Assembly (NCBI GenBank): GCA_004298045.1
Contig: SCRM01000007.1
Location: 1-64,000, forward strand
Source: Rhodanobacter sp.
GTDB taxonomy: Bacteria > Pseudomonadota > Gammaproteobacteria > Xanthomonadales > Rhodanobacteraceae
Length of the DNA: 64,000 nucleotides
Direction: 5' to 3'
The notes under the pieces were generated by a model that was given only the letters and a program-made list of their open reading frames with translations, was not told the DNA's origin and searched no databases. Made by a program: the position numbers and the translations under genes. Below are positions 1-64,000 of this stretch, piece after piece. Every line of letters begins with the position of its first letter. Position 1 is the first letter of the stretch.

Positions 1-387
1 CTCCTTGCCGGGGCGATGGCCGCAGCGCTTCTGGCCCACCTGGTCCTCGATGTGCACCGCGGCGACACCGATGCGCTCGAAATTCCGGATGGTGCGCGCA
101 ATGTTGAACGCGCCGCCCCAACCGGTATCGATGTCGACCAAGAGCGGCAGGCCGGTGGCTTCGACCACGCGCCGGGCGTCGGTGAGCACGTCCTCCATGG
201 TGGAAATGCCCAGATCCGGCATGCCCAGCGAGTTGGCCGCCACCCCGCCGCCGGAGAGATACAGCGCCCGGTAGCCGACGCGCTTCGCCATCAGCCCGGC
301 GTACGCGGTGATCGCCCCCACCACCTGCAACGGCCGCTCGGCCGCCACCGCCGCCCGGAAACGTGCGCCGGAAGATGTCGATTGCAC
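1..387 (-). CDS. prpB: methylisocitrate lyase, N-terminal part (runs off window)
   Basis: Cleaves 2-methylisocitrate to pyruvate and succinate in the methylcitrate cycle of propionyl-CoA use; cytoplasmic. Only the first 129 codons are inside the window; the gene continues past base 1. Visible are the family stretches [14 protein letters not shown] (about residues 40-53), [11 protein letters not shown] and the signature KRCGH near residue 122, typical of the isocitrate lyase/PEP mutase superfamily. The start is a GTG at 387 with AGAGG about ten bases upstream; no ATG fits. It lies 43 bases after the DsbA-family gene and is probably the tail of the same leftward transcript. Methyl-substituted phenols give propionyl-CoA by meta cleavage, which would explain the location (inference). 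Oxaloacetate decarboxylase or another PEP-mutase-like activity is a less likely alternative. Confidence 0.85.
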
Positions 388-430
388 GGTGTTTGCGCCT
401 CTACGAACGCGGCCAGGGGCCTATGTGCCG

Positions 431-1021
431 TCAGAGCCGCGCGAGACGCAGCTCGGTCAAATGTTCGCGCACGAAATCCAGCCGGTCCTGGCCCCAGAAG
501 ATCTCGTCGCCCACGACGAACGTGGGGACGCCAAAGATATTGCGTTCCTGCGCCCGTGCCCAATTGGCCGTCAGGACGGCCAACCGCGCGGGGTCCTTGG
601 CCGCGGCCAGCGTCGCCGCACGCTCCAGGCCGACCCGTTCGGCGACCGCACCCAGCACGTCGAGATCGCCGATGTCCCGACCGTCCGCCCACTCGGTGCG
701 CATCACCTCGATCACATACTCGCGCAACACGCCGCGCTCCTGCGCCAGCAGCGAAACCGCTCCCGCGCTGGTCGGCTCGGTGGTCTTCGGCGGCGGCACA
801 TACGGTATGCCCATCCGCCGCGCGAACCGTCCGACATCCTGCCGGGCCAACGGCACCTTGAACTTCGCCCGCTCCGGCGGCGAGCGTCCATTCCACCCGC
901 CCAGCGGACGCCACGCCAGCTCGACGCGAAAGTCGTCCAGCAGGTTGAACATGCGCTTGGAAGCCAGGTAGCAATACGGGCTGCGAAAATTGAAGAAGAT
1001 TTCCAGCTGGACACTTTCCAT
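431..1021 (-). CDS. DsbA-family / 2-hydroxychromene-2-carboxylate isomerase-like protein
   Basis: A 196-residue thioredoxin-fold protein of the DsbA/HCCA isomerase/GST-kappa type. The N-terminal stretch FNFRSPYCYLA is the glutathione-site region of HCCA isomerases, and the C-terminal part has the cis-proline loop GVPTFVVGDEIFWGQDRL. There is no CxxC pair, so a glutathione-dependent isomerase or transferase is more likely than a thiol oxidoreductase. The ATG at 1021 has GAGG eight bases upstream; a GTG three codons earlier is possible. HCCA isomerases act in naphthalene breakdown, but no naphthalene genes are seen, so the substrate here is unknown. It is separated from the DUF1329 gene by 95 bases holding two hairpins. 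Confidence 0.75.
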   Translation of the reverse strand: MESVQLEIFFNFRSPYCYLASKRMFNLLDDFRVELAWRPLGGWNGRSPPERAKFKVPLARQDVGRFARRMGIPYVPPPKTTEPTSAGAVSLLAQERGVLREYVIEVMRTEWADGRDIGDLDVLGAVAERVGLERAATLAAAKDPARLAVLTANWARAQERNIFGVPTFVVGDEIFWGQDRLDFVREHLTELRLARL

Positions 1022-1052
1022 CAAACCCACCTCAATCGATGGCTACGCACGA

Positions 1053-1102
1053 TCGGCGGTACGCCGACCACCACTATCCGCCGGTGGCCGTCCCTGGCCA
1101 CC
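1053..1102. other. two adjacent intergenic stem-loops
   Basis: Between the DUF1329 gene and the DsbA-family gene lie two perfect hairpins. The first has 6-bp arms at 1053-1058 and 1062-1067 with a 3-base loop; the second has 7-bp arms (GGTGGCC/GGCCACC) at 1083-1089 and 1096-1102 with a 6-base loop. No T-run follows on either strand, so they are not classical terminators. They may be mRNA stabilising or processing structures. Confidence 0.45.
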
Positions 1103-1116
1103 AGGATGGCAATCAC

Positions 1117-2475
1117 TCAGTTGCCGCCACCCGAATCCCGCATGTACTGCACCTGGAACATCCGCTCCGGGCTGAGCTTGGGATTGATCTGTCCCTCGAA
1201 TTGCCCGGTGGTGCAGTGCTGCGACTCCAGATCGACCATCGAGAACGAGTCGTCGATCGGGATGCCCGAGCCCTTGTTGCCCGCAAGCTGATAATCCGGG
1301 TCGGTCTTGCCGATGATCCAGTTCTTCCACAGCGAGCCCTTGCGGTCGTAGATCAACGTCCGCGCCAGCGCACCGGTCTGTGCATCGACAAAGAAGATGC
1401 GCTTGCTGATCGGCGAACCGGAATCGACCGGCACTGCCTCCAGTTCATACACCTTGCGCAGCTGCCAGGTGATCTCCGGGAAGCACCCGCCCTGGCCGCC
1501 AAAGGCGACGAACTTGTATCCGTTCGACTGCGGAAACTCACTCGACAGCTTGAGCTCGTTGTGCCGATAGAGCGGAATGAGCACGTTCTTGGTGCCCTTG
1601 TAGGTCCACTTCATCGCCGCCACGCGATCGTTGTAGCCCTCGAAATCCTGGATCATCAAATCCGAACCGAGGAACGAGTCCGTGGTCTGCGCCGAAGGCA
1701 GACGCCGCACCCGACGCTGGAAGCCCAGATACAGGTACGTGTCATCCAGCTTGCGATCGTCGTCGTAACGCTGGATCAGCAACTGCGTATTGCGCACGTC
1801 GTCGGGGCTGTTGACCTTGAGGTAGATGCTGCGGAAGACGTTCGACGGATTCGGGGTAATGTCCGGAATCGGCGTATTTTCAAACCGGTGCTTGTAGTTG
1901 AGCGTGTGGTACTCGATGTTGATCACACGCTCCACCTTCCCGGACTTCATATCCTTGTATTGGAAAATGAACGGGTTGATCGTGCCGTTGTCGCCCCAGT
2001 TGAGGCCGCGCTGGAAGTTCCACGCAAGCTTCAGGCCCGCCGCCGGGTCCTTCAGCGAAGGCTCCTCCGGGAACGGCCGCCCCGCCACGTAGCCATCCAG
2101 CTGGCCGGTCTTGGCGTCGACCTTCACGTTCTTGTAGTCGGCCTTGGTCGCGTCGCGATAGCTTTTCGGCAACATTTCCGAGAACGTCGGCTTGGTTTGC
2201 ACCTGGTACCAGCCATTCTTGATGACCAGATACATGCCGGGGTCGAGAATGTCCTTGTACTTCTCGACATTCTCCTTGTTGATCGTCACGCCGGGCGTAT
2301 AGCCCGGGGACGTCGGCATGCCTTTCGCGTACGGATTGAACGAAGCATCGACCACGGCATCGCCGGTCGGGCTGTTGTTCTCGACAAATCCGGTGGACTG
2401 CCCGGCTGCGATGGCTGCAGCGGAGGGCACTGTCAGCAATGCCGCCAATGCCGTGGCAAGCGGTTTCTTTTTCAT
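1117..2475 (-). CDS. DUF1329 domain protein, exported
   Basis: A 452-residue protein of the DUF1329 family (related to LolA/LolB-type lipid-carrier folds). It has a signal peptide (KK followed by a hydrophobic stretch, cleavage near AIA-AG at about residue 24), so it acts in the periplasm or at the outer membrane. Its biochemical role is unknown. Members co-occur with DUF1302 proteins and RND/MMPL transporters in clusters for hydrophobic substrates such as steroids and aromatics, which is the context here. Start ATG at 2475 has a strong GGAGG. It follows the DUF1302 gene by 44 bases and is clearly in its operon. Confidence 0.85.
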   Translation of the reverse strand: MKKKPLATALAALLTVPSAAAIAAGQSTGFVENNSPTGDAVVDASFNPYAKGMPTSPGYTPGVTINKENVEKYKDILDPGMYLVIKNGWYQVQTKPTFSEMLPKSYRDATKADYKNVKVDAKTGQLDGYVAGRPFPEEPSLKDPAAGLKLAWNFQRGLNWGDNGTINPFIFQYKDMKSGKVERVINIEYHTLNYKHRFENTPIPDITPNPSNVFRSIYLKVNSPDDVRNTQLLIQRYDDDRKLDDTYLYLGFQRRVRRLPSAQTTDSFLGSDLMIQDFEGYNDRVAAMKWTYKGTKNVLIPLYRHNELKLSSEFPQSNGYKFVAFGGQGGCFPEITWQLRKVYELEAVPVDSGSPISKRIFFVDAQTGALARTLIYDRKGSLWKNWIIGKTDPDYQLAGNKGSGIPIDDSFSMVDLESQHCTTGQFEGQINPKLSPERMFQVQYMRDSGGGN

Positions 2476-2519
2476 GATCTACCTCCAGAAATGATGGTCT
2501 GCAAAACGGTTCGGCAGCA

Positions 2520-4601
2520 TCAGAAGCTGACCCGCAACTTGACGAACAACTGGTTCTCCTTGCCCGCGGTACCAAGCGGACCTGCCCGGAAGCGGCCAAG
2601 CGGCTCGATGCCACCCAGGCCATACGACCCATCGGTGAACGCCTGCATCGGGTTGGCGTTGGTGTAGGTCGTGAACGGCGCCCACGGATTGCACGAACGG
2701 CAATCGTCAAACCCGTAACGGCTCAGGTCGTTGTAGTGGAACAGCGCGCCGGCCGTCAGGTTGACGTGGTTGTTCACCAGCCAGTTGATGGAAGGTGAAA
2801 CGGTGCCGGCGTGGGCCTTCCAGTCATGCGCAATGAGCAACTGCGGGCTCAGGCGGCCGTTCATGTAGGTCGGCTTCACCAACAGGGTGAACGTCAGGTT
2901 GTTCTTCCAGTCGGGGATGCCTTCCGGGCCCAGAGGGCCGTGCTTGCTCTGGTAGTCGTAGATGTGCTGGAAGAACACCTGCGCCGACACCAACGTGGCT
3001 TGTGCGCCGCTGATGAACGGGATGAAGCTCAGGCGGTCGATGCCGATGACCGAGCGGAACACCGGGTTCTTGGAATACAGCTGCGGCTGCAGCGTGTTGG
3101 CAAACTCTTCGCCGCGGGTGTACGCGCCCTCGAAGCGGATGGTCGACTTTGCCCAATCCCATTGGTAGTCCATCGAACCACCGAACAGGTTGACACGCGG
3201 AAAATGCATGTCAAACGCGATCAGATGCTCCACCGGAATCTGATTGAACGGCGGCGGCGAACCCGCATTGCCAGGCACCCCGGTGAAGGAGTTGATGGCC
3301 GCGGTGTTGATGCCGTGCAGGCTCGGCAACTGCGAACGGTAGGTCAGTGCATTCAGCGAGAACGACAGCGCACCGCCCGCCGAGACGCCTTCGAACTTCA
3401 ACCCGACCGGCGAGTTGTTCAGCGTCCACTTTGGTAGAACCACGTTGCGAATGCCGATCTGGTGGGGGCCGAAGTCGGTGGCCGCGAACCCGGCACCACC
3501 GGCGTTTGGCGGCGTACCCGGCGGGATCGCCGCAAAGTTGGCTACCGTGCCACCGTTGTCCCACAGGTTCTTCATGCCGCGGAAGAAACAGCCCGCGTCC
3601 AGGATCGAGTTCGGGGTTCCGCACTGGCCCAGGTTGCTGGGGCGGAATTTTTCCATGTTCCAGACCAATTGCAGGTTGGAATCCTGGAACCACTTCGACG
3701 CCCCCATGCGGTATTCAACCGTGGTGATGAACATCGGAATGCGGGTGTCTTCGAGCTCGTCGTAGATGTTGTTGCGCGAGAAATCCACCGGGTTGATGAC
3801 GTCGAGCACGCGGAACAGGTCGGTACGCCCCCAGATCACCTGCTGGCGCCCCACCTTGATGAACAGCGACTTGGTCGGCGACAGCGGCACGTCACCACTG
3901 ACATACACCTCGCGCAGGAAATCAAACCGGTTGTTGAACTCCGGGAACTCCAGGTCGTGACGGCTGAGGTTGCCGTAGCCGCCGAAATTCACGCAACCAC
4001 GCGGGTCGACATTGCATGGCCGCACCGGCACGCCAAATTCCACCCCGCCGCGGTTGACCGAATGCCAGCGCTGCCCCAGCACGATCATCCCCTGGTTGGG
4101 GTTGTAATTGGGTGCGCCGGGGTTGGTGGAGTTGATGCCGAACGCATTGCTCGGCGGCAAACCCAGCATCGTGGCCTCGTCGTGGTTCAAGCCACCACCG
4201 TGCGGCACAAACGGCTGCGCGAGATTGGTGAACGGACTGCCGACAAAAGCCTGGTACGCCGAGTTCTGCAATTGGATCGGGCCACCAGCCTCATTGCCGT
4301 ATTCGCTGGCATTCATGCGGTACACGCCATCAAACGTGCCGCGCAGGGTGGCGTGAAACTTCCAGTGATCCGAAACCTGCTTGCCCAGCGACAATTGGAA
4401 CGTATTGCGCATTTTCGACAAACCGGCGGTGTGTCCGGTGTAGTCCTCGCCACGGTACTGGGTATCGTTTTCGTAATATCCGTGGACGTCCCATCCCGAT
4501 TGCGTATTTTGTGCCAGTACGTTCGGCGCCATTATCAGCAGCGGCGTACCGGCCAGTAGCAGCCATGCGCCGCGTTTCGCGACGGTGGATTTTTTGCTCA
4601 T
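2520..4601 (-). CDS. DUF1302 family outer-membrane protein
   Basis: A 693-residue DUF1302 protein. The N terminus has a signal peptide (SKKSTVAKRG then a hydrophobic run ending in NVLAQ), followed by aromatic-rich alternating strands such as WDVHGYYENDTQY and a C terminus ending in phenylalanine (FVKLRVSF*), as expected for an outer-membrane beta-barrel. Family members are thought to be channels or adhesin-like barrels; no substrate is proven. The ATG at 4601 was chosen because AGGGGAG lies seven bases upstream; the longer reading frame to 4700 would start inside the transporter gene. It is paired with the DUF1329 gene downstream and the MMPL transporter upstream, suggesting a transenvelope path for lipophilic compounds (inference). 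Confidence 0.85.
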   Translation of the reverse strand: MSKKSTVAKRGAWLLLAGTPLLIMAPNVLAQNTQSGWDVHGYYENDTQYRGEDYTGHTAGLSKMRNTFQLSLGKQVSDHWKFHATLRGTFDGVYRMNASEYGNEAGGPIQLQNSAYQAFVGSPFTNLAQPFVPHGGGLNHDEATMLGLPPSNAFGINSTNPGAPNYNPNQGMIVLGQRWHSVNRGGVEFGVPVRPCNVDPRGCVNFGGYGNLSRHDLEFPEFNNRFDFLREVYVSGDVPLSPTKSLFIKVGRQQVIWGRTDLFRVLDVINPVDFSRNNIYDELEDTRIPMFITTVEYRMGASKWFQDSNLQLVWNMEKFRPSNLGQCGTPNSILDAGCFFRGMKNLWDNGGTVANFAAIPPGTPPNAGGAGFAATDFGPHQIGIRNVVLPKWTLNNSPVGLKFEGVSAGGALSFSLNALTYRSQLPSLHGINTAAINSFTGVPGNAGSPPPFNQIPVEHLIAFDMHFPRVNLFGGSMDYQWDWAKSTIRFEGAYTRGEEFANTLQPQLYSKNPVFRSVIGIDRLSFIPFISGAQATLVSAQVFFQHIYDYQSKHGPLGPEGIPDWKNNLTFTLLVKPTYMNGRLSPQLLIAHDWKAHAGTVSPSINWLVNNHVNLTAGALFHYNDLSRYGFDDCRSCNPWAPFTTYTNANPMQAFTDGSYGLGGIEPLGRFRAGPLGTAGKENQLFVKLRVSF

Positions 4602-4636
4602 TGGTCTCCCCTCCAGGCGTGTTGGTTTGTTGCAGC

Positions 4637-7090
4637 TCAAGCGATTTCGGACTTGCCTACAGCGTCTTGTTGACCGGCGGCAAACATCGCGGGCTCGCAA
4701 TATTCATCGTCGGCTGGAGCCTCCCAGCTGCTGGCGTGGGCATGGGTAACAAAGTGCGGCTTCAGAATCAGGCACCAGGCCGGCACGATGAACATGGCTG
4801 CGACCGCATTCAAAATGAGCATGAACGAAAGCAGCAGGGCGGCGTCGGACTGAAAACGCAGATCCGACATGAAGATCCACAGGGCAACGCCGGCCACGAG
4901 CGTGACGGCGGTAAAGCTCACGGCATATCCAGTGGTGCTGAATGCCTCGATCACCGCACGTTTGAGATCCGGCACGCGGGCCATCTCTTCGCGGATGCGG
5001 TCCATGAAGTACACCGCGTAGTCGATGCCCACCCCAACACCCACCGCGATCACCGGCACCACGTTGACGTCGATGCCGATGTCACGCCAGCCCATGTACG
5101 CATACGTCATGACCGTCGAGAACAGCATCGGGACGACCATCAGCACGCCGGCGTGGACCGAGCGGTAATACCCCATGACCAGCAGGAAGGCGATCAGCAT
5201 CACCAGCGGCACGATCACCACGTTGTCGCGGTCGATCGCGCGGTTGGTCGCCGCGGTCACGCCGATCAGCCCACCGGCCAATTCCATCGACATGCCCGGC
5301 ACGCTCGGCGCGATCCGGGCGATGCTGTCGCGCGCCTGCTTCATCGCGCGGTCCACGGTGACCGCGCGGTGGTCCTTGTAATAGAACACCACGTCGGCTT
5401 CATCGCTTGCCGGGTTGGCGTACTGCTTGAGCGCCCCCGGGATCGGGCTCGATGCCATGTAGGCAAACATCAACCCGCCGGCCTCGCGCGCGTCGCTCGG
5501 TATCTGCGCCCAGCGCGGATCGTTGTAGTGGGTCAACCGGTTGACCTGGCGCACGACCATCGGCAGCGCAGTGGTGCCGCCGGTATCCGGGTCGAGCATC
5601 ATGTCGTTCTGCAGGCGCTCGATGGCGTGCAGGACCTTGGGATCCTTGATGCCGCCGGGCTGGTCAGTGCGCACCAGCACATGCAGCTCCTCGGAGCCGG
5701 GGAACGCGGTGTTGATGGCGGTGGTGGACAGGTTGTAGTCGTGGGTCCGCTGCAGCAAGGGCGAGCCGGGTTCCGAGTCGCCAATCTGGACATGGGAGGC
5801 GTAATAGGTACCCGCGCCAAACAACACCAGGACCAGCACCAGTATCGTCTGGGCGCCCGGGCGGTTGCCCCCGGTGCGCGCCATGAACTTGCCGAGGGCG
5901 GCGCGAATGCCGTGGTTCTTGTTTTGCGTCTTGCGTGGCGCCGGCAGAACTGTCAACGCCAACGGCACCATGAAGTGGACGGTGAAGATGACGGAAAACG
6001 CCCAGAACCCGGCCGACATGCCCAGCTTCTGGTCGAACGGCACCGTGGCCAATACCAGGGCCGCAATGCCCAGCGAGTCGACGATGATCGCGAGCGAGCC
6101 GGGCCGGAACAGGGCCTCCAGCGCGTTGCGCGCCGCCCGCTTGCCGTCGTGGACGACTTCGAATTCCTCGTAATAACGCGCCACCAACTGCACGCCATGC
6201 GACATGGCGCGCGCCGCAATGAGGAACGGGATCGGCATGGCCAGCGGTTCGAGGTTGAAGCCGAACATCGCCATGAAGCCCAGGCCCCAGATCGACGACA
6301 GGCTGATGCCGATCAGCGGCAGAAGCACGCCGTAAAAGCGGCGGAAATACAGGATCAGGAGGGCGGCCAAAAGCGCCACGGTGCCGAACAGGATCGCGAT
6401 GATCTGGTTCAGATAGGTGTAGACGTAGCCGGTCAGCACCGGGTTGCCGGTGGCGTGGATGGCATAGCCGGGCGTGGCCAGGTCGGTACGCAACTTGATC
6501 AGCGCATCGATGAACGTGCGGTAGTCGACCTGGCCCTCGGTCAGCCGGGCACGGATCAGCGCCGACTTGAAGTCCGGCGATACCAGCATGCCGTACACCT
6601 GCGGGTTCTCGACTATCGCGGCCTCCAACTGCTGCAGGGCAGCCTTGCTGGTGGGCGGATTGTGCGGGTCGAAATACGGCGTGGAGACGATGCTGCCGTC
6701 GGAAGCAAGGTGGGTGGAACGTACCGTGCGGTGGGCAAGGCTGGACACCTGGTTGTGGTCGACAAACGGCAGACTGTCCACGCCCTGCGTTGCCCGGTAG
6801 ATCAGGTCCAGCGCCTTGGCGTTGAAGATCGTGTCGCGCTCGGCATGGATCTCCACGACCATTTGATTGGCGCCACCGAAATTGTCCTTGATCCGGTTGT
6901 AGGTCTGGATATAGGCACTGTCCTGCGGCAACAGATCATTGAAATCCGTGTACATGCGCAGCTTCGGCAAGAAAGCGGCAAACACGACGGTGATGAGAAA
7001 AATGATGCCCAGTACGGTTTTGGGATTGGCAAACAACCACTGTTCACCGCGCACCAGGGCACCGGTAATGACATTGCGTAGCTTATGCAT
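4637..7090 (-). CDS. MMPL/RND superfamily transporter
   Basis: An 817-residue inner-membrane protein of the RND superfamily, MMPL/hydrophobe-exporter branch. It has the two-fold RND layout: a membrane helix at about residues 24-44, a large periplasmic loop, a bundle of helices near 225-400, a second helix near 410, a second loop and a final bundle from about 610. The helix-11 motif GVGVGIDYAVYFMDRIREE near 690 carries the conserved Asp of proton relay. Unlike AcrB-type pumps it has no adjacent membrane-fusion or TolC gene. The TTG-extended N terminus is possible, but ATG at 7090 has AAGG upstream. It lies 11 bases after the YCF48-like gene and 35 before DUF1302. Substrate unknown; export or uptake of a lipophilic metabolite is inferred from context. 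Confidence 0.85.
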   Translation of the reverse strand: MHKLRNVITGALVRGEQWLFANPKTVLGIIFLITVVFAAFLPKLRMYTDFNDLLPQDSAYIQTYNRIKDNFGGANQMVVEIHAERDTIFNAKALDLIYRATQGVDSLPFVDHNQVSSLAHRTVRSTHLASDGSIVSTPYFDPHNPPTSKAALQQLEAAIVENPQVYGMLVSPDFKSALIRARLTEGQVDYRTFIDALIKLRTDLATPGYAIHATGNPVLTGYVYTYLNQIIAILFGTVALLAALLILYFRRFYGVLLPLIGISLSSIWGLGFMAMFGFNLEPLAMPIPFLIAARAMSHGVQLVARYYEEFEVVHDGKRAARNALEALFRPGSLAIIVDSLGIAALVLATVPFDQKLGMSAGFWAFSVIFTVHFMVPLALTVLPAPRKTQNKNHGIRAALGKFMARTGGNRPGAQTILVLVLVLFGAGTYYASHVQIGDSEPGSPLLQRTHDYNLSTTAINTAFPGSEELHVLVRTDQPGGIKDPKVLHAIERLQNDMMLDPDTGGTTALPMVVRQVNRLTHYNDPRWAQIPSDAREAGGLMFAYMASSPIPGALKQYANPASDEADVVFYYKDHRAVTVDRAMKQARDSIARIAPSVPGMSMELAGGLIGVTAATNRAIDRDNVVIVPLVMLIAFLLVMGYYRSVHAGVLMVVPMLFSTVMTYAYMGWRDIGIDVNVVPVIAVGVGVGIDYAVYFMDRIREEMARVPDLKRAVIEAFSTTGYAVSFTAVTLVAGVALWIFMSDLRFQSDAALLLSFMLILNAVAAMFIVPAWCLILKPHFVTHAHASSWEAPADDEYCEPAMFAAGQQDAVGKSEIA

Positions 7091-7101
7091 GATGTCAACC
7101 T

Positions 7102-8067
7102 TCAATCAGCGTTTCGGCGGGTGCCGAACTGAATCAATTGCGAGCCACCTGCGACCATGGCACCACCGGATGGAATGACCGCAACCGCGCTCAATTCACC
7201 GGCACTCGCGTTATTGACCTGGCGCGCTGCCCAGTTGTCTCCGACCAGGGTGATGGATTTACCGTCGGCGCCAACTCCATAGGCCTTTTCGGCATGGCCG
7301 CCAAACGCGTAAATGCTGGCCTTTACCGGGTTGTCACTTGCCACCCACGTCCGGCCGCCATCCGTGGTGGTAAACATCGCCCCTGCCACTCCGCTCACCC
7401 AGCCACGGTCCCGGTTCGAGAAGTACATGGCATAGGGATAAAAATCAGCCGGTAGCGGGCTGGCCTTGGTCCAGGTCTTGCCGCCATCAACGGTGTTCAG
7501 CACGGTGCCGAATTCCCCGCCGATAATCCCGTGCTCAGGGTCGAAGAAATGCACCGTGCTCAGGATCGCGTCCTCGCCCAAGGTCGTCGACACCCAGGTC
7601 TTGCCGTGATCCCCGCTCATCGCGATGTCGGTGTGGCTGCCGACCACCCACAACCGCCCGGCACCGTCGCAGGTCATGGCAACCGGGGTGATCTTTCCCG
7701 GGATGGGGCGGGCCGCCCATTGGCCATCGACCTGGACCCAGACCTTGCGGTAGAAATCGAGGGCCACCGGCACGTCGCCCGGGCAGGCGGTGGCGCCGAT
7801 TATGGAAGCCGGTGGTGCGAGGGTTGCGCGGGTCCAGTTGCGCCCGCCGTCGCGGCTGCTCAGCATGACGCCGCCAAGCGTGCCCGCCACCAGTTCTTCG
7901 CTGGTGGCCGCCACCGCATCGAAGCGATCGGTCCGGCGTGCGCCATCGGGCGCGACGGCCGCCGCGGCCCCGGTGGTTCCCTGATCGGCGGCACACCCGC
8001 TCACGGCCGCTGCAAGCGCCGCGCCCATGAGTAGCCCGTATGCGTATCGCCTGTCGACAAGTTGCAT
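7102..8067 (-). CDS. YCF48-like / sialidase-type beta-propeller lipoprotein
   Basis: A 321-residue lipoprotein. The lipobox AVSGC places the lipidated Cys at residue 25. The remainder holds repeats with the BNR/Asp-box-like signature S-x-D-x-G-x-T-W (for example SRDGGRNWT, SGDHGKTWV, TVDGGKTWT, TTDGGRTWV), so it is a beta-propeller of the photosystem II assembly factor YCF48 type. In bacteria such proteins are found with MMPL transporters and DUF1302/DUF1329 proteins; function unknown, perhaps an accessory subunit of the transporter. ATG at 8067 has GAGGGG directly upstream; the longer frame to 8154 lacks a ribosome site. It is the first gene of the envelope sub-cluster, after a hairpin that separates it from dmpG. 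Confidence 0.85.
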   Translation of the reverse strand: MQLVDRRYAYGLLMGAALAAAVSGCAADQGTTGAAAAVAPDGARRTDRFDAVAATSEELVAGTLGGVMLSSRDGGRNWTRATLAPPASIIGATACPGDVPVALDFYRKVWVQVDGQWAARPIPGKITPVAMTCDGAGRLWVVGSHTDIAMSGDHGKTWVSTTLGEDAILSTVHFFDPEHGIIGGEFGTVLNTVDGGKTWTKASPLPADFYPYAMYFSNRDRGWVSGVAGAMFTTTDGGRTWVASDNPVKASIYAFGGHAEKAYGVGADGKSITLVGDNWAARQVNNASAGELSAVAVIPSGGAMVAGGSQLIQFGTRRNAD

Positions 8068-8126
8068 GATCCCCTCGCTCCGCCATGCGCGCATGGCAGC
8101 GTCAGTTGTTGCTTCGATGTGGCGGC

Positions 8127-8157
8127 CGGGTGAAGCAGCACCGCGCTGCCTCACCCG
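8127..8157 (-). other. stem-loop between dmpG and envelope genes
   Basis: A 12-bp stem with one mismatch (arms 8127-8138 and 8146-8157, 7-base loop) sits in the 95-base gap between dmpG and the YCF48-like gene. No T-run follows in the leftward direction, so it is more likely a processing, stability or partial attenuation element than a true terminator. Confidence 0.45.
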
Positions 8158-8162
8158 TCAGC

Positions 8163-9209
8163 TCACGCGTCGGTACCGGTTTTCAGGACACCGCGCTCTT
8201 TGGCGAGCCGGTAGGCGGTGCCTTCGATCATGTCTTCCTGACCGCCAACCATGCCGCGCCGCCCCATTTCCAACAGGATCTCGCGCGCCGGCACGCCGTA
8301 CTTCTCCGAGGCCCGCCACGCAAAGCCGAGGAACGAGCCGTACACGCCGGCATAGCCCAGCGTCAGCGCGTCACGCCCGATCTTCTGCGGTGTCTTCTTC
8401 ATCGGCCGCACCAGATCCTCGGCCACGTCCTGGATCGCAAACATGTCGACCCCGGTCTCGATCCCCATCAAGGCGCAGACCGTCACGAACACCTCGGTCT
8501 GGGTATTGCCGGCACCCGCGCCCAGCCCGGCGCACGAGGTATCGACGCGATTGACCCCCGCCTCCACCGCCGCGACGCTGTTGGCCACGCCCATCGACAG
8601 ATTGTTGTGGCCGTGGAAACCAAGCTCGGTTTCCGGACGCAGCGCAGCGCGCAGCGCGTGGATCTTTTCGGTCACCTGGGCCGGCAGCATGTGGCCGGCG
8701 GAGTCGGTCATGTAGATGCAGTTGGCGCCGTAGCCTTCCATCAGCTTGGCCTGGGAAACTAGACCCTCGACGGAATTCATGTGGCTCATCATCAGGAAAC
8801 CGACGGTATCCATGCCGAGCTTGCGCGCTTCGGTGATGTGTTCCTGCGCCACGTCTGCTTCGGTGCAATGGGTGGCGATGTAGATGCTGCGCACGCCCAC
8901 GTCGTAGGCCATCTTCAGGTGATCGACCGTGCCGATGCCGGGCAGCAGCAGGGCCGACACCTTGGCGTGCTTCATCAGCGGCAGCACCGCCGAGAGGTAC
9001 TCCTCGTCGGTATGCCGGCCGAAGCCGTAGTTGACCGAGCCGCCGCCTAGGCCTTCGCCGTGGGTCACCTGCAACAGCGGAATGCCGGCGCGATCCAGCC
9101 CGGTGGCAACGGAGGTCATCTGCTCCAGCGTCATCTGGTGGCGCAGGGGATGCATGCCGTCACGCAGGGTGACGTCGTGCACAACGATGTGCTTCTTCTC
9201 AGTGCTCAT
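8163..9209 (-). CDS. dmpG: 4-hydroxy-2-oxovalerate aldolase
   Basis: Splits 4-hydroxy-2-oxovalerate into pyruvate and acetaldehyde, the last carbon-carbon cleavage of the meta pathway. The 348-residue protein shows the DRE-TIM/HMGL barrel start [13 protein letters not shown] (Arg and Asp at the metal site), the metal-binding HGHNNLSMG segment near residue 200 and the C-terminal communication domain that binds DmpF. Length matches DmpG of Pseudomonas CF600 (about 345). It directly follows dmpF (gap of 10 bases), as needed for the channelling complex in which acetaldehyde passes between the two enzymes. Confidence 0.96.
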
Positions 9210-9219
9210 GTGCTTGGCC

Positions 9220-10125
9220 CTATGCGACTTTCAGCTTCAACGTGCCATCGAGAATGCGTTCGGCGAAGTTTTCCGCCGTGCGAGTGGCCGCCGAAGTCAT
9301 GATGTCGAGGTTGCCGGAATACTTCGGCAGGAAATCGCCAAGGCCTTCGACCTCGATGTAGACCGAGACGCGATTGCCATCGAAGATCGGGCCCTGGACG
9401 ATGCGGTAGCCGGGCACGTACTGCTGCACCTCGGCCACCATCTTCTGGATCGACTCGGTAATCGCCTTCTGGTCAGGCGCTTCCGCGGTCAGGCAATACA
9501 CCGTGTCGCGCATCATCAGCGGCGGCTTCGCCGGGTTCAGAATGATGATGGCCTTGCCCTTCTGCGCGCCGCCGACGCGTTCCACCGCGCGGGCGGTGGT
9601 GACCGTGAACTCGTCGATGTTGAGGCGCGTGCCGGGGCCGGCCGAGCGCGAGGAGACGGTTGCCACGATTTCGCCGTAGGCCACCTTCTGCACGCGCGAG
9701 ATCGCCGCCACCACCGGCACCGTCGCCTGGCCGCCGCAGGTGACCATGTTGACGTTCATTTCCTGCTGGCTGGTGTGCTGCTGCAGGTTGATCGGCGGCA
9801 CGCAGTACGGGCCGATCGCCGCCGGCGTGAGGTCGATCATCATCACGCCGAGCGCGGTGAGCTTGTCCGAATTGGCCTTGTGCGCGGCGGCGCTGGTGGC
9901 ATCGAACGCGATCTGCACGCCGTCCTCGATGACGTGCGGCAGCATGCCGTCGACGCCGTCGGCGGTGGTCTTCAGGCCGAACTCGCGCGCCCGCGCAAGG
10001 CCCTCCGAAGCGGCCACCACACCCACCATCCACACCGGCTCCAGCACCTTGGAGCGGCGCAGTTTGTACAACAGGTCGGTGCCGATGTTGCCGGGGCCGA
10101 TGATGGCGCACTTGATCTTGTTCAT
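9220..10125 (-). CDS. dmpF: acetaldehyde dehydrogenase (acylating)
   Basis: Oxidises acetaldehyde from DmpG to acetyl-CoA with NAD and CoA. The 301-residue sequence begins with a Rossmann motif ([15 protein letters not shown]), and has the catalytic cysteine in [10 protein letters not shown] at residue 130. It lies between dmpH and dmpG and forms a complex with DmpG. Propanal from methyl-substituted phenols would give propionyl-CoA through the same enzyme, a known breadth of the family. Confidence 0.96.
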
Positions 10126-10146
10126 TCTCGGGTTCCTGTACTGGTC

Positions 10147-10935
10147 TCAGACAAAACGCATCGACGTGCTGCCAAGGTTCTGGAAGCGCACGTGGATCGC
10201 ATCTCCCGCCGCAACCGGAATCGCTTCCGTCGCGCCGCCGCTCATGACGTAGGTGCCGGCCGGAATCTCCTGGCCGCGCCGGGCAAGGTGATTGGCCAGC
10301 TCCGCGACCGCGGTGGCCGGATGACCAAGCACCGCAGCGCCTGCCGCCATCGCGACGATCTCGCCGTTCTTCTCCATCACCAGGCCGAGCGTGCGCAGGT
10401 CGAGGCCTTCGACGTCGGCCGCGACATCGCCGACGACGAAGCGGCTGGCCGAAGTGTTGTCGGCGATCACGCTGGCGAGGTCGAAGCGGAAATTCTCGTA
10501 ACGCGAGTCGATGATCTCGACCGCCGCCACCACGAAGTCGGTGGCGGCGAGCACCGCGCCGACGTGGCAGCCGGGGCCGCGCAGCGGCTGCTTCAGCACG
10601 AAGGCGATTTCCGCTTCCACCTTCGGGTGAATGAGTTCGGCCATGCGGATCTCGCTGCCGTTGGCCGCGCTCATGTAGTCGAACAGCAGGCCGAAACACG
10701 GTGTCTCCACGCCCATCTGCTTCATCTTGGCGCGCGAGGTCAGCCCGGCCTTGAGCCCGACGACGCGCGAACCGCGGGCTTCCTTGCGCGCACGGATGGA
10801 CGCCTGGATGGCGTAGGCGTCATCCCAATCCAGGTGCGGGTGGGCATCGGTGATCTTCGCCACCGCGCGCGCCTCGCGCTCGGCGTCTTCCAGATGCGCC
10901 GCCAATTGTTGAATGGTCTTTTCGTCAAGCGTCAT
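10147..10935 (-). CDS. dmpH: 4-oxalocrotonate decarboxylase
   Basis: Decarboxylates 2-oxohex-3-enedioate to 2-hydroxypenta-2,4-dienoate in the dehydrogenase branch of meta cleavage. The 262-residue protein (family usually 262-264) has the hydratase/decarboxylase fold with metal-ligand stretches HPKVEAEIAFVL and VEIIDSRYENF. It was told apart from its paralogue DmpE just upstream by the DmpH-like N terminus (TIQQLAAHLEDAE) and the GLTSRAKMKQMGV segment. Start ATG at 10935; upstream extension would run into dmpE. Order E-H-F-G differs from the CF600 order E-F-G-H-I, and the usual partner gene dmpI is absent. Confidence 0.93.
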   Translation of the reverse strand: MTLDEKTIQQLAAHLEDAEREARAVAKITDAHPHLDWDDAYAIQASIRARKEARGSRVVGLKAGLTSRAKMKQMGVETPCFGLLFDYMSAANGSEIRMAELIHPKVEAEIAFVLKQPLRGPGCHVGAVLAATDFVVAAVEIIDSRYENFRFDLASVIADNTSASRFVVGDVAADVEGLDLRTLGLVMEKNGEIVAMAAGAAVLGHPATAVAELANHLARRGQEIPAGTYVMSGGATEAIPVAAGDAIHVRFQNLGSTSMRFV

Positions 10936-10946
10936 GGTGGCGACCC

Positions 10947-11735
10947 TCAGGCAAAGCGCACGGAGCAGCTGCCGAGACCGCCGACGCTGCAGTGGAAGGA
11001 GTCGCCTGCCGTCACCGGCATCAGCGGCGATTGCGATCCGGACAGGATCACTTCGCCCGCCTTGAACGGGATGCCAAGCGCGCCGAGCGTGTTCGCCAGC
11101 CACACCACGGAATTGACCGGCGAGCCCTGCACCGCGGCGCCGGCGGCGGTGGAAACGATCTCGCCGTTCTTCTCGACCACCATGCCGGCGACCGCGAGAT
11201 CCAGGCCGCGCAGCGAGCGCGGCGTGCCGCCGAGCACGAACACGCCGCAGGAGGCGTTGTCGGCGACCGTGTCCTGGATCTTGATTTTCCAGTCCTGGAT
11301 GCGCGAATCGACAATCTCGAAACACGGCAGGACGTAATCCGTCGCGCGCAGCACGTCGGCCGCGGTGATGCCCGGCCCATTCAGATCGCGCTTCAGGATG
11401 AACGCCACTTCGGCTTCAGCACGCGGCGCGATCAGCCTGTCCGTGTCGATCGCTTCGCCTTCGCTGCACACCATGCTGGAAAGCAGTTGGCCGAAATCGG
11501 GCTGGTACACCTTCAGCATGTTCTGCACGGCTTTCGAGGTGACGCCGATCTTCTTGCCGACGACCCGATCACCCGCGCCGATCCGCCGCTGGTTCATGCG
11601 CAACTGGATGGCGTACGCATCCTCGATGGTGATGTCGGCGACGCGCTCGGTCAGCGGCGCCACGGCGCGGCGCGCCACCAGCGCATCGAACAATTCATCG
11701 CCATAACGGCGGATATCGCCTGCTTCCAGGGTCAT
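10947..11735 (-). CDS. dmpE: 2-oxopent-4-enoate hydratase
   Basis: Adds water to 2-hydroxypenta-2,4-dienoate to make 4-hydroxy-2-oxovalerate. The 262-residue protein shares the fold of DmpH, with metal-ligand stretch APRAEAEVAFIL and EIVDSRIQDW, but has hydratase-type features such as GKKIGVTSKAVQNML. The two paralogues are adjacent (11 bases apart); DmpE and DmpH are known to form a complex that protects the unstable dienol. The gene starts four bases before the dmpD stop region ends, so it is translationally close to dmpD. Confidence 0.93.
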   Translation of the reverse strand: MTLEAGDIRRYGDELFDALVARRAVAPLTERVADITIEDAYAIQLRMNQRRIGAGDRVVGKKIGVTSKAVQNMLKVYQPDFGQLLSSMVCSEGEAIDTDRLIAPRAEAEVAFILKRDLNGPGITAADVLRATDYVLPCFEIVDSRIQDWKIKIQDTVADNASCGVFVLGGTPRSLRGLDLAVAGMVVEKNGEIVSTAAGAAVQGSPVNSVVWLANTLGALGIPFKAGEVILSGSQSPLMPVTAGDSFHCSVGGLGSCSVRFA

Positions 11736-11739
11736 GGTC

Positions 11740-12582
11740 TCAGGCCGCCTCGTCGAGGAAATCGGTCACCAGCCGTGCAAACCGCGCCGCGTGCTCGATC
11801 TGGGTCCAGTGCCCGCACTTGCCGAACACGTGGAGCTGGGCATTCGGGATCCAGTTGGCCAGGGTCAGCGACGTCGCCACTGGCAATACCTGGTCCTCGC
11901 GACCGTGGATCACCAGCGTTTCGTGCGGCAGCGCGCGGATGTCCGCTTCCGGCGTGCACAGGGCATCCACGCCGTTCTGGCGCGGCGCCGGAAACATCAC
12001 CGAGAACGACTCCTGGAAACCCGGCTGGATGCTGGCGCGATAGCGCAGCTCGGCCAGCTCGTCGGTGACCAGCGTGCGGTCGTAGGCGAACAGATCCATC
12101 ATCTTGCGCATGTTCTGGAACGAGGGCTCATAACCCCAGACCTGGTCCAGCCCCGGCGTGAGCTTGAACGGCACGCCGGCCGCGCCCATCAGCACCAGCC
12201 GGCGCACGCGCTCGGGGTGGCGCACGGCCAGCGCGAGCGACAACGCGCCGCCGAAGGAATTGCCGATCAGATCCACCTTGGACAACTTCAGCGCATCCAT
12301 CACGCCCAGCGCGTGGGTGACCCAGTTGTCCATCGTGTAGTGGTAGCCGGCCGGGCGGTCGGTGAAACCGAAGCCGACCATGTCCGGCGCAATGACCCGC
12401 CGCTTTTTCGCGAACGTCGGCATCACCGGCCGCCAATTGGCGAACGCGCTCACGCCCGGACCGGAACCGTGGATCAGGAACAGCGGAATGCCCGAGGCAC
12501 TGCTGTTTAGGTCGTGGTAGTTCGTGCGAATGCCCGCGGCGACAATGTTCTTGCCGATCTCGGGGTTGTCTTGCGTGCTCAT
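11740..12582 (-). CDS. dmpD: 2-hydroxymuconate semialdehyde hydrolase
   Basis: Hydrolyses the ring-fission product to formate (or acetate from methylated substrates) and 2-hydroxypentadienoate. The 280-residue alpha/beta hydrolase has the oxyanion motif HGSGPG, the nucleophile elbow GNSFGG with Ser109, a late Asp in HGREDQVLP and the catalytic His in CGHWTQIEH. ATG at 12582 has AAGGA seven bases upstream; a TTG two codons earlier is less likely. It sits between dmpC and dmpE, and gives the hydrolytic branch that ketone products of methylphenols need. Confidence 0.95.
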   Translation of the reverse strand: MSTQDNPEIGKNIVAAGIRTNYHDLNSSASGIPLFLIHGSGPGVSAFANWRPVMPTFAKKRRVIAPDMVGFGFTDRPAGYHYTMDNWVTHALGVMDALKLSKVDLIGNSFGGALSLALAVRHPERVRRLVLMGAAGVPFKLTPGLDQVWGYEPSFQNMRKMMDLFAYDRTLVTDELAELRYRASIQPGFQESFSVMFPAPRQNGVDALCTPEADIRALPHETLVIHGREDQVLPVATSLTLANWIPNAQLHVFGKCGHWTQIEHAARFARLVTDFLDEAA

Positions 12583-12606
12583 GTTCAATGTCCTTGCGAT
12601 GACGGC

Positions 12607-14070
12607 TCAGGCGTACTTGATGCAGACGTTGCGCAGCTCGGTATAGAACTCGAGCGAATGCACGCCACCCTCGCGGCCAATGCCGCTCTGCTTGCTGCCG
12701 CCAAACGGGGTGCGCAGGTCGCGCAGGAACCAGCTGTTGATCCAGGCAATGCCCACGTCGATGCCGGCGGCGACGCGATGCGCGCGCCCGAGGTTGCCGG
12801 TCCACACCGTCGTGCACAGGCCGTACGGCGTGTCGTTGGCGAGCGCCACCGCCTCTTCCTCGCGGTCGAACGGCGCGATGTGGCAGCACGGCCCGAAGAT
12901 TTCCTCGCGGATGACCGGCGAGGTTTCCGGCAGCCCGGTCCAGATCGTCGGTTGGACCCACGAGCCGGCCTGCAGCGCGTGCGGCATCTCGGGCACGCCG
13001 CCGCCGGTGACGACGGTGGCGCCCTCGTCCTTGGCCTTGGCGTAGTAGCCGAGCACCTTGCGCCGATGCTCCTGCGAGATCAGCGGACCGATGCCGGTCG
13101 CCTTCTCGCCGGGCAGCCCCGGCTTCAGGGCCTCGGCCTTGTCCTTCAGCGCCGCCACGAAGCGGTCGAAGATCGGGCGCTCGACGTAGACGCGCTCCGT
13201 GCCCAGGCATACCTGTCCGCAGTTGGCGAACGCGGCGCGCGAGATGCCCTCCACCGCCGCGTCGAAATCCGCATCGGCAAACACGATGCCGGCGTTCTTG
13301 CCGCCCAGCTCGAACGACACCGGGCGCAGTCCGCGCGAAGCGGCGCCCATGATCGCCTCGCCGGTGCGGGTCTCGCCGGTGAAGGTGATCGCGTCGATGT
13401 CGGGGTGCGCGGTGAGGAACTCGCCGGCGGAGTCCGGGCCGAGGCCGTGCACGACGTTGTAGACGCCCTTGGGGATGCCGACCGCATTCATCACTTCGCC
13501 CAGCAGCGTCGCAGTGGCCGGCGTCTCCTCGGAGGGCTTCACCACCACGGCATTGCCGCAGGCCAGCGCCGGGCCGACCTTCCAGGTCATCAGCAGCAGC
13601 GGCAGGTTCCACGGGCAGACGACCGCCACCACGCCGCGCGGCTTGCGCAGCGCATAGTTCAGCACCGCGCCGCCATCCGGCGTGCTCATCTGGAACGTCT
13701 CCGTGGGGACGTTCTTGATCACGTCGGCGAAGATCTTGAAGTTGGCGGCGCCGCGCGGGATGTCGATGTGCGAGGCCAGCGACACCGGCTTGCCGGTATC
13801 CGCCACTTCGGCGGCGAGGAAATCGTCGAACCGGCGGTTGATCTCGTCCGCCACCTTGTACAAGAGCTCGACGCGCTGCGTGATCGGCATCTGCCCCCAC
13901 GGCCCCTTCATGGCCGCGCGCGCCGCGGCCACGGCCGCATCCACCTCGGGCCGGCCGCCTTCGCAGACCGTGCCGATCAGCGAGCCGTCCACCGGGTTGC
14001 GATCCTCGAACGTCTTGCCGCTCGCGGATGCCACGAATTCGCCATTGATGAAATGCAGGAACTTTTTCAT
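12607..14070 (-). CDS. dmpC: 2-hydroxymuconic semialdehyde dehydrogenase
   Basis: NAD-dependent oxidation of 2-hydroxymuconic semialdehyde to 4-oxalocrotonate. The 487-residue protein is a standard aldehyde dehydrogenase: general base Glu254 in FELGGKNAG and nucleophile Cys288 in NCGQVCLGT, with the tail IGREGGVHSLEFYTE. The ATG at 14070 starts with KKFLHFINGEF, matching the family; a GTG at 14115 overlapping the previous stop is an alternative. Lies between the HbpS/GlcG-like gene and dmpD. Confidence 0.95.
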   Translation of the reverse strand: MKKFLHFINGEFVASASGKTFEDRNPVDGSLIGTVCEGGRPEVDAAVAAARAAMKGPWGQMPITQRVELLYKVADEINRRFDDFLAAEVADTGKPVSLASHIDIPRGAANFKIFADVIKNVPTETFQMSTPDGGAVLNYALRKPRGVVAVVCPWNLPLLLMTWKVGPALACGNAVVVKPSEETPATATLLGEVMNAVGIPKGVYNVVHGLGPDSAGEFLTAHPDIDAITFTGETRTGEAIMGAASRGLRPVSFELGGKNAGIVFADADFDAAVEGISRAAFANCGQVCLGTERVYVERPIFDRFVAALKDKAEALKPGLPGEKATGIGPLISQEHRRKVLGYYAKAKDEGATVVTGGGVPEMPHALQAGSWVQPTIWTGLPETSPVIREEIFGPCCHIAPFDREEEAVALANDTPYGLCTTVWTGNLGRAHRVAAGIDVGIAWINSWFLRDLRTPFGGSKQSGIGREGGVHSLEFYTELRNVCIKYA

Positions 14071-14111
14071 GGATAAACTCTGCGTTTGCCGTGTATCGGA
14101 CAAAATCGAAC

Positions 14112-14549
14112 TCACTCCGCCGCGTCAGACAATCCCGCCGCGGCGATCCCCGCCCGCGCGCACTCGGCGTCCTGCTCCGCGGACCCGCCGGAAACCCCGA
14201 TGCCGCCGACGCGCTCCAGGCCGGCATACATCGGCACGCCACCACCGAACGTCACCAGGCGCGGACGCTGCGGCATGCCGGTACGCAGCGCTGGATCGGC
14301 ATTGAGCAGCGCGGGCCAGCGTTCGGTGGGAAAACCAAAACCGGCGGCGGTGTAGGCCTTGTCGATCGCGATATCGATGGAATGCAGGAACGCACCTGGC
14401 ATGCGCAGGAATGCCACCAACACCCCGGCCTCGTCCGTGACGGCCGCGTTGACGCGGATGCCAAGGTTTTTGGCATGCTCCAACGCGGCCGCCGTTGCCG
14501 CTTGCGCGGCTTCGACGGTGACACTGGCGTGGTGGTGTATGGCGTTCAT
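14112..14549 (-). CDS. HbpS/GlcG-like protein
   Basis: A 145-residue protein of the GlcG/HbpS (DUF336) family. Recognisable are AVTDEAGVLVAFLRM, the central KAYTAAGFGFPTE and the glycine-rich GGGVPMYAGLERVGGIGVSGGSAEQDAECA, which is the family core. Some members bind haem or cobalamin; the exact role in meta-cleavage operons is not known. No signal peptide, so it is cytoplasmic. It is inserted between dmpB and dmpC, an interposition absent from the CF600 dmp operon. ATG at 14549 chosen over an upstream GTG. Confidence 0.8.
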   Translation of the reverse strand: MNAIHHHASVTVEAAQAATAAALEHAKNLGIRVNAAVTDEAGVLVAFLRMPGAFLHSIDIAIDKAYTAAGFGFPTERWPALLNADPALRTGMPQRPRLVTFGGGVPMYAGLERVGGIGVSGGSAEQDAECARAGIAAAGLSDAAE

Positions 14550-14562
14550 TCCCGGCACCCGA

Positions 14563-15507
14563 TCATGTGTAAACGTTGATGAACGACTCGGTCAGTTCGC
14601 GGGTGTGATAGAAAATGCTGCGCCCGAGGTTTTCTTCGGTCCAAGTGGTAACCGGACGATCACGCTGGGCCTGATAACCCAGCCCGGCAAAGGTTTCGTT
14701 GCGGTTGCCCGAGGGGTCGAAGAAATAAATCGTCTCGCCGCGGGTGAGGCCATGCCGCGTCGGCGCCACGTCGATCCGTACCCGGTTCTTGGCCATGATG
14801 TCGCCGGCCTTGAGGATGTCGTGCCAGGAGTCGAGGAAGAACGACAGGTGATGCAGCCCGGACGTGGGCGCGCCGACCAGCGCGAGGTCGTGCGGCTTGC
14901 TCGACAACGAGAGGAACGAGGCCAGCTGGATGGACCCATTCGGCCCGACCATCACCTGCTCGGTCTGGAAGAAGTTCAGGACTTCCTTCAGGAACTTGGT
15001 GTTGTCGACCACGGTGTTGACACCCTTTTCCGGATCGAAGCGGCACATCAGGAGGCAGTGGTCGAGCCAGTGCGCACCGGCGCCCTTGATGCTGTCGGGC
15101 CACGGATCGGGATCGATCGAGCCGACATCGGTGCCAACACACTCCTTCTCGGCAAACAGGCGCATTTCGTGCCCGCTCGGCAGGGTGAACTGCAGCATGC
15201 GACCGCACGCCGGCAGGGTGCCGGCCGGCAACTCGGCCACGGCGAAACCGTAGTCCTTGATCTTCTGCTTGAGGACGTCGAGTTCGGCGTCCTTTTCGAC
15301 CTTGTAGGCGACATGGTTCATGCCGGCGCGATCGGACGGCGTCAAAACCACGGAATACTTGTCCCACTCATCCCAGCACTTCAGGTACTGATTGCCATCG
15401 GCATCCGTGTGGGTAACGCGCATGCCGAGCACATTGGTGTAGTGCTTGAGCGCCGCTTCCATGTCCATGACGCGGACGCTGATGTGACCAATCCTCATTA
15501 CTGCCAT
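14563..15507 (-). CDS. dmpB: catechol 2,3-dioxygenase
   Basis: Extradiol ring cleavage of catechol to 2-hydroxymuconic semialdehyde, using Fe(II). The 314-residue two-domain vicinal-oxygen-chelate protein carries the iron ligands His150 (WLDHCL), His219 or His220 (GLHHLSF) and Glu271 (GNRNETF), matching His153, His214 and Glu265 of XylE. ATG at 15507 has GAGGAG seven bases upstream, ruling out the longer frame. It follows the ferredoxin dmpQ by 13 bases, and that ferredoxin is known in the family to reactivate the oxidised iron. Confidence 0.97.
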
Positions 15508-15520
15508 TTCGCTCTCCTCA

Positions 15521-15946
15521 TCATCGAGCTGATTCGGACGTTGTGGCGTTCCCGCCACCAACGACGCTACGCATTACGTTGCGACGCACACGGCCGACGA
15601 CATCCAAGGTCACGTCGGTGTCGGGTGCAGTACGGCAAGCCAGGGTGTAGCCGGCCGCCTCCTCTTCCACGCTTACATGGGCACGGCTGATCACGCCGAT
15701 CCGGTGCACCTGGCCACAGGTCACATGCACCTTGCACACCCCACAACCACCGTTGGTGCAGCCGGCCGGGATGCCCTTGCGGCCAAGCCGCAACATGCCG
15801 TGCAGCAAGCTCTCGTCATGCCGGCACGGGTACTGCTCGCCCGTGCAGGCCAACGTGACGCTGGACGTTGCCGGCATCGCGATCGCCTGCCCCGCCATGG
15901 GCAGGCTTGCCGGCGCTGGGTTTTGAACCGTGTCGTGAGCGTGCAT
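15521..15946 (-). CDS. dmpQ: plant-type [2Fe-2S] ferredoxin
   Basis: A 141-residue ferredoxin with the chloroplast-type cluster motif Cys63, Cys68, Cys71 (CTNGGCGVC) and Cys104 in TLACRTA. By homology to XylT/DmpQ it re-reduces inactivated Fe(III) catechol 2,3-dioxygenase. It has a longer N-terminal extension (about 28 residues, Ala/Pro-rich) than the roughly 110-residue relatives. Placed between the hydroxylase reductase gene and dmpB. Confidence 0.92.
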
Positions 15947-15955
15947 GGCTGCTTC

Positions 15956-17032
15956 CTACAAGGTCCGGAACAGCGGGCTGCGCCGCGCCGCCGCCGTGGC
16001 GTCGGCGGCAGACAGGAACTTTTCGGTAAAGATGTCGTGCTCGAACAGCCGCCCCTGCATCAGCGTCGCAATGCACGCCTCGATCATCGGCGGCGGGCCG
16101 CACAGGTAGGCTTGATTGCCGCGGAAATCCGCCGTCGCCCCGTTGTCGTGGCTGAAGCGGCGCTTGAGCTCCTCGTGCACGAACCCGCGCGCGCCGGTCC
16201 ACGGATCGTCAGCGGTGAGGTTCGACAGCACCGGGATGTAATGGAATTGTGGGTGCTGCTGCGCGAGCTCCTCGAAATGGCTGGCGAAGTACAACTCGGT
16301 CCGGTCCCGCGCGCCCTGGAACAGCCAGATCTCGTGCGGGTAGTCTTCGGCAAGCAGGTCGGCCAGCATGGATTTGGGGCTCGAAAGGCCCGAGCCGCCA
16401 GCCAGCAGGATCACCGGCCGCTGGGCCGACTTGCGCACAAAGAACCGCCCCATCGGGGTCGTCATGTGCAACCGGTCGCCCACCTTCAGGTGCTCGTGCA
16501 GCCAACCCGTGGCGACGCCGTCGCGCACGCGGCGCACATGCAGCTCCAGCAACTCGTCATCCGGCCCATTGGCCATGGAGAACGCGCGCGGCCCCTCGAT
16601 GCCCGGCAGATACAGGTTGAGGTACTGGCCGGCCTGGAACTCCACCGGGCGGTCGGGACGCAGCCAGATGCCCTTGATCGTCGGCGTCAGATCCTCCAGC
16701 CGCACCACCTCGCCCTGGCGATCTTCCAGCGGCAGGTAGAGCGCGTCCGGGTCCTCGTCAACGTCGGCCTCGATCACCGCGTCGTCGTGCAGGGTGGCCA
16801 CACAGGCAAGCGCATAGCCCTCGGCGCGCTCGAAATCCATCAATGCGAACGGGCTCGCATTGCCATGCTCGACTTCACCCTGGGCGACCTGCACCTTGCA
16901 GGTGCCGCACAACCCGTGGCAACACGCATGCGGGAGCCAGACGCCACGGCGCAGGCAGGCGTCGAGCATGGTCTGTCCTTCTTCCACCTCGACCGCTTGC
17001 CCCAACGGTTCAATTGTCAGCCGGTACCCCAT
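15956..17032 (-). CDS. dmpP: phenol hydroxylase P5, ferredoxin-NAD(P) reductase
   Basis: Electron-transfer subunit passing reducing power from NADH to the diiron hydroxylase. The 358-residue protein has an N-terminal [2Fe-2S] domain (Cys37 or Cys38, Cys42, Cys45, Cys77), an FAD-binding barrel with RAFSMAN near residue 170 and an NAD domain with GGSGLSSPKSM and CGPPPMIEA. Length agrees with DmpP (353). Thirteen bases separate it from dmpO. Confidence 0.96.
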   Translation of the reverse strand: MGYRLTIEPLGQAVEVEEGQTMLDACLRRGVWLPHACCHGLCGTCKVQVAQGEVEHGNASPFALMDFERAEGYALACVATLHDDAVIEADVDEDPDALYLPLEDRQGEVVRLEDLTPTIKGIWLRPDRPVEFQAGQYLNLYLPGIEGPRAFSMANGPDDELLELHVRRVRDGVATGWLHEHLKVGDRLHMTTPMGRFFVRKSAQRPVILLAGGSGLSSPKSMLADLLAEDYPHEIWLFQGARDRTELYFASHFEELAQQHPQFHYIPVLSNLTADDPWTGARGFVHEELKRRFSHDNGATADFRGNQAYLCGPPPMIEACIATLMQGRLFEHDIFTEKFLSAADATAAARRSPLFRTL

Positions 17033-17044
17033 TGCCCTGTCTCC

Positions 17045-17407
17045 TCACGTCCCACTGCCGCCAATACCGGTCAACCCGGGGGTGCTGAACTGCACCAGCG
17101 ACTTGTGCACCAGACCGTTCTCGGCGAGGGTCTTGGACGGATTGGGCTTCCAGTCTTCCTGTTCATGGAACCAGTGCACCTTGTTCCACTTGATCTTTGC
17201 GAAATCGGGGTGCGAGCCATACAGGCCGGGCAATACCTCGTCGCGCAACGCAGCGAACGGCATGGTTGGCGGCACCGGAATGCAGATCGGCGAACAAAAC
17301 ATCGCGTGGTTCTGCCAGTACACGAACAGCAGGCGATTGCCGTGGAAGTTTTCCTCGGCATCCCGCGGCGTACCCTCGTAATCGGGCGAAAGCGCACGAA
17401 TGGTCAT
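17045..17407 (-). CDS. dmpO: phenol hydroxylase P4 subunit
   Basis: The small gamma-type subunit of the hydroxylase dimer (DmpLNO). The 120-residue sequence shows the family features YPEG-like start (SPDYEGTPRDAEENFHGN), FVYWQNHAMFCSPICIPVPP and WNKVHWFHEQEDWKP. The length matches DmpO (119). It follows dmpN by 42 bases. Confidence 0.95.
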   Translation of the reverse strand: MTIRALSPDYEGTPRDAEENFHGNRLLFVYWQNHAMFCSPICIPVPPTMPFAALRDEVLPGLYGSHPDFAKIKWNKVHWFHEQEDWKPNPSKTLAENGLVHKSLVQFSTPGLTGIGGSGT

Positions 17408-17449
17408 TTCAGATTTCTCCGGTCTTAGGCTGAATCACTGGTCGCGGCG

Positions 17450-19015
17450 TTACGCTTCGCTACCGGCATCGGCATGCGTCCAGCGGTTCCAATTGGCGCG
17501 ATCCTCGGACTGGGCAAAGTCGCCGCTGTCGGCCGGTTCGACGTGACACCAATTGACCACATCGGAAAGGCTGCTGCCGCCGCAGTTCCCCTGGAAGATC
17601 TGATTCACTGGCAAATAAGCCTGCACATACTTTTCCGGCTCGTAGTCGAACACGTCCTTGCAGCCGTCCGAGCAGAAGTGGTACTTCGTACCGCGATACA
17701 CGCTTTCACGGGACACGACACGGGTCGGATCGCTGCCCACATCGGTAAACAGCATGGGAATCTGGCAGGTCTGGCACAGCATCGGCAGGCCCGGGTTGAA
17801 CCAGCGCTTGTCCTGCTTGGCCAGCGAATCCCAATACTCGAACCGCGGGCGGTAATACTTGTCGAAGGTGTCCGGATACTTGGCGGACAGCCAATCCATT
17901 TCGTGCGGCTCCGGGATCCACGTATGCATCGCGGTGGCATGCGTGTAGTTGTAGAACGTCGCCCAGGTCTGGTGCGACAGATGGCCTTTTTCCTTGCTCG
18001 CCACTTCGTGGTACTTCGGCAGGCGGATGCCGTAGCGGGCAAGGTCTTCAAACAGCGCACCGCCGTTCTTTTCGAAGTAGATTTCCCACGCCTCCGACCA
18101 GGACATCACGCGTTTCGGCAGCATGTAATCCATCATCATCGCCACCAGCGCCAGCAGGCGATAACCGCGCCAGAACCACTTGTCGATCCAGTGCTGCACG
18201 ATCGGCAGGTTGTCCGGGTCCTGCTCGAGCAGGAACTTGACGATCTCCAGGCCCAGCGTCATGTGCCGCGACTCATCCGACTGCGCGGAGAAGCCGAACG
18301 TCACGGTCGCCATGTCGCCATTGAACGCGGCGCCGGACATGAACGGCATGAACAGCAGATTGGTCAGCACGTATTCGAAACCGAAGGAAATGGCGGTGAC
18401 GAATTCGAATGGGCCAGCCGACATCGCATCTTCGAAGAACGACTTGGGCACCGACAGGTACCACAGCCGGTCGAACATGTACGAGTTTTCGTGCAGACCG
18501 GAGAAGAACTTGTTGTAGTGGCTGATCGTGTGGATCTGGGTCTGCGCATGCCGCAGCTCGTCGATCGCCTGCATCTGGCAAGCCACGCGGGCACCCACGC
18601 CACGCAGGTTCCGGCCGGCCAAGGCATAACCGCGACTGGCCGCGTACTCAAGCGGCGACACACCCTGGAAAAACAGCTTCAACGCATTGATGTAGCGCGC
18701 GTCGGTCACATTGAACTGAGCGTTGTTTTGCTGGAACGCGTCGATAATGGCGTACAGCTTGCGTTCCTTCTCGCCCTGAAACTTCCAGTACGCATCCATG
18801 GTCAGGCGGAACGGGTCCTGCCAGCCTTCCCAGTTGTGGATCTTGATTCCCTCGAACTGGTCATAAGGAAACACCTTGTCCATCGGCTGGTAAGTGGTTT
18901 CCCACCCCAGGTCGCCGGTCATGAGGTTGTAGCGTTCCTTCAGGCTCAACTTGCGCGGTGCCGCCTTGCGGCTGGCTGCATTCGTGGCTTGGACGTCGAA
19001 AGCGGGTTTGTTCAT
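17450..19015 (-). CDS. dmpN: phenol hydroxylase P3, diiron oxygenase subunit
   Basis: Catalytic subunit that hydroxylates phenol to catechol. The 521-residue protein carries a complete carboxylate-bridged diiron site: Glu123, Glu153 and His156 (DELRHAQ), then Glu214, Glu248 and His251 (DESRHMTLG), with the same spacing as in toluene and phenol monooxygenases. The C-terminal part has a Cys cluster (LCQTCQIP and HFCSDGCKDVF), the zinc-binding YHS-like region typical of this subunit. ATG at 19015 is family-like; the longer frame overlaps dmpM. Confidence 0.97.
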   Translation of the reverse strand: MNKPAFDVQATNAASRKAAPRKLSLKERYNLMTGDLGWETTYQPMDKVFPYDQFEGIKIHNWEGWQDPFRLTMDAYWKFQGEKERKLYAIIDAFQQNNAQFNVTDARYINALKLFFQGVSPLEYAASRGYALAGRNLRGVGARVACQMQAIDELRHAQTQIHTISHYNKFFSGLHENSYMFDRLWYLSVPKSFFEDAMSAGPFEFVTAISFGFEYVLTNLLFMPFMSGAAFNGDMATVTFGFSAQSDESRHMTLGLEIVKFLLEQDPDNLPIVQHWIDKWFWRGYRLLALVAMMMDYMLPKRVMSWSEAWEIYFEKNGGALFEDLARYGIRLPKYHEVASKEKGHLSHQTWATFYNYTHATAMHTWIPEPHEMDWLSAKYPDTFDKYYRPRFEYWDSLAKQDKRWFNPGLPMLCQTCQIPMLFTDVGSDPTRVVSRESVYRGTKYHFCSDGCKDVFDYEPEKYVQAYLPVNQIFQGNCGGSSLSDVVNWCHVEPADSGDFAQSEDRANWNRWTHADAGSEA

Positions 19016-19053
19016 GACATTCACTTCGCTGCGGATATCGGATGGAGTGCGAA

Positions 19054-19329
19054 TCAACCGCGCACCAGACAGAACTCGTCGTCGCTTTCGTCGATGTTTC
19101 CCGAAAGCGAGATCAGGCTGAGTTGCAACTCGCGCAGATCCCAATCGCGCCCCAGCCGCTCGCTGACGGATTCGCGCCGCACGACCAGGCGCCCGGGGGC
19201 GTCGATCTTCACCATTGCCGGGTAGTCGATGCGCGTGGCCGCCGGGTTGTCGGCAAGGATGGCGTCGATGATGGAGCGCGCCTCGTCGGTGGCTTGCAGC
19301 GCAATGAAGACATTGTTGTTGGCGCTCAT
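19054..19329 (-). CDS. dmpM: phenol hydroxylase P2, effector protein
   Basis: Cofactor-free regulatory protein (MmoB/DmpM family) that docks on DmpN and couples electron transfer to hydroxylation. The 91-residue length and pattern NNVFIALQATDEARSIIDAIL...WDLRELQLSLISLSGNIDE are diagnostic. Its start codon overlaps the dmpL stop by four bases, indicating translational coupling. Confidence 0.95.
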   Translation of the reverse strand: MSANNNVFIALQATDEARSIIDAILADNPAATRIDYPAMVKIDAPGRLVVRRESVSERLGRDWDLRELQLSLISLSGNIDESDDEFCLVRG

Positions 19330-20363
19330 GCCGTCACCTCTTGCCTGGTGGCCGCCGCGGGCAGGTCAAGTGCGATGCCTGCGCGCTGGGCGCGGGTGGT
19401 GAGTTCGGCGGCGGCATTGGCCACGACCTCCTCGGCCTGGTCGCCGAAGGCGGCATCCGCCCACGGGCGGAGGGCCGTCACCAGCTTGGGCAACCAATGC
19501 TCGATCCAGCCCTTGAGCAGGGACGCGTTGGCCTCCGATTCGGCGACCGCGATGCGCAGGCTCGCATCCACCCAGCGCACGTTTTCCTCGTACCAGGTGC
19601 GGGCAAACTCGGTGGCCAGCGCGTAGCCGCTTGCGGCCTGCGGGAGCAGGGTCTGATCCAGACCGGTCATGGCGGTCGGGTAGACCAGGCCATCGAACAG
19701 GAAATCCTGCGCAAGCAGCACTTCGAACCAGTCGGCGGTGACGAACAGCTCTTCCATGCACTCGCGGATACCTTGCCAGCACGGGTCGTGGAGCCAGCCC
19801 TCGCGGGCCCGGTCGAGCACGCCGGTGGCGTTGCCGTCGAGCAGCAGGCCGATGCGCGTCACGTATTGCGCCAGGCCGAGGCGATCCATCGTCTGGTACT
19901 GCGCGGCCTGGGTAATCGCCGCGCCGTAGCCATAGGCCACCGAGAAGCAATTGTTCATGTTGGCGCCCCATTCGTAGTGACGCATGGGCACCAGGAACCG
20001 GGCAAGGCGCGCACGATCCTCTTCGCCGGCGTTGCGCAACATGCCGCGGCGGTCGATGAACTCGAAATTGTTTTCCTGCACGTCCTGCTGGCGCGCCCGG
20101 GTCTGCACGTACACGCCGTAGTAGTAATGACGCGGATCGCGGAACGCGTACCAGTCCTGCATCACGATGGCGGTGCGGCGCGCGTCGTAGAGCTCGTACT
20201 GGGGCTGCCACAGCGGCCGGTAGTGGAAGTTCACCGTCGGCTGCAGGTCAAACGTCGCTTCCTGGTACCGCGTGGCGGGCACGTCGCCGCCGAACCGACG
20301 CGCGAGGTGCGAGAAGGTCTGGCGAATCGGTCGAATGCCGCTGGTCTTGATGTCGACCTGCAT
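19326..20363 (-). CDS. dmpL: phenol hydroxylase P1 subunit
   Basis: Beta-type subunit of the hydroxylase, structurally like DmpN but without a metal site. The 345-residue protein has family stretches NFHYRPLWQPQYELYD, DWYAFRDPRHYYYGVYVQTRA and LRPWADAAFGD. Length near DmpL (331). Begins 46 bases after dmpK and overlaps dmpM by four bases. Confidence 0.95.
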   Translation of the reverse strand: MQVDIKTSGIRPIRQTFSHLARRFGGDVPATRYQEATFDLQPTVNFHYRPLWQPQYELYDARRTAIVMQDWYAFRDPRHYYYGVYVQTRARQQDVQENNFEFIDRRGMLRNAGEEDRARLARFLVPMRHYEWGANMNNCFSVAYGYGAAITQAAQYQTMDRLGLAQYVTRIGLLLDGNATGVLDRAREGWLHDPCWQGIRECMEELFVTADWFEVLLAQDFLFDGLVYPTAMTGLDQTLLPQAASGYALATEFARTWYEENVRWVDASLRIAVAESEANASLLKGWIEHWLPKLVTALRPWADAAFGDQAEEVVANAAAELTTRAQRAGIALDLPAAATRQEVTA

Positions 20364-20409
20364 TGCAAGGCTCCTGTGGTTGATTGCCGCCGGGGTTGGA
20401 GAAAATTGC

Positions 20410-20667
20410 TCAGCGCACCGTGCCGGGCACGCCGTATCGCCACTTCATCCGTTCGGCGTCCGCCGCGTTGGCTTCCGGCTCCGACAGGAACCGGCTGTGA
20501 TGGCGCGTGCAAAACTCGCGAAACTGCTCCGGACTGAGCACCAGTTCCACGGTCAGATCCGGGTCGTCCATGGAGAACTCGAAGCGCACAAACCGTCGAT
20601 CGATGTCGCCCAGCACCCGGACCGTCGTCCCCTGCCGGCCGGATACCACCTGACGTGATGGATTCAT
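20410..20667 (-). CDS. dmpK: phenol hydroxylase P0, assembly protein
   Basis: Small auxiliary protein that aids assembly of the active, iron-loaded hydroxylase. The 85-residue sequence contains RRFVRFEFSMDDPDLTVELVLSPEQFREFC, typical of DmpK. It is the first gene of the leftward operon, 36 bases downstream of the predicted sigma54 transcription start. Confidence 0.93.
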   Translation of the reverse strand: MNPSRQVVSGRQGTTVRVLGDIDRRFVRFEFSMDDPDLTVELVLSPEQFREFCTRHHSRFLSEPEANAADAERMKWRYGVPGTVR

Positions 20668-20714
20668 CGGATGTACTCGTTGGCGTCATCGAAAAGGTGT
20701 TGCGAGGGGCTATC

Positions 20715-20730
20715 AGCAATGCCCGTGCCA
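20715..20730 (-). promoter_or_regulatory. sigma54 (-24/-12) promoter of the phenol operon
   Basis: Reading leftward the sequence is TGGCACGGGCATTGCT, a full match to the sigma54 consensus TGGCAC-N5-TTGCW. The GG falls at about 20728 and the GC at 20716, predicting transcription start near 20704, some 37 bases before the dmpK start. A DmpR-type activator is encoded divergently, as required for sigma54 activation. Confidence 0.88.
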
Positions 20731-20762
20731 ACTATGAGGAATGGCTTCACGACAGGCTTTGC

Positions 20763-20780
20763 ATTTGATTTGGCTCAAAT
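20763..20780. promoter_or_regulatory. possible proximal DmpR-type site (inverted repeat)
   Basis: Perfect inverted repeat ATTTGA-N6-TCAAAT centred about 68 bases upstream of the predicted start. It resembles the TTGATC...GATCAA activator sites of the DmpR/XylR family but is shorter. It could be the third activator half or an unrelated AT-rich element. Confidence 0.4.
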
Positions 20781-20795
20781 TCGCCTTGCCGCAGG

Positions 20796-20811
20796 TTGAG
20801 CAAATGGTGAA
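20796..20811. promoter_or_regulatory. possible DmpR upstream activating site
   Basis: TTGAGCAAATGGTGAA matches the palindromic UAS model TTGATCAATTGATCAA at 12 of 16 positions. Centre near -100 relative to the predicted sigma54 start, 31-32 bases (three helical turns) from each neighbouring candidate. Confidence 0.55.
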
Positions 20812-20826
20812 TTGCTGCACCGCAGC

Positions 20827-20842
20827 TTGACCATTTGATGAT
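20827..20842. promoter_or_regulatory. possible distal DmpR upstream activating site
   Basis: TTGACCATTTGATGAT matches the UAS model TTGATCAATTGATCAA at 12 of 16 positions. Centre near -131. Together with the site at 20796 it gives the two-site, helically phased layout that is known for the XylR/DmpR family. Confidence 0.6.
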
Positions 20843-20941
20843 GCGGCGATGCAGTAGAGGCGTTCGACACGTCCGCTGAACGCTCCGTGAGCACGACTGG
20901 CGTAACGCGCGCCCTGTATTCCACCCATGGAGCTGCCCCCG

Positions 20942-22636
20942 ATGCCCGCCGCCATGCCATCAAGCAGCGATCTGCTCTCCTCGCTGCGGTCCATGATCCG
21001 TTTCGACTCGGAGAAGGGGCTGATCTGGCTCGACCAGAGCCGGATGCTGCTGTTGCATACCGGCGCCTTCGGCGCCCTGCGTCACGAGCTCTTCGAAAGC
21101 CTGGGCGACGAGCACGCCCGTGGGTTGCTGTTGCGCATGGGTTTTGCCTCCGGTCAGCGCGACGCCCAGCTGGCGCGCAAGCTGCTGCCGCAGGTGGCAG
21201 ACCAGGATGAAAGCTTCAACACCGGCCCGCTCCTGCACTCGCTGGAAGGCGTGGTGAAGGTCGTTACGGTCAAGCAGGATCTGGACATCCAGCGCGGTCG
21301 GTTCTACGGCGAATATCTCTGGCAGAACTCGTGGGAGTGCGAGTCACACGTGCGCGAATCCGGGTATTCGGACTCGCCGGAGTGCTGGTCGCAGATCGGC
21401 TACGCGTCGGGCTACACCAGCGCATTCATGAACCGGTTCATCGCGTTCAAGGAAGTGGAATGCACGGCGCAGGGCGACTCGTGCTGCCGCATCATCGGCA
21501 AACCGGCGGAGGAATGGAATGACCCGGATTATCTCGAATATTTTCGCCCCGATTCGATCGCGCACGAACTGCTCGATCTGAAAATGGAAGTGGAGCATCT
21601 GCGTTCGTCCCTGGCGCGCCCGCAATACGACGGCCCCTTGATCGGCGCATCGATTGGTTTCCTGGATGCCATGGCATTGCTGCACAACGCGGCGCCAAGC
21701 CAGATCAGCGTCCTCCTGCTCGGCGAGACCGGCGTCGGCAAGGAAGTTTTTGCGCACTGGCTGCACGACAACGGGACGCGCTCGCGCAAACCGTTCGTGG
21801 CCGTCAACTGCGGCGCCATCCCCGACAACCTGATCGAGGCGGAGCTGTTCGGCGTGGAGAAAGGCGCCTACACCGACGCCCAAAGTGCCCGCGCCGGACG
21901 CTTTGAGCGCGCCGACGGCGGCACGCTGTTTCTGGACGAAGTGGGCGACCTGCCGCCAAGCGCGCAGGTAAAACTGTTGCGCGCATTGCAGTCCGGCGAG
22001 ATCGAGCGGCTGGGCAGCGAAAAGACCACGGTGATCGACGTCCGGGTGGTGGCCGCCACCAACGTCGATCTCCTGAAGGCGGTACAGGAAGGGCGGTTCC
22101 GGGCTGATCTGTATTACCGCCTGGCAACCTTCCCAATTACCATTCCGCCACTGCGCGAACGGCGAGTGGACATTCCCCTGCTTGCCGAGCGGTTCATTGA
22201 GAGGTTTTCACAACCCGTGGGCAAACATACGCGCGGCCTGAGTGATCGCGCATTGCAGACACTGGTTGATTATCCGTGGCCGGGCAACATTCGCGAACTG
22301 GAAAACGTGATTGAACGCGGCGTATTGCTGACGCCGGAAAATGCCGAAATCGACGAGCATCACCTGTTTCCGCGTACCGGCGCCACACCAGCACAGCATT
22401 TGCAGGCGTCGGGCGCCATCGGCAGCGATAATGCCGGCCACGGCAAGCTGGTGGTCGAGCGCGTGCTGGAATCCGGCATTGGTTTGGAAGAGCTGGAAGA
22501 CGGCCTGCTCAACATGGCCGTGAATCGCTCGGGCGGAAACCTGACCCGCGCGGCGAAGCTGCTAGGCATCAGCCGGGCCAAACTCGCCTATCGGTTCAAG
22601 TCCTCCAAGCCGGGCGGAGAACCTTCGGCAAGCTGA
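20942..22636 (+). CDS. dmpR: phenol-responsive sigma54 activator, DmpR/MopR type
   Basis: Effector-sensing enhancer-binding protein for the divergent phenol operon. The 564-residue protein has an N-terminal XylR_N/V4R aromatic-sensing domain (about 15-215, with the zinc/phenol-pocket region ECESHVRESG...CWSQIGYASGYTS and the Cys-rich VECTAQGDSCCRI), a linker coiled coil, an AAA+ core (Walker A GETGVGKE, Walker B GGTLFLDEVGD, PWPGNIRELENVIERG) and a Fis-type helix-turn-helix at the C terminus (LTRAAKLLGISRAKLAYRF). The sigma54-contact loop reads GAYTDA (residues 308-313) rather than the general GAFTGA. ATG at 20942 is preferred because GGAG lies nine bases upstream; an in-frame ATG at 20927 has no ribosome site. 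Confidence 0.93.
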   Translation: MPAAMPSSSDLLSSLRSMIRFDSEKGLIWLDQSRMLLLHTGAFGALRHELFESLGDEHARGLLLRMGFASGQRDAQLARKLLPQVADQDESFNTGPLLHSLEGVVKVVTVKQDLDIQRGRFYGEYLWQNSWECESHVRESGYSDSPECWSQIGYASGYTSAFMNRFIAFKEVECTAQGDSCCRIIGKPAEEWNDPDYLEYFRPDSIAHELLDLKMEVEHLRSSLARPQYDGPLIGASIGFLDAMALLHNAAPSQISVLLLGETGVGKEVFAHWLHDNGTRSRKPFVAVNCGAIPDNLIEAELFGVEKGAYTDAQSARAGRFERADGGTLFLDEVGDLPPSAQVKLLRALQSGEIERLGSEKTTVIDVRVVAATNVDLLKAVQEGRFRADLYYRLATFPITIPPLRERRVDIPLLAERFIERFSQPVGKHTRGLSDRALQTLVDYPWPGNIRELENVIERGVLLTPENAEIDEHHLFPRTGATPAQHLQASGAIGSDNAGHGKLVVERVLESGIGLEELEDGLLNMAVNRSGGNLTRAAKLLGISRAKLAYRFKSSKPGGEPSAS

Positions 22637-22678
22637 AAGCCCCGATAACAGGGCGTGGCGCTTCCTCCGCTCGCCGCA

Positions 22679-23584
22679 TCAGGCCGCCAGCACGCTACCG
22701 GTAATGATGGCCAGCATGGCGACCGGATACAGGCTGGTCAGATCGAACAGGCGTGCCGCCCTTCTCCCCGCCCTGTCGCGGACGAGCCGCACCGCCGGAA
22801 CCAGGAGCAGGGCGCTGCCGGCAACCAGTACCGCCGCCGTGTAGCCCCACCCCAATGGCAGCGGCGACAGCACTGGCAAGGCCAGGCTGAGGAGGACGGT
22901 CAGCGCCAGCAGCGCCAATACGGCCCACCCCGCGACCGCGGGGCCGAACACCAACGGGATGGTGCGCGCGCCGACCCGGCGGTCTTCTTCCACATCGTTC
23001 CAGTCGGCGGGGATGTTCTGGCCGCCGATCTCCCACGCCATCAGCCAGGCCACCATCAACGCCATGCCGCCAAGCGCGGGGCGCGGCACCACGGTGAGCA
23101 CCGCGGCAATCGGCCCCAGCGCCTTCACCAGCCCGCTGAGCAGCACCCGCCAGGCGCTCACCCGCAGCAGCCGGCAATAGGCGATCTCCAGCACCGGGGC
23201 AGCCAGCACCACCACGATCAGCCAGGGGTTGAGCCATGCCGCGCCGACCAGCGCCACCAGATACCACGCGGCGAACCAAGCCACGCCGCGCCGCATGCTG
23301 AGGCGCCCCTGGGCCACCGGATGCCGCAGCGGCGAGGCTTCCACCGCATACCCCGGATTGGGGCCGGCGCCGGCAAACTTCTCCTTGTCGGTCACCACGC
23401 CCACCAGGTCGTTCAACGCATACAACGCCGTATACCCGGCCAGCGCGACCACGATCGCCACGATCAGCACCGGCCACGGCGGCAGCCGGCCCAACCACAG
23501 CAGCGCGGCAAACCCGGGCATCGCCACGTCGATCACGCTATGGCGGGAGCGCGACAGGGCCAGCAAGGGTTCGAGCGCACTCAC
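22679..23584 (-). CDS. UbiA-family prenyltransferase (EboC-like)
   Basis: A 301-residue polytopic membrane protein of the UbiA superfamily with about eight to nine hydrophobic helices. The first Asp-rich motif is NDLVGVVTD (residues 58-66): the usual NDxxDxxxD has Gly in place of the middle Asp. The second is ADWNDVEEDRRVGARTIPLV near 200. Such enzymes join a prenyl diphosphate to an acceptor. The GTG start overlaps the methyltransferase stop (GTGA). It is the last gene of a five-gene operon that also encodes a sugar-phosphate cyclase, so the acceptor may be a cyclitol-derived compound (inference). A UbiA-family gene (eboC) also accompanies a cyclase in the ebo clusters. Confidence 0.85.
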   Translation of the reverse strand: MSALEPLLALSRSRHSVIDVAMPGFAALLWLGRLPPWPVLIVAIVVALAGYTALYALNDLVGVVTDKEKFAGAGPNPGYAVEASPLRHPVAQGRLSMRRGVAWFAAWYLVALVGAAWLNPWLIVVVLAAPVLEIAYCRLLRVSAWRVLLSGLVKALGPIAAVLTVVPRPALGGMALMVAWLMAWEIGGQNIPADWNDVEEDRRVGARTIPLVFGPAVAGWAVLALLALTVLLSLALPVLSPLPLGWGYTAAVLVAGSALLLVPAVRLVRDRAGRRAARLFDLTSLYPVAMLAIITGSVLAA

Positions 23585-24291
23585 GGCTGGCGGGTGAAGC
23601 ACATCATGTAGTTGACGTCCTCGCGGCCAGGGGCCACCCGAAACCGGCGGGTGAACGGCTGGTACATGAGGCTGGCGGAAGCGTCGTGCACCAGCCCGCT
23701 CTGCGCGGCCCACGCGCGCAGTTCGTCGGGGCGAATCAGGCGGGCATATTGGTGCGTGCCGCGGGGCAGCAGACGCAACACGTACTCGCCGCCGAAAATG
23801 GCGAACAGCCACGCTTTCCAGGTTCGGTTGATGGTGGAGAAAAACACCTTGCCGCCCGGCTTCAACAGCCAGGCGCAGGCAGCCACCACGCCGGCGGGGT
23901 CGGGAACGTGCTCCAGCATCTCCATGCACGTGATGACGTCGAACGCGCGCGCCTCCTGTCGGGCCAGCACCTCGATCGTCTGCTCGGCATAGGCGATGTC
24001 GAGCGCCGCGGCGCTGGCATGCTGGCGCGCCACCTGCAGCGTCAGCGGCGATTGGTCGATACCCATCACCTGGGCACCGAGCCCCGCCAGCGCCTCGGCA
24101 AAAATGCCGCCACCGCAGCCGACGTCGAGCAACCGGGCACCGCGCAGCGGCACCCGCTCGGCCACGAATCCGACCCGCAGCGGATTGATGACATGCAGCA
24201 TGCCCATCTTGCCGTGCGGGTCCCACCAGAGGTTGGCGACCCGCTCGAATTTCTCGATCTCGAGGCGATCAACATTCGACGGTGCGTTCAT
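23581..24291 (-). CDS. UbiG-like SAM-dependent O-methyltransferase
   Basis: A 236-residue class I methyltransferase closely resembling 3-demethylubiquinone 3-O-methyltransferase (UbiG, 240 residues): FERVANLWWDPHGKMGMLHVINPLRVGFV, the SAM-binding LLDVGCGGGIFAEALA near 55, and MEMLEHVPDP with KPGGKVFFSTINRTW. The gene overlaps the cyclase gene by 23 bases and the prenyltransferase gene by four, so it is translated with them. It could be the true ubiquinone enzyme, but its position in a cyclase/prenyltransferase operon argues for a dedicated tailoring methyltransferase; this depends on whether another ubiG exists in the genome. Confidence 0.85.
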   Translation of the reverse strand: MNAPSNVDRLEIEKFERVANLWWDPHGKMGMLHVINPLRVGFVAERVPLRGARLLDVGCGGGIFAEALAGLGAQVMGIDQSPLTLQVARQHASAAALDIAYAEQTIEVLARQEARAFDVITCMEMLEHVPDPAGVVAACAWLLKPGGKVFFSTINRTWKAWLFAIFGGEYVLRLLPRGTHQYARLIRPDELRAWAAQSGLVHDASASLMYQPFTRRFRVAPGREDVNYMMCFTRQP

Positions 24292-25408
24292 GTCGCTCCT
24301 GGAACCGCGCGCGCAAAAAGGGGATGGCCGACGCCAGCTCGGCCGGGTGGATATCGTCGACAAAGGTGCATTCGCCGATGGCGGTGGGCATGGGTATCCG
24401 CTGGCGGCCATTGCGATGCAGGATGCGATCCTGCACGGCAGCCCACATCGCTTCGCCGCTGAGCAGGCCGATGTCCGGCGCCAGCCCCAGCGCGTCCACC
24501 AGCGCAAACACGCGATGGGCCGCGCCGGCCGGCAGCAGGCCGCGGCCACTGGCCACCGCCACCGAAACCAGCACATCCAGCAATACCGCTTCGCCATGCA
24601 GCAGGCGGTCCGCATGCAGGGCTTCCAGCCCGTAGCTGAAGGTGTGGCCAAAATCGACCTTGCGTGCGAGCTCGTCTTCGTACAGGTTGGGTGTCAGCTC
24701 CTGCAGCATGCCTTCCACCGCGGTATCGAGCAGGTGCTGGCCGGCGGCCGTGGCAAAGCGGGTGGCCAGGCTGTCGGCGCCCGCCACTTCGAGCGCGCGG
24801 AACAGCGCGGCATCGCGGATCACCGCCAGCTTCACGATCTCGCCCATGCCATTGCGCAAGTGGCGCATCGGCAAACTGGCCAGAAAACCCGCATCGAGCA
24901 ATACCGCGAGCGGCGGCTCGAACGCGCCGAGCCGGTTTTTCGCCCCTTCGAAATTCACGCCGCATTTGATGCCGATGGCCGCATCCACGTAGCCCATGAG
25001 CGTGGTCGGGATCTTGATATGCGGTACCCCGCGGCGATGCGTCGCCGCGAGAAACGCCACCACATCGGTCAACACGCCGCCACCGATCGCCAGGATCGGC
25101 TCATCGCGGCGATGGATCGGGAAATTTTCCAGTTGCCGGGCAAGCGCCCGCCAGGCGTAGACCGTCTTGTTGTCCTCGCCCCCGACAAACGGCACCAGCC
25201 GCGCGTCGATCCCGTGTGCTTGGAACCAGGCGCGGATGCGCTGCCCATACAGGCGTTGCACGGCGTCGTCGACCACCACGAAACGCCGCGAACCGGCGCC
25301 GCGGCCAAACTCGGCAAGCAGCGGGTTGTCACGCGCAAACAGCTGCGGCGCCTGGATGACGGCATAGTCCACCGGGCGGCTGGCGCACACCTGCCAACGC
25401 GTGGTCAT
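24269..25408 (-). CDS. sedoheptulose-7-phosphate-cyclase-like enzyme (DHQ synthase superfamily, EboD-like)
   Basis: A 379-residue sugar-phosphate cyclase. NAD-binding segment ILAIGGGVLTDVVAFLAATH starts near 105; RGVPHIKIPTTLMGYVDAAIGIK and GVNFEGAKNRLGAFEPP are the pattern of 2-epi-5-epi-valiolone synthase-type cyclases rather than of AroB. Metal ligands are present: Glu190 (NGMGEIVKLA), His255 (DFGHTFSYGLE) and His271 (LLHGEAVLLD). It should turn sedoheptulose 7-phosphate or a related sugar phosphate into a cyclitol. The ATG overlaps the LuxS-like stop (ATGA). The specific product cannot be told from sequence alone. Confidence 0.85.
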   Translation of the reverse strand: MTTRWQVCASRPVDYAVIQAPQLFARDNPLLAEFGRGAGSRRFVVVDDAVQRLYGQRIRAWFQAHGIDARLVPFVGGEDNKTVYAWRALARQLENFPIHRRDEPILAIGGGVLTDVVAFLAATHRRGVPHIKIPTTLMGYVDAAIGIKCGVNFEGAKNRLGAFEPPLAVLLDAGFLASLPMRHLRNGMGEIVKLAVIRDAALFRALEVAGADSLATRFATAAGQHLLDTAVEGMLQELTPNLYEDELARKVDFGHTFSYGLEALHADRLLHGEAVLLDVLVSVAVASGRGLLPAGAAHRVFALVDALGLAPDIGLLSGEAMWAAVQDRILHRNGRQRIPMPTAIGECTFVDDIHPAELASAIPFLRARFQERHERTVEC

Positions 25409-25887
25409 GCCGCGTCCAACCACACCGGCCGTGCTGCCAGTATTTCTGCGGCCACCGCCTGCGCGCCGGCCAGATCGTGGTTCTGCCAGTTGCCGCACTG
25501 GTCGACCCGCGCATACGGCACCGCGGTGGCGGTGGCCACGCCGGCAAGCAAGGTGGCAAGGGCATCGCCCAACACCGCGACGCGGCCTTCGTCGGCAAAC
25601 CCCAGGTAGAAGCCGGTCTGGCACCCCATGACGCCAACGCTCAGGAAATGCGCCGGCAGCAGGCGGGTGAACCCTTCGAGCAGAAAGTGCTCCAGCGAAT
25701 GCAGCACCGCGGTGGACAAACCCGCCCCGGCGTTGGGCTTGCGCACGCGCAGATCCACCGCATAGACCGCGCTGCCCGCCGGGCTGACGTGCACCGCGCG
25801 CAGCTTGAGCCGCGGCGCCTTGAGCAAGCGGTGATCCAGCTCACCGACCAGGGCCACCGGCCAGCCGAGGTGCGCCACGTCAACCAT
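25405..25887 (-). CDS. LuxS-family protein (S-ribosylhomocysteine lyase fold)
   Basis: A 160-residue protein with the full LuxS signature. The zinc ligands and base of HxxEH are His63, Glu66 and His67 (LHSLEHF), the catalytic Cys is Cys89 in VMGCQTGFYL, and the third zinc ligand is Cys131 in DQCGNWQNH. The N-terminal LDHRLLKAPRLKLR and VYAVDLRVRKPN also match. LuxS converts S-ribosylhomocysteine to homocysteine and DPD through ketose shifts and beta-elimination. Here it is embedded in a cyclase/prenyltransferase operon: it overlaps the TIM-barrel gene by eight bases and the cyclase by four. Either it detoxifies the product of SAM-dependent methylation, or it has been recruited to act on a sugar intermediate; sequence does not decide. 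Confidence 0.85.
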   Translation of the reverse strand: MVDVAHLGWPVALVGELDHRLLKAPRLKLRAVHVSPAGSAVYAVDLRVRKPNAGAGLSTAVLHSLEHFLLEGFTRLLPAHFLSVGVMGCQTGFYLGFADEGRVAVLGDALATLLAGVATATAVPYARVDQCGNWQNHDLAGAQAVAAEILAARPVWLDAA

Positions 25888-27166
25888 CGGTCACCTCGCT
25901 CGGCGTGGCGGCCGCGACATTGACGCGATCGACCACCGGGCCCAGCTGCGCCAGGGTCGCGGTCAGCGCGTGGTGCCAATCGTCCACGTGGTGATAAAGC
26001 TCGACCGCGGCATAGCCGGCAAATCCGCCGCGCGCCAGCGCGGAAAAGCTTGCCGCGAAATCCAGCGTGCCCTGCCCCGGTATGTCGTGATAGTGGGCAA
26101 TGCCGGTCAGCGTGTTGGCGAGCCGGCGTTCAAGCCGGCCGGCCCGCGGTTGGCTGCGCAGCCAGCGCGCTACCGGGCGCGCCCGTTCGAGCACGTCGTA
26201 GCTCAGCCCCGGCAGGGAAATCAGCCAGGTGAATATTTCCTCGTCGAGCGGCGACGACCGCACCGGCAAGCTCAGGTAATCCACCATCTCGACTGCGCCC
26301 GTCGCCCCGGCTGCCGCCAGCAACGCATCCACGCGGGATGCCTGCGTGCGCCCCAGGATGCCATCGCGGAACAGGACGGGATACTCGCGGTCAAGCAGCA
26401 GGAAACTGCTGGTATCCGGCAAGTGAACCAGCAGCGTCGCCCCCGTGCGCGGCACGACCAGCGCCGCAGAGTCGTTGACGATGCGCACGTTGCAGCCGGC
26501 AGCCGCATCGGAGACATGCAGGTATTTGGCCTGCGCCGCCGCACTGGCCAGCGCCGCAACATAGTCGCGTTCGGAGCAATAGGCGTGGCACAGGTCGATG
26601 TGCAGGCCGAAGCGGGGCGAACCTACCGCGGCCACCAGCGCCTGTCCTTCGGCCAGGGTTTCCACCTGCATGCCTGGCTCGGGTTCGATCACCAGGGTGA
26701 TGTCGTCGTCATCGCGCAGCTCGGCAAGGCAGGCGTGGATGGACTCGACCAGCGCTGCGGCGGGATCGAAATCGGGGTGCTCCACGTGCTCGCGCCGCCG
26801 AAAGCCGCTGCCAAACGTCACCAGCGGCGCACCCAGCACACGCGCCACGCGGATGCCCCGTCGGATCAGGTCGATGCGCCGTTTCCTCGCTGCCGGCTCG
26901 ACCGCCAGCAACGAGGGTTCATGCGGGCGTTGCGGGTCGAAGAAATGGGAAGCGGTGGCAACGCACGCCGGCTGGACGCGCAACCGGTCGAACTGCCGGC
27001 ACACCGCGGCAAGCTCGGTGTCGTCCAGCTCGAACACGTTGAACTGCCGGCGATGGCACGCGACTTCCACCCCGGCATAACCGGCGCGGTCGATCGCGGC
27101 AACCGCCTGGGTGAAATCCAGCCCGGTAAGGCCGGAGGTGCTGTAGGCAAGCTGGATCGCGGACAT
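25880..27166 (-). CDS. xylose-isomerase-like TIM-barrel protein (EboE-like)
   Basis: A 428-residue protein whose first part (about 1-270) is an AP-endonuclease/xylose isomerase-type barrel: AAIDRAGYAGVEVACHRRQF, LVIEPEPGMQVETLAEG and FGLHIDLCHAYC carry the usual Glu, His and Asp metal positions. The C-terminal region ends with GFAGYAAVELYHHVDDW, another typical barrel end, so the protein may be two barrel-like halves or a long single one. It is the first gene of the five-gene operon. Barrel proteins of this kind (EboE) accompany UbiA and cyclase genes in ebo clusters. The reaction is unknown; isomerisation or epimerisation of a sugar phosphate is the family expectation. Confidence 0.75.
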   Translation of the reverse strand: MSAIQLAYSTSGLTGLDFTQAVAAIDRAGYAGVEVACHRRQFNVFELDDTELAAVCRQFDRLRVQPACVATASHFFDPQRPHEPSLLAVEPAARKRRIDLIRRGIRVARVLGAPLVTFGSGFRRREHVEHPDFDPAAALVESIHACLAELRDDDDITLVIEPEPGMQVETLAEGQALVAAVGSPRFGLHIDLCHAYCSERDYVAALASAAAQAKYLHVSDAAAGCNVRIVNDSAALVVPRTGATLLVHLPDTSSFLLLDREYPVLFRDGILGRTQASRVDALLAAAGATGAVEMVDYLSLPVRSSPLDEEIFTWLISLPGLSYDVLERARPVARWLRSQPRAGRLERRLANTLTGIAHYHDIPGQGTLDFAASFSALARGGFAGYAAVELYHHVDDWHHALTATLAQLGPVVDRVNVAAATPSEVTDG

Positions 27167-27572
27167 GGGTCACCTGGCAACCACCATGCTGCCGTCGCCA
27201 CCCGGCGCGGTCCTCCAAGAACGGGCCAGCGCGGTTGCGCAGCGACGGACGCGGCATGAACCCCGGCATCGTGCCGAACCCGACCACCACCGCGATTGAC
27301 CCCCGTCAGCTTTCCCCCCAGGTGGCACACGAGGCAGATTGTCGCGGCCCCAAACGCATACCGAGCCAGATCACCGTCGCGGATCGGCAGACCCGCGAGA
27401 ACCGAACCGCCGCGACTGGCCGCGCGCAGTGGTGGCGGGCAACCCCTTCAGCCCTGCAATCGGTGCCATGGCAGACCGGCTTCCGGTTTTCCGTCGTTGG
27501 CGGATCCTGCGCCGCCCAAAGTACGAACGGGATGGCGCGCCACCTTTCAGCCATGACGGATACCCCCGCCCT
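27167..27572. other. non-coding gap upstream of the cyclase operon
   Basis: About 400 bases between the end of the TolC-like gene and the start of the leftward five-gene operon. No convincing coding frame, hairpin with T-run or consensus promoter was recognised; it should hold the promoter of the cyclase/LuxS-like operon. Confidence 0.5.
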
Positions 27573-28901
27573 TCATTCGGCACCGAGGTTGCCTGCCAGG
27601 GCCTCAAGCGCAACCTGCTGCTCGGCCATCGCCTGCTCGACGCCAAGCTGGCCGAGGCGCTGGTCATCCTGCCGCAGCTGAAGTGCGAGGTCCTGCGCCG
27701 CAGACAGGTCGCCGGGCGATGCGGACTTGGCCAGTGCTTCGGAAACACGCGTCTGGACCGCCACGCTTCGGGTCAGCTCGGCTTGCTGCGTTTGCAGGAG
27801 CACACGGTCCTTCACCAGTCGCGCGATGTCGGACTGTGCCTGGACGAGCCGGAGCGTGTATTCGTCGTGCAATGCCTGGCGCGTGGCCTTCGCCACCGCC
27901 ACGTTGCCGCGGTTGCGGTTGAAGATCGGCAGGGTCAGCGAGACCTGGAAATTTCGCGAGCTGATGGCGTCGGTATCGCGGCCGCGGGAAAACCCGATGT
28001 CGATTGCGGGGAACTGCCGCCAGATCGCGCGACGATAGCGAGCGTCCGCGCTCGCGTAGCCGGCCTGCAACGCCACGAGGTCGGGACGGCGTTGCGCAAG
28101 CGTGGCGAGGTTGCGGGTGATCTCCGTCTCGCTGGGCGCTGCCACTGCAGTCGATTCCCGCAACGGCAACTTCGCTTTCGGGGACAGGCCAAGCATGGCG
28201 CTGAGGGCCTGCTGGCTCGCCAGCAGCTGCCGCGCCATGTCGTCCCGCCGCGACTGCACCGCCTGCAGCGCGGATTGATCGAGGGCGAGATCCGCCAGCG
28301 ACACGTCACCGCGCTGCTGGACCTGCGCCAGTTGCGCATGCAGGTGCTCGCGTGCCCGGACCTCGTCGCGCAGCACGGCCAGCATCCTGGCCTGGTAGAC
28401 GCAGCGCACGAACAGCTGCCGGGAGGCGGTGATCACCTGCCACTCCTGCCAAAGCAGATTCAGGTCCACCTGCCGCTCGGACGCATGGGCGGCGCGCACA
28501 TCCAAGGCATGGGTGAGCAAGGCCGTGAGGTCATAGGACAGGCCCACACTGTAGGCCGTGCTCCCACCACCGCCGCCAGTGGGATAGCCGCGCGAAAGAT
28601 CCAGCACCGGATCGGGCAGCAGCCCGGCGGCAAAGGCCTGCGCGTGGCCGATGCCACGCTGATCCCGGGCCACCCGCAGCATGGGGTTGCTGGCGACGGC
28701 CAGCATCGCCACGTCGGTCATGTCCAGGCCGTGGGACGGATCGAACACATGCTTGCGCAGCGCCGGGACCGGCATCGATGCCGCATCCACTTTCAAGTCC
28801 GCGACGTGGTCTGGCAGGCGGGCATCCTGCGCCAGCGGCAGCGGCTGGTAGGTCGCGCAACCGGCCAACGCCGCGCACAGAGCGCACCCCAGGAGCCGCA
28901 T
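27573..28901 (-). CDS. TolC-like outer-membrane efflux lipoprotein
   Basis: A 442-residue outer-membrane factor for the RND pump encoded upstream. It has a lipoprotein signal with lipobox LAGC (Cys15) followed by CATYQPLPL, then long heptad-like helices (for example the ALDVRAAHASERQVDLNLLWQEW and LARLVKDRVLLQTQQAELTRS regions) and the two OEP repeats. Start ATG at 28901 overlaps the pump stop by one base. It is the last gene of the MFP-pump-OMF operon. Confidence 0.9.
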   Translation of the reverse strand: MRLLGCALCAALAGCATYQPLPLAQDARLPDHVADLKVDAASMPVPALRKHVFDPSHGLDMTDVAMLAVASNPMLRVARDQRGIGHAQAFAAGLLPDPVLDLSRGYPTGGGGGSTAYSVGLSYDLTALLTHALDVRAAHASERQVDLNLLWQEWQVITASRQLFVRCVYQARMLAVLRDEVRAREHLHAQLAQVQQRGDVSLADLALDQSALQAVQSRRDDMARQLLASQQALSAMLGLSPKAKLPLRESTAVAAPSETEITRNLATLAQRRPDLVALQAGYASADARYRRAIWRQFPAIDIGFSRGRDTDAISSRNFQVSLTLPIFNRNRGNVAVAKATRQALHDEYTLRLVQAQSDIARLVKDRVLLQTQQAELTRSVAVQTRVSEALAKSASPGDLSAAQDLALQLRQDDQRLGQLGVEQAMAEQQVALEALAGNLGAE

Positions 28902-31900
28902 CACGGCCGCGTACCCCAGCGCAGATAGAGCGCGGGCAACAGGTTGGTGGACAGCACCGCGCTCCACAGCACGCCCCCCAGCACCACGATCGCCAGGCCC
29001 TGTTCCGGTGCGGCGCCGGTGCCCAGGCCCAGCGCCGTCGGCAGCATGCCGAGCACTGCGGTGAGCACGGTCAGCACGATCGGGCGCAGACGCTCGTGGG
29101 TGGCGCGGCGCACGGCGTCCTCGCGCGGCATGCCCTGCCGTTCGTAGGCGCGCACGTAGGCCAGCAGCACGATGCCGTGGTTGAGGCTGACGCCAACCAG
29201 GGTCAGCAGGCCGATCAGGCCCGTGGCGTTGAGTCCCACGCCGGAAATGGCCAGCGCCAGCGCCGCGCCAGTGAACGCGAGCGGCGCCTGCAGCAGCAGG
29301 ATCAGTGGCAGTCGCCAGCCGCCAAACTGCAGGGCCAGGATGCCCAGGGTGAGCAGCAGGGCCAGCAACACGGCCACTCCCAGCGCTTCAACCGTGTGGA
29401 TCAGCTCCGGATACATGCCGCCGAAGGCCACGCGGTATCCGGCCGGCCATGACACCGACGACAGCGCAGCCTTCGCGGCGGCGATGGTGCTGCCCAAGGG
29501 GCCGGTCGGCGTGGCCATGATGCTGAGCGCGCGTTCGCCATCGAGGTGTTCCAGCTGGTTGGGCTGTGCCTGGAGCGTCAACTGCGCCACGTGCGCCAAC
29601 GGCATCCAGCCCTTGGGGCTGAAAATCGGTTCGCGCCCGAGCGCGGCAAGGTCGAGATGCGGAGCGTCGGCCTGGCGCATGAACAGCTCGCGCTGGCTGG
29701 CGCCATACGGCAGGGTCGCCAGCACACGGCCGTGCAGCAGCAGATCCAGCTGATCGCCGAGCTCGGCCGGCGCCAAACCGGCGCTGCGCAGCGCATCCAT
29801 GCGCGGCGCGATCTGCAACTGGGTCACCGGATAGGCATCGTTGTTGAAGATGTCGGTCAACGCCGCCACCGTGCGGAGCCTGGCGGCAACGGTCTCCGAC
29901 AGGCTGCGCAAGGTGTCGATCTGGTCGCCGTAAAGCAGCACTTCGAACGGCTGGGGCAAGCCCGACAGGCTTTCGCCCACGCGCTCGATAGTCGGCGTGC
30001 CGATGCTCTGCACCACGCCCGATTGTTGGACGACGGCGCGGAAATGGCGGGCAATCCGGTCGAGGCTGTTGGCGTCGAATCCCGGCTTGAGCACGATCTG
30101 CATCTCGCCGGCGAAGCTGTGCTCGGTGTACGCGGATTCCTCCGGCGAGCCGTTGCGCACGAACACATGCGCCACCGCGGGATCCGCCTGCAGGGCGTCG
30201 CTCATGCGCCGCGATACGGCGATGGCATCGTCCAGCGAGGTGCCGGGCGCGAAGGTGAAGCTGTCGAGCAGGACGCCCTCGTTGGGCAACGGCAGGAAGT
30301 TCACCGGCACGATGGCCAGCGCTCCGATGGAGATCACGAAGGCGACGGCGGCAGCGGCAAGGCTGGCGCCAGGCCGGCGCAAGGTCACATCCAGCAACTT
30401 GCCGTTGAGGCGCGCCAGCGCGCGCATGAAGCGCTGGCCACTGGGGTACACGCGGCCTGCGCGTGCGCCGTGATGTCCCAACGCCGCCGGGATCAGGGTC
30501 AGCGACACACACAGCGAAGCCAACAGCGCCAGGCTCATCGCCAGCGCGAACGGCCGCATGAACAATCCCGCCAGGCCCGATATCGCCAGCAGGGGCAGAT
30601 AGGCCGCCACCGTGGTGAGCGTGCCGGTGGTGTCGGCGACCGCGATGTCCGCGACGCCGGCTTGCACGCCGTCCCATCCATCGCGGCCGTTTTCCCAGCG
30701 GTGCTGGATGGCTTCGAGCACGATGATGCCGTCGTCCGCCAGCAAACCCACGGCCAGCGTCAGGGCGCCCAGCGTCAGCAGGTTGAGGCTTTGTCCCAGC
30801 GCATACAGGCCGCCGATGGCGAGCAGCACGCTGGCGGGAATGCTCAGGGCCAGCACCCCCACGCCGTGGTGGCGGCCCAGGATCCAGATCAACACCAGGA
30901 TCGCGAGCGCGCCGCCGATCAGGAGGTTGCGCATCAGGTCGTGCCCGATCAGCGCCACCAGATACGACTGGCGATAGATCGGCACCCAGGTGACACCGTG
31001 CGGTAACTGCCCCCGCAACGACGCCAGAGTGTGCATCACCGCCGTATCGACCGGTATCGTCGACGCCCCCGCCTGCTTGAACACGATCAGCCCGAGCCCC
31101 GACTGACCGTCGACCTGCACGCCGTAATGCACATCGGGCGGCCCGTTGACCACCTGGGCGAGCGCGCCCAGCGGCACCGCTCCCCCGGGCGCGGGCACGG
31201 GAATGGTCAGGATGTCGCCGACCTCGACCGGCAGGTGCCGCACCTCCAGCAGGACATCCTGGTGCCCGAGCGTGGTGCGCCCGGCCGGCGCGAGCACGAC
31301 GGCATGGCCGACCGCGGCAGCCAGGGCGTCCACGCCGACATGGTGCTGGATCAACGCCGCGGGATCGGGCTGGATCCAGATCGTGGGCGGCCCCGCGCCG
31401 AACAGTTCCACGCGCTGCACGCCAGGCACCGCGCGCAGCGCCGGCAAAACGTGGGTACGTATCGCGTCTTCGGCCTGCCACAGCGGCACGTCGGCTGGCA
31501 CGCGTACCCCGGCGTCCAGCACCTCGTTCATCGCGTTGCCCATGATCTCGGCATGCAGCGCAACCTGCGGCGGCAGGCTGGAACGTGCGCGGTCGATCGC
31601 GCTGTAGACCGCCTGCAGGTCCAGCTGCGGATCGCTGCCTTCGGCAAAGCGCACGGTGAATTGCGCGCTGCCCTGGGCAATGGTGGTGCGCAGGTTGGCG
31701 ACGCCCTGCAGCCCGAGCAGTTGCCCTTCGATCGGGCGGGCGACCAGCGATTCCATCTCCAGCGTGGCGTAGCCCGGCGCATGCACCACCACGCCAACCT
31801 GCGGAAAATCAAACCGCGGCAGCACCTCGGCCGGAATCCGCCAGAGCGCATAGGCGCTGTAGGCGAGCAGCAGGCCAAAGACCATCGCCCACGGCAGCGG

Positions 31901-31927
31901 CCGACGCAGCAGGGCGAGCCATTTCAT
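28901..31927 (-). CDS. RND efflux pump, inner-membrane subunit
   Basis: A 1008-residue AcrB/CusA-type proton-driven pump. Begins with the standard helix LPWAMVFGLLLAYSAYALWRIPAEVLPRFDFPQVGV. The helix-4 proton relay is LLADDGIIVLEAI with adjacent Asp residues, as in AcrB-type drug pumps (CusA-type pumps differ). A full second half follows, ending in LLTLVGVSLNHGIVLLAYVRAYERQG and SAVLSTNLLPALYLRWG. The operon is under a CusR-type box, hinting at metal-ion control. The gene overlaps MFP and outer-membrane genes by one base each. Metal or drug specificity cannot be settled from sequence. Confidence 0.92.
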   Translation of the reverse strand: MKWLALLRRPLPWAMVFGLLLAYSAYALWRIPAEVLPRFDFPQVGVVVHAPGYATLEMESLVARPIEGQLLGLQGVANLRTTIAQGSAQFTVRFAEGSDPQLDLQAVYSAIDRARSSLPPQVALHAEIMGNAMNEVLDAGVRVPADVPLWQAEDAIRTHVLPALRAVPGVQRVELFGAGPPTIWIQPDPAALIQHHVGVDALAAAVGHAVVLAPAGRTTLGHQDVLLEVRHLPVEVGDILTIPVPAPGGAVPLGALAQVVNGPPDVHYGVQVDGQSGLGLIVFKQAGASTIPVDTAVMHTLASLRGQLPHGVTWVPIYRQSYLVALIGHDLMRNLLIGGALAILVLIWILGRHHGVGVLALSIPASVLLAIGGLYALGQSLNLLTLGALTLAVGLLADDGIIVLEAIQHRWENGRDGWDGVQAGVADIAVADTTGTLTTVAAYLPLLAISGLAGLFMRPFALAMSLALLASLCVSLTLIPAALGHHGARAGRVYPSGQRFMRALARLNGKLLDVTLRRPGASLAAAAVAFVISIGALAIVPVNFLPLPNEGVLLDSFTFAPGTSLDDAIAVSRRMSDALQADPAVAHVFVRNGSPEESAYTEHSFAGEMQIVLKPGFDANSLDRIARHFRAVVQQSGVVQSIGTPTIERVGESLSGLPQPFEVLLYGDQIDTLRSLSETVAARLRTVAALTDIFNNDAYPVTQLQIAPRMDALRSAGLAPAELGDQLDLLLHGRVLATLPYGASQRELFMRQADAPHLDLAALGREPIFSPKGWMPLAHVAQLTLQAQPNQLEHLDGERALSIMATPTGPLGSTIAAAKAALSSVSWPAGYRVAFGGMYPELIHTVEALGVAVLLALLLTLGILALQFGGWRLPLILLLQAPLAFTGAALALAISGVGLNATGLIGLLTLVGVSLNHGIVLLAYVRAYERQGMPREDAVRRATHERLRPIVLTVLTAVLGMLPTALGLGTGAAPEQGLAIVVLGGVLWSAVLSTNLLPALYLRWGTRP

Positions 31928-32928
31928 CAGTCTGGCGGCGTGTATTGGGCGGCGAAATCGCGGTGGTAGAGCAGGTACGCGTCGCGCACCACCACCGGCA
32001 CTCCGGGCTGCAATCCCGCGGTGACCACGACGTCGCTGCCCTGCGCCGGGCCGGGCGTGACGGCCCGGGCCGCCAGCTTGCCGCCGACGGCGGTGAGCAC
32101 GTACCACTTGCCGGCATCGAGGATGATCGCCTGCGCGGGCACGGCCACCGCGGGCTCGGCGCGGCCGCGCCAGCTCACCTCGCCGGTTTCCCCGGCTTGC
32201 CATGCCGCCGGGTCGACCGGCGCGAAATCCAGCACGCGTGCGCCATTCCCGGCGCGGGCGGGCAGCTCGGCCACCAGCCTGACCGGAACCGATGCCCCGT
32301 CATCCGATGGCGTGAAGCGGCCGACCGATCCGGCCGGCGGCGGGGTGCCGAACCACTCGGCGCGCAGCCACGACCGGCCGCGCGGCACCAGCGTCAGCAC
32401 CGGCGCGCCGGCCTGCACGTCGGTACCGGACGCGACGGCGATGCTGGCGACGGTCGCGCCGGTGGGGCTGCTCAACGCCGCCTGCGCCTGCAGTGTCGCC
32501 AGGTTCGCCCGCGCGGCGACCGCGTGGCCTTGCGCGGTGTCCAGCGCCGTACGCGCCGCCTCCAGTGCCTGGCGGTTGGTGGTCAGCGGATAGGTGCGCT
32601 GCGCCGAAGCCATGCTGCGCGTGGCCGCCGCCAGGACTTGCTGCGCGGCCTGCGCCTGCGCCCGCGCCGTGGCGAGTTCGCCGTCGAGCTGTGGTCCGCC
32701 CAGAACGGCCAGCACCTGCCCCGCGGCCACCGTTTGCCCGGGGACCACCGGCAGGCGGACGACACGTGCCGCCGTCGCGGCGTGCAGCACCAGGGGCGCG
32801 GTGGCTTCCACGCGCGCCCAGGCGCGGGCCTGCGGCTGGTAGTTCAGTGCCCGCGCAGGCAGGGTCACCGGTGTGGCCATCACCGGCGTGGCAAGCGCCA
32901 TCAACAAACCCGCGCGCCACCAGAACAT
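31927..32928 (-). CDS. RND efflux membrane-fusion protein
   Basis: A 333-residue HlyD/AcrA-type adaptor. Signal peptide FWWRAGLLMALATPVMATP, then lipoyl-like halves (VLAVLGGPQLDGELATARAQAQAAQQVL and ASIAVASGTDVQAGAPVLTLV), a short helical hairpin and the beta-barrel/membrane-proximal part. Start ATG at 32928 has AGGAG ten bases upstream; upstream in-frame starts at 32952 and 32988 lack one. First gene of the leftward efflux operon; a CusR-type palindrome lies 75 bases upstream of the start. Confidence 0.88.
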   Translation of the reverse strand: MFWWRAGLLMALATPVMATPVTLPARALNYQPQARAWARVEATAPLVLHAATAARVVRLPVVPGQTVAAGQVLAVLGGPQLDGELATARAQAQAAQQVLAAATRSMASAQRTYPLTTNRQALEAARTALDTAQGHAVAARANLATLQAQAALSSPTGATVASIAVASGTDVQAGAPVLTLVPRGRSWLRAEWFGTPPPAGSVGRFTPSDDGASVPVRLVAELPARAGNGARVLDFAPVDPAAWQAGETGEVSWRGRAEPAVAVPAQAIILDAGKWYVLTAVGGKLAARAVTPGPAQGSDVVVTAGLQPGVPVVVRDAYLLYHRDFAAQYTPPD

Positions 32929-33003
32929 GCCTCTGCGCTCCTGTCGTGCCATCAACAGGAGGCAAGCGTAAGGAGACCCGCCCGGCAAACCGCGATCAAA
33001 CGG

Positions 33004-33019
33004 ATGACAAAATTGTCAT
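33004..33019. promoter_or_regulatory. CusR/CopR-type response-regulator box
   Basis: Perfect palindrome ATGACAA-AA-TTGTCAT, identical to the core of the E. coli CusR box (AAAATGACAANNTTGTCATTTT). It lies 75 bases upstream of the membrane-fusion gene. A CusR-like regulator is encoded at 42953-43633. Copper, silver or another metal stress is therefore a likely inducer of the efflux operon. Confidence 0.75.
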
Positions 33020-33115
33020 GGCGGACGGCTCGGCAGTGGGTCGGCCAGTCGGTGCTGGCCCAATCCTTTCGGACGCCTCGGTAGGGGATCATTCCCGCCA
33101 ACGAGGATCAACGAC

Positions 33116-33318
33116 ATGAATCGATCCGTTCGCCGCAGCTTTGATGCGGCCTTCAAGCTGCAAGTGGTGCGGATGATTCGAGGCCAAGGCATGCCGTGAC
33201 CAAGGTCTGCCGCGACATGAACCTGGTGGACAGCGCCGTCCGCCGCTGGCGGGGGCAGTACGCGGCCGAACAGGCCGGCGGGCTGTATTGGCAAGCCGCT
33301 GGCGGCAGGTCACCGTGA
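33116..33318 (+). pseudogene. IS3-family OrfA transposase remnant
   Basis: The frame opens with NRSVRRSFDAAFKLQVVRMI and then stops after GQGMP; an overlapping frame continues with VTKVCRDMNLVDSAVRRW and QYAAEQAGG. Together these are the N-terminal helix-turn-helix half of an IS3/IS911-type OrfA broken by a one-base shift. No OrfB or clear terminal inverted repeats are seen. It marks past transposition between the efflux operon and the polysaccharide operon. Confidence 0.8.
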
Positions 33319-33971
33319 TGTGCTCGCCGGGGCGTTCGCGCAGCTGGCCGAGTGGCGGCAGCGACGGGCAATGCCGCGCGCGTCGAAAAGATGCACGTTC
33401 GGCTCGATGGTGACGCCGATGGTCACGCGACGAATCCTGGCTGGAAGGATTTCCCACGCTACGGCTGCGGCCCGGTGGCGGCGCTGATCCAGGTCGCGGG
33501 GGCATGGCCGCACCAACTCCCTGCGAAGTTCTGCCATGCAGTGCAGCGCCTTGCACGTCGTCGCGACTGCACGCCAGACACCAGAGGCAAGAGGGTGTCG
33601 CCACAATGTGACGCAGTTCACATAATTTGGCATGGACGATGCTTCCCGTGCCCCATGGAAAGGGCGTTCGTGCTCCAGGGGACGTTCGTGTTGGTCTGTC
33701 GCGTCGGGTCTCGCGCGCTTGCTTGCGTCGAGAGACCCGGTCGTTGCCGCGTGCCTGCCATCGCCGAGGCCGCACCAACGCCGCTGGCGCGCGCCCTGCC
33801 TTTTGCGAAAAGCACCGAACCGTCGGAGCGGGTCGGGGCCAGCCGCGTGCTGGTCGCGATGCGGCGGGGCGGTGGTGGCGTTGCCAGCCAGCCGCCGTTG
33901 CCGCGATGGGCTGTGGGCGTGCCGGGCGGGGCCCGGATACGTGCCGCACAGCCATGCAAGGAGGATGTGTG
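33319..33971. other. non-coding stretch upstream of the polysaccharide operon
   Basis: About 650 bases with no supported gene. Short open frames here have no ribosome site or family features. It contains a CRP/Clp-type palindrome at 33607-33622 and the ribosome site AAGGAGG before 33972. Frames on the minus strand with LFDAR-like text look like more transposon debris but were not identified. Confidence 0.5.
33607..33622. promoter_or_regulatory. CRP/Clp-type binding site
   Basis: TGTGA-CGCAGT-TCACA, a perfect match to the CRP family core TGTGAN6TCACA, flanked by AA and TA as in the extended consensus. In xanthomonads the CRP-like protein Clp uses this site and is relieved by cyclic di-GMP. 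It sits 350 bases upstream of the exopolysaccharide-type operon. Confidence 0.65.
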
Positions 33972-35033
33972 ATGGACGTTTCCGTCAATGGGCCAATGCT
34001 GCTGGTCGCGGCGTATTGGGTCGCGGTACTGACCTTGGCGCTCGGGTTTGGCGTGCTGGCAATCATCGTGATCCTGCGGGTGCACGCGCAGGGTCGTGAC
34101 CGGCGCGACGAGCGTGCGCGGCAGCACTGGCTACAGGTGATGCGGGAGGTGTTGGCCGGCCACGAAGTGCAAACCCGACGACTGGACCGCGGCGAGGCAA
34201 GCGGCTTCATCGAGGCGTGGAACGCCACGCACGACACGCTGACCGAGGATGAGTCGAAGCGGCTGCAGCCGCTGGGCCGCAGCGTGGGGCTGGTGGATGC
34301 GGCGCGTGGCATGTTGCGCGGCAATTACCACGATTGCGCGATGGCCATCATCGCGATGGGGCATCAACGCGACCACGGCGTGTTCGACGACCTGGCCCCC
34401 TTCCTTAACGACCGCAGCCCGATCGTGTCGCTGTGCGCGGCGCAGGCGCTGGGCCAGGTCGATCCGCCGCGGGCCATGGCCATGTTCGTGCCGATGATCC
34501 TCGAGCGCGAGGACTGGATGCCGGGCAATGTGGCCGGCATCCTGGCCAGGAATACGGATGGCAGCGCAGCGCTGGAGCTCGATAATTCGCTGCTGCGCGC
34601 CAGCACCAGCTCGATGGTGAAGCTGGTGCGCTTCCTCGCCGACATCGATCCCGGACGGGCGGCAGCGGTGATACGGCAATTGCTCGTCAGCCCCATCGAC
34701 GACCATGCCGTCTCGGTCTGCCTGCAGCTGGTGAGCGACAAGCAAGATGCCCCGCTGGTGGCCGACTTCCTCGAATCTCCCCGCTGGCACGTGCGCATGC
34801 ATGCGGCGGCGGCGCTGGGCCGCATCGGCGATGCCGCGGACAGCCAGCGGCTGGAGCCGCTGCTGAAGGACAAGGTGTGGTGGGTGCGCTACCGCACGGC
34901 GCAGGCGCTGTTGGTCCTGCCGGGGATGGGTGAGGAGGCGATGCGCGGCTTGCAGTTGCGGCAAAGCGACGCCTTCGGTCGGGACATCATCGATCAGGTG
35001 CTCTCCGAGCATGCCATGGGAGTCGCGGCATGA
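33972..35033 (+). CDS. HEAT-repeat protein with N-terminal membrane anchor
   Basis: A 353-residue protein: one transmembrane helix at about residues 8-34 (LLVAAYWVAVLTLALGFGVL), a basic linker, then HEAT/PBS-lyase-type repeats (for example FLNDRSPIVSLCAAQALGQV and DKVWWVRYRTAQALLVL). It is probably a cytoplasmic scaffold tethered to the membrane, contacting the glycosyltransferase whose gene overlaps its stop by four bases. Start ATG is preceded by AAGGAGG. It has no catalytic signature. Similar HEAT proteins accompany glycosyltransferase operons; role unknown. Confidence 0.8.
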   Translation: MDVSVNGPMLLVAAYWVAVLTLALGFGVLAIIVILRVHAQGRDRRDERARQHWLQVMREVLAGHEVQTRRLDRGEASGFIEAWNATHDTLTEDESKRLQPLGRSVGLVDAARGMLRGNYHDCAMAIIAMGHQRDHGVFDDLAPFLNDRSPIVSLCAAQALGQVDPPRAMAMFVPMILEREDWMPGNVAGILARNTDGSAALELDNSLLRASTSSMVKLVRFLADIDPGRAAAVIRQLLVSPIDDHAVSVCLQLVSDKQDAPLVADFLESPRWHVRMHAAAALGRIGDAADSQRLEPLLKDKVWWVRYRTAQALLVLPGMGEEAMRGLQLRQSDAFGRDIIDQVLSEHAMGVAA

Positions 35034-36541
35034 ACGCTGCTGCACACGCGGTCGTGGCCGGCCTGTTGCCTGCCGCCTGGGTGCAGGTGCTGGCGTCGAT
35101 GCAATGGGTCTTCATGATCTATTTCGTCGCGATCAACCTGGGCTACCTGATCCTCAACTACATCTCCGCCATCCAGATCGTGCGGTACATGCGCGAGTAC
35201 CGCGCCAGCTATCTTCCACCTGGCCTGCGTGAGTACCAGCCGCCGGTAAGCATCGTGCTGCCGGCACACAACGAGGAAAAAACGGTGGTGGCCTCGGTGC
35301 GCTCCCTGCTCCGGACCAGGTACCCCGAGTTCGAGATCGTCGTGGTGAACGACGGCTCGACCGACGGTACGCGGGAGGCGCTGATCGAGGCCTTCGGTCT
35401 GGTGAAGGTGCCGGAGGCCTATCGCGCACGCTTGCAGACCAAATCGGTCGAGGCGGTCTACGCCTCGGCGCGCTGTCCGCGGGTGCGGATGGTGGACAAG
35501 GTTCAGGGCGGCAAGTCCGACGCGATCAACGCCGGCGTCAACTGCGTGCGCTATCCGCTGTTCTGCGTGGTGGATGCCGACTGCATACTGCAGCCGGACA
35601 GCATTTCGCGCGTGGTTCGGCCCTTTCTGGAGGATCGGCGCGTGGTGGCCAGCGGCGGTGTGCTGCGCGTGCTGAACGGCTGCAAGGTGGAAACCGGCAT
35701 GCTGACCAAGGTGGGGCTGCCGAACCGCTGGTTGCCGAGCTACCAGGTCGTCGAGTACCTGCGTGCCTTCCTGTTCGGGCGCATGGGCTGGTCGCCGATG
35801 AACGCGTTGCTCATCATTTCCGGCGCCTTTGGCGTGTTCTACAAGGAGCGCGTGATCGCCATTGGCGGCTACCGCGACGACACGGTGGGCGAGGACATGG
35901 ATCTGGTGATCCGGCTGCACCGCCAGATGCGCGAGGAGAAGCGCGACTCCCGCATCGTGTTCGTGCCCGATCCGGTGTGCTGGACCGAGGTGCCGACGGA
36001 CCTCCGATCGCTCCGCCACCAGCGCGTGCGCTGGCAGCGCGGGCTGGCCGAGAGCCTGTGGTCGAACCTCGGGTTGATGTTCAACCGGCGCGGCGGCGTG
36101 GCGGGGTGGGTGGCCTTCCCGTTCATGCTGGTCTTCGAGTTCTTCGGCCCGATCATCGAAGTAGTCGGCTACTTCGCGATGATCGTACTGGCACTCACCG
36201 GCCTGGTGCCGTTGTACAGCTTCCTGATCTTCCTCGCCGCGGCGATTGGCCTGGGCATCCTGCTCTCGGTCAACGCGATGGTGCTGGAGGAACTGTCCTT
36301 CGGCCTGTATGCCAGGCCGGTACAGCAATTGCGCATGTTCCTGGTGGCGGTGCTGGAGAACTTCGGCTATCGGCAGCTGAATTCCTGCTGGCGCTTCTAC
36401 GGCACGCTGCTGTGGCTGTTCGGGCTGCGCAAGCGCCCCCGCTGGGGTCGCATCAAGCGCGACGGTTCCTGGCACCAGGGCCGCGCGGCAGGTGGGGCCG
36501 TGCTCCCGGAAGAAGCGGCCGAGAGGAGCAGCCACGCATGA
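35030..36541 (+). CDS. processive family-2 glycosyltransferase (polysaccharide synthase)
   Basis: A 503-residue membrane glycosyltransferase of the cellulose/PNAG/hyaluronan synthase type. One helix near 25-45 precedes the catalytic domain: SIVLPAHNEEKTVVASV, VVVNDGSTDGT, VDADC (DxD), SGAFGVFYKE, GEDMDLV (acceptor-base region) and QRVRWQRG (Q/RxxRW). Several C-terminal helices (VAFPFMLVFEFFGPIIEV, MIVLALTGLVPLYSFLIFLAAAIGLGILL) form the channel. No PilZ domain is visible. It should polymerise an exopolysaccharide and export it across the inner membrane. It overlaps genes on both sides by four bases. Confidence 0.9.
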   Translation: MNAAAHAVVAGLLPAAWVQVLASMQWVFMIYFVAINLGYLILNYISAIQIVRYMREYRASYLPPGLREYQPPVSIVLPAHNEEKTVVASVRSLLRTRYPEFEIVVVNDGSTDGTREALIEAFGLVKVPEAYRARLQTKSVEAVYASARCPRVRMVDKVQGGKSDAINAGVNCVRYPLFCVVDADCILQPDSISRVVRPFLEDRRVVASGGVLRVLNGCKVETGMLTKVGLPNRWLPSYQVVEYLRAFLFGRMGWSPMNALLIISGAFGVFYKERVIAIGGYRDDTVGEDMDLVIRLHRQMREEKRDSRIVFVPDPVCWTEVPTDLRSLRHQRVRWQRGLAESLWSNLGLMFNRRGGVAGWVAFPFMLVFEFFGPIIEVVGYFAMIVLALTGLVPLYSFLIFLAAAIGLGILLSVNAMVLEELSFGLYARPVQQLRMFLVAVLENFGYRQLNSCWRFYGTLLWLFGLRKRPRWGRIKRDGSWHQGRAAGGAVLPEEAAERSSHA

Positions 36542-37830
36542 AACACGGAAATCCACAGATGGTCATGCATGGACGTCCATTCCGCCGGATCGGTGGCCGT
36601 TGGCCCTTGCTGCTGACGCTGGCGACGGCTGCGCCTGGTCTGCTGGCACAGACCGCGGTGTCCGCATCGCTGACGGAGCAGATGGCGCAGATCCGCCAGC
36701 TTGCGACCAGCGGACAGAAGGCCCTGGCCATCCAGCGCTATACGGCCTTGCTGGCCGCGCATCCGGGGAACGGGGATCTGCTGCTGGCGCGCGGCCGCAC
36801 CTATGCCTGGGACGGCCAATACACCAAGGCCGAAAGCGACCTGCGCACGGTGGTGCAACACAGCCCCGATTATGCTGACGCCTGGTCGGCGCTGGGCGAC
36901 ATGTACCGCTGGAGCGGCCGCCCGCAACAGGCGCTTGATGCGTATGCGCATTGGGTCGCGCTGGCGCCGCACGATCCGGCGGCGCTGATCGCGCGCGGGC
37001 GGGCCGAGCGCGACATGGGCCAGCCGGCCGCCGCCCGCGCCGATTTCGACGGCGCCGCCGCACAGGGGGCGAACGCCGCCGAAATTGCCGAGCTGCAGCA
37101 CAGCCTGTTGCCCAGCGGGGTCGACAACAGCGGCGGCTACCGCTGGAAGGCTTCGCTGGGCTGGGATCACACCGGGTTCACCGGGGGGCAGCAAGGTTGG
37201 AACGACCTCGACTTGTCGTTGCGGCGCTACTTCAGCCGGGGCTCGCTTGCCGTCGAGCTGCTGCGTTCCGATCACTTCGGCACCAACGACCATGCCGTGG
37301 CACTCGACGGCTACGTGGACTTGTGGCCACGCGCCTACGCCAACCTGCGCTACCAGCAAGGGCCGAGCTCCGGCGTCCTGCCGCAGCAGGAATGGCGCGC
37401 GGAGGTGTTCCAGGGCGCGGGCCGCGGCTGGGAGCTGTCGGCCAGCGTCGACCACCTGCGCTTCTCCGGCAACACGCAGTTCTATGGCATCGGCATTGGC
37501 CGTTACTGGGGCGACTGGTATGCACGCTACAAGCTGCAATACGTGCCGGGTGTCGGCTCCGGGAGCTGGAGCAACCGTTTCCTGTTGCGCAACTACTACC
37601 GCGGCGATGCCTTCGACTATCTGGAACTCAGCCTCAGCAGCGGGCGCAGCACCGACCAGAACCGCTTTGGCACGCGGGTGATGAACAACAGCGCTGCGAT
37701 TGGCGTGGCCTGGAGCCACTATCTGTCGCCGCGATGGGGTTTCAAGCTCGGTGCCGGCTATGGCAAGGGCGGCGACAGGAACGGAGTCAATGAGCAAATC
37801 GTCTCGCTGACGCTGTATTCGTTGTGGTGA
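36538..37830 (+). CDS. TPR / YaiO-type outer-membrane beta-barrel protein
   Basis: A 430-residue exported protein. Signal peptide ends near LLAQT (about residue 37), then tetratricopeptide repeats (SGQKALAIQRYTALLAAHPGN, GQYTKAESDLRTVVQHSPDYADAWSALGDMY, GRPQQALDAYAHWVALAPHD) up to about 170, then an aromatic-rich beta-barrel (about 190-430) of the YaiO type ending in LTLYSLW. The layout TPR plus barrel is analogous to PgaA/BcsC/AlgK-AlgE polysaccharide export ports, though the barrel family differs. It overlaps the glycosyltransferase stop by four bases. Confidence 0.85.
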   Translation: MKHGNPQMVMHGRPFRRIGGRWPLLLTLATAAPGLLAQTAVSASLTEQMAQIRQLATSGQKALAIQRYTALLAAHPGNGDLLLARGRTYAWDGQYTKAESDLRTVVQHSPDYADAWSALGDMYRWSGRPQQALDAYAHWVALAPHDPAALIARGRAERDMGQPAAARADFDGAAAQGANAAEIAELQHSLLPSGVDNSGGYRWKASLGWDHTGFTGGQQGWNDLDLSLRRYFSRGSLAVELLRSDHFGTNDHAVALDGYVDLWPRAYANLRYQQGPSSGVLPQQEWRAEVFQGAGRGWELSASVDHLRFSGNTQFYGIGIGRYWGDWYARYKLQYVPGVGSGSWSNRFLLRNYYRGDAFDYLELSLSSGRSTDQNRFGTRVMNNSAAIGVAWSHYLSPRWGFKLGAGYGKGGDRNGVNEQIVSLTLYSLW

Positions 37831-40208
37831 GGGCCTCGTCGAGGGCCGCTGCGCACGGCGGCAATGCGTGGTCGCGCTTCTGCGCAGCATTTCCGGCACT
37901 GCTGGCTGCGCAGCTCGTGCTGGCGGCGGGTGCGGTGGCCAACGGCGTCGCCGACACGGCGCTCATCGGCGGGCAGGAATGGGCCGTCGCCGGTTTCGCG
38001 CTCGCCCAGGCGCTGCTGGTGCTGCTGCGTGCGACGCCCATCCTGCTGCTGTTCTCGCTGCCTGTGCTGGCCATCGGCAGGGCGCGATCACGCATGATCG
38101 CCCTGATGGTGCCATGGTCGCTGTTCATCGTCACGCAGGCTCTGCTCGACCAGTATTTTCAGGTGGCGCATGTGCCGCTGGGGGCGGATCTGTTTGGCTA
38201 CAGCCTCGCGGAAATCCGCACCACGCTGTCCGGTGCGACGCCGTTCGACCCGCGCGGCCTGGTCGCCTTTGCCTTGCCGCTGCTGCTGCTTTGGGGCGGC
38301 CTGCATGTTTGCGCGCGGCGCTGGCCCGGCGGTTCGATGCGCTGGACCAGCCTGCTGCTGATCGCCGGCCTGCTGGCATGGTTGCCCGCGCTGCCGACGG
38401 GTGCGCAGGCGCTGAAGAACGACGCGGCGCGCGATCTGGCCAGCAACAAGCTCGCCTGGTTCTGCGGCGACGTCTGGCGCTGGTCGAGAAGCCACGCGGC
38501 GACGGCTCGCTCGGCGGGCAAGGCAACGGGCGCCGCCGCTGGCGAAGCGCCACTCGATCCGCAGTTTCCGTTCCTGCACCCGGAGCAGACGCCGGACACG
38601 CTGGGGCCGTACTTCTCCCACACCTCCGATGGCCGCCCGCCGAATCTGGTGATGATCGTGGTCGAGGGGCTGGGTCGCTCGTTCTCCGGCCCGCACGCCT
38701 CGCTGGGAAGCTTCACGCCCTTCCTCGACGAGTTGTCGGCGCGCAGCCTGTACTTCGACAATTTCCTCGCCAATCAGGGGCGCACCTTCGGCGTGTTGCC
38801 CAGCCTGTTCAACTCGGCGCCGTTCGCCGGGGAGGGCTTCACCTCGCTGGGCGTCCGCATGCCGCCGGGGCCGGGCCTGTTCAATGTGCTGGAACGGCAG
38901 GGTTACCACAGCGCCTTCTACAACGGTACCGACACCCGCTTCGACGACGAACGCGCCTTCATGCAGTTGCAGGGTGTGCGGCATCTGGTGGACAAGCAGA
39001 GCTTCGGCCCCGGCTATCAGCTCGATCCCTACAGCGCCTGGGGCTACCCGGACAAGGAGCTGGTGTCGCGCGTGCTGGCCGACAGCGGGCAGCTGCGGCC
39101 GCCCTTCGTGCTGGCGATGCAGACCATCTCCATGCACACGGACTACCGTTTCCCGGGCCAGGACGCCTACCGTGCGCGCTTCGAGCAGCGCCTGCGCGCG
39201 CTGCACGTTCCCGCCGACCAGCTCGCTGCCTACCGCGCCAACGCCGACATCTACAGCGCCATCCTCTACACCGACGACCAGTTGCGCCGGTATTTCGAGA
39301 CGGTGGCGAAGGAGCCGTGGTACGCCGACACCATCTTCGTCATCACGGGCGATCATCGCTTGCCGGAAATCCCGATGGGCGAGCACATCGACCGCTACCA
39401 CGTGCCGCTCATCATCTATTCGCCGCTGCTCAAGCGGGCCAGTCGCATCCGCGCGGTGTCTTCGCAGCTCGACGTCACGCCCTCGCTGATCGCCCTGCTC
39501 GCCCACACCTACGGCCTGGAACGGCCGGCGCAAACGCCGTGGCTGGGCACCGGGCTGGACATGAACACGAACTTCCGCAACATCCACCAGTTGCCGCTCA
39601 AGCAGACCAAGACCAGCGCGCCGGATTACCTCGCAGGCCGCTGGTGGCTGCACAACGGACAATTGTTCGAATTGCAGGACGGCATGCATCTCACGCCTGC
39701 CGACGATGCCACGGCGCTGGCCTGGGTAACACATCGCCTGCAACGCTACGAACAGGCCAATGCGATCTTCATGCAAAGCCTCGCGCTGGCGCCCGACGGC
39801 GGCGTATCCAGGCCGGTGCCTTATCGCGAGTCCACCCAGGCAGTGGTCGAGGCACCGGCAATGCGTGGTCTGTCGACGGACATGGCCGAGGCGACCGTAT
39901 CCGCCGCCGGCGTGCAGTTGACGGCGACCTTCGCCAACGGCGATGCGCAGACCAGTCGCACCTTCGTGCCGCTGGCCGTGCTGACCGCCGAGGATGGCCG
40001 CGAGTTGCGGGAAGTCTCCGGCAGCGCCTTGCAGTTGGTTGCCAACGGGCTCCAGCAGGTGCACTTGAGCATGCCGCTGCCGGACGCCTGCAGCAGCCGC
40101 TGCTACGCCTCGGTGGTTCCGTCCGATCCGCGTACCGGGAAGGCCGTCGGCGTGGGCCGCTATCACCTGCCGGTGGATGTCGGCGCCGGCGCCAGGAGCG
40201 CGCGATGA
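37824..40208 (+). CDS. LTA-synthase-like phosphoglycerol/phosphoethanolamine transferase
   Basis: A 794-residue membrane enzyme of the alkaline phosphatase superfamily (sulfatase/LTA synthase branch). About five N-terminal helices precede a large periplasmic domain with NLVMIVVEGLGRSFSGPH (metal-binding Glu), a Thr/Ser region FLANQGRTFGVLPSLFN, and FVITGDHRLPEIP (metal ligands Asp and His). Family members transfer phosphoglycerol or phosphoethanolamine to glycans, so decoration of the polymer made by the upstream glycosyltransferase is inferred. Its start is GTG at 37824 or 37827 (GTGA overlapping the barrel stop). Confidence 0.8.
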   Translation: MVRASSRAAAHGGNAWSRFCAAFPALLAAQLVLAAGAVANGVADTALIGGQEWAVAGFALAQALLVLLRATPILLLFSLPVLAIGRARSRMIALMVPWSLFIVTQALLDQYFQVAHVPLGADLFGYSLAEIRTTLSGATPFDPRGLVAFALPLLLLWGGLHVCARRWPGGSMRWTSLLLIAGLLAWLPALPTGAQALKNDAARDLASNKLAWFCGDVWRWSRSHAATARSAGKATGAAAGEAPLDPQFPFLHPEQTPDTLGPYFSHTSDGRPPNLVMIVVEGLGRSFSGPHASLGSFTPFLDELSARSLYFDNFLANQGRTFGVLPSLFNSAPFAGEGFTSLGVRMPPGPGLFNVLERQGYHSAFYNGTDTRFDDERAFMQLQGVRHLVDKQSFGPGYQLDPYSAWGYPDKELVSRVLADSGQLRPPFVLAMQTISMHTDYRFPGQDAYRARFEQRLRALHVPADQLAAYRANADIYSAILYTDDQLRRYFETVAKEPWYADTIFVITGDHRLPEIPMGEHIDRYHVPLIIYSPLLKRASRIRAVSSQLDVTPSLIALLAHTYGLERPAQTPWLGTGLDMNTNFRNIHQLPLKQTKTSAPDYLAGRWWLHNGQLFELQDGMHLTPADDATALAWVTHRLQRYEQANAIFMQSLALAPDGGVSRPVPYRESTQAVVEAPAMRGLSTDMAEATVSAAGVQLTATFANGDAQTSRTFVPLAVLTAEDGRELREVSGSALQLVANGLQQVHLSMPLPDACSSRCYASVVPSDPRTGKAVGVGRYHLPVDVGAGARSAR

Positions 40209-41143
40209 ACCGCTGCGTCCGTTGGTGCGTGTTGCTCCTGCTGGGTGCGCTGCCGATGGCGGCGATGGCACGGGCCAGCCGTGCCGTCTGGATCTGGGAG
40301 GCCGACTCCTACGCCATGGTCGGTAGCCCGGCGGTGGCGCGCGAGGCGGCGATCTACCTGCAATCGCAGCACATCGACACCGTATACCTGTATGCCGATG
40401 CCTATCGGGGCCACGACCTGCTCATCGAACATCCAGAGCGGTATCGCGCCTTCATCGGGCATCTGCACCGGCAGCACATGAAGGTGTATGCGCTGCTGGG
40501 CTCGGCCTACCTGCATACCGAGAACTACGTGCTGCCGGCCTACCGCGCGCAGGCCGAGGCCATGTTCCGTCGCGTGGTGCAGTACAACGGTGCCGCGCCG
40601 GCATCGGCGCGCTTCGACGGCGTCAACCTGGACATCGAGCCGCACATCCTCGACGAATGGAACGACAACACCCGCGTGCGACTGCTCACCGACTTCCTCG
40701 ACATGGGCGAAGCGCTGATGAAGATCAAGCGCGCATGCCACGCCACCCTGGCGGTGGGCCCCGCCATCCCGTTCTGGCTGGACGGTATCGAGCTGGACTG
40801 GAACGGCACGAGGCGCCCGGCGAGCGAACACGTCATCGGCCTGTTCGACTACGTCGCCCTGATGGATTACCGGCACAAGGCCGAAGGCAGTGACAGCATC
40901 CTCTCGCATGCCGCCAGCGAGATCGCCTACGCCGATCGCGTCGGCAAGAAGGTGGTGATCGGCCTGCAGGTATCGCCGGACGACCCGGAGAAGGTCACCT
41001 TCGACCAGGTCGGGCCCAAGGTGTTCGAGCAGGCGCTGGATACCGTGGAGCGGGCCTTGCGCAACGATCCATCCTTCGCCGGTTTCGTCATCCACCACTA
41101 CCGGACGTACCGGAACTGGATCGCACGCAATCAGGCGCGGTGA
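40205..41143 (+). CDS. exported TIM-barrel protein, glycosidase-like
   Basis: A 312-residue protein with a signal peptide (RCVRWCVLLLLGALPMAAMA) and a barrel fold: strand ends with the acidic motif FDGVNLDIEPHILDEWND near residue 140 (compare the DGxDxDxE motif of GH18-type barrels) and DYVALMDYRHKAEG near 220, similar to the MxYD position. It may hydrolyse or edit the polysaccharide in the periplasm, as PgaB/PslG-type enzymes do in other synthase-dependent systems. It overlaps the upstream gene by four bases and ends the operon. Glycosidase activity is an inference. Confidence 0.65.
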   Translation: MNRCVRWCVLLLLGALPMAAMARASRAVWIWEADSYAMVGSPAVAREAAIYLQSQHIDTVYLYADAYRGHDLLIEHPERYRAFIGHLHRQHMKVYALLGSAYLHTENYVLPAYRAQAEAMFRRVVQYNGAAPASARFDGVNLDIEPHILDEWNDNTRVRLLTDFLDMGEALMKIKRACHATLAVGPAIPFWLDGIELDWNGTRRPASEHVIGLFDYVALMDYRHKAEGSDSILSHAASEIAYADRVGKKVVIGLQVSPDDPEKVTFDQVGPKVFEQALDTVERALRNDPSFAGFVIHHYRTYRNWIARNQAR

Positions 41144-41526
41144 TGCGCACGCCGCGGCTTGCCCATGAGGCGGAAATGCAGGCAACACCTGGATGCCTGG
41201 GGAAGGACCGCACGCGTGCCGGACGTTGGCGCTGTCCTGCCATGGCGCGTGGACGCGGTCGGCCGGTTGTTCGCATCGAGTCGTGACGTTTCGGGTCGTG
41301 CGCAGGCCCGAGGGCATGGTGGCGGCCAGTCCGAAGGGTTCGGGCGCAGGAGCCATCGATGCGTAGCCGAGGACTGAACTGCTGGCTGGAGCGACTGGCC
41401 ATGCTTGTGGATCGACGCCACCCGAATCCGCCCGAGGGCCGTCGCGCCGCAAGCTGTACCACGGGGCGGGACACACTCCTCTGCTGGCGTCCTCCGGGCG
41501 TGCCAAACGGCAGCCCCGCCATTTTG
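41144..41526. other. non-coding gap after the polysaccharide operon
   Basis: About 380 bases between convergent genes. No supported frame and no clear T-run terminator was seen on either strand. Confidence 0.5.
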
Positions 41527-42963
41527 TCATCCGCCGCTGCGAGGTATCTGCGGCGACGAAGGAAACCGGAGCGCAACCGTGGTGCCGATACCCGGCCGGC
41601 TTTCCAGGATGACGGTGCCGCCGTGCGCTTCGACGATGGTCTTGACGATGGCCAGCCCGAGGCCCGAGCCCTCGCCGTCGGCGTGCCCGCGCGACCGGTT
41701 GGCCTGGTAGAAGCGGTCGAACAGGTGCGGCTGGTCGGCGGGGTCGATGCCGATGCCGTGATCCACCACCTGCACTTCCGCGCCACCGCCTGCCGCCGTG
41801 CGCAATTCGATGCGGATGTCGCCGCTCGCCTTCGAATGCTGCACGGCATTGGCCAGCACGTTCGCCAGCGCCTGCCGGAACAGCACCGGGTCGGCGTGCA
41901 CCCGGGCGGTTCCTTCCAGTTGGATGCTCAGCCCGCGCGACCGGGCGCCGGGGAGCTGCTGCGCGATGACCCAGCGGCAGACCTCTTCGCCGGCGAACCA
42001 TTCCAGATGCAGGGCGGCCTCGGCGCGTTCGGCACGCGCCAGGAACAGCAGGTTGTCGATCAGGGCACCCAGGCGTCCGCATTCCTCCAGGTTCGATTCC
42101 AGCGCCTCGCGGTATTCGCCGCCGCTGCGCTCGCGCAGCAGGCAGACATCCAGCGAGCTGCGCATGTTGCTGAGCGGCGTGCGCAGCTCGTGCGCGAGGT
42201 CGGAGGAGAACCGCGACAGACGTCCAAACGCTTCCTCCAGGCGCGCCAGCATCGCGTTGAACACGCTGACCAGTTCCTCCAGTTCGCGCGGCCACGGCGG
42301 ATCGGTCGGCATGCGCGCCGACAGGTGCTTCGGGGTCACTTCGCGCGCGGCGTTGGTGATGCGCTTGAGCGGCGCCAGCCCGTGCTCGGCCACGAAATAC
42401 CCGGCCGCCACCAGCAGTGGCGTCAGCAGCGCAAACGCCATCCAGATGGCATGCCGCAGTTCGGCGAGCAGGCTGGCGTCGCGTGTCACGTCCAGGGCGA
42501 TCTGCACGTGCAGCGGCGCTGACGTATCCGACGAGCGCAACTCCGTCGTCGCCAGCGCATACACATGCCGACCGGATTTCAGCATGCGCACGACCGCGGG
42601 CGCGGAGGACGACGAGGGAAAAGCATCCGGTGGCAGCACGGCGTGCATGCCCTGCGTTTCACCCAGAACCCGGCCGGCGCCGGACAGCACCCTGGCCTGG
42701 TACTGACGCACGTCACTGGCGTCGGTTTCCTTCGCGATCTCGCGCAGCAAGCTACCCGGCAGGCCGTGACCATCGTCAAGATCGGTCTGCATTTCCGCCG
42801 TCTTCGTCTGCAGGAAACGTTGGTGCTCGGTAGCGAACGTGGCCGCCAACTGCCACATGACCATGCCGGCAAGCAGCGCCATCGCGACCAGTACCACCAG
42901 GGTGTAGAGCAGCGTGAGGCGCCCGCCGATCGAGGACCGGCGACGGGGGTGCTTACTCGTCAT
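41527..42963 (-). CDS. heavy-metal-type sensor histidine kinase (CusS-like)
   Basis: A 478-residue membrane histidine kinase. Two helices (about 15-38 and 165-190) flank a periplasmic sensor region, followed by HAMP (LKRITNAAREVTPKHLSAR), H box FSSDLAHELRTPLSN, N box LANVLANAVQHSK, G boxes VDHGIGI and GEGSGLGLAIV. The layout and the regulator partner match CusS/CopS metal sensors. Start ATG at 42963 overlaps the response-regulator stop by 11 bases. The periplasmic region has few His and Met residues, so the metal sensed is uncertain. Confidence 0.88.
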   Translation of the reverse strand: MTSKHPRRRSSIGGRLTLLYTLVVLVAMALLAGMVMWQLAATFATEHQRFLQTKTAEMQTDLDDGHGLPGSLLREIAKETDASDVRQYQARVLSGAGRVLGETQGMHAVLPPDAFPSSSSAPAVVRMLKSGRHVYALATTELRSSDTSAPLHVQIALDVTRDASLLAELRHAIWMAFALLTPLLVAAGYFVAEHGLAPLKRITNAAREVTPKHLSARMPTDPPWPRELEELVSVFNAMLARLEEAFGRLSRFSSDLAHELRTPLSNMRSSLDVCLLRERSGGEYREALESNLEECGRLGALIDNLLFLARAERAEAALHLEWFAGEEVCRWVIAQQLPGARSRGLSIQLEGTARVHADPVLFRQALANVLANAVQHSKASGDIRIELRTAAGGGAEVQVVDHGIGIDPADQPHLFDRFYQANRSRGHADGEGSGLGLAIVKTIVEAHGGTVILESRPGIGTTVALRFPSSPQIPRSGG

Positions 42964-43633
42964 CGGCATCGAGCAGGTAACCCACGCCGCGCACGGTCTG
43001 CAGCATGGGCGAGGCATACGGCGCATCGACCTTGGCGCGCAAGCGGCGGATCACGACATCCACGACATTGGTCTGCGTCTCGAAGCACACGCCCCACACA
43101 CCCTCGGCAATCAGGGTGCGCGACAAGACCCGCCCCCGGTGGCGCGCCAGCAGGAGCAGCAATGCATACTCCTTGGGCGTCAACTGCAACACCTGGCCGG
43201 CGCGCTCGACGCGATGCCGGAGCAGATCGAACACGAGATCCCCGACACACAGGGTGCTGTCGCCGGCCACGGCCTCCGCCGGCCGCGCGATGTTGCGCAC
43301 CCGCGCCACCAGTTCGGCAAAGGCAAACGGTTTCACCAGGTAGTCATTCGCGCCGAGCTCGAAGCCACGCACGCGGTCTTCCACCTGATCGCGCGCCGTG
43401 AGGAACAGGATGGGGGTGCGGTTCTTCTCGCCGCGCAAGGTCTTGACCAGGGTCCAGCCGTCGAGGCCCGGCAGCATGATGTCGAGCACGGCCGCATCGA
43501 ACGCATGGTCGCGCAACAAGCCCAAGGCGACCTGCCCATCTTCCACCGCGTCGACGGTGAAGCCGAGCTCACGCAACCCCTGTGCGACGTAGCGCCGTGT
43601 CTTGGCTTCATCCTCGGCAAGCAGAATCCGCAT
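42953..43633 (-). CDS. OmpR/CusR-type response regulator
   Basis: A 226-residue regulator: receiver domain with phosphorylated Asp51 in LDIMLPGLDGW and Lys in LVKPFAFAELVARV, then a winged-helix domain (LTPKEYALLLLLARHRGRVLSR, VVIRRLRAKVD, LQTVRGVGYLL). The sequence is CusR/CopR-like throughout. It would bind ATGACAA-N2-TTGTCAT sites; a perfect one lies upstream of the RND efflux operon at 33004. First gene of a two-gene leftward operon. Confidence 0.92.
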   Translation of the reverse strand: MRILLAEDEAKTRRYVAQGLRELGFTVDAVEDGQVALGLLRDHAFDAAVLDIMLPGLDGWTLVKTLRGEKNRTPILFLTARDQVEDRVRGFELGANDYLVKPFAFAELVARVRNIARPAEAVAGDSTLCVGDLVFDLLRHRVERAGQVLQLTPKEYALLLLLARHRGRVLSRTLIAEGVWGVCFETQTNVVDVVIRRLRAKVDAPYASPMLQTVRGVGYLLDADDE

Positions 43634-43934
43634 GGCGGTGCATCACTCGTCCGTCTCGATCCAGGCGCAGCGACCGTTGGCAGCGTGCCCGTCGCGCGGC
43701 TACCGATGAGCGGCCCGCCACACTTCACGCGCCGCGTCGACATCGGTGCTCATGATACCGACACGAGCGAAGAGGTCGGGGCATATCGATGGCCACGGAA
43801 CCGTTGCGCCGTCGGCGACATGCCCTCTATCCCGGCACTCCCCGTGCTCTGGTCCATGCCGCCGGCAAACAGCAGCACGGCGCCGGCGAGTGGCAACGAT
43901 CCGCCGCCTTCATCTTCGCAGGACTCCGCCAGCC
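43634..43934. other. non-coding gap upstream of the two-component genes
   Basis: About 300 bases between the GH92 stop and the start of the regulator gene. It should contain the promoter of the two-component operon; no CusR box, palindrome or gene was recognised. Confidence 0.45.
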
Positions 43935-46274
43935 TCAAGGCCCGTACGCACTCATCGCCGCCGGGCGCGCCGCAATCCTCGTGCCCCACGTCTTGTTCGG
44001 CGCGGCCTGCATGGTGAAACGCAATTCGCCGCCGGCGAGAATGTCGGCGTGACGCAGGTACACGCGATCCAGCGGCTTGCCGTCGAGCGTCACCGCACCG
44101 ACGTAGGGGTGTGCGGCATCCAGGTGCTCGGCCACGACGGTGAAGGTGTGCCCGTTCGGCAAATGCAGCACCGCCTTGGGCACGAACGGTCGGCCGATCG
44201 CGTACTCGTCGCTGGCCGGCGTGACCGGATAAAAGCCCAGCGCGGTGAAGAGGTACCAGGCCGACATCTGGCCGAGGTCGTCGTTGCCGGCCAGGCCGTC
44301 GGGGCCGTCGTGGTACTGGCTGTCCATGATCTGCTTCAGGCGCTGCTGGGTCTTCCATGGCGCGCCGGCATAGTCGTACAGGTAGGCGATGTGGTGGCTG
44401 GGCTCGTTGCCGTGCGCGTACCAGCCGATCAGGCCGGTGATGTCCTCCACGTTCTTGAAGTGGCCCGGATCGACTTTGGCGTCGAACACCTGGTCGAGCT
44501 TGGCGACGAACTTCGCGTCGCCACCCATTGCCGCGATCAGGCCGGAGACGTCCTGCGGCACGTACCACGAGTACTGCCACGCGTTGCCTTCGGTGTAGTC
44601 GCTGCCGTAGCCGGCGAAGGTGGGGTCGAACGGGGTGCGGAACTGGCCGTTGCTGAGCTTCGCGCGCATGAAGCCGGTCTTCGGGTCCCACGCGTTGCGC
44701 CAGTTCGCGGCGCGCTTGCCGAATTCGCCGGCGATCTTCGTCTTGCCCATCGCCTTGGCCATCTGCGCCAGTGACCAGTCGTCGTAGGCGTATTCCAGCG
44801 TCTTCGAAGCGGCTTCGGGCTCCTTGTCGATCGGCACATAGCCAAGCTTCATGTAATCGGCGAGGTCGCCGTAGGGGCCGTAGGTGGCGCTCGCCACCAT
44901 CGCCTTCAGCGCCGCCTCCGCATCGAAGCCGCGCACGCCCTTGATGTACGCGTCGGCGATCACCGGCACCGCGTGGTAGCCGATCATGCACCACGTCTCC
45001 AGACCCTGGTACGCCCACACCGGCAGGATGCCGAACGGGCTGGCCTGCTGCGCGGCAAGCAGCGAGCGGATGAATTGCGTGCTCAGGTCCGGGCGCAGCA
45101 GCACCATCAGCGGCTCCTCGGCACGGTACACGTCCCACAGCGACCAGCTCGAATAAAAATCGAAGCCATCCGCCTTGTGCACCTCATGGTCGGGGCCACG
45201 GTACTCGCCGTTGACGTCCATGCTCAGGGTGGGCGCGAGCATCGCGTGGTAGAGCGCGGTGTAGAACTGGGTGCGCTGGCTCGGCGTGCCGGACACGTCG
45301 ATCACCGACAGCGCCTGGTCCCAGGCTGCGGTGGCGGCGGCGTGGCGGGCGTCGAAGTCCCAGCCCTTGCCGTCCTGGTCGAGGTTTGCGATCGCGTTGG
45401 CCTCGCTCACCGGCGAGATCGCCACCTTCACCAGCAGCGGCTGCGTGAGCTCGCCGAAATCGAACACGCCTTCCAACGCGCGGCCGTTCTCGGAGTCGTG
45501 GTCTTCGGGCTGGTTGCCCGGCCCCTTGAAGCCCCTGTAGACGATGCCGGTCTCGCGGTCGTACAGCGTGCGCGAGACCATCGGCTGGTTGAAACGCAGC
45601 GCAAAGCACAGCTCGCGCCCCGGCGCCCAGCCGCGCGTGGTGCGGCAGCCGCTGACGGTACCGTCCTTGCGCACGCGCAGGCGTGCCCACAGCACCTTGC
45701 CGGGGTAGTCGTAGATGCTCGGGCGCAGGTCGAGCAGCAGGTGCGCGGGCCGGTTCTTCGGGAAGCTGTAGCGGTGCCAGCCGATCCGCCGCGATGCGGT
45801 GAGCTCGGCGCGCACGCCGTAGTCGGCAAGCGTCACCGCGTAGTAACCGGCCTGCACCGCTTCGGTGGCGTGGCTGAAGCGTGAGCGGTAGCCGCTGCCC
45901 GGCTTGGCCGGATCGCCCGGGTCGAGCCTCACCTCGCCCGCGATCGGCATCACCAGCACGTCGCCCAGGTCGGAGTGACCCGAGCCGGAGAAGTGGGTGT
46001 GCGAGAAGCCCATGATGGTGGGGTCGCCGTACTGGTAGCCGGCAGCCCACTGGTAGGCACGCTTGAAGTCCGGCATCGCGGTGTCAGGCGAGAGCTGGAT
46101 CATCCCGAACGGCACCGTGGCGCCGGGAAACGTGTGGCCGTCGCCACCAGTGCCGATGCGCGGATCGACCTCGCCTGCGTGCCCGGTCGCCGCCATGGTC
46201 GCCACCGGCAGCACGCCCGCCAGGGTGAGCAGAACCGCCAGCCACCGCTTCCTTTTGCCGTTTCGCTGATTCAT
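43935..46274 (-). CDS. GH92 exo-alpha-mannosidase
   Basis: Calcium-dependent inverting alpha-1,2-type mannosidase. The 779-residue protein has a signal peptide (KRKRWLAVLLTLAGVLPVATMAAT) and the family landmarks VDPRIGTGGDGHTFPGATVPFGMIQLSPDT, MGFSHTHFSGSG, WSLWDVYRAEEPL, GNEPSHH with catalytic acid Glu624, and AGNDDLGQMSAWYLFTALGFYPV with the base Asp. It is exported and divergent from the LacI regulator, with regulator half-sites in the spacer. It should trim terminal mannose from mannans or N-glycans. Confidence 0.94.
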   Translation of the reverse strand: MNQRNGKRKRWLAVLLTLAGVLPVATMAATGHAGEVDPRIGTGGDGHTFPGATVPFGMIQLSPDTAMPDFKRAYQWAAGYQYGDPTIMGFSHTHFSGSGHSDLGDVLVMPIAGEVRLDPGDPAKPGSGYRSRFSHATEAVQAGYYAVTLADYGVRAELTASRRIGWHRYSFPKNRPAHLLLDLRPSIYDYPGKVLWARLRVRKDGTVSGCRTTRGWAPGRELCFALRFNQPMVSRTLYDRETGIVYRGFKGPGNQPEDHDSENGRALEGVFDFGELTQPLLVKVAISPVSEANAIANLDQDGKGWDFDARHAAATAAWDQALSVIDVSGTPSQRTQFYTALYHAMLAPTLSMDVNGEYRGPDHEVHKADGFDFYSSWSLWDVYRAEEPLMVLLRPDLSTQFIRSLLAAQQASPFGILPVWAYQGLETWCMIGYHAVPVIADAYIKGVRGFDAEAALKAMVASATYGPYGDLADYMKLGYVPIDKEPEAASKTLEYAYDDWSLAQMAKAMGKTKIAGEFGKRAANWRNAWDPKTGFMRAKLSNGQFRTPFDPTFAGYGSDYTEGNAWQYSWYVPQDVSGLIAAMGGDAKFVAKLDQVFDAKVDPGHFKNVEDITGLIGWYAHGNEPSHHIAYLYDYAGAPWKTQQRLKQIMDSQYHDGPDGLAGNDDLGQMSAWYLFTALGFYPVTPASDEYAIGRPFVPKAVLHLPNGHTFTVVAEHLDAAHPYVGAVTLDGKPLDRVYLRHADILAGGELRFTMQAAPNKTWGTRIAARPAAMSAYGP

Positions 46275-46296
46275 CGCAAGTGCGCCCCAATGACGA

Positions 46297-46312
46297 TTTA
46301 GATCGTTTCAGG
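46297..46312. promoter_or_regulatory. possible LacI operator half-site, GH92 side
   Basis: TTTAGATCG at 46297-46305 equals the left arm and centre of the perfect palindrome found at 58143, but the right arm is degenerate. Lies 23 bases upstream of the GH92 start codon. Confidence 0.35.
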
Positions 46313-46387
46313 TAAAGTCGATGCCCGATGTTATACGGATTCGCGCATGTTGCATCGCAGAAACACGCGAGGCGTGCTTCCGTTACA

Positions 46388-46403
46388 TTTTGATCGTTTT
46401 AAT
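46388..46403. promoter_or_regulatory. possible LacI operator before the regulator gene
   Basis: TTTTGATCGTTTTAAT matches the palindrome TTTAGATCGATCTAAA at 12 of 16 positions and keeps the central CG. It ends 16 bases before the regulator start, consistent with autoregulation. Confidence 0.45.
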
Positions 46404-46419
46404 TCACACGGTTCCGACC

Positions 46420-47478
46420 ATGAGCACGGACAGCACGCCGCACGCCAACCGCAAGATCACGCTGGCCGACATCGCCGCCGGCTGCAACGTTTCGCGCGCC
46501 ACCGTATCGCTGGTGTTGCGCGGCAGCCCGCTGGTGAACAAACACACCCGCGCCCGGGTTGAGGAGGAGCTGCACCGGCAAGGCTACGTGTACAACCGTG
46601 CCGCCGCCAACCTGCGCCGGCGCACCTCTTCCAGCGTCGCGCTGGTGCTCAACGACCTCGGCAACCCGTTCTTCGCCGAGTTTGCCGCGGGGGTGGACGA
46701 GGCGCTGGGCAGCGCGGGCTACGTCACCCTGCTCGGCAGCACCGGCGAGTCCGTGTCCCGCGAACAGGCCGTGCTTGGTTCGCTGCTGGAGCACGGCCCG
46801 GCCGGCATCATCCTTTCGCCCGCCGAGGGCAGCGAGGCCGGCCAGGTGCGGCGCAGCATCGGCCTGCGCACGCCGCTGCTGCTGTTCAACCGCGAGTTGG
46901 AGGGCGACATCGATCCCGACGCGCCATGGGATCGGCTGATGCTGGACAACCAGCGCGGCGCCCGCCTGGCCACCGAGCACCTGATCTCGCTGGGCCATCG
47001 ACGCATTGCTTTCTTCGGCGGCCACGCCAGCTCCAGCTCCTGCCAGCAACGCCACGCCGGCTACCTGGAGGCGATGCAGGCGGCGGGGCTGGCGGTGGTG
47101 CCATCGTGGCGGATCGAGTCGGCGCCCAACCGGGTGGACGCCGCGGCGCAATGCGGCGCCTTGTTCTTCGAGCAGCCCGCGCCCACCGCGGCGGTTTGCT
47201 ACAACGACGCCGTTGCGCTGGGACTGATGCTGGGCCTGTATCAACGCGGCATCCGTCCGGGCCGCGATTTTGCGGTGACCGGTTTCGATGACATTGCCGA
47301 GGCGGCCTTGAGTGCACCGCCACTCACCACCCTGGCTTCCACGCCACGCGCCCGTGGACGCCAGGCTGCCGAGATGCTGCTGCAGCGTCTGCGCGAGCCG
47401 CAGGCGCCGGCGCGGCGTACCGTGGCGCCGGTACAGCTGGTGCTGCGCGCCAGCAGCTGCCCGCCACCTGCCGCCTGA
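46420..47478 (+). CDS. LacI-family transcriptional regulator
   Basis: A 352-residue repressor: helix-turn-helix (ITLADIAAGCNVSRATVSLVLRG), hinge helix NRAAANLRRRTSSSVALVL, then periplasmic-binding-like core (NPFFAEFAAGVDEALG, HLISLGHRRIAFFGG, TGFDDIAEAALSAPPLTTLAS). It heads a rightward operon with sugar permease, sugar kinase and mannose-isomerase-like genes and faces a GH92 gene, so it should sense mannose or a mannoside. Two candidate operators lie in the divergent spacer and two more upstream of the TonB receptor. Confidence 0.92.
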   Translation: MSTDSTPHANRKITLADIAAGCNVSRATVSLVLRGSPLVNKHTRARVEEELHRQGYVYNRAAANLRRRTSSSVALVLNDLGNPFFAEFAAGVDEALGSAGYVTLLGSTGESVSREQAVLGSLLEHGPAGIILSPAEGSEAGQVRRSIGLRTPLLLFNRELEGDIDPDAPWDRLMLDNQRGARLATEHLISLGHRRIAFFGGHASSSSCQQRHAGYLEAMQAAGLAVVPSWRIESAPNRVDAAAQCGALFFEQPAPTAAVCYNDAVALGLMLGLYQRGIRPGRDFAVTGFDDIAEAALSAPPLTTLASTPRARGRQAAEMLLQRLREPQAPARRTVAPVQLVLRASSCPPPAA

Positions 47479-47503
47479 ATCCCTCTTTCGACCGGGAAAC
47501 TGC

Positions 47504-48841
47504 ATGACCCCTCTCAGCCCGTCCACCCCTGCCACCGACGCCGGCGGCAGCGACCGCTACACCAACTACCCCATGGCGCTCGGCGTCATCACCACCGTGT
47601 TCTTCATGTGGGGCCTGCTGACCGCGCTCAACGACATCCTGATCCCGCACCTGAAATCGATGTTCCAGCTCGATTACGCGCAGGTGATGCTGGTGCAGTC
47701 GACGTTCTTTGGCGCGTATTTCCTGATGTCGCTGCCGGGCGGCAAGCTGGTGGCGGCACTGGGCTACAAGAATGGCGTGGTAGCCGGGCTGGTGATCGCC
47801 GGCCTCGGCGCGCTCGGCTTTTTGCCGGCGGCGCAGATGCATTCCTACGGCGCTTTCCTCGGCGCGCTGTTCGTGCTGGCCACCGGCATCACCGTGTTGC
47901 AGGTGGCGGCCAATCCCTACGTTTCCCTGCTCGGGCCGGAACGCACCAGCCCCAGCCGGCTCACGCTGGCGCAGGCGCTGAACTCGCTGGGCACGGCGCT
48001 GGCACTGTGGTTCGGCGGCAAGCTCATCCTGTCCGCCGTGGTCAAGGCGCCGGACGCCATCGCGGCGTTGCCGCCACCGGAGCAGCTTGCCTACCAGGCG
48101 CAGCAGGCACACGCGGTGCAGGGTCCGTATCTCGGCCTCGCCATCGTGCTGTTTCTGCTGGCCGTCTTCGTGGCGCTGTTTCGCCTGCCCGCGCTGCGCG
48201 AAGCGACCGACCGGGCCGATGCCGTCCATCACGGCTATCGCGATGTGCTGCGCCATCCACACGTGCTGTTTGGCGTATTCGGCATCTTTTTCTACGTGGG
48301 CGCCGAGGTGTCGATCGGCAGCGCCATGGTCAACTACCTGTCGTTGCCGGACATCGGCAATATCAGCGAACAACAAGCGGCCTACTACACCTCGCTGTAC
48401 TGGGGCGGCGCGATGGTGGGACGTTTCTTTGGCTCGTGGCTGACCGCGCACCTTTCGCCGCGCAAGCTGCTGGCCGCCTTCGCCGCCATCAACATGCTGC
48501 TGGTCGCCACCACCATGGCCAGCCACGGCACGCTGGCGATGGTGAGCGTGATCGCGGTAGGTCTGTTCAACTCGATCATGTTCCCCACCATCTTCGCGCT
48601 CGGCATCGAGCGCCTCGGACCGATGACCAGCAAGGCGTCGAGCCTGCTGATCATGGCCATCGTCGGCGGCGCAGTGATCCCGTGGCTGTTCGGCAAGCTG
48701 GCCGACGGCATCGGCCTGCAGCTCGCCTTTGCGCTGCCGCTGGCGTGCTACGCCTACATCGTGTTCTACGGCCTGTCGGGATCGCGGATCCGCAGCCTTG
48801 CGCCAGCGACGCCAAATGCGACCGGGGAGGCTTCGGCCTGA
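47504..48841 (+). CDS. sugar MFS permease (FucP/GlcP family)
   Basis: A 445-residue inner-membrane proton symporter with 12 helices. The start FFMWGLLTALNDILIPHLKSMFQLDYAQ and LPGGKLVAALGYKNGVVAG, and ANPYVSLLGPERTSPSRLTLAQALNSLG are typical of the FHS (fucose/glucose/galactose:H+) family. In this locus mannose is the likely substrate. Follows the regulator by 26 bases and precedes the kinase by two. Confidence 0.9.
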   Translation: MTPLSPSTPATDAGGSDRYTNYPMALGVITTVFFMWGLLTALNDILIPHLKSMFQLDYAQVMLVQSTFFGAYFLMSLPGGKLVAALGYKNGVVAGLVIAGLGALGFLPAAQMHSYGAFLGALFVLATGITVLQVAANPYVSLLGPERTSPSRLTLAQALNSLGTALALWFGGKLILSAVVKAPDAIAALPPPEQLAYQAQQAHAVQGPYLGLAIVLFLLAVFVALFRLPALREATDRADAVHHGYRDVLRHPHVLFGVFGIFFYVGAEVSIGSAMVNYLSLPDIGNISEQQAAYYTSLYWGGAMVGRFFGSWLTAHLSPRKLLAAFAAINMLLVATTMASHGTLAMVSVIAVGLFNSIMFPTIFALGIERLGPMTSKASSLLIMAIVGGAVIPWLFGKLADGIGLQLAFALPLACYAYIVFYGLSGSRIRSLAPATPNATGEASA

Positions 48842-48842
48842 C

Positions 48843-49817
48843 ATGCGTTCCATCCTCTGCTTCGGCGAAGCGCTGATCGATTTCCATGCGGAGGGCCGCG
48901 ACGAGCGCGGCTTCCCGCGCGCCTACGTGCCGTTTGCCGGCGGTGCGCCGGCCAACGTGGCGGTGGCGGTGGCGCGGCTCGGCGGCAGCGCGCGCTTTGC
49001 CGGCATGTTGGGTACCGATTTGTTCGGCGACCTGCTGCTGGACAGCCTGCGCCACGCCGGCGTCGAAACCCGCGACGTGGCGCGTACCGGCGAGGCGAAT
49101 ACCGCGCTGGCGTTCGTCACGCTGGATGCGCACGGCGACCGCAGTTTCAGCTTCTACCGCCCGCCGGCGGCCGACCTCCTGTTCCGCCCGCAGCATTTCC
49201 GCGCCGATGCGTTTGCCGACACGGCGATATTCCACGTCTGTTCCAACAGCATGACCGAGCCGGCGGCTGCCGAGACCACGCGCGAAGGCATGCGCCGTGC
49301 GCGCGTTGCCGGCGCGCTGGTCAGCTTCGATCTCAACCTGCGCCCCGCGCTGTGGCCGCACGCGGCGGACGTGCACGCGCAGGTATGGCCGGCGCTCGCG
49401 CTGGCCGATGTGGTGAAACTGAGTTCGGAAGAGCTTGCCTGGCTTGCCGGCGGCGACGAGGCGGGCGCCATCGCGCGCCTGTGGCAGGGCCGCGCACGCC
49501 TGCTGGTGGTGACCGACGGCGCACGCGCGCTGCGCTGGTTCCACCCGGATGGCGCCGGCGAACTGCCGGTCTACCGGGTGCGCGCGGTCGACAGCACCGC
49601 CGCCGGCGATGCCTTCGTCGGAGCGCTGCTGCTGCAGCTGGCCGGGCAACGGATCGACCCGGCCGGCCTGGATGCCCTGGTGGCAGACCTGCCCCGCCTG
49701 CACCGCGTGCTGCACCACGCCGCCGCCGCGGGTGCGCTGGCGGTGACGCGCAAGGGCTCGTTCACCGCCCTGCCCGACAGCGCCGAAGTCCTTGCCTTCC
49801 TGGAGGCCCACGCATGA
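48843..49817 (+). CDS. PfkB-family fructokinase
   Basis: A 324-residue ribokinase-fold sugar kinase: LCFGEALIDFHAE, first PfkB signature region GGAPANVAVAVARLGG, and second signature RAVDSTAAGDAFVGAL with the catalytic Asp. Fructose is the expected substrate, since the next gene encodes a mannose-isomerase-like enzyme; the product is fructose 6-phosphate. It overlaps the epimerase-family gene by four bases. Confidence 0.88.
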   Translation: MRSILCFGEALIDFHAEGRDERGFPRAYVPFAGGAPANVAVAVARLGGSARFAGMLGTDLFGDLLLDSLRHAGVETRDVARTGEANTALAFVTLDAHGDRSFSFYRPPAADLLFRPQHFRADAFADTAIFHVCSNSMTEPAAAETTREGMRRARVAGALVSFDLNLRPALWPHAADVHAQVWPALALADVVKLSSEELAWLAGGDEAGAIARLWQGRARLLVVTDGARALRWFHPDGAGELPVYRVRAVDSTAAGDAFVGALLLQLAGQRIDPAGLDALVADLPRLHRVLHHAAAAGALAVTRKGSFTALPDSAEVLAFLEAHA

Positions 49818-51055
49818 ATCCCGTCCTGCCCGCCACACCCGTGCCGGATTTCCGCTCGCCCGCCTTCCTGCGCCGCCACATCGCCGACACCATGGCGTTC
49901 TACCACCCGCGCTCGATCGATCCCGCCGGCGGCTTCTTCCAGTACTTCAAGGACGACGGCGCGATCTACGAGCGCAGCCACCGCCACCTGGTGAGCAGCA
50001 CGCGCTTCGTGTTCAACAACGCGATGGCGGCACTGGAGTTTGCCGACGACGCGCCACTGGCCGCGCAATACCGCGAGGCTGCCCAGCACGGCCTGCGCTA
50101 CCTGCGCGAAGTGCACCGCAACCCGCACACCGGCGGCTACGCGTGGACGATCCGCGATGGTGCACCCGAAGACACCACTTATCACGCCTACGGCGTCGCC
50201 TTCGTGCTGCTGGCCTATGCCTGCGGCCGCCGCCTCGGCGTGACCGAAGCGCCGGCGTGGATGGACGAAACCTGGGCGCTGCTGGAACAGCATTACTGGG
50301 ACGCGCAGGCCGGGCTGTACCGCGACGAAGCGGACGAGTACTGGCGCTTCAGCGACTACCGCGGCCAGAACGCGAACATGCACATGTGCGAGGCGATGAT
50401 CGCTGCCTGGCAGGCGAGCGGCGAGTCGCGCTACCTCGACCGCGCACTCACGCTCGCCGACCACATGACGCGCCGCCAGGCCGCGCTCGCCGACGGCCTG
50501 GTGTGGGAGCACTACGACGCGCGCTGGCAGATCGACTGGAACTACAACAAGGACAACCCCAAACACCTGTTCCGCCCATGGGGCTTCCAGCCCGGCCACC
50601 AGACCGAGTGGGCGAAGCTCCTGATGATCCTCGACCGCGAGCTGCACGCCGCCAGCCGCGCGGTGCCCGACTGGCTGCTGCCCACCGCGCGCCATCTGTT
50701 CGACACCGCGGTCAAGCACGCCTGGGACGACGCGCACGGCGGCCTCTGCTACGGCTTCGCGCCCGATGGCCAAGTGTGCGACGACGACAAGTATTTCTGG
50801 GTACAGGCCGAATCGCTCACCGCCGCCGCCCTGCTGCACGCACGCACCGGCGATCCCGTGTACGCCGGCTGGCACGACAAGCTGTGGGCCTACGCCTGGC
50901 GGCACTTCGTCGACCACGAATACGGCGCCTGGTACCGCATCCTCACCGTCGACAACCGCAAGTACAGCGACGAGAAAAGCCCCGCCGGCAAGGTCGACTA
51001 CCACACCATGGGCGCGTGCCACGAACTGCTGGCGCTGTACCGTCGCCGCGCCTGA
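49814..51055 (+). CDS. AGE-family mannose isomerase (D-mannose to D-fructose)
   Basis: A 413-residue alpha6/alpha6-barrel protein of the N-acylglucosamine 2-epimerase family. Landmarks are ERSHRHLVSSTRFVFNNAMA, NANMHMCEAMIAAW, QPGHQTEWAKLLMILDREL and KYFWVQAESLTAAALL, holding the His and Glu residues used for base catalysis. The locus (mannosidases, permease, fructokinase) points to mannose isomerase rather than GlcNAc or cellobiose epimerase. Last gene of the regulator operon. Confidence 0.85.
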   Translation: MNPVLPATPVPDFRSPAFLRRHIADTMAFYHPRSIDPAGGFFQYFKDDGAIYERSHRHLVSSTRFVFNNAMAALEFADDAPLAAQYREAAQHGLRYLREVHRNPHTGGYAWTIRDGAPEDTTYHAYGVAFVLLAYACGRRLGVTEAPAWMDETWALLEQHYWDAQAGLYRDEADEYWRFSDYRGQNANMHMCEAMIAAWQASGESRYLDRALTLADHMTRRQAALADGLVWEHYDARWQIDWNYNKDNPKHLFRPWGFQPGHQTEWAKLLMILDRELHAASRAVPDWLLPTARHLFDTAVKHAWDDAHGGLCYGFAPDGQVCDDDKYFWVQAESLTAAALLHARTGDPVYAGWHDKLWAYAWRHFVDHEYGAWYRILTVDNRKYSDEKSPAGKVDYHTMGACHELLALYRRRA

Positions 51056-51083
51056 CATCCCGCTCCGCTGCACGCCGAGGCAA

Positions 51084-51120
51084 ACGCCCGCCAACCCACC
51101 GCGGCGGGTGTCTCCTTGTT
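51084..51120 (+). terminator. probable terminator after the mannose isomerase gene
   Basis: A 9-bp stem ACGCCCGCC/GGCGGGTGT (51084-51092 and 51103-51111, one G-T pair) with a 10-base loop, followed by the moderately T-rich CTCCTTGTT. The T-tract is weak. Confidence 0.45.
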
Positions 51121-51140
51121 CGCGGTGACCAACCCATCGC

Positions 51141-51168
51141 AAAAAAAGCCCCGACCGAAGCCAGGGCT
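51141..51168 (-). terminator. Rho-independent terminator of the TonB-receptor operon
   Basis: Read leftward: AGCCCTGGC, TTCG tetraloop, GTCGGGGCT (9-bp stem with two G-T pairs), then seven T. It lies about 50 bases beyond the last gene and closes the leftward operon. It is convergent with the operon from 46420. Confidence 0.88.
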
Positions 51169-51220
51169 GGGGGGAACAGGCACGACCTGAGAGGGATCGG
51201 TCGGCTTCCGGCAGTGGTCG

Positions 51221-52087
51221 TTACGGCATCTGCCAGCTGAAATCGGCGACCACCGGGAAATGGTCGGAAGGATAGACCTTGCCAGCGTGCGTGGTGATCG
51301 TGCCCACCTCGTCGGCTTTCACCCCGCGATAGAGGATCCAGTCGATGCGGTTGACCGCATGGCCGGTAAAGCCGTGGAAGGTGGCATCCGGCCCCTCTCG
51401 TCGCGGGGCCGACTCGCGCGCATCGTGCAGCTTGGCGGTGAGCAGGGCATGCGTGCGGCTGTCGGGCGTGGTGTTGAAATCGCCCGTCAGGATGACCGGC
51501 AGCGACGTGGGCAGGGATGCCAGGCGTTGCCTGATTTCCTCGGCACACCGCTCGCGGATCGCCTCGGCTTGCTCGCCATCCTGGTAGGGGAAATGCGTGT
51601 TGTAGTAGTAGAACTGCCTGCCGCTGCGCCGATCCCGGAATTTCGCCCAGGTCACCATGCGTGGCAGCGGCTGGCCAAAACTCCTGCTGCCCGGCTTGTC
51701 CGGTGTATCCGAAAGCCAGAAATCGCCGGACTCGAGCACCACCAGACGTGCCGTGTCGTAGAAGACGCCCATGTGCTCGTTGTCGTTCCCGTTGACGTCG
51801 TTGCCGTTGCGGCCCATGCCAAACCAGGTGTACCCGGGCAGGTGCTGCTGCAGGTAATCGCCCTGCGGCGAGAGCAGCTCCTGCGTACCGAGGATGTCGG
51901 GGTGTTCCTTGCGGATGACCTGGACCATCAGGTCGCGGCGATGCGGCCAGGCGTTGATGCCGTCGTCCGCCTTGCCGTAGCGCACGTTGAAAGTCATGAC
52001 GCGAAGGTCGTGGGTGCCGGTCGCGCTGGCCACGACACAAGCCAGTGCAAGCACAAGGATCAGGAAAAGGCGGGGCAACCATCGCAT
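51221..52087 (-). CDS. exported endonuclease/exonuclease/phosphatase-family protein
   Basis: A 288-residue EEP-fold phosphoesterase with a signal peptide (RWLPRLFLILVLALACVVASA). Landmarks: LRVMTFNVRYG, HPDILGTQELL (Glu metal ligand), GDFNTTPDS (Asp/Asn), NRIDWILYRG and YPSDHFPVVADF (Asp-His pair). The fold covers sphingomyelinases, nucleases and sugar phosphatases. It is in one operon with a TonB receptor and the Gln-variant GH92, so a phosphosugar or phosphodiester substrate in the periplasm is likely (inference). ATG at 52087 has GAGGAG upstream. Confidence 0.85.
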   Translation of the reverse strand: MRWLPRLFLILVLALACVVASATGTHDLRVMTFNVRYGKADDGINAWPHRRDLMVQVIRKEHPDILGTQELLSPQGDYLQQHLPGYTWFGMGRNGNDVNGNDNEHMGVFYDTARLVVLESGDFWLSDTPDKPGSRSFGQPLPRMVTWAKFRDRRSGRQFYYYNTHFPYQDGEQAEAIRERCAEEIRQRLASLPTSLPVILTGDFNTTPDSRTHALLTAKLHDARESAPRREGPDATFHGFTGHAVNRIDWILYRGVKADEVGTITTHAGKVYPSDHFPVVADFSWQMP

Positions 52088-52127
52088 CGAGCGACTCCTC
52101 TGGCGGAATGACTGGTGCTTCGACCGT

Positions 52128-54527
52128 TCACTGCTGGCCATGCCCGGATGATGTCATCGATGGCGGCGCCGCTGCCGGGTCGGCACCCCAGGCCTGGTTC
52201 GGTTTCGGCCCCATGGTGAGCACCAGGGTGGCACCGTTCGCGATGTCCGCCCGGCTGAACCACGGCTTGTTCCATGGCCTGCCGTTGAGCGTCGCGGACT
52301 GGATGTAGAGGTTTTTTGCCGAGTTGTCGCGCGCGACGATCTCGAAGATCTTGCCGTTGCCCATGTGCAGGCGCACCCGGTCGAAGATCGGGCTGCCGAG
52401 GATGTAGTCCGGGCTGGACGGATCGACGGGATAGAAACCCATCGCGCTCAGCACGTACCACGACGAGGTCGAGCCCTGGTCGTCCATGCCGGGGAAACCG
52501 TAGCCGCTGGCGTCGCTGCCGTACATCTCGGCAAGGATGCGCCGCACCAGCGCCTGCGTCTTCCAGGGCTGACCGCTCCATGCGTACAGATAGGCCGCCT
52601 GCTGGTCCGGCTGGTTGCCTTGCACGTACTCGCCGACCAGGCCGGTGCAGTCGCGGCAGATGCCCTTGGCCGTGTACGGCGTGGAGAAGAACGCGTCGAG
52701 CTTGGCGTTGAACGCGGCGCGCCCGCCGAGCAGGTCGACCAGGCCCTGCACGTCGTGCGGCACCAGCCACAGCGTGGACCAGCCCGAGGCCTCCTTCATC
52801 ATGAAGTTGTAGTAGGGCTCGCCCGGGTCGAACGGCGCGATCCACTTGCCGTCCGCGGTCCTGCCACGCATGAAACCGGTCGATGGGTCGAACACGTTGC
52901 GGTAGTTCGCGGCGCGGCGCAGGAACATCTGCGCGTCGTCCGTCTTGCCGAGCCGGCGCGCGATATCGGCCAGCGCGTGGTCGTCCCAGGCGTATTCCAG
53001 TGTGGTGGCGACGCCCGCCTTGCCGCCCGCGTACGGCGGGCTGGGATTGCCCGGCGGCACGATGTCGGCGATCCAGCCATTCTTCAGGTATTCGGCGAGA
53101 TAGCCGCGCGGCCCCTTGGGGTCGGTCGCGTTCTTGCGCAGATACGTGTACGCGGCGGCGTAGTCGAACGGGATGCCGCGCTGCCACGCGCCGTCGTACA
53201 TCAGCGAGGCGTGGTCGCCGTGGAACGAGGTGTCCATGTAGCCGCGCTCGCGCGCCCGGTCCAGCTCGGAACGCATGATGTCCTGCACGACCTTCGGTTC
53301 GAGCAGCATCAGCAGCACGATCTGGTTGCGGCCGGTATCCCAGAACGGCACCGGGCTGTAGCGATCGTAACTGGCGACCCGGACCTTGCCGTCCGCGCCG
53401 GTGAAGCGCTCGCCCTTGTGCGCGAGCAGCCGCGGGCTGGCGAAGGAGTGGTACAGCGTCGAGTAAAACAGCATGCGCTGCTTGGGCGTGCCGCCGCTGA
53501 CTTCGACGCGGTCGAGCAATTGCGCCCACGCCTCACGCGCCTTGGCGTGCACGCGCTCGAAATCCCAGCCCGGTTGTTCGTCGCGCAGCCGCTGTTCGGC
53601 TTCCGCGGCACTGTGGCCGTGGGCGATCTTCACCAGCACCTGCTCGCCCGCCTTGGTGTCGAAGGTGACGTAGGCGCCGGCGTAACTGCCGGACACCGCA
53701 CGGCGATTCGGTTGCACGTCCGCGTCGCCGATGCCGTAGCCCTCGTGGTCATTGTCCGCGCGGAAGGTGCCGAACACGGCGAACGGCCGCGAGAACTCGG
53801 CGACGAACCACGCGCCATCCGAGTCGCGCTGCGGCCCGGCCTTGGTGGCGCCGCGGATGGTGTGGCTGTCGACCACCTCCACGTCGCCGCCGGCGCGGCG
53901 CAGGTTGATGATCACGTTCGACCGACGGCTCGCCGGAAAGGTGAAACGCATCAGGCTGGTGCGCTGCGTCGCGGTGAGCTCGACCTTGGTGTGAAACGTG
54001 GCGAGGTCAACTGTGTAGTAGCCCGGCGACGCCTGCTCGCTTGCCTTGTCGTAATACGACTGCGCGTAGTCGGGCGGCACGGTCCAGTCGCCCACCACCG
54101 GCATGATCATCGGCGATGCCTGGCCGCCGTAGGTCGAGCCGCCGCCGGTGAAGCCGATCATCGTCGGGTTGGGGTAGTAGTACGACATGCCGACGCCCGC
54201 GGGGTAGCTGAGGTCGACATTGAGGTTGACCGGTGTTGCCTCGGTCGAGCTGTGCGGCAGGCTTGCGCCCGGCGAGGTCATGCCCGAATACAGCGGCTCG
54301 CCCGGTGGCGGCGCATTGCCGATCAGCGATTGCTGGTCCAATGGCGCGGTGCCAACCAGCGGGTTGGCGGCGTCGACCGCCTGCAATGCGGATTGCGGTG
54401 CGCTGCCATCCTTGGCATGGACATCGCCCATACCCCCGAGCACGAGGGCCGCCAGCGCAATGGCCAGCGCAACGTGTCCGCGGATTGGTGAAACCTGACG
54501 GCAGGAGCGCTCGGGGAATGGATGCAT
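52128..54527 (-). CDS. GH92-family protein with Gln at the catalytic-acid position
   Basis: A 799-residue exported GH92 protein. It has signal helix ALAIALAALVLGGMGDVHA, and the usual stretches YNP-like PTMIGFTGGGSTYGG, FYSTLYHSFASPRL, VPFWDTGRNQIVLLMLL, TLEYAWDDHALADIARRLG, and MDDQGSTSSWYVLSAMGFYPV with the base Asp. The catalytic-acid motif GNEPSHH reads GNQPDQQ here, so Glu is replaced by Gln639. In GH92 enzymes that remove mannose from mannose-phosphate diesters the acid is reported to be a Gln because the phosphate leaving group needs no protonation. A phosphomannan-uncapping role is thus plausible. ATG at 54527 has AAAGGA upstream. Loss of activity is the other explanation. Confidence 0.88.
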   Translation of the reverse strand: MHPFPERSCRQVSPIRGHVALAIALAALVLGGMGDVHAKDGSAPQSALQAVDAANPLVGTAPLDQQSLIGNAPPPGEPLYSGMTSPGASLPHSSTEATPVNLNVDLSYPAGVGMSYYYPNPTMIGFTGGGSTYGGQASPMIMPVVGDWTVPPDYAQSYYDKASEQASPGYYTVDLATFHTKVELTATQRTSLMRFTFPASRRSNVIINLRRAGGDVEVVDSHTIRGATKAGPQRDSDGAWFVAEFSRPFAVFGTFRADNDHEGYGIGDADVQPNRRAVSGSYAGAYVTFDTKAGEQVLVKIAHGHSAAEAEQRLRDEQPGWDFERVHAKAREAWAQLLDRVEVSGGTPKQRMLFYSTLYHSFASPRLLAHKGERFTGADGKVRVASYDRYSPVPFWDTGRNQIVLLMLLEPKVVQDIMRSELDRARERGYMDTSFHGDHASLMYDGAWQRGIPFDYAAAYTYLRKNATDPKGPRGYLAEYLKNGWIADIVPPGNPSPPYAGGKAGVATTLEYAWDDHALADIARRLGKTDDAQMFLRRAANYRNVFDPSTGFMRGRTADGKWIAPFDPGEPYYNFMMKEASGWSTLWLVPHDVQGLVDLLGGRAAFNAKLDAFFSTPYTAKGICRDCTGLVGEYVQGNQPDQQAAYLYAWSGQPWKTQALVRRILAEMYGSDASGYGFPGMDDQGSTSSWYVLSAMGFYPVDPSSPDYILGSPIFDRVRLHMGNGKIFEIVARDNSAKNLYIQSATLNGRPWNKPWFSRADIANGATLVLTMGPKPNQAWGADPAAAPPSMTSSGHGQQ

Positions 54528-54585
54528 CGTCCTTTCCGGTGTGTACGTGAATGAAAAGGTGTCATCCGTCATGCCGGCGGCGTTT

Positions 54586-54615
54586 GCTCCCGCTCCCCGT
54601 TGGGGAAGAGGGAGC
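54586..54615. repeat. inverted repeat between TonB receptor and GH92 genes
   Basis: Arms GCTCCC and GGGAGC (54586-54591 and 54610-54615) enclose an inner CCCC-GTT-GGGG pairing. No T-run follows, so it is likely a processing or attenuation hairpin between the receptor and downstream genes. Confidence 0.4.
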
Positions 54616-54651
54616 AGGGTCCGGCCGGCACGAACAGCCGGCACACCGCGC

Positions 54652-57600
54652 TCAGTCGCCGGCGCCGAACTTGTAGGTGACCCCCACGTAGTACTGGCGC
54701 CCGGCGTACTCGAGCTGGTTCAGTCGCGCCGTCGTGTCGCCGCCCAGGTACGACCGCGGCATAGAGCGCGTCAGGTTGATGACTGACGCGGTCACCATCA
54801 GGTGCTTGTTGAACTCGTAATCGCCGTTCAAGTCGACCTGGTGATACGGCCGGGTGTAGACCGGCAAGCCCGATGCCAGGCCCTGCATGGTGCGGCCCGT
54901 CCAGTTGTTGGTGGCGCGCAGCAGCAGCCCATTCTTTTCATAGAACAACGACACGTTCGCCGCGTACTTGGCGCTGCCGATCAGCTCCGACTTGCCCACC
55001 TGCGTGTCACCGAGCGAAACCGCGGTTTCGCTGGTCTTGTTGAGCGTGTAGTTGGCGATGTAGCCGAAACCGGATTGGAAGGTGTGCTGGGTGTAGAGCT
55101 CCACACCCTTGGAAGTACCCGAGCGGCCGTTAGCATTGGTGCTGTACTCCAGGAAATTCTCCTGGGTGCCGCCCACGTTGACCGTGATGTTGTTGACGGT
55201 GACCGGCACGACGAAGTTCTTCACCTTCTTCTCGAACAGGTCCAGGCCGACCACCGATTCGGGCGCGTAGTACCACTCGCCCGCCACGTCGAACTGGGTG
55301 GCCGTGAACGGCTTGAGGTCGGCGTTGGCGCCGCTGCCGTACCAGCCCGGAGGCGGCGCACCGAACTGCCGGCGGTCGTTGTAGTACGCCTGTGTGTTGT
55401 TGGTGAGGCTGCCCAGTTGCGCCAGATCCGTGTAGTTGGCGCGCGCCATTGCCTGCGATCCGGCAGCGCGCAGCACGAAGTTGTCGGCAATCGTCCACGC
55501 GACGTTGAAGCTTGGCAGCAGCTTGTTGTAGCGCTTGGAGGTGGAGGCATTGGAGAACGTCTGCACCACCGACTGCTCGCGTGGCAGGTACTGGAAATCG
55601 CCCGGCGCGCACGGGCCGCCACCGGCATTCACGCCGCTGGCCGGGCAGATCAGGATGTTGCCGTTCGCGTCGTGGTAGTACACCGCGTTGTTGGTGGTGA
55701 TCTCGTCGGCAACGGTAAGATCCTGCTGGGTGCTGACGAAACGCAGGCCGACATTGCCGCGCAGCGTACCGGTGTCGAAGTTGGCCTCGACATAGGCCGC
55801 CGAGATCTTTTCCTGGACGGAGGACCGGTTCTCCGGGTGGTTGTAGAGCACGCGGTCGTAAGTGGCGTTGAGATGGTTGTAGTACGCCGGGAAATTGATC
55901 GCCGGAAAGACGCTGTCGTTGTACGCCTCGTTATGGCCGTCGAGCATCGAGGGCAACAGGAAACCGGCCGGAAGCTGGCCGGCATTCGGGTCGCAGGTCT
56001 GGAACTGCAGCGTGGTGCCCTTGCAGTACCAGCGCAGTTCGTTGCTTTGTTGCTCGGCATGGTTGTCGCGGTACTTCACGCCGAACTGCAGCGACTGCAG
56101 CCAGCCGTTGTCGAACGCCCAGGTGAAGTCGGCCTGCGCAAAGTTCTGCGAAGTGCTGGTGTTGACCATGCCGGAACCGGTCGAGCCGAGATCCACCTGG
56201 CCCTTCCCCGCCAGCATGTTCTGCAACACGTTCGGCGCTGCGGTGATGGTCGGCGTGCCGCTCAGTGTCCACGCGGCGCCGTTGCTGCCGTCCACCCACT
56301 GGCCATTGACGAAATTGCGCGGCTTGGCCGCCATGCCCAGTTCGATCGACGGGCCGCCGGTTGCCCAGGTGCGGCCGATGTTGAACGTGCCACTGAGGTC
56401 GCCGCCGTTGTCCCACTCGCCTTCAAGGTTGAGGGTCTGCGAGGTGGCCTTCTCGACCGAGTAGTTGCCGTTGAGCCACGGAATCTCCGTGGAACAGACG
56501 TCCACTGGCTGCCGCTGTGCGCCAGTGCTGGGGTTAGTCGTCGAGTTGCAGCCCTGGCCCGCGGGCGGCAGCACGTAGTTTGCCCCGGTGACGACGGTGC
56601 CCGACGGATCGAAGGTCAGGCCGTTGGGCGCGAGCAGCCGGCCCTGCTGGTCGTTGAAATTGTGGTTGCTGGGCAGGCCCCACTCGGGAACTTCCAGGGT
56701 GTTGGTGATCTGGTTCTGTTGCCGCTGGAAGCGGAAGTAGTTGCCGGTCAGCAGAAAATGGTCGCTGGGCTTGAACTGCACGGTGGCCTGGACGCCCTTG
56801 GTCTTCAGGTCCAGCCGGTTGCGGCTGGTGGAGAACTGCTGCGGCATCCAGTAGCCCGAATATTGCCTGCCGGACTGGTCGACCACGCCGCCACCCGGCC
56901 ACAGGGCGATGTTGGGTGCCACGTCGGGGCCATACGGATTGCCGCGTACATCCGTGGCCGGCGCGGTACAGGTCGCATGGTCGGTGCAATCGTTCGACCA
57001 CCAGTGCCAGCTCGACGCATTGGCGGTGTAGTCGACGTCGCGGCGTTTCTGGTAGGTGCCCGCAAGCAGGATGCCGAAGGTCTCGTCCTTGTTCTTCCAC
57101 GACCACAGTGCCGAAGCCTGGGGCGTGATCTTGCCGCTGTTGTCGGAACCCGCGCCATTGAGGGACACGAAGCCGTCGTTCGCCGCCATCTCCAGCGGAC
57201 GCCGCGTGCGCAGATCCACGTTGCCGCCGATGCCGCCTTCGTCCAGGCGCGCTTCCAGGCTCTTGTAGAGCTTGATGTCCGAGAACATGTTGGCCGGCAT
57301 CAGCGTGTAGTTGAACGAGCGCGTCAGGCTGGCCGAGGTGTCGGCCGAGGCCACGTAGTTGCCGTTCAATTCAGTCAGCGTCAGCTCGGGCGCGAGGCCG
57401 CGGATGCTGACCGTCTTACCTTCGCCGGATTCCCGCGTGATGACCACGCCGGGCACGTGCGTCAGGGCATCGGCAATGTTTTTTGCCGGGAACTGCGCAA
57501 TGTTCTGCGCGTTGATGACCTCGACGATCGCGTTGGAATCGCGCTTGTCCTGCAGGTTCTGGTCGATCGACTGCCGGTAGCCGGTGACGACCACACCCTG

Positions 57601-57852
57601 CAGCTGGGTGGGCGCCGCGGGTGACCCGGTGGCCTTTTTCTTGGTTGCCTTGCGCTGGTCCGTCTGGTTCGTGTCCGCCGTACTGCCGGCGGTCTGCGGA
57701 GTAGGCGTGGCGGTGGAAGTGGTGGCCGGTTGCGCTGCGTACGCAATAGCAGGCGCCCCGCCACCAAATGACCAGATCGCCAGGGCGAGTGCGGCGTACA
57801 GCGGTTTCCGGGTAGCAACGTTCGACAAACCAGTCATGTTCTTGATCCCCAT
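54652..57852 (-). CDS. TonB-dependent outer-membrane receptor
   Basis: A 1066-residue receptor for glycan import. It has a signal peptide (ALALAIWSFGGGAPAIAYA), a Thr/Pro-rich linker, a TonB-box-like LQGVVVTGYR, a plug domain (about 105-220: KNIADALTHVPGVVITRESGEG, GLAPELTLTELNG) and a 22-strand barrel ending with YYVGVTYKFGAGD. The length and the plug motif match the TonB-dependent receptors that xanthomonads place in carbohydrate-utilisation loci. Several starts (57867, 57852, 57837) share GGGGA sites; the middle is taken. Upstream lie two LacI-type palindromes. It heads the leftward operon with the GH92 variant and the EEP protein. Confidence 0.92.
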   Translation of the reverse strand: MGIKNMTGLSNVATRKPLYAALALAIWSFGGGAPAIAYAAQPATTSTATPTPQTAGSTADTNQTDQRKATKKKATGSPAAPTQLQGVVVTGYRQSIDQNLQDKRDSNAIVEVINAQNIAQFPAKNIADALTHVPGVVITRESGEGKTVSIRGLAPELTLTELNGNYVASADTSASLTRSFNYTLMPANMFSDIKLYKSLEARLDEGGIGGNVDLRTRRPLEMAANDGFVSLNGAGSDNSGKITPQASALWSWKNKDETFGILLAGTYQKRRDVDYTANASSWHWWSNDCTDHATCTAPATDVRGNPYGPDVAPNIALWPGGGVVDQSGRQYSGYWMPQQFSTSRNRLDLKTKGVQATVQFKPSDHFLLTGNYFRFQRQQNQITNTLEVPEWGLPSNHNFNDQQGRLLAPNGLTFDPSGTVVTGANYVLPPAGQGCNSTTNPSTGAQRQPVDVCSTEIPWLNGNYSVEKATSQTLNLEGEWDNGGDLSGTFNIGRTWATGGPSIELGMAAKPRNFVNGQWVDGSNGAAWTLSGTPTITAAPNVLQNMLAGKGQVDLGSTGSGMVNTSTSQNFAQADFTWAFDNGWLQSLQFGVKYRDNHAEQQSNELRWYCKGTTLQFQTCDPNAGQLPAGFLLPSMLDGHNEAYNDSVFPAINFPAYYNHLNATYDRVLYNHPENRSSVQEKISAAYVEANFDTGTLRGNVGLRFVSTQQDLTVADEITTNNAVYYHDANGNILICPASGVNAGGGPCAPGDFQYLPREQSVVQTFSNASTSKRYNKLLPSFNVAWTIADNFVLRAAGSQAMARANYTDLAQLGSLTNNTQAYYNDRRQFGAPPPGWYGSGANADLKPFTATQFDVAGEWYYAPESVVGLDLFEKKVKNFVVPVTVNNITVNVGGTQENFLEYSTNANGRSGTSKGVELYTQHTFQSGFGYIANYTLNKTSETAVSLGDTQVGKSELIGSAKYAANVSLFYEKNGLLLRATNNWTGRTMQGLASGLPVYTRPYHQVDLNGDYEFNKHLMVTASVINLTRSMPRSYLGGDTTARLNQLEYAGRQYYVGVTYKFGAGD

Positions 57853-58142
57853 TTGCGTTATCCCCATGTGACGGCGTGCGTTTTCCCAGCATTGATGCAG
57901 CACTCGGATCTCAATTCGCGGTCGCGGCGCGACGGGGTGTTCCCACTGGTCACCCCGTGTCTGACACCGGCAACCGAACCAGGCCCGCACCCGCTGCAAC
58001 CGTTCCTGCAACCCGCCTCGACTTTCGTTTTCCCGACCTGCGCCGGATCCGCCGCCCCCTGTTCGCCAGCGGCCCGGGGTTTGCAACAACCACTCGCAGG
58101 CAATCTCCGTGGACAGCTTTCCCATAAACCGGAGCGCTTGGA

Positions 58143-58158
58143 TTTAGATCGATCTAAA
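58143..58158. promoter_or_regulatory. LacI-type operator, perfect palindrome
   Basis: TTTAGATCGATCTAAA, a 16-bp perfect palindrome with a central CG, the hallmark of LacI/GalR-family operators. It overlaps a weak predicted promoter that reads toward the TonB receptor. Related sequences lie beside the LacI gene at 46297 and 46388. Confidence 0.65.
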
Positions 58159-58358
58159 CCCAACGACCAAATTACCGCACCAAAGACGCCACATGTCACG
58201 CTGCAGTGCGGAAAACCCTTTCCGTGCCGTTCACGCACCGGTTTTCTGCGGAAGTGGTGTCTTCGCCACTCCTCGGGACCCGTCGCCGTACCGCGTCATC
58301 GAACTGCCCGGACCAAGGCTCAGGCATGAACCTGGACTGCTTATTTCGTTCCCATGGA

Positions 58359-58370
58359 TAGATCGATCCA
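58359..58370. promoter_or_regulatory. second LacI-type operator
   Basis: TAGATCGATCCA matches 11 of the 12 central positions of the palindrome at 58143. It lies 212 bases (about 20 helical turns) further upstream, a distance compatible with repression looping. Confidence 0.45.
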
Positions 58371-58465
58371 GCCCGTACGCCATGCGCGGCGACACCTGTC
58401 CACGCTGGCGACGCAGATGCCTTGCCAGGCATCAAAGTCCACCGACGCGCGGCGGCGGGACGCGG

Positions 58466-60343
58466 TCACGGTCGCGCGCCCGCACGTATCGTCGCCGCAT
58501 TGATCGCACGCACCTTGGCCTCGTCCACTTTCTCGACCTCGCGGTCGTAGGTGAGCAAGCCGTTGTGCTCGCCTTCGACGTCGGTGATCTGGGTGTAGAC
58601 GCTGCCGGACATGCCCGTGGGTACGCCCTGATCGCGCAACACCGACGTGTTGGCGACGTAGCCGGTCGTCAGCGCGGCACGGTCCTTTACCGCGCCGTAG
58701 GGGTTGATCGGCGTGTTGGGCCAGACGTGGCTGGGGATGCCGAGAGTCAGGCCGCCATGCTCGCCATCGATCGCGGCCCGCGTGGCGTCCGGGCTGGGCA
58801 GCCCGGGCCCTTGGTAGTCATGCACGTCGATGACGTCGCCGGCATGCGGATCACCCCTCATGTCGCAGCAATTGGCGCCGCTGCGCGCATCGACCAGGCG
58901 CGAGGGATCGAGCTGCTTGATCTGTGCCGCCAGCTCGGCCGCAGCCGGGATGCTCCACTGCCCCCAGCCTTCGTTGAAGGGAATCCAGCCGATGATCGCG
59001 GTATCACCCTTGAGCTGCTCGATGATCGCCGTGACCTGGGCGCGGAAGTTGGCCTTGTCCGCAGCGGTGAGTTTGTCGTTGCTGCCGGTGGGCAACGCCG
59101 GCATGTCCTGCCAGACCATCACGCCGAGGCGGTCGGCCCAGTAGTACCAGCGCGCCGGCTCCACCTTGATGTGCTTGCGGATGGTGTTGAAGCCCAGATC
59201 CCTGGTCTTCTGGATGTCGAACTTCAGTGCCGCATCGGTGGGCGCGGTGTAGATGCCATCCGGCCAATAGCCCTGGTCCAGCGTGGCCAGCAGGAAGGTC
59301 GGCTTGCCGTTCAGCACGATGCGGTTGCGGCCACCCACCTTCTCGACGGCGATGGTGCGCAGGCCGGCGTAGCTGGTCACCTCGTCGCTTTGTCCGCCGC
59401 GCGTGAGCACAGCTTTGAAGGTGTACAGGAAAGGATCGTCCGGGCTCCACAGGTGCGGATGCGCGACGGCCAAATGCAGCGGCTGGCCGGCCGGCCCGCT
59501 GGTCGCGCCCACGACCTTGCCGTCCGCATAGGCGGTGACGCGGAGCACGGCACCGGCACTGGGGCCATGCAACCGCGCGGTGACGCTGAAAGCATCCAGG
59601 CTGCGCGCCGGGGTGAAGGTGAGCTGCGCCAGGCTGGTGGCCGGTACCGATTCCAGCCACACCGGCTGCCAGATGCCCGAGGCCGCCGTGTAGAAGATGC
59701 CCTCCGGCTTCAGCCGCTGCTTGCCGACCATCACGTTGGCGCCATCCACCGGCGCGTGCACGACGACCACGATCTCCTGCGGCCCGTCCGTGCGCAGCTG
59801 CGGCGTGATGTCCGCGCTGAACGCGGTGTAGCCGCCGACGTGGTGCGCCACTTCCACGCCGTTGATGTAGACCGTGGCCGCCTGATCCACCGCGCCGAAG
59901 TTCAGCCGCACGTGTTGGCCGCGCGCGGTGAACGCCGCCGGGATCTCGACCAGCCGGCGGTAGACCATGTGGTCCGCATGCTGCTGCACGCCCGAGAGCA
60001 CCGACTCCACCGGATACGGCACCAGCACCTTGCCCGCCAGCGTCTTGCCGAACGGTGGCGCGGCTTTGCCGTCGCCGGGCGCGTACTGCCACAGGCCGTC
60101 GAGGTTCATCCATTGCGGATGCGCCAACGACGGGCGCGCGAGCTGCGGACGCGGATAGTCGGGCCAGGCGTTGGTGGGCGACACCTCGGCCGTCCACGGC
60201 GTCGCCAGCGGCGCCACCTTGCCGCTCCATGTGATCGTCCGCGCCGATGCCGCCATTGCCATCGAGGCGCATCCCATTGCCGCGAGCACACCCAGGCTCG
60301 CGCCCATCCACCATCCGCGGATACTGCGTACCGGCGCCATCAT
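58466..60343 (-). CDS. GH2-family exported glycoside hydrolase
   Basis: A 625-residue family-2 enzyme: jelly-roll sugar-binding domain at about 75-210 (WMNLDGLWQYAP, VYRRLVEIPAAF, NGVEVAHHVGGYTAFSADIT), immunoglobulin-like domain, and TIM barrel with KTRDLGFNTIRKHIKVEPARWYYWADRLGVMVWQDMP, the acid Glu in IPFNEGWGQWS and a probable nucleophile in AIDGEHGGL. The N terminus has a signal-anchor stretch ending in MGCASMAMA, possibly a lipoprotein. GH2 covers beta-galactosidases, mannosidases and glucuronidases; the specific sugar is uncertain, but beta-mannosidase-type activity suits the locus. It starts directly after the GH92 stop. Confidence 0.85.
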   Translation of the reverse strand: MMAPVRSIRGWWMGASLGVLAAMGCASMAMAASARTITWSGKVAPLATPWTAEVSPTNAWPDYPRPQLARPSLAHPQWMNLDGLWQYAPGDGKAAPPFGKTLAGKVLVPYPVESVLSGVQQHADHMVYRRLVEIPAAFTARGQHVRLNFGAVDQAATVYINGVEVAHHVGGYTAFSADITPQLRTDGPQEIVVVVHAPVDGANVMVGKQRLKPEGIFYTAASGIWQPVWLESVPATSLAQLTFTPARSLDAFSVTARLHGPSAGAVLRVTAYADGKVVGATSGPAGQPLHLAVAHPHLWSPDDPFLYTFKAVLTRGGQSDEVTSYAGLRTIAVEKVGGRNRIVLNGKPTFLLATLDQGYWPDGIYTAPTDAALKFDIQKTRDLGFNTIRKHIKVEPARWYYWADRLGVMVWQDMPALPTGSNDKLTAADKANFRAQVTAIIEQLKGDTAIIGWIPFNEGWGQWSIPAAAELAAQIKQLDPSRLVDARSGANCCDMRGDPHAGDVIDVHDYQGPGLPSPDATRAAIDGEHGGLTLGIPSHVWPNTPINPYGAVKDRAALTTGYVANTSVLRDQGVPTGMSGSVYTQITDVEGEHNGLLTYDREVEKVDEAKVRAINAATIRAGARP

Positions 60344-62788
60344 TCAGGCCTCCCCCTTGCCGGCCATCCGGCCGAACGACGGCGGCCGGTCTTCCGGCGC
60401 GGCGCCGAAGCGCTTGTTCGGCTTGTCGCCCATCGCGAACGCCAGCGTGCCGCCGGCGGCGAGTTCGGCGTGGCTGATCCAGCTCTTCGTCCACGGCTTG
60501 CCGTTCCAGGTGACGGACTGGATGTAGGGCTTGCCCGGACCGTTGCCGTGCGCCTCCACGACCAGCTTCTTGCCCGCGCCCAGCATCACTTCGGCGTGGT
60601 CCAGCAGCGGGCCACCGAACACATAGTGCGTGCTCACCGGATCGACCGGGTACAGGCCCAGCGCGCTCAGCACGTACCACGCGCTCATCTGGCCGCAGTC
60701 CTCGTTGCCGGCGAGGCCGTCCGGCTGCGGCGGGTACATGGTCTCCAGCAGCATGCGCACGCGCGACTGGGTCTTCCAGTGGTTGCCGGTGTAGGCGTAG
60801 AGGTAGGCCACATGGTGGCTGGGCTCGTTGCCGTGCGCGTACTGGCCGATCATGCCGGCGATGTCCGGCGGCGCGTCGGCGGGCAGTTTGGAGCGGGTGG
60901 TGAACAGTTCGTCCAGCTTGCGCTCGAACGCGGCCACGCCGCCGAACATGCCCATGTAGCCGTACAGGTCGTGCTGGTTGAGGAAGGTGGCCACCCACGG
61001 GTTGGACTCGGTGAAGTCGCGCCACTTCTCGAAGTGCCCCATCTCGCGCGGGTCGAACGGTTCCAGCCACTGGCCGTTACTGCCGCGCGGGCGCATGAAG
61101 GTGAGCTTCTGGTCGAACACGTGGCGGTAGTTGCGCGAGCGCTCGCGCAGCTTTTTCGCATCGTCCTTCGCGCCGACGCGCTCGGCCAGGTCCGCCAGCG
61201 CCCAGTCGTCATAGGCGTATTCCAGGGTCTTGCTGACCGTCTCGCCCTCCTTGTCGCTGGGAATGTAGCCGAGCTTGCGGTACCACGGCAGGCCGCGGTA
61301 GTCGTCGTCGAAGGCGCGCTTGCGAAAGAGCGGCCAAGCCTTGGCGTAGTCGATGCCGGTGAAGCCCTTGGCATGCGCCTCGGCGATCACCACCGCGGAG
61401 TGGTAGCCGATCATGGTGCCGGTCTCTACGCCCTGCAGCGGCCACACCGGCGGGCCTTCCGGGCTTTCCGCGGTCATCCGCACCAGGCCGTTGACGATGT
61501 CAGGCACCTTGTCGGGCTGATACAGCGTGTACAGCGGGTGCAGCGCGCGATAGGTGTCCCACAGCGAGTAGGTGCTGTAGTTGTGCTGGCCCTTGGGCAG
61601 CTCGTGGACCTTCAGGTCCATGCCGCGGTAGCGGCCATCGACGTCGCTGAACAGCGTGGGTGCGAGCATGGTGTGGTATAGCGCGCTGTAGAACGTGCGC
61701 TTGACCGGCACCGACGGCGTGTCGATGTGGATGCGCGACAGCTCGGTTTCCCAGTTCTTGGCCGCGGCCTGCCGCACCTGCTCGAAATCCCAGCCGGGCA
61801 ATTCCGATTCCAGGTTGCGCAGCGCGCCGGCAACGTCCACGCCGGAGAGGCCCACCTTCACCAGCAGCGGCGCCTTGTTCGCGTCGTCCAGGTGCAGCGC
61901 GGCCTTGAGGTGCGTGCCCTTGGCCTCGCCGGTGCCGCTGGGCAGCGGCTGGTTTTCGCTGTACAGCGTGGCCTGCGCGAACGGCCGCGACAGCTTCATC
62001 GCGAAGTAGATGTGCCGCCCGTTCGCCCACTGATGCACGCGGCGGCTGCCGACCAGGGTGTCGTTGCCCACTAGTTTCAGTGTGGCGTCCGACACCTTGC
62101 ACGGCACCTTGGGGTCGTCGTGGAAGCCGTGCGCGAAGTCCACCAGCAGGTGCGCCTTGCCACCCTTGGCGAAGGTGTAGCGGTGCAGGCCCGTGCGCAG
62201 CGTGGCGGTGAGCTCGGCAAGGATGTCGTGGTCGGTGAGGCGCACGCGGTAGTAGCCGGGCACACCCTGTTCGGAGGCCCGGTCGTAGCGCGAGCGATAG
62301 CCCTTGCCCGGGTGCGCCACCATGTCCGGCGTGAGGTGTGGCCCGCGCGCGGCGCCGTCGAACTTCGAGTAGTAGTTGTACGGCGGCAGGCCGCGTTCGC
62401 CCGGGTCGAGCAGCACCTCGCCCTGCGCCGGCATCACCAGCACGTCGAGCATGTCGCTGGCGCCGGTACCGCTGAGGTGAGTATGCGAGAACCCCATGAT
62501 CGAGCCGTCGGCCTGGTGGTAGCCCGAGCAGGCGTCCCAGCCGAAGTCGTTGGTGTCGGGCGAAAGCTGCACCATGCCCCACGGCAGCGAGGCACCGGGA
62601 TAGGTGTGGCCGTGGCCACCGGTGCCGACGAACACGTCCACCCAGCGCGACACGCCGTTCTTCGCCAGGCCGGTCAGCGCCGCGGCACTGCCTTGGCCGC
62701 GCGGTGCGGCAAGCGCGCCACGCGGATCGAGGCCTCCGAGCAGCGTCAATGCCGCCGCGCCTTGCAGGAATCGTCTGCGGGTCACCAT
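60344..62788 (-). CDS. GH92 exo-alpha-mannosidase, Tat-exported
   Basis: An 814-residue GH92 enzyme with a twin-arginine signal (TRRRFLQGAAALTLLGG). Landmarks: WVDVFVGTGGHGHTYPGASLPWGMVQLSPDT, MGFSHTHLSGTGASDM, YSLWDTYRALHPLYTL, GNEPSHH with catalytic acid Glu655, and GLAGNEDCGQMSAWYVLSALGLYPV with the base Asp. Complete catalytic set, unlike the GH92 at 52128. Lies between GH125 (36 bases upstream) and GH2 in one leftward operon. Tat export suggests folding with bound calcium before transport. Confidence 0.94.
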   Translation of the reverse strand: MVTRRRFLQGAAALTLLGGLDPRGALAAPRGQGSAAALTGLAKNGVSRWVDVFVGTGGHGHTYPGASLPWGMVQLSPDTNDFGWDACSGYHQADGSIMGFSHTHLSGTGASDMLDVLVMPAQGEVLLDPGERGLPPYNYYSKFDGAARGPHLTPDMVAHPGKGYRSRYDRASEQGVPGYYRVRLTDHDILAELTATLRTGLHRYTFAKGGKAHLLVDFAHGFHDDPKVPCKVSDATLKLVGNDTLVGSRRVHQWANGRHIYFAMKLSRPFAQATLYSENQPLPSGTGEAKGTHLKAALHLDDANKAPLLVKVGLSGVDVAGALRNLESELPGWDFEQVRQAAAKNWETELSRIHIDTPSVPVKRTFYSALYHTMLAPTLFSDVDGRYRGMDLKVHELPKGQHNYSTYSLWDTYRALHPLYTLYQPDKVPDIVNGLVRMTAESPEGPPVWPLQGVETGTMIGYHSAVVIAEAHAKGFTGIDYAKAWPLFRKRAFDDDYRGLPWYRKLGYIPSDKEGETVSKTLEYAYDDWALADLAERVGAKDDAKKLRERSRNYRHVFDQKLTFMRPRGSNGQWLEPFDPREMGHFEKWRDFTESNPWVATFLNQHDLYGYMGMFGGVAAFERKLDELFTTRSKLPADAPPDIAGMIGQYAHGNEPSHHVAYLYAYTGNHWKTQSRVRMLLETMYPPQPDGLAGNEDCGQMSAWYVLSALGLYPVDPVSTHYVFGGPLLDHAEVMLGAGKKLVVEAHGNGPGKPYIQSVTWNGKPWTKSWISHAELAAGGTLAFAMGDKPNKRFGAAPEDRPPSFGRMAGKGEA

Positions 62789-62824
62789 GGTCGTGGACTC
62801 CTCTGGGAATGTGGGGTGCGGTGA

Positions 62825-64000
62825 TTACCGCAGCAGTTCGGGGTGGTGGTGGGCCAGTCCGGCGATCAGCTCGCCGAACAGGCTGTTGGCCCAGGCAAAC
62901 CAGGGCCGGGTGAAATGGGCGGGATCGTCCTGGTCGAAGGCCTCGTGCATGAAGCCGGTGCCCGCATGGGTGGTCTTCAGCCAGTGCAGGCACTGGCGGA
63001 TCTCGCCGGCATCCGCGCTGGTGAGCGCGCGCACCATCAGCGACATCGGCCAGATCATGCGCAGGCCCTCGTGCGGCCCGCCGATGCCTTCCGCCGCCTT
63101 GCCGCGGAAGAAATACGGGTTGCGTGCGCCCCAGGCGCGGGCGCGGGTGCGCTGGTAGCGCGCGTCGCCGCGCGCGCAGAAACCGAGATACGGCAGCGCC
63201 AGCAGGCTGGGCACGTTGGCGTCGTCCATGGACAGCTGGTTGCCGTAACCGTCCACCTCATAGGCCCAGAAGTCCGCGCCACCCTCGTGCATCACGGCGT
63301 GCTGCTCCAGCGCCGCCTGCACCTCGGCCGCCAGCGCCTCGCAGTCGGCGGCGAACGCCGCGTCGCCGTGCAGCGCGCGCGCCATCTCCGCGAGCTGGCG
63401 CAGCGAGACCACCGCGAACGCGTTGGCCGGCACGAATAGCGGATAGATGCAGGCATCGTCGGACGGCCGGAACATCGAGAAGATCATCCCCACCGGCAGC
63501 GCCGGATTGCCGTAGCCGCCCAGCGGCACCGTGTCGGTGGGCACCGCCGAGGCGCGCTGGAAGTGGTACGGGCCCGGCCCGTGCTTGCGCTGCTGCGCGC
63601 GGAACGTCGCCAGCACCAGGTGCATCGCGCCGCGCCAGTCGTCGTCGAACGGCACGCGGTCGCCGGTGGCTTTCCAGTAGCCGTGGGCGATGCGGATCGT
63701 CCAGCACAGCGAATCGATCTCCCACTTGCGCTCGGCCACGCCGGGCTGCATGTCGGTGAGGTCGTGCTGCGCCCAGTCCAGCGTGGTCCTGCCGCGCGGA
63801 TCGGGCAGGAAGGCGTTGGCGTACGGGTCGATGGTGATGCACGCCGCGTGGCGATGGATCAGCCCGCGGTACAGCCGGCGCAGCGACGCATCCTTCGCCG
63901 CCAGCGGCAGGTACGGCCACACCTGTGCGGAGGAATCGCGCAGCCACATCGCGTCGATGTCGCCGGTGATGACGAAGGTGTCCGGCTTGCCGTGCAGGGT
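62825..64000 (-). CDS. GH125 exo-alpha-1,6-mannosidase, C-terminal part (runs off window)
   Basis: The visible 391 residues of a GH125 enzyme, whose 5' end lies beyond base 64000. Landmarks are TGDIDAMWLRDSSAQVWPY, DLTDMQPGVAERKWEIDSLCW, GMIFSMFRPSDDACIYPLFVPANAFAV, SMDDANVPSLLALPYLG and FDQDDPAHFTRPWFAWANSLFGELI, the last holding the C-terminal active-site acids. GH125 removes alpha-1,6-linked mannose, complementing the alpha-1,2-type activity of GH92 in mannan breakdown. It heads the GH125-GH92-GH2 order as far as the window shows. Confidence 0.93.
   Translation of the reverse strand, partial: TLHGKPDTFVITGDIDAMWLRDSSAQVWPYLPLAAKDASLRRLYRGLIHRHAACITIDPYANAFLPDPRGRTTLDWAQHDLTDMQPGVAERKWEIDSLCWTIRIAHGYWKATGDRVPFDDDWRGAMHLVLATFRAQQRKHGPGPYHFQRASAVPTDTVPLGGYGNPALPVGMIFSMFRPSDDACIYPLFVPANAFAVVSLRQLAEMARALHGDAAFAADCEALAAEVQAALEQHAVMHEGGADFWAYEVDGYGNQLSMDDANVPSLLALPYLGFCARGDARYQRTRARAWGARNPYFFRGKAAEGIGGPHEGLRMIWPMSLMVRALTSADAGEIRQCLHWLKTTHAGTGFMHEAFDQDDPAHFTRPWFAWANSLFGELIAGLAHHHPELLR

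Follow-up and report, generated by a model that had tools for sequence, protein, structure and literature searches.

The 64,000-nucleotide stretch of Rhodanobacter sp. DNA analysed here (the window) carries a LuxS-family gene whose immediate neighbours encode a TIM-barrel protein, a sugar phosphate cyclase, a methyltransferase and a prenyltransferase. The LuxS family is regarded as having a single reaction, through which the quorum signal AI-2 is made, and the question raised by this locus is whether the gene encodes such an enzyme or a member of the family that has been given another task. The first-pass annotation had put forward two unusual answers, namely a LuxS fold recruited to act on a sugar in a cyclitol pathway, or an enzyme that recycles the SAH produced by the operon's own methyltransferase.

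The five genes follow one another on the minus strand in the order TIM barrel, LuxS-like, cyclase, UbiG-like methyltransferase and UbiA, and each neighbouring pair overlaps (Table 1). As had been noticed from the sequence, the LuxS-like gene overlaps both the TIM-barrel gene (8 bp, 25880-25887) and the cyclase gene (4 bp, 25405-25408, ATGA); the methyltransferase and cyclase genes share 23 bp, and the UbiA and methyltransferase genes 4 bp. The start of the cyclase gene was read from the sequence, and the match of the cassette cyclase profile extends to 25408. A promoter scan of positions 22300-27700 found none.

Table 1. Genes of the five-gene cassette, in the order in which they lie on the minus strand of the window.
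Gene	Description	Position	Strand	Evidence
TIM-barrel gene	428 aa, xylose-isomerase-like, first gene of the cassette	25880..27166	minus	PF01261, E 1.6e-31
LuxS-like gene	160 aa	25405-25887	minus	PF02664, catalytic residues, predicted fold
Sugar phosphate cyclase gene	379 aa, EEVS-like	24269..25408	minus	PF01761, E 1.6e-31
UbiG-like O-methyltransferase gene	236 aa	23581..24291	minus	TIGR01983, 251.1 bits (cut-off 102.95)
UbiA-family prenyltransferase gene	301 aa, GTG start	22679..23584	minus	PF01040, E 7.4e-26

Directly adjoining the cassette are genes for phenol hydroxylase components (15956-20363, minus strand: a ferredoxin-type reductase, a PF04663 protein and two PF02332 proteins) and for a XylR-type sigma-54 activator (20927-22636, plus strand). 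Upstream on the cassette's strand lies an RND efflux set (27573-32988, minus strand) made of a fusion protein, an AcrB-type pump and an outer membrane factor. Searched by tblastn, the cassette-type loci described below, some of which have short flanks, showed no match to these efflux genes.

By Pfam family and by fold, the protein belongs to LuxS (PF02664; 1j6x_A). The 160-aa ORF matched the Pfam LuxS model with an E-value of 1.4e-24 (87.1 bits, cut-off 27), and its AlphaFold2 model (mean pLDDT 95.0) had H. pylori LuxS as first Foldseek match (1j6x_A, TM 0.86/0.91, rmsd 1.1). All the LuxS residues that the first-pass annotation had pointed out are in the ORF (HxxEH, MGCQTGFY and QCG), and the key columns are invariant in our alignment A1. 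The NCBIfam LuxS equivalog models scored the protein at best at 91.6 bits against a cut-off of 208, and it is over the cut-off of none of the ten models among the matches listed, being far under in each case.

Relatives were taken as the best 80 of at least 570 matches from a scan of genome contigs. The 19 closest among the matches listed (L005-L023, 42 to 64% identity) belong to Gammaproteobacteria, Betaproteobacteria and Chloroflexota. The TIM-LuxS-cyclase-methyltransferase-UbiA order is kept in 17 of these 19 loci, a count that includes L005 and L017, whose end genes are cut, while L008 and L023 are truncated where their contigs stop. More distant members of the same cassette type are found in Desulforadius (L024), Zooshikella (L025), Paracaedibacteraceae (L058) and Amycolatopsis (L075). 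Over the 23 cassette-type loci fetched, a cyclase is present in 22, a TIM barrel in 21, either one in all 23, a methyltransferase in 18 and a UbiA gene in 18, whereas the 57 canonical LuxS loci, of which 49 span 18 kb or more, have no cyclase, no TIM barrel, no UbiA gene and a single weak methyltransferase match (L066, 32% identity). A further 53 survey LuxS loci, with about 1.5 kb per side, were excluded from these neighbourhood counts. Beyond the cassette and antisense cassette ORFs, one family recurs in at least three loci, an ABC-ATPase-like one (by eye) found in 3; ORFs were called greedily for this purpose and some were missed.

The TIM barrel and the LuxS-like domain form a single ORF in Desulforadius (L024, 592 aa) and in Zooshikella (L025, 535 aa, open frame 544). 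A second kind of fusion, joining the cyclase and the UbiG-like methyltransferase in one frame, is seen in a Natronospirales MAG (L023, 288-2123). In Desulforadius, the core trio of TIM barrel, LuxS-like domain and cyclase lies without a methyltransferase or UbiA gene nearby, and an EamA transporter gene adjoins it on the opposite strand. In Zooshikella, the TIM-LuxS gene and the cyclase gene lie at the ends of two different contigs, and an ORF that is transporter-like by eye follows the cyclase. Two cassette-type LuxS copies were seen in the Paracaedibacteraceae genome of L058, in which SahH was not found; the second is followed by an MFS transporter gene (L164, 8876-13040), in the order cyclase-TIM-LuxS-MFS, with neither a methyltransferase nor a UbiA gene nearby. 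In Amycolatopsis acididurans, a cyclase-LuxS pair lies near genes that, by eye, resemble those of inositol catabolism and include one for an IolE-like TIM barrel (L165, 7272-18410), and tblastn found no cassette-type TIM barrel within 19 kb in Amycolatopsis. A cassette-type cyclase was detected in 24 of 24 host genomes with 342 to 678 bits, other cyclases scoring at most 201.5. Since the core trio occurs without a methyltransferase nearby, the LuxS-like gene is tied to the cyclase and TIM genes and not to the methyltransferase.

In a tree of 65 LuxS rows (the 23 cassette rows and 42 chosen by hand from 110 canonical ones), the cassette rows fall on one side of a branch (96/88) found in 98% of 200 bootstrap trees; the Paracaedibacteraceae and Amycolatopsis rows (L058 and L075) are long branches. 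The Rhodanobacter row is one of seven in a proteobacterial clade (100/98), which itself lies within a clade of 16 rows (99/96); the other nine rows of the latter are Chloroflexota. Because the proteobacterial clade nests with these Chloroflexota rows, the tree suggests that the cassette LuxS was transferred into Proteobacteria. A LuxS profile match was found in 51 of 398 Pseudomonadota genomes (30 of the 52 match places were fetched), and only the genome of the window (G000) scores as cassette-type (221 bits, next 173). In Actinomycetota, 25 of 396 genomes have a LuxS match and the only cassette-type one is that of G022 itself. Full-length cassette TIM barrels were found in 12 of 400 Chloroflexota, where there was also a single weak partial match, and in 1 of 398 Bacillota, namely the host G019 itself. 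The distribution of the cassette is rare and patchy.

These surveys also gave a weak second LuxS-like match in G866 (L163), where the only ORF that passed the filter looks, by eye, more like an alpha/beta hydrolase. A record named Bacillus subtilis DE0224 (L044) carries a LuxS of the H. pylori type, unlike the LuxS of strain 168, and may be misnamed.

The complement of SAH-related genes was examined in the Rhodanobacter genome, which is 95.91% complete. Searches for sahH, pfs and another luxS, proposed with the first-pass annotation, found SahH (E 8.7e-146) and neither Pfs nor a second LuxS: the MTAN/Pfs model TIGR01704 had no match in this genome, PNP_UDP_1 matched just two genes, which encode a methylthioinosine phosphorylase and an AMP nucleosidase, and the gene of the cassette is the only match of the LuxS profile. 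The assumption that relatives lack LuxS also held, with LuxS profile matches at E <= 1e-5 in none of the nine listed genomes of the same family or order. A housekeeping LuxS had been expected to show as a genome without sahH and with pfs and as a protein grouping inside canonical LuxS, which is not what was found, the protein standing in a separate clade. Judged by gene content and phylogeny, the gene is not a housekeeping LuxS.

Among the 24 hosts (G000 included), SahH is present in 20 and was not found in G003, G016, G018 and G021, and MTAN is over the cut-off in 2, with weak sub-threshold matches in 15 more; most of these genomes are MAGs and may be incomplete. No canonical LuxS was seen in the 24 hosts, as 23 have one LuxS match and G021 has two, both cassette-type.

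We then compared residues, using the B. subtilis LuxS numbering for the columns of A1. Over the 23 rows of A1, the columns H11, R39, H54, E57, H58, C84 and C126 are invariant. By contrast, the N-terminal motif SFxx[DN]H is found in 0 of 25 cassette-type rows (24 with an N-terminus, and L023 without it) and in 110 of 110 other LuxS rows, while GW.{5,7}GE[LI][DN]H is found in 21 of the 25 and in 0 of the 110. In the alignment, Ser, Cys or Asn takes the place of Asp78 in all 24 cassette-type rows, position 78 being Asp in 89 and Tyr in 21 of the 110 others, and Arg65 is retained by all 110 of the others but by only 6 of the 24. Lys35 was dropped as a diagnostic residue, since it was present throughout the first canonical set (57 of 57) but in no more than 65 of 110 rows once the Actinomycetota and Pseudomonadota surveys were added. 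Since canonical rows themselves have Tyr78 (21 of 110) or no Lys35 (45 of 110), single positions are no proof of a changed substrate.

The lost residues are presumably those that hold the homocysteine side of the substrate. In S. suis LuxS, Asp76 is described as hydrogen-bonding the substrate carboxyl (PMC4618692), and this residue would be the counterpart of Asp78 because the catalytic Cys is number 82 in S. suis against 84. Ser6, His11 and Arg39 are given as important for full LuxS activity (PMC3019222), and substrate access is assigned to residues 125-131 and the surroundings of the N-terminus in a published LuxS survey (PMC5029033). Read from these columns, the LuxS-like clade appears to have retained the chemistry and altered its grip on the substrate. 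Compared with LuxS (PF02664, EC 4.4.1.21), the cassette type has in common the fold, the His-His-Cys metal triad, the catalytic Cys and Glu and the His11 and Arg39 columns; it differs from canonical LuxS as a separate clade with SFxxDH and Asp78 lost and a GW..GELDH N-terminus, in its cyclase and TIM neighbours or TIM fusion, and in that Pfs was not found in G000.

The partner enzymes indicate the kind of pathway. Against solved structures, the cassette cyclase profile A3 scored 443.9 bits with 4p53, 351.1 with 5tpr and 200.9 with the next. We take 4p53 to be ValA/EEVS and 5tpr to be DDG synthase (deposited as a cyclase and a 3-dehydroquinate synthase, respectively); with these identities, the cassette cyclase is nearer by profile score to sedoheptulose-7-phosphate cyclases than to DHQS, and it is likely a sedoheptulose-phosphate-type cyclase since both structures score far above 200.9 bits. 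The nearest solved relatives of the TIM barrel by sequence and fold are ketose 3-epimerases, some of which act on sugar phosphates, and UlaE, with the dehydratase AsbF lower down; its top Foldseek matches are tagatose 3-epimerase and UlaE. The UbiG-like gene is over the UbiG cut-off and is one of two UbiG matches in the Rhodanobacter genome, the other being at C12. Cassette methyltransferases form a clade separate from nine housekeeping UbiG proteins (100/99), and in ten Chloroflexota hosts (G002, G006, G008-G015) the UbiG-like gene is over the cut-off and no other gene matches UbiG at E <= 1e-25.

Taking these observations together, the LuxS-like metalloenzyme has very probably given up S-ribosylhomocysteine (SRH) as a substrate, and we think it likely that it has been recruited to a sugar or cyclitol step, either before or after the cyclase. 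The recruitment proposed with the first-pass annotation thus finds support in the clade, the residues, the synteny, the fusions and the genome content, the activity being a prediction. In the LuxS reaction, a carbonyl migrates from C1 to C3 via metal-bound enediols, and the thiol is then eliminated. With the homocysteine side gone, this chemistry would suit an alpha-hydroxy ketone, for instance a C7 cyclitol or a heptulose phosphate. In our model, the cyclase would turn sedoheptulose 7-phosphate, or an epimer of it, into a valiolone-like C7 cyclitol by ring closure, and the TIM barrel and the LuxS-like enzyme would probably catalyse consecutive steps after it. These two would move the carbonyl along the polyol via metal-bound enediols, with Cys and Glu as proton shuttle, and would also eliminate water, so that C7H12O6 would become an aromatic polyol C7H8O4 by two dehydrations. 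The aromatic polyol could then be prenylated by UbiA and O-methylated by the UbiG-like enzyme, and the cassette product would be a prenylated, O-methylated compound derived from a C7 sugar. An aromatic polyol is the usual substrate of UbiA and UbiG. We favour action after the cyclase because the path from valiolone to an aromatic polyol takes two dehydrations and two enzymes of the cassette would otherwise have no job; given recruitment, somewhat more than half of its probability would go to this aromatising order and most of the rest to action before the cyclase.

Acting before the cyclase, the two enzymes would be an isomerase and a 3-epimerase that turn sedoheptulose 7-phosphate into another heptulose phosphate, from which the cyclase would make a new cyclitol. 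We regard this as a plausible but less probable course, in an estimate that overlaps with the one for recruitment in either order. It agrees with the gene order TIM-LuxS-cyclase, with the TIM-LuxS fusions and with the TIM barrel, which is nearest to ketose 3-epimerases, some acting on sugar phosphates; because it is more epimerase-like than dehydratase-like, the TIM evidence taken by itself favours the pre-cyclase order. However, the Paracaedibacteraceae order is cyclase-TIM-LuxS, and ring aromatisation ahead of prenylation would then, we infer, be left wanting cassette enzymes.

That the LuxS-like protein is instead a working SRH lyase, either recycling SAH from the UbiG-like methyltransferase or making AI-2, appears improbable. 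All catalytic and metal residues are retained, the operon contains a SAM methyltransferase, the predicted fold is close to that of H. pylori LuxS (rmsd 1.1), and MTAN is over the cut-off in 2 of the 24 hosts; together with the weak MTAN matches in 15 more and SahH unseen in four, this leaves some room for SRH in some hosts. But MTAN has no match in G000 and none over the cut-off in 22 of 24 hosts, SahH is found in G000 and in 20 of 24 hosts overall, SFxxDH is missing from 25 of 25 cassette-type rows (one truncated), and the ten listed LuxS equivalog models score far under cut-off. The SAH-recycling option of the first-pass annotation is disfavoured by SahH in the genome, by Pfs not being found, and by the core trio occurring without a nearby methyltransferase (Desulforadius, Paracaedibacteraceae and, across a contig gap, Zooshikella). 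Still less probable is a role without catalysis, as a passive partner or a metal-binding subunit for the TIM-barrel enzyme: fusion and tight linkage to the TIM barrel are what such a partner would show, but Cys84, Glu57, His11, Arg39 and the three metal ligands are invariant in 23 rows, needlessly so if the protein were idle, and Amycolatopsis has the LuxS-like and cyclase genes with no cassette-type TIM barrel found within 19 kb. Recruitment to a sugar or cyclitol step is the reading we retain.

A more specific form of the aromatising order is that the cassette encodes a chorismate-independent route to a ubiquinone-like quinone, in which the TIM barrel and the LuxS-like enzyme aromatise the C7 cyclitol; we consider this unlikely. 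It would have the C7 cyclitol, formed from a C7 sugar phosphate, provide six ring carbons and one exocyclic carbon, as in ubiquinone, with UbiA attaching the prenyl tail and O-methylation falling to the UbiG-like enzyme.

Parts of the cassette resemble known systems. The cyclase profile, in being best to 4p53 (443.9 bits), resembles C7-cyclitol clusters, and we know of no LuxS-family gene in known C7N clusters. With the ebo cluster (eboA-F), the cassette shares a sugar phosphate cyclase, a UbiA prenyltransferase and a xylose-isomerase-like TIM barrel, and an isoprenoid-cyclitol product has been proposed for that cluster (PMC5133447, PMC9235831). The cassette differs from ebo by the added LuxS-like and UbiG-like genes, and only its five genes recur among neighbours. 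Identity with ebo was rejected since the TIM barrel fails the EboE model NF035939: TIM_EboE had no match listed for the window's TIM barrel at a maximum E of 10 (HMMER filters drop most matches above 0.1), and the L018 TIM barrel reached E 0.064, with 12 bits against 250. No EboC-named model was among the model matches of the window's UbiA protein, and the library may hold no such model.

The gene set itself was found once in print, in an uninterpreted appendix table (PMC8756737). In the nirS neighbourhood of Anaerolineales SURF MAG 42, Table A1 of that appendix lists a xylose isomerase-like protein, LuxS, EEVS, UbiG and UbiA (consecutive accessions, RJP53741 to RJP53745), presents the five ORFs as nirS neighbours with no function proposed there, and gives the automatic annotation of the LuxS-like gene as S-ribosylhomocysteine lyase (PMC8756737). 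LuxS homologues are reported absent from Chloroflexi in the LuxS survey (PMC5029033). Among the papers listed in searches of the open-licence PMC literature, we found none that assigns a LuxS-family protein to cyclitol or prenyl biosynthesis.

The annotation of such genes as S-ribosylhomocysteine lyases implies AI-2 signalling. We know of no earlier functional split of the LuxS family, and if our reading is true, a clade that left SRH with its catalytic core intact would be the first. C7-cyclitol chemistry would likewise gain a metal-dependent carbonyl-migration enzyme. If the quinone reading were true, Chloroflexota otherwise without a UbiG match would own a methoxylated benzoquinone of their own, and the LuxS-like enzyme would be an aromatising cyclitol isomerase-dehydratase. 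More generally, recruitment of the LuxS fold to this cassette would suggest that Chloroflexota and Proteobacteria contain a prenylated, methoxylated lipid that has yet to be characterised.
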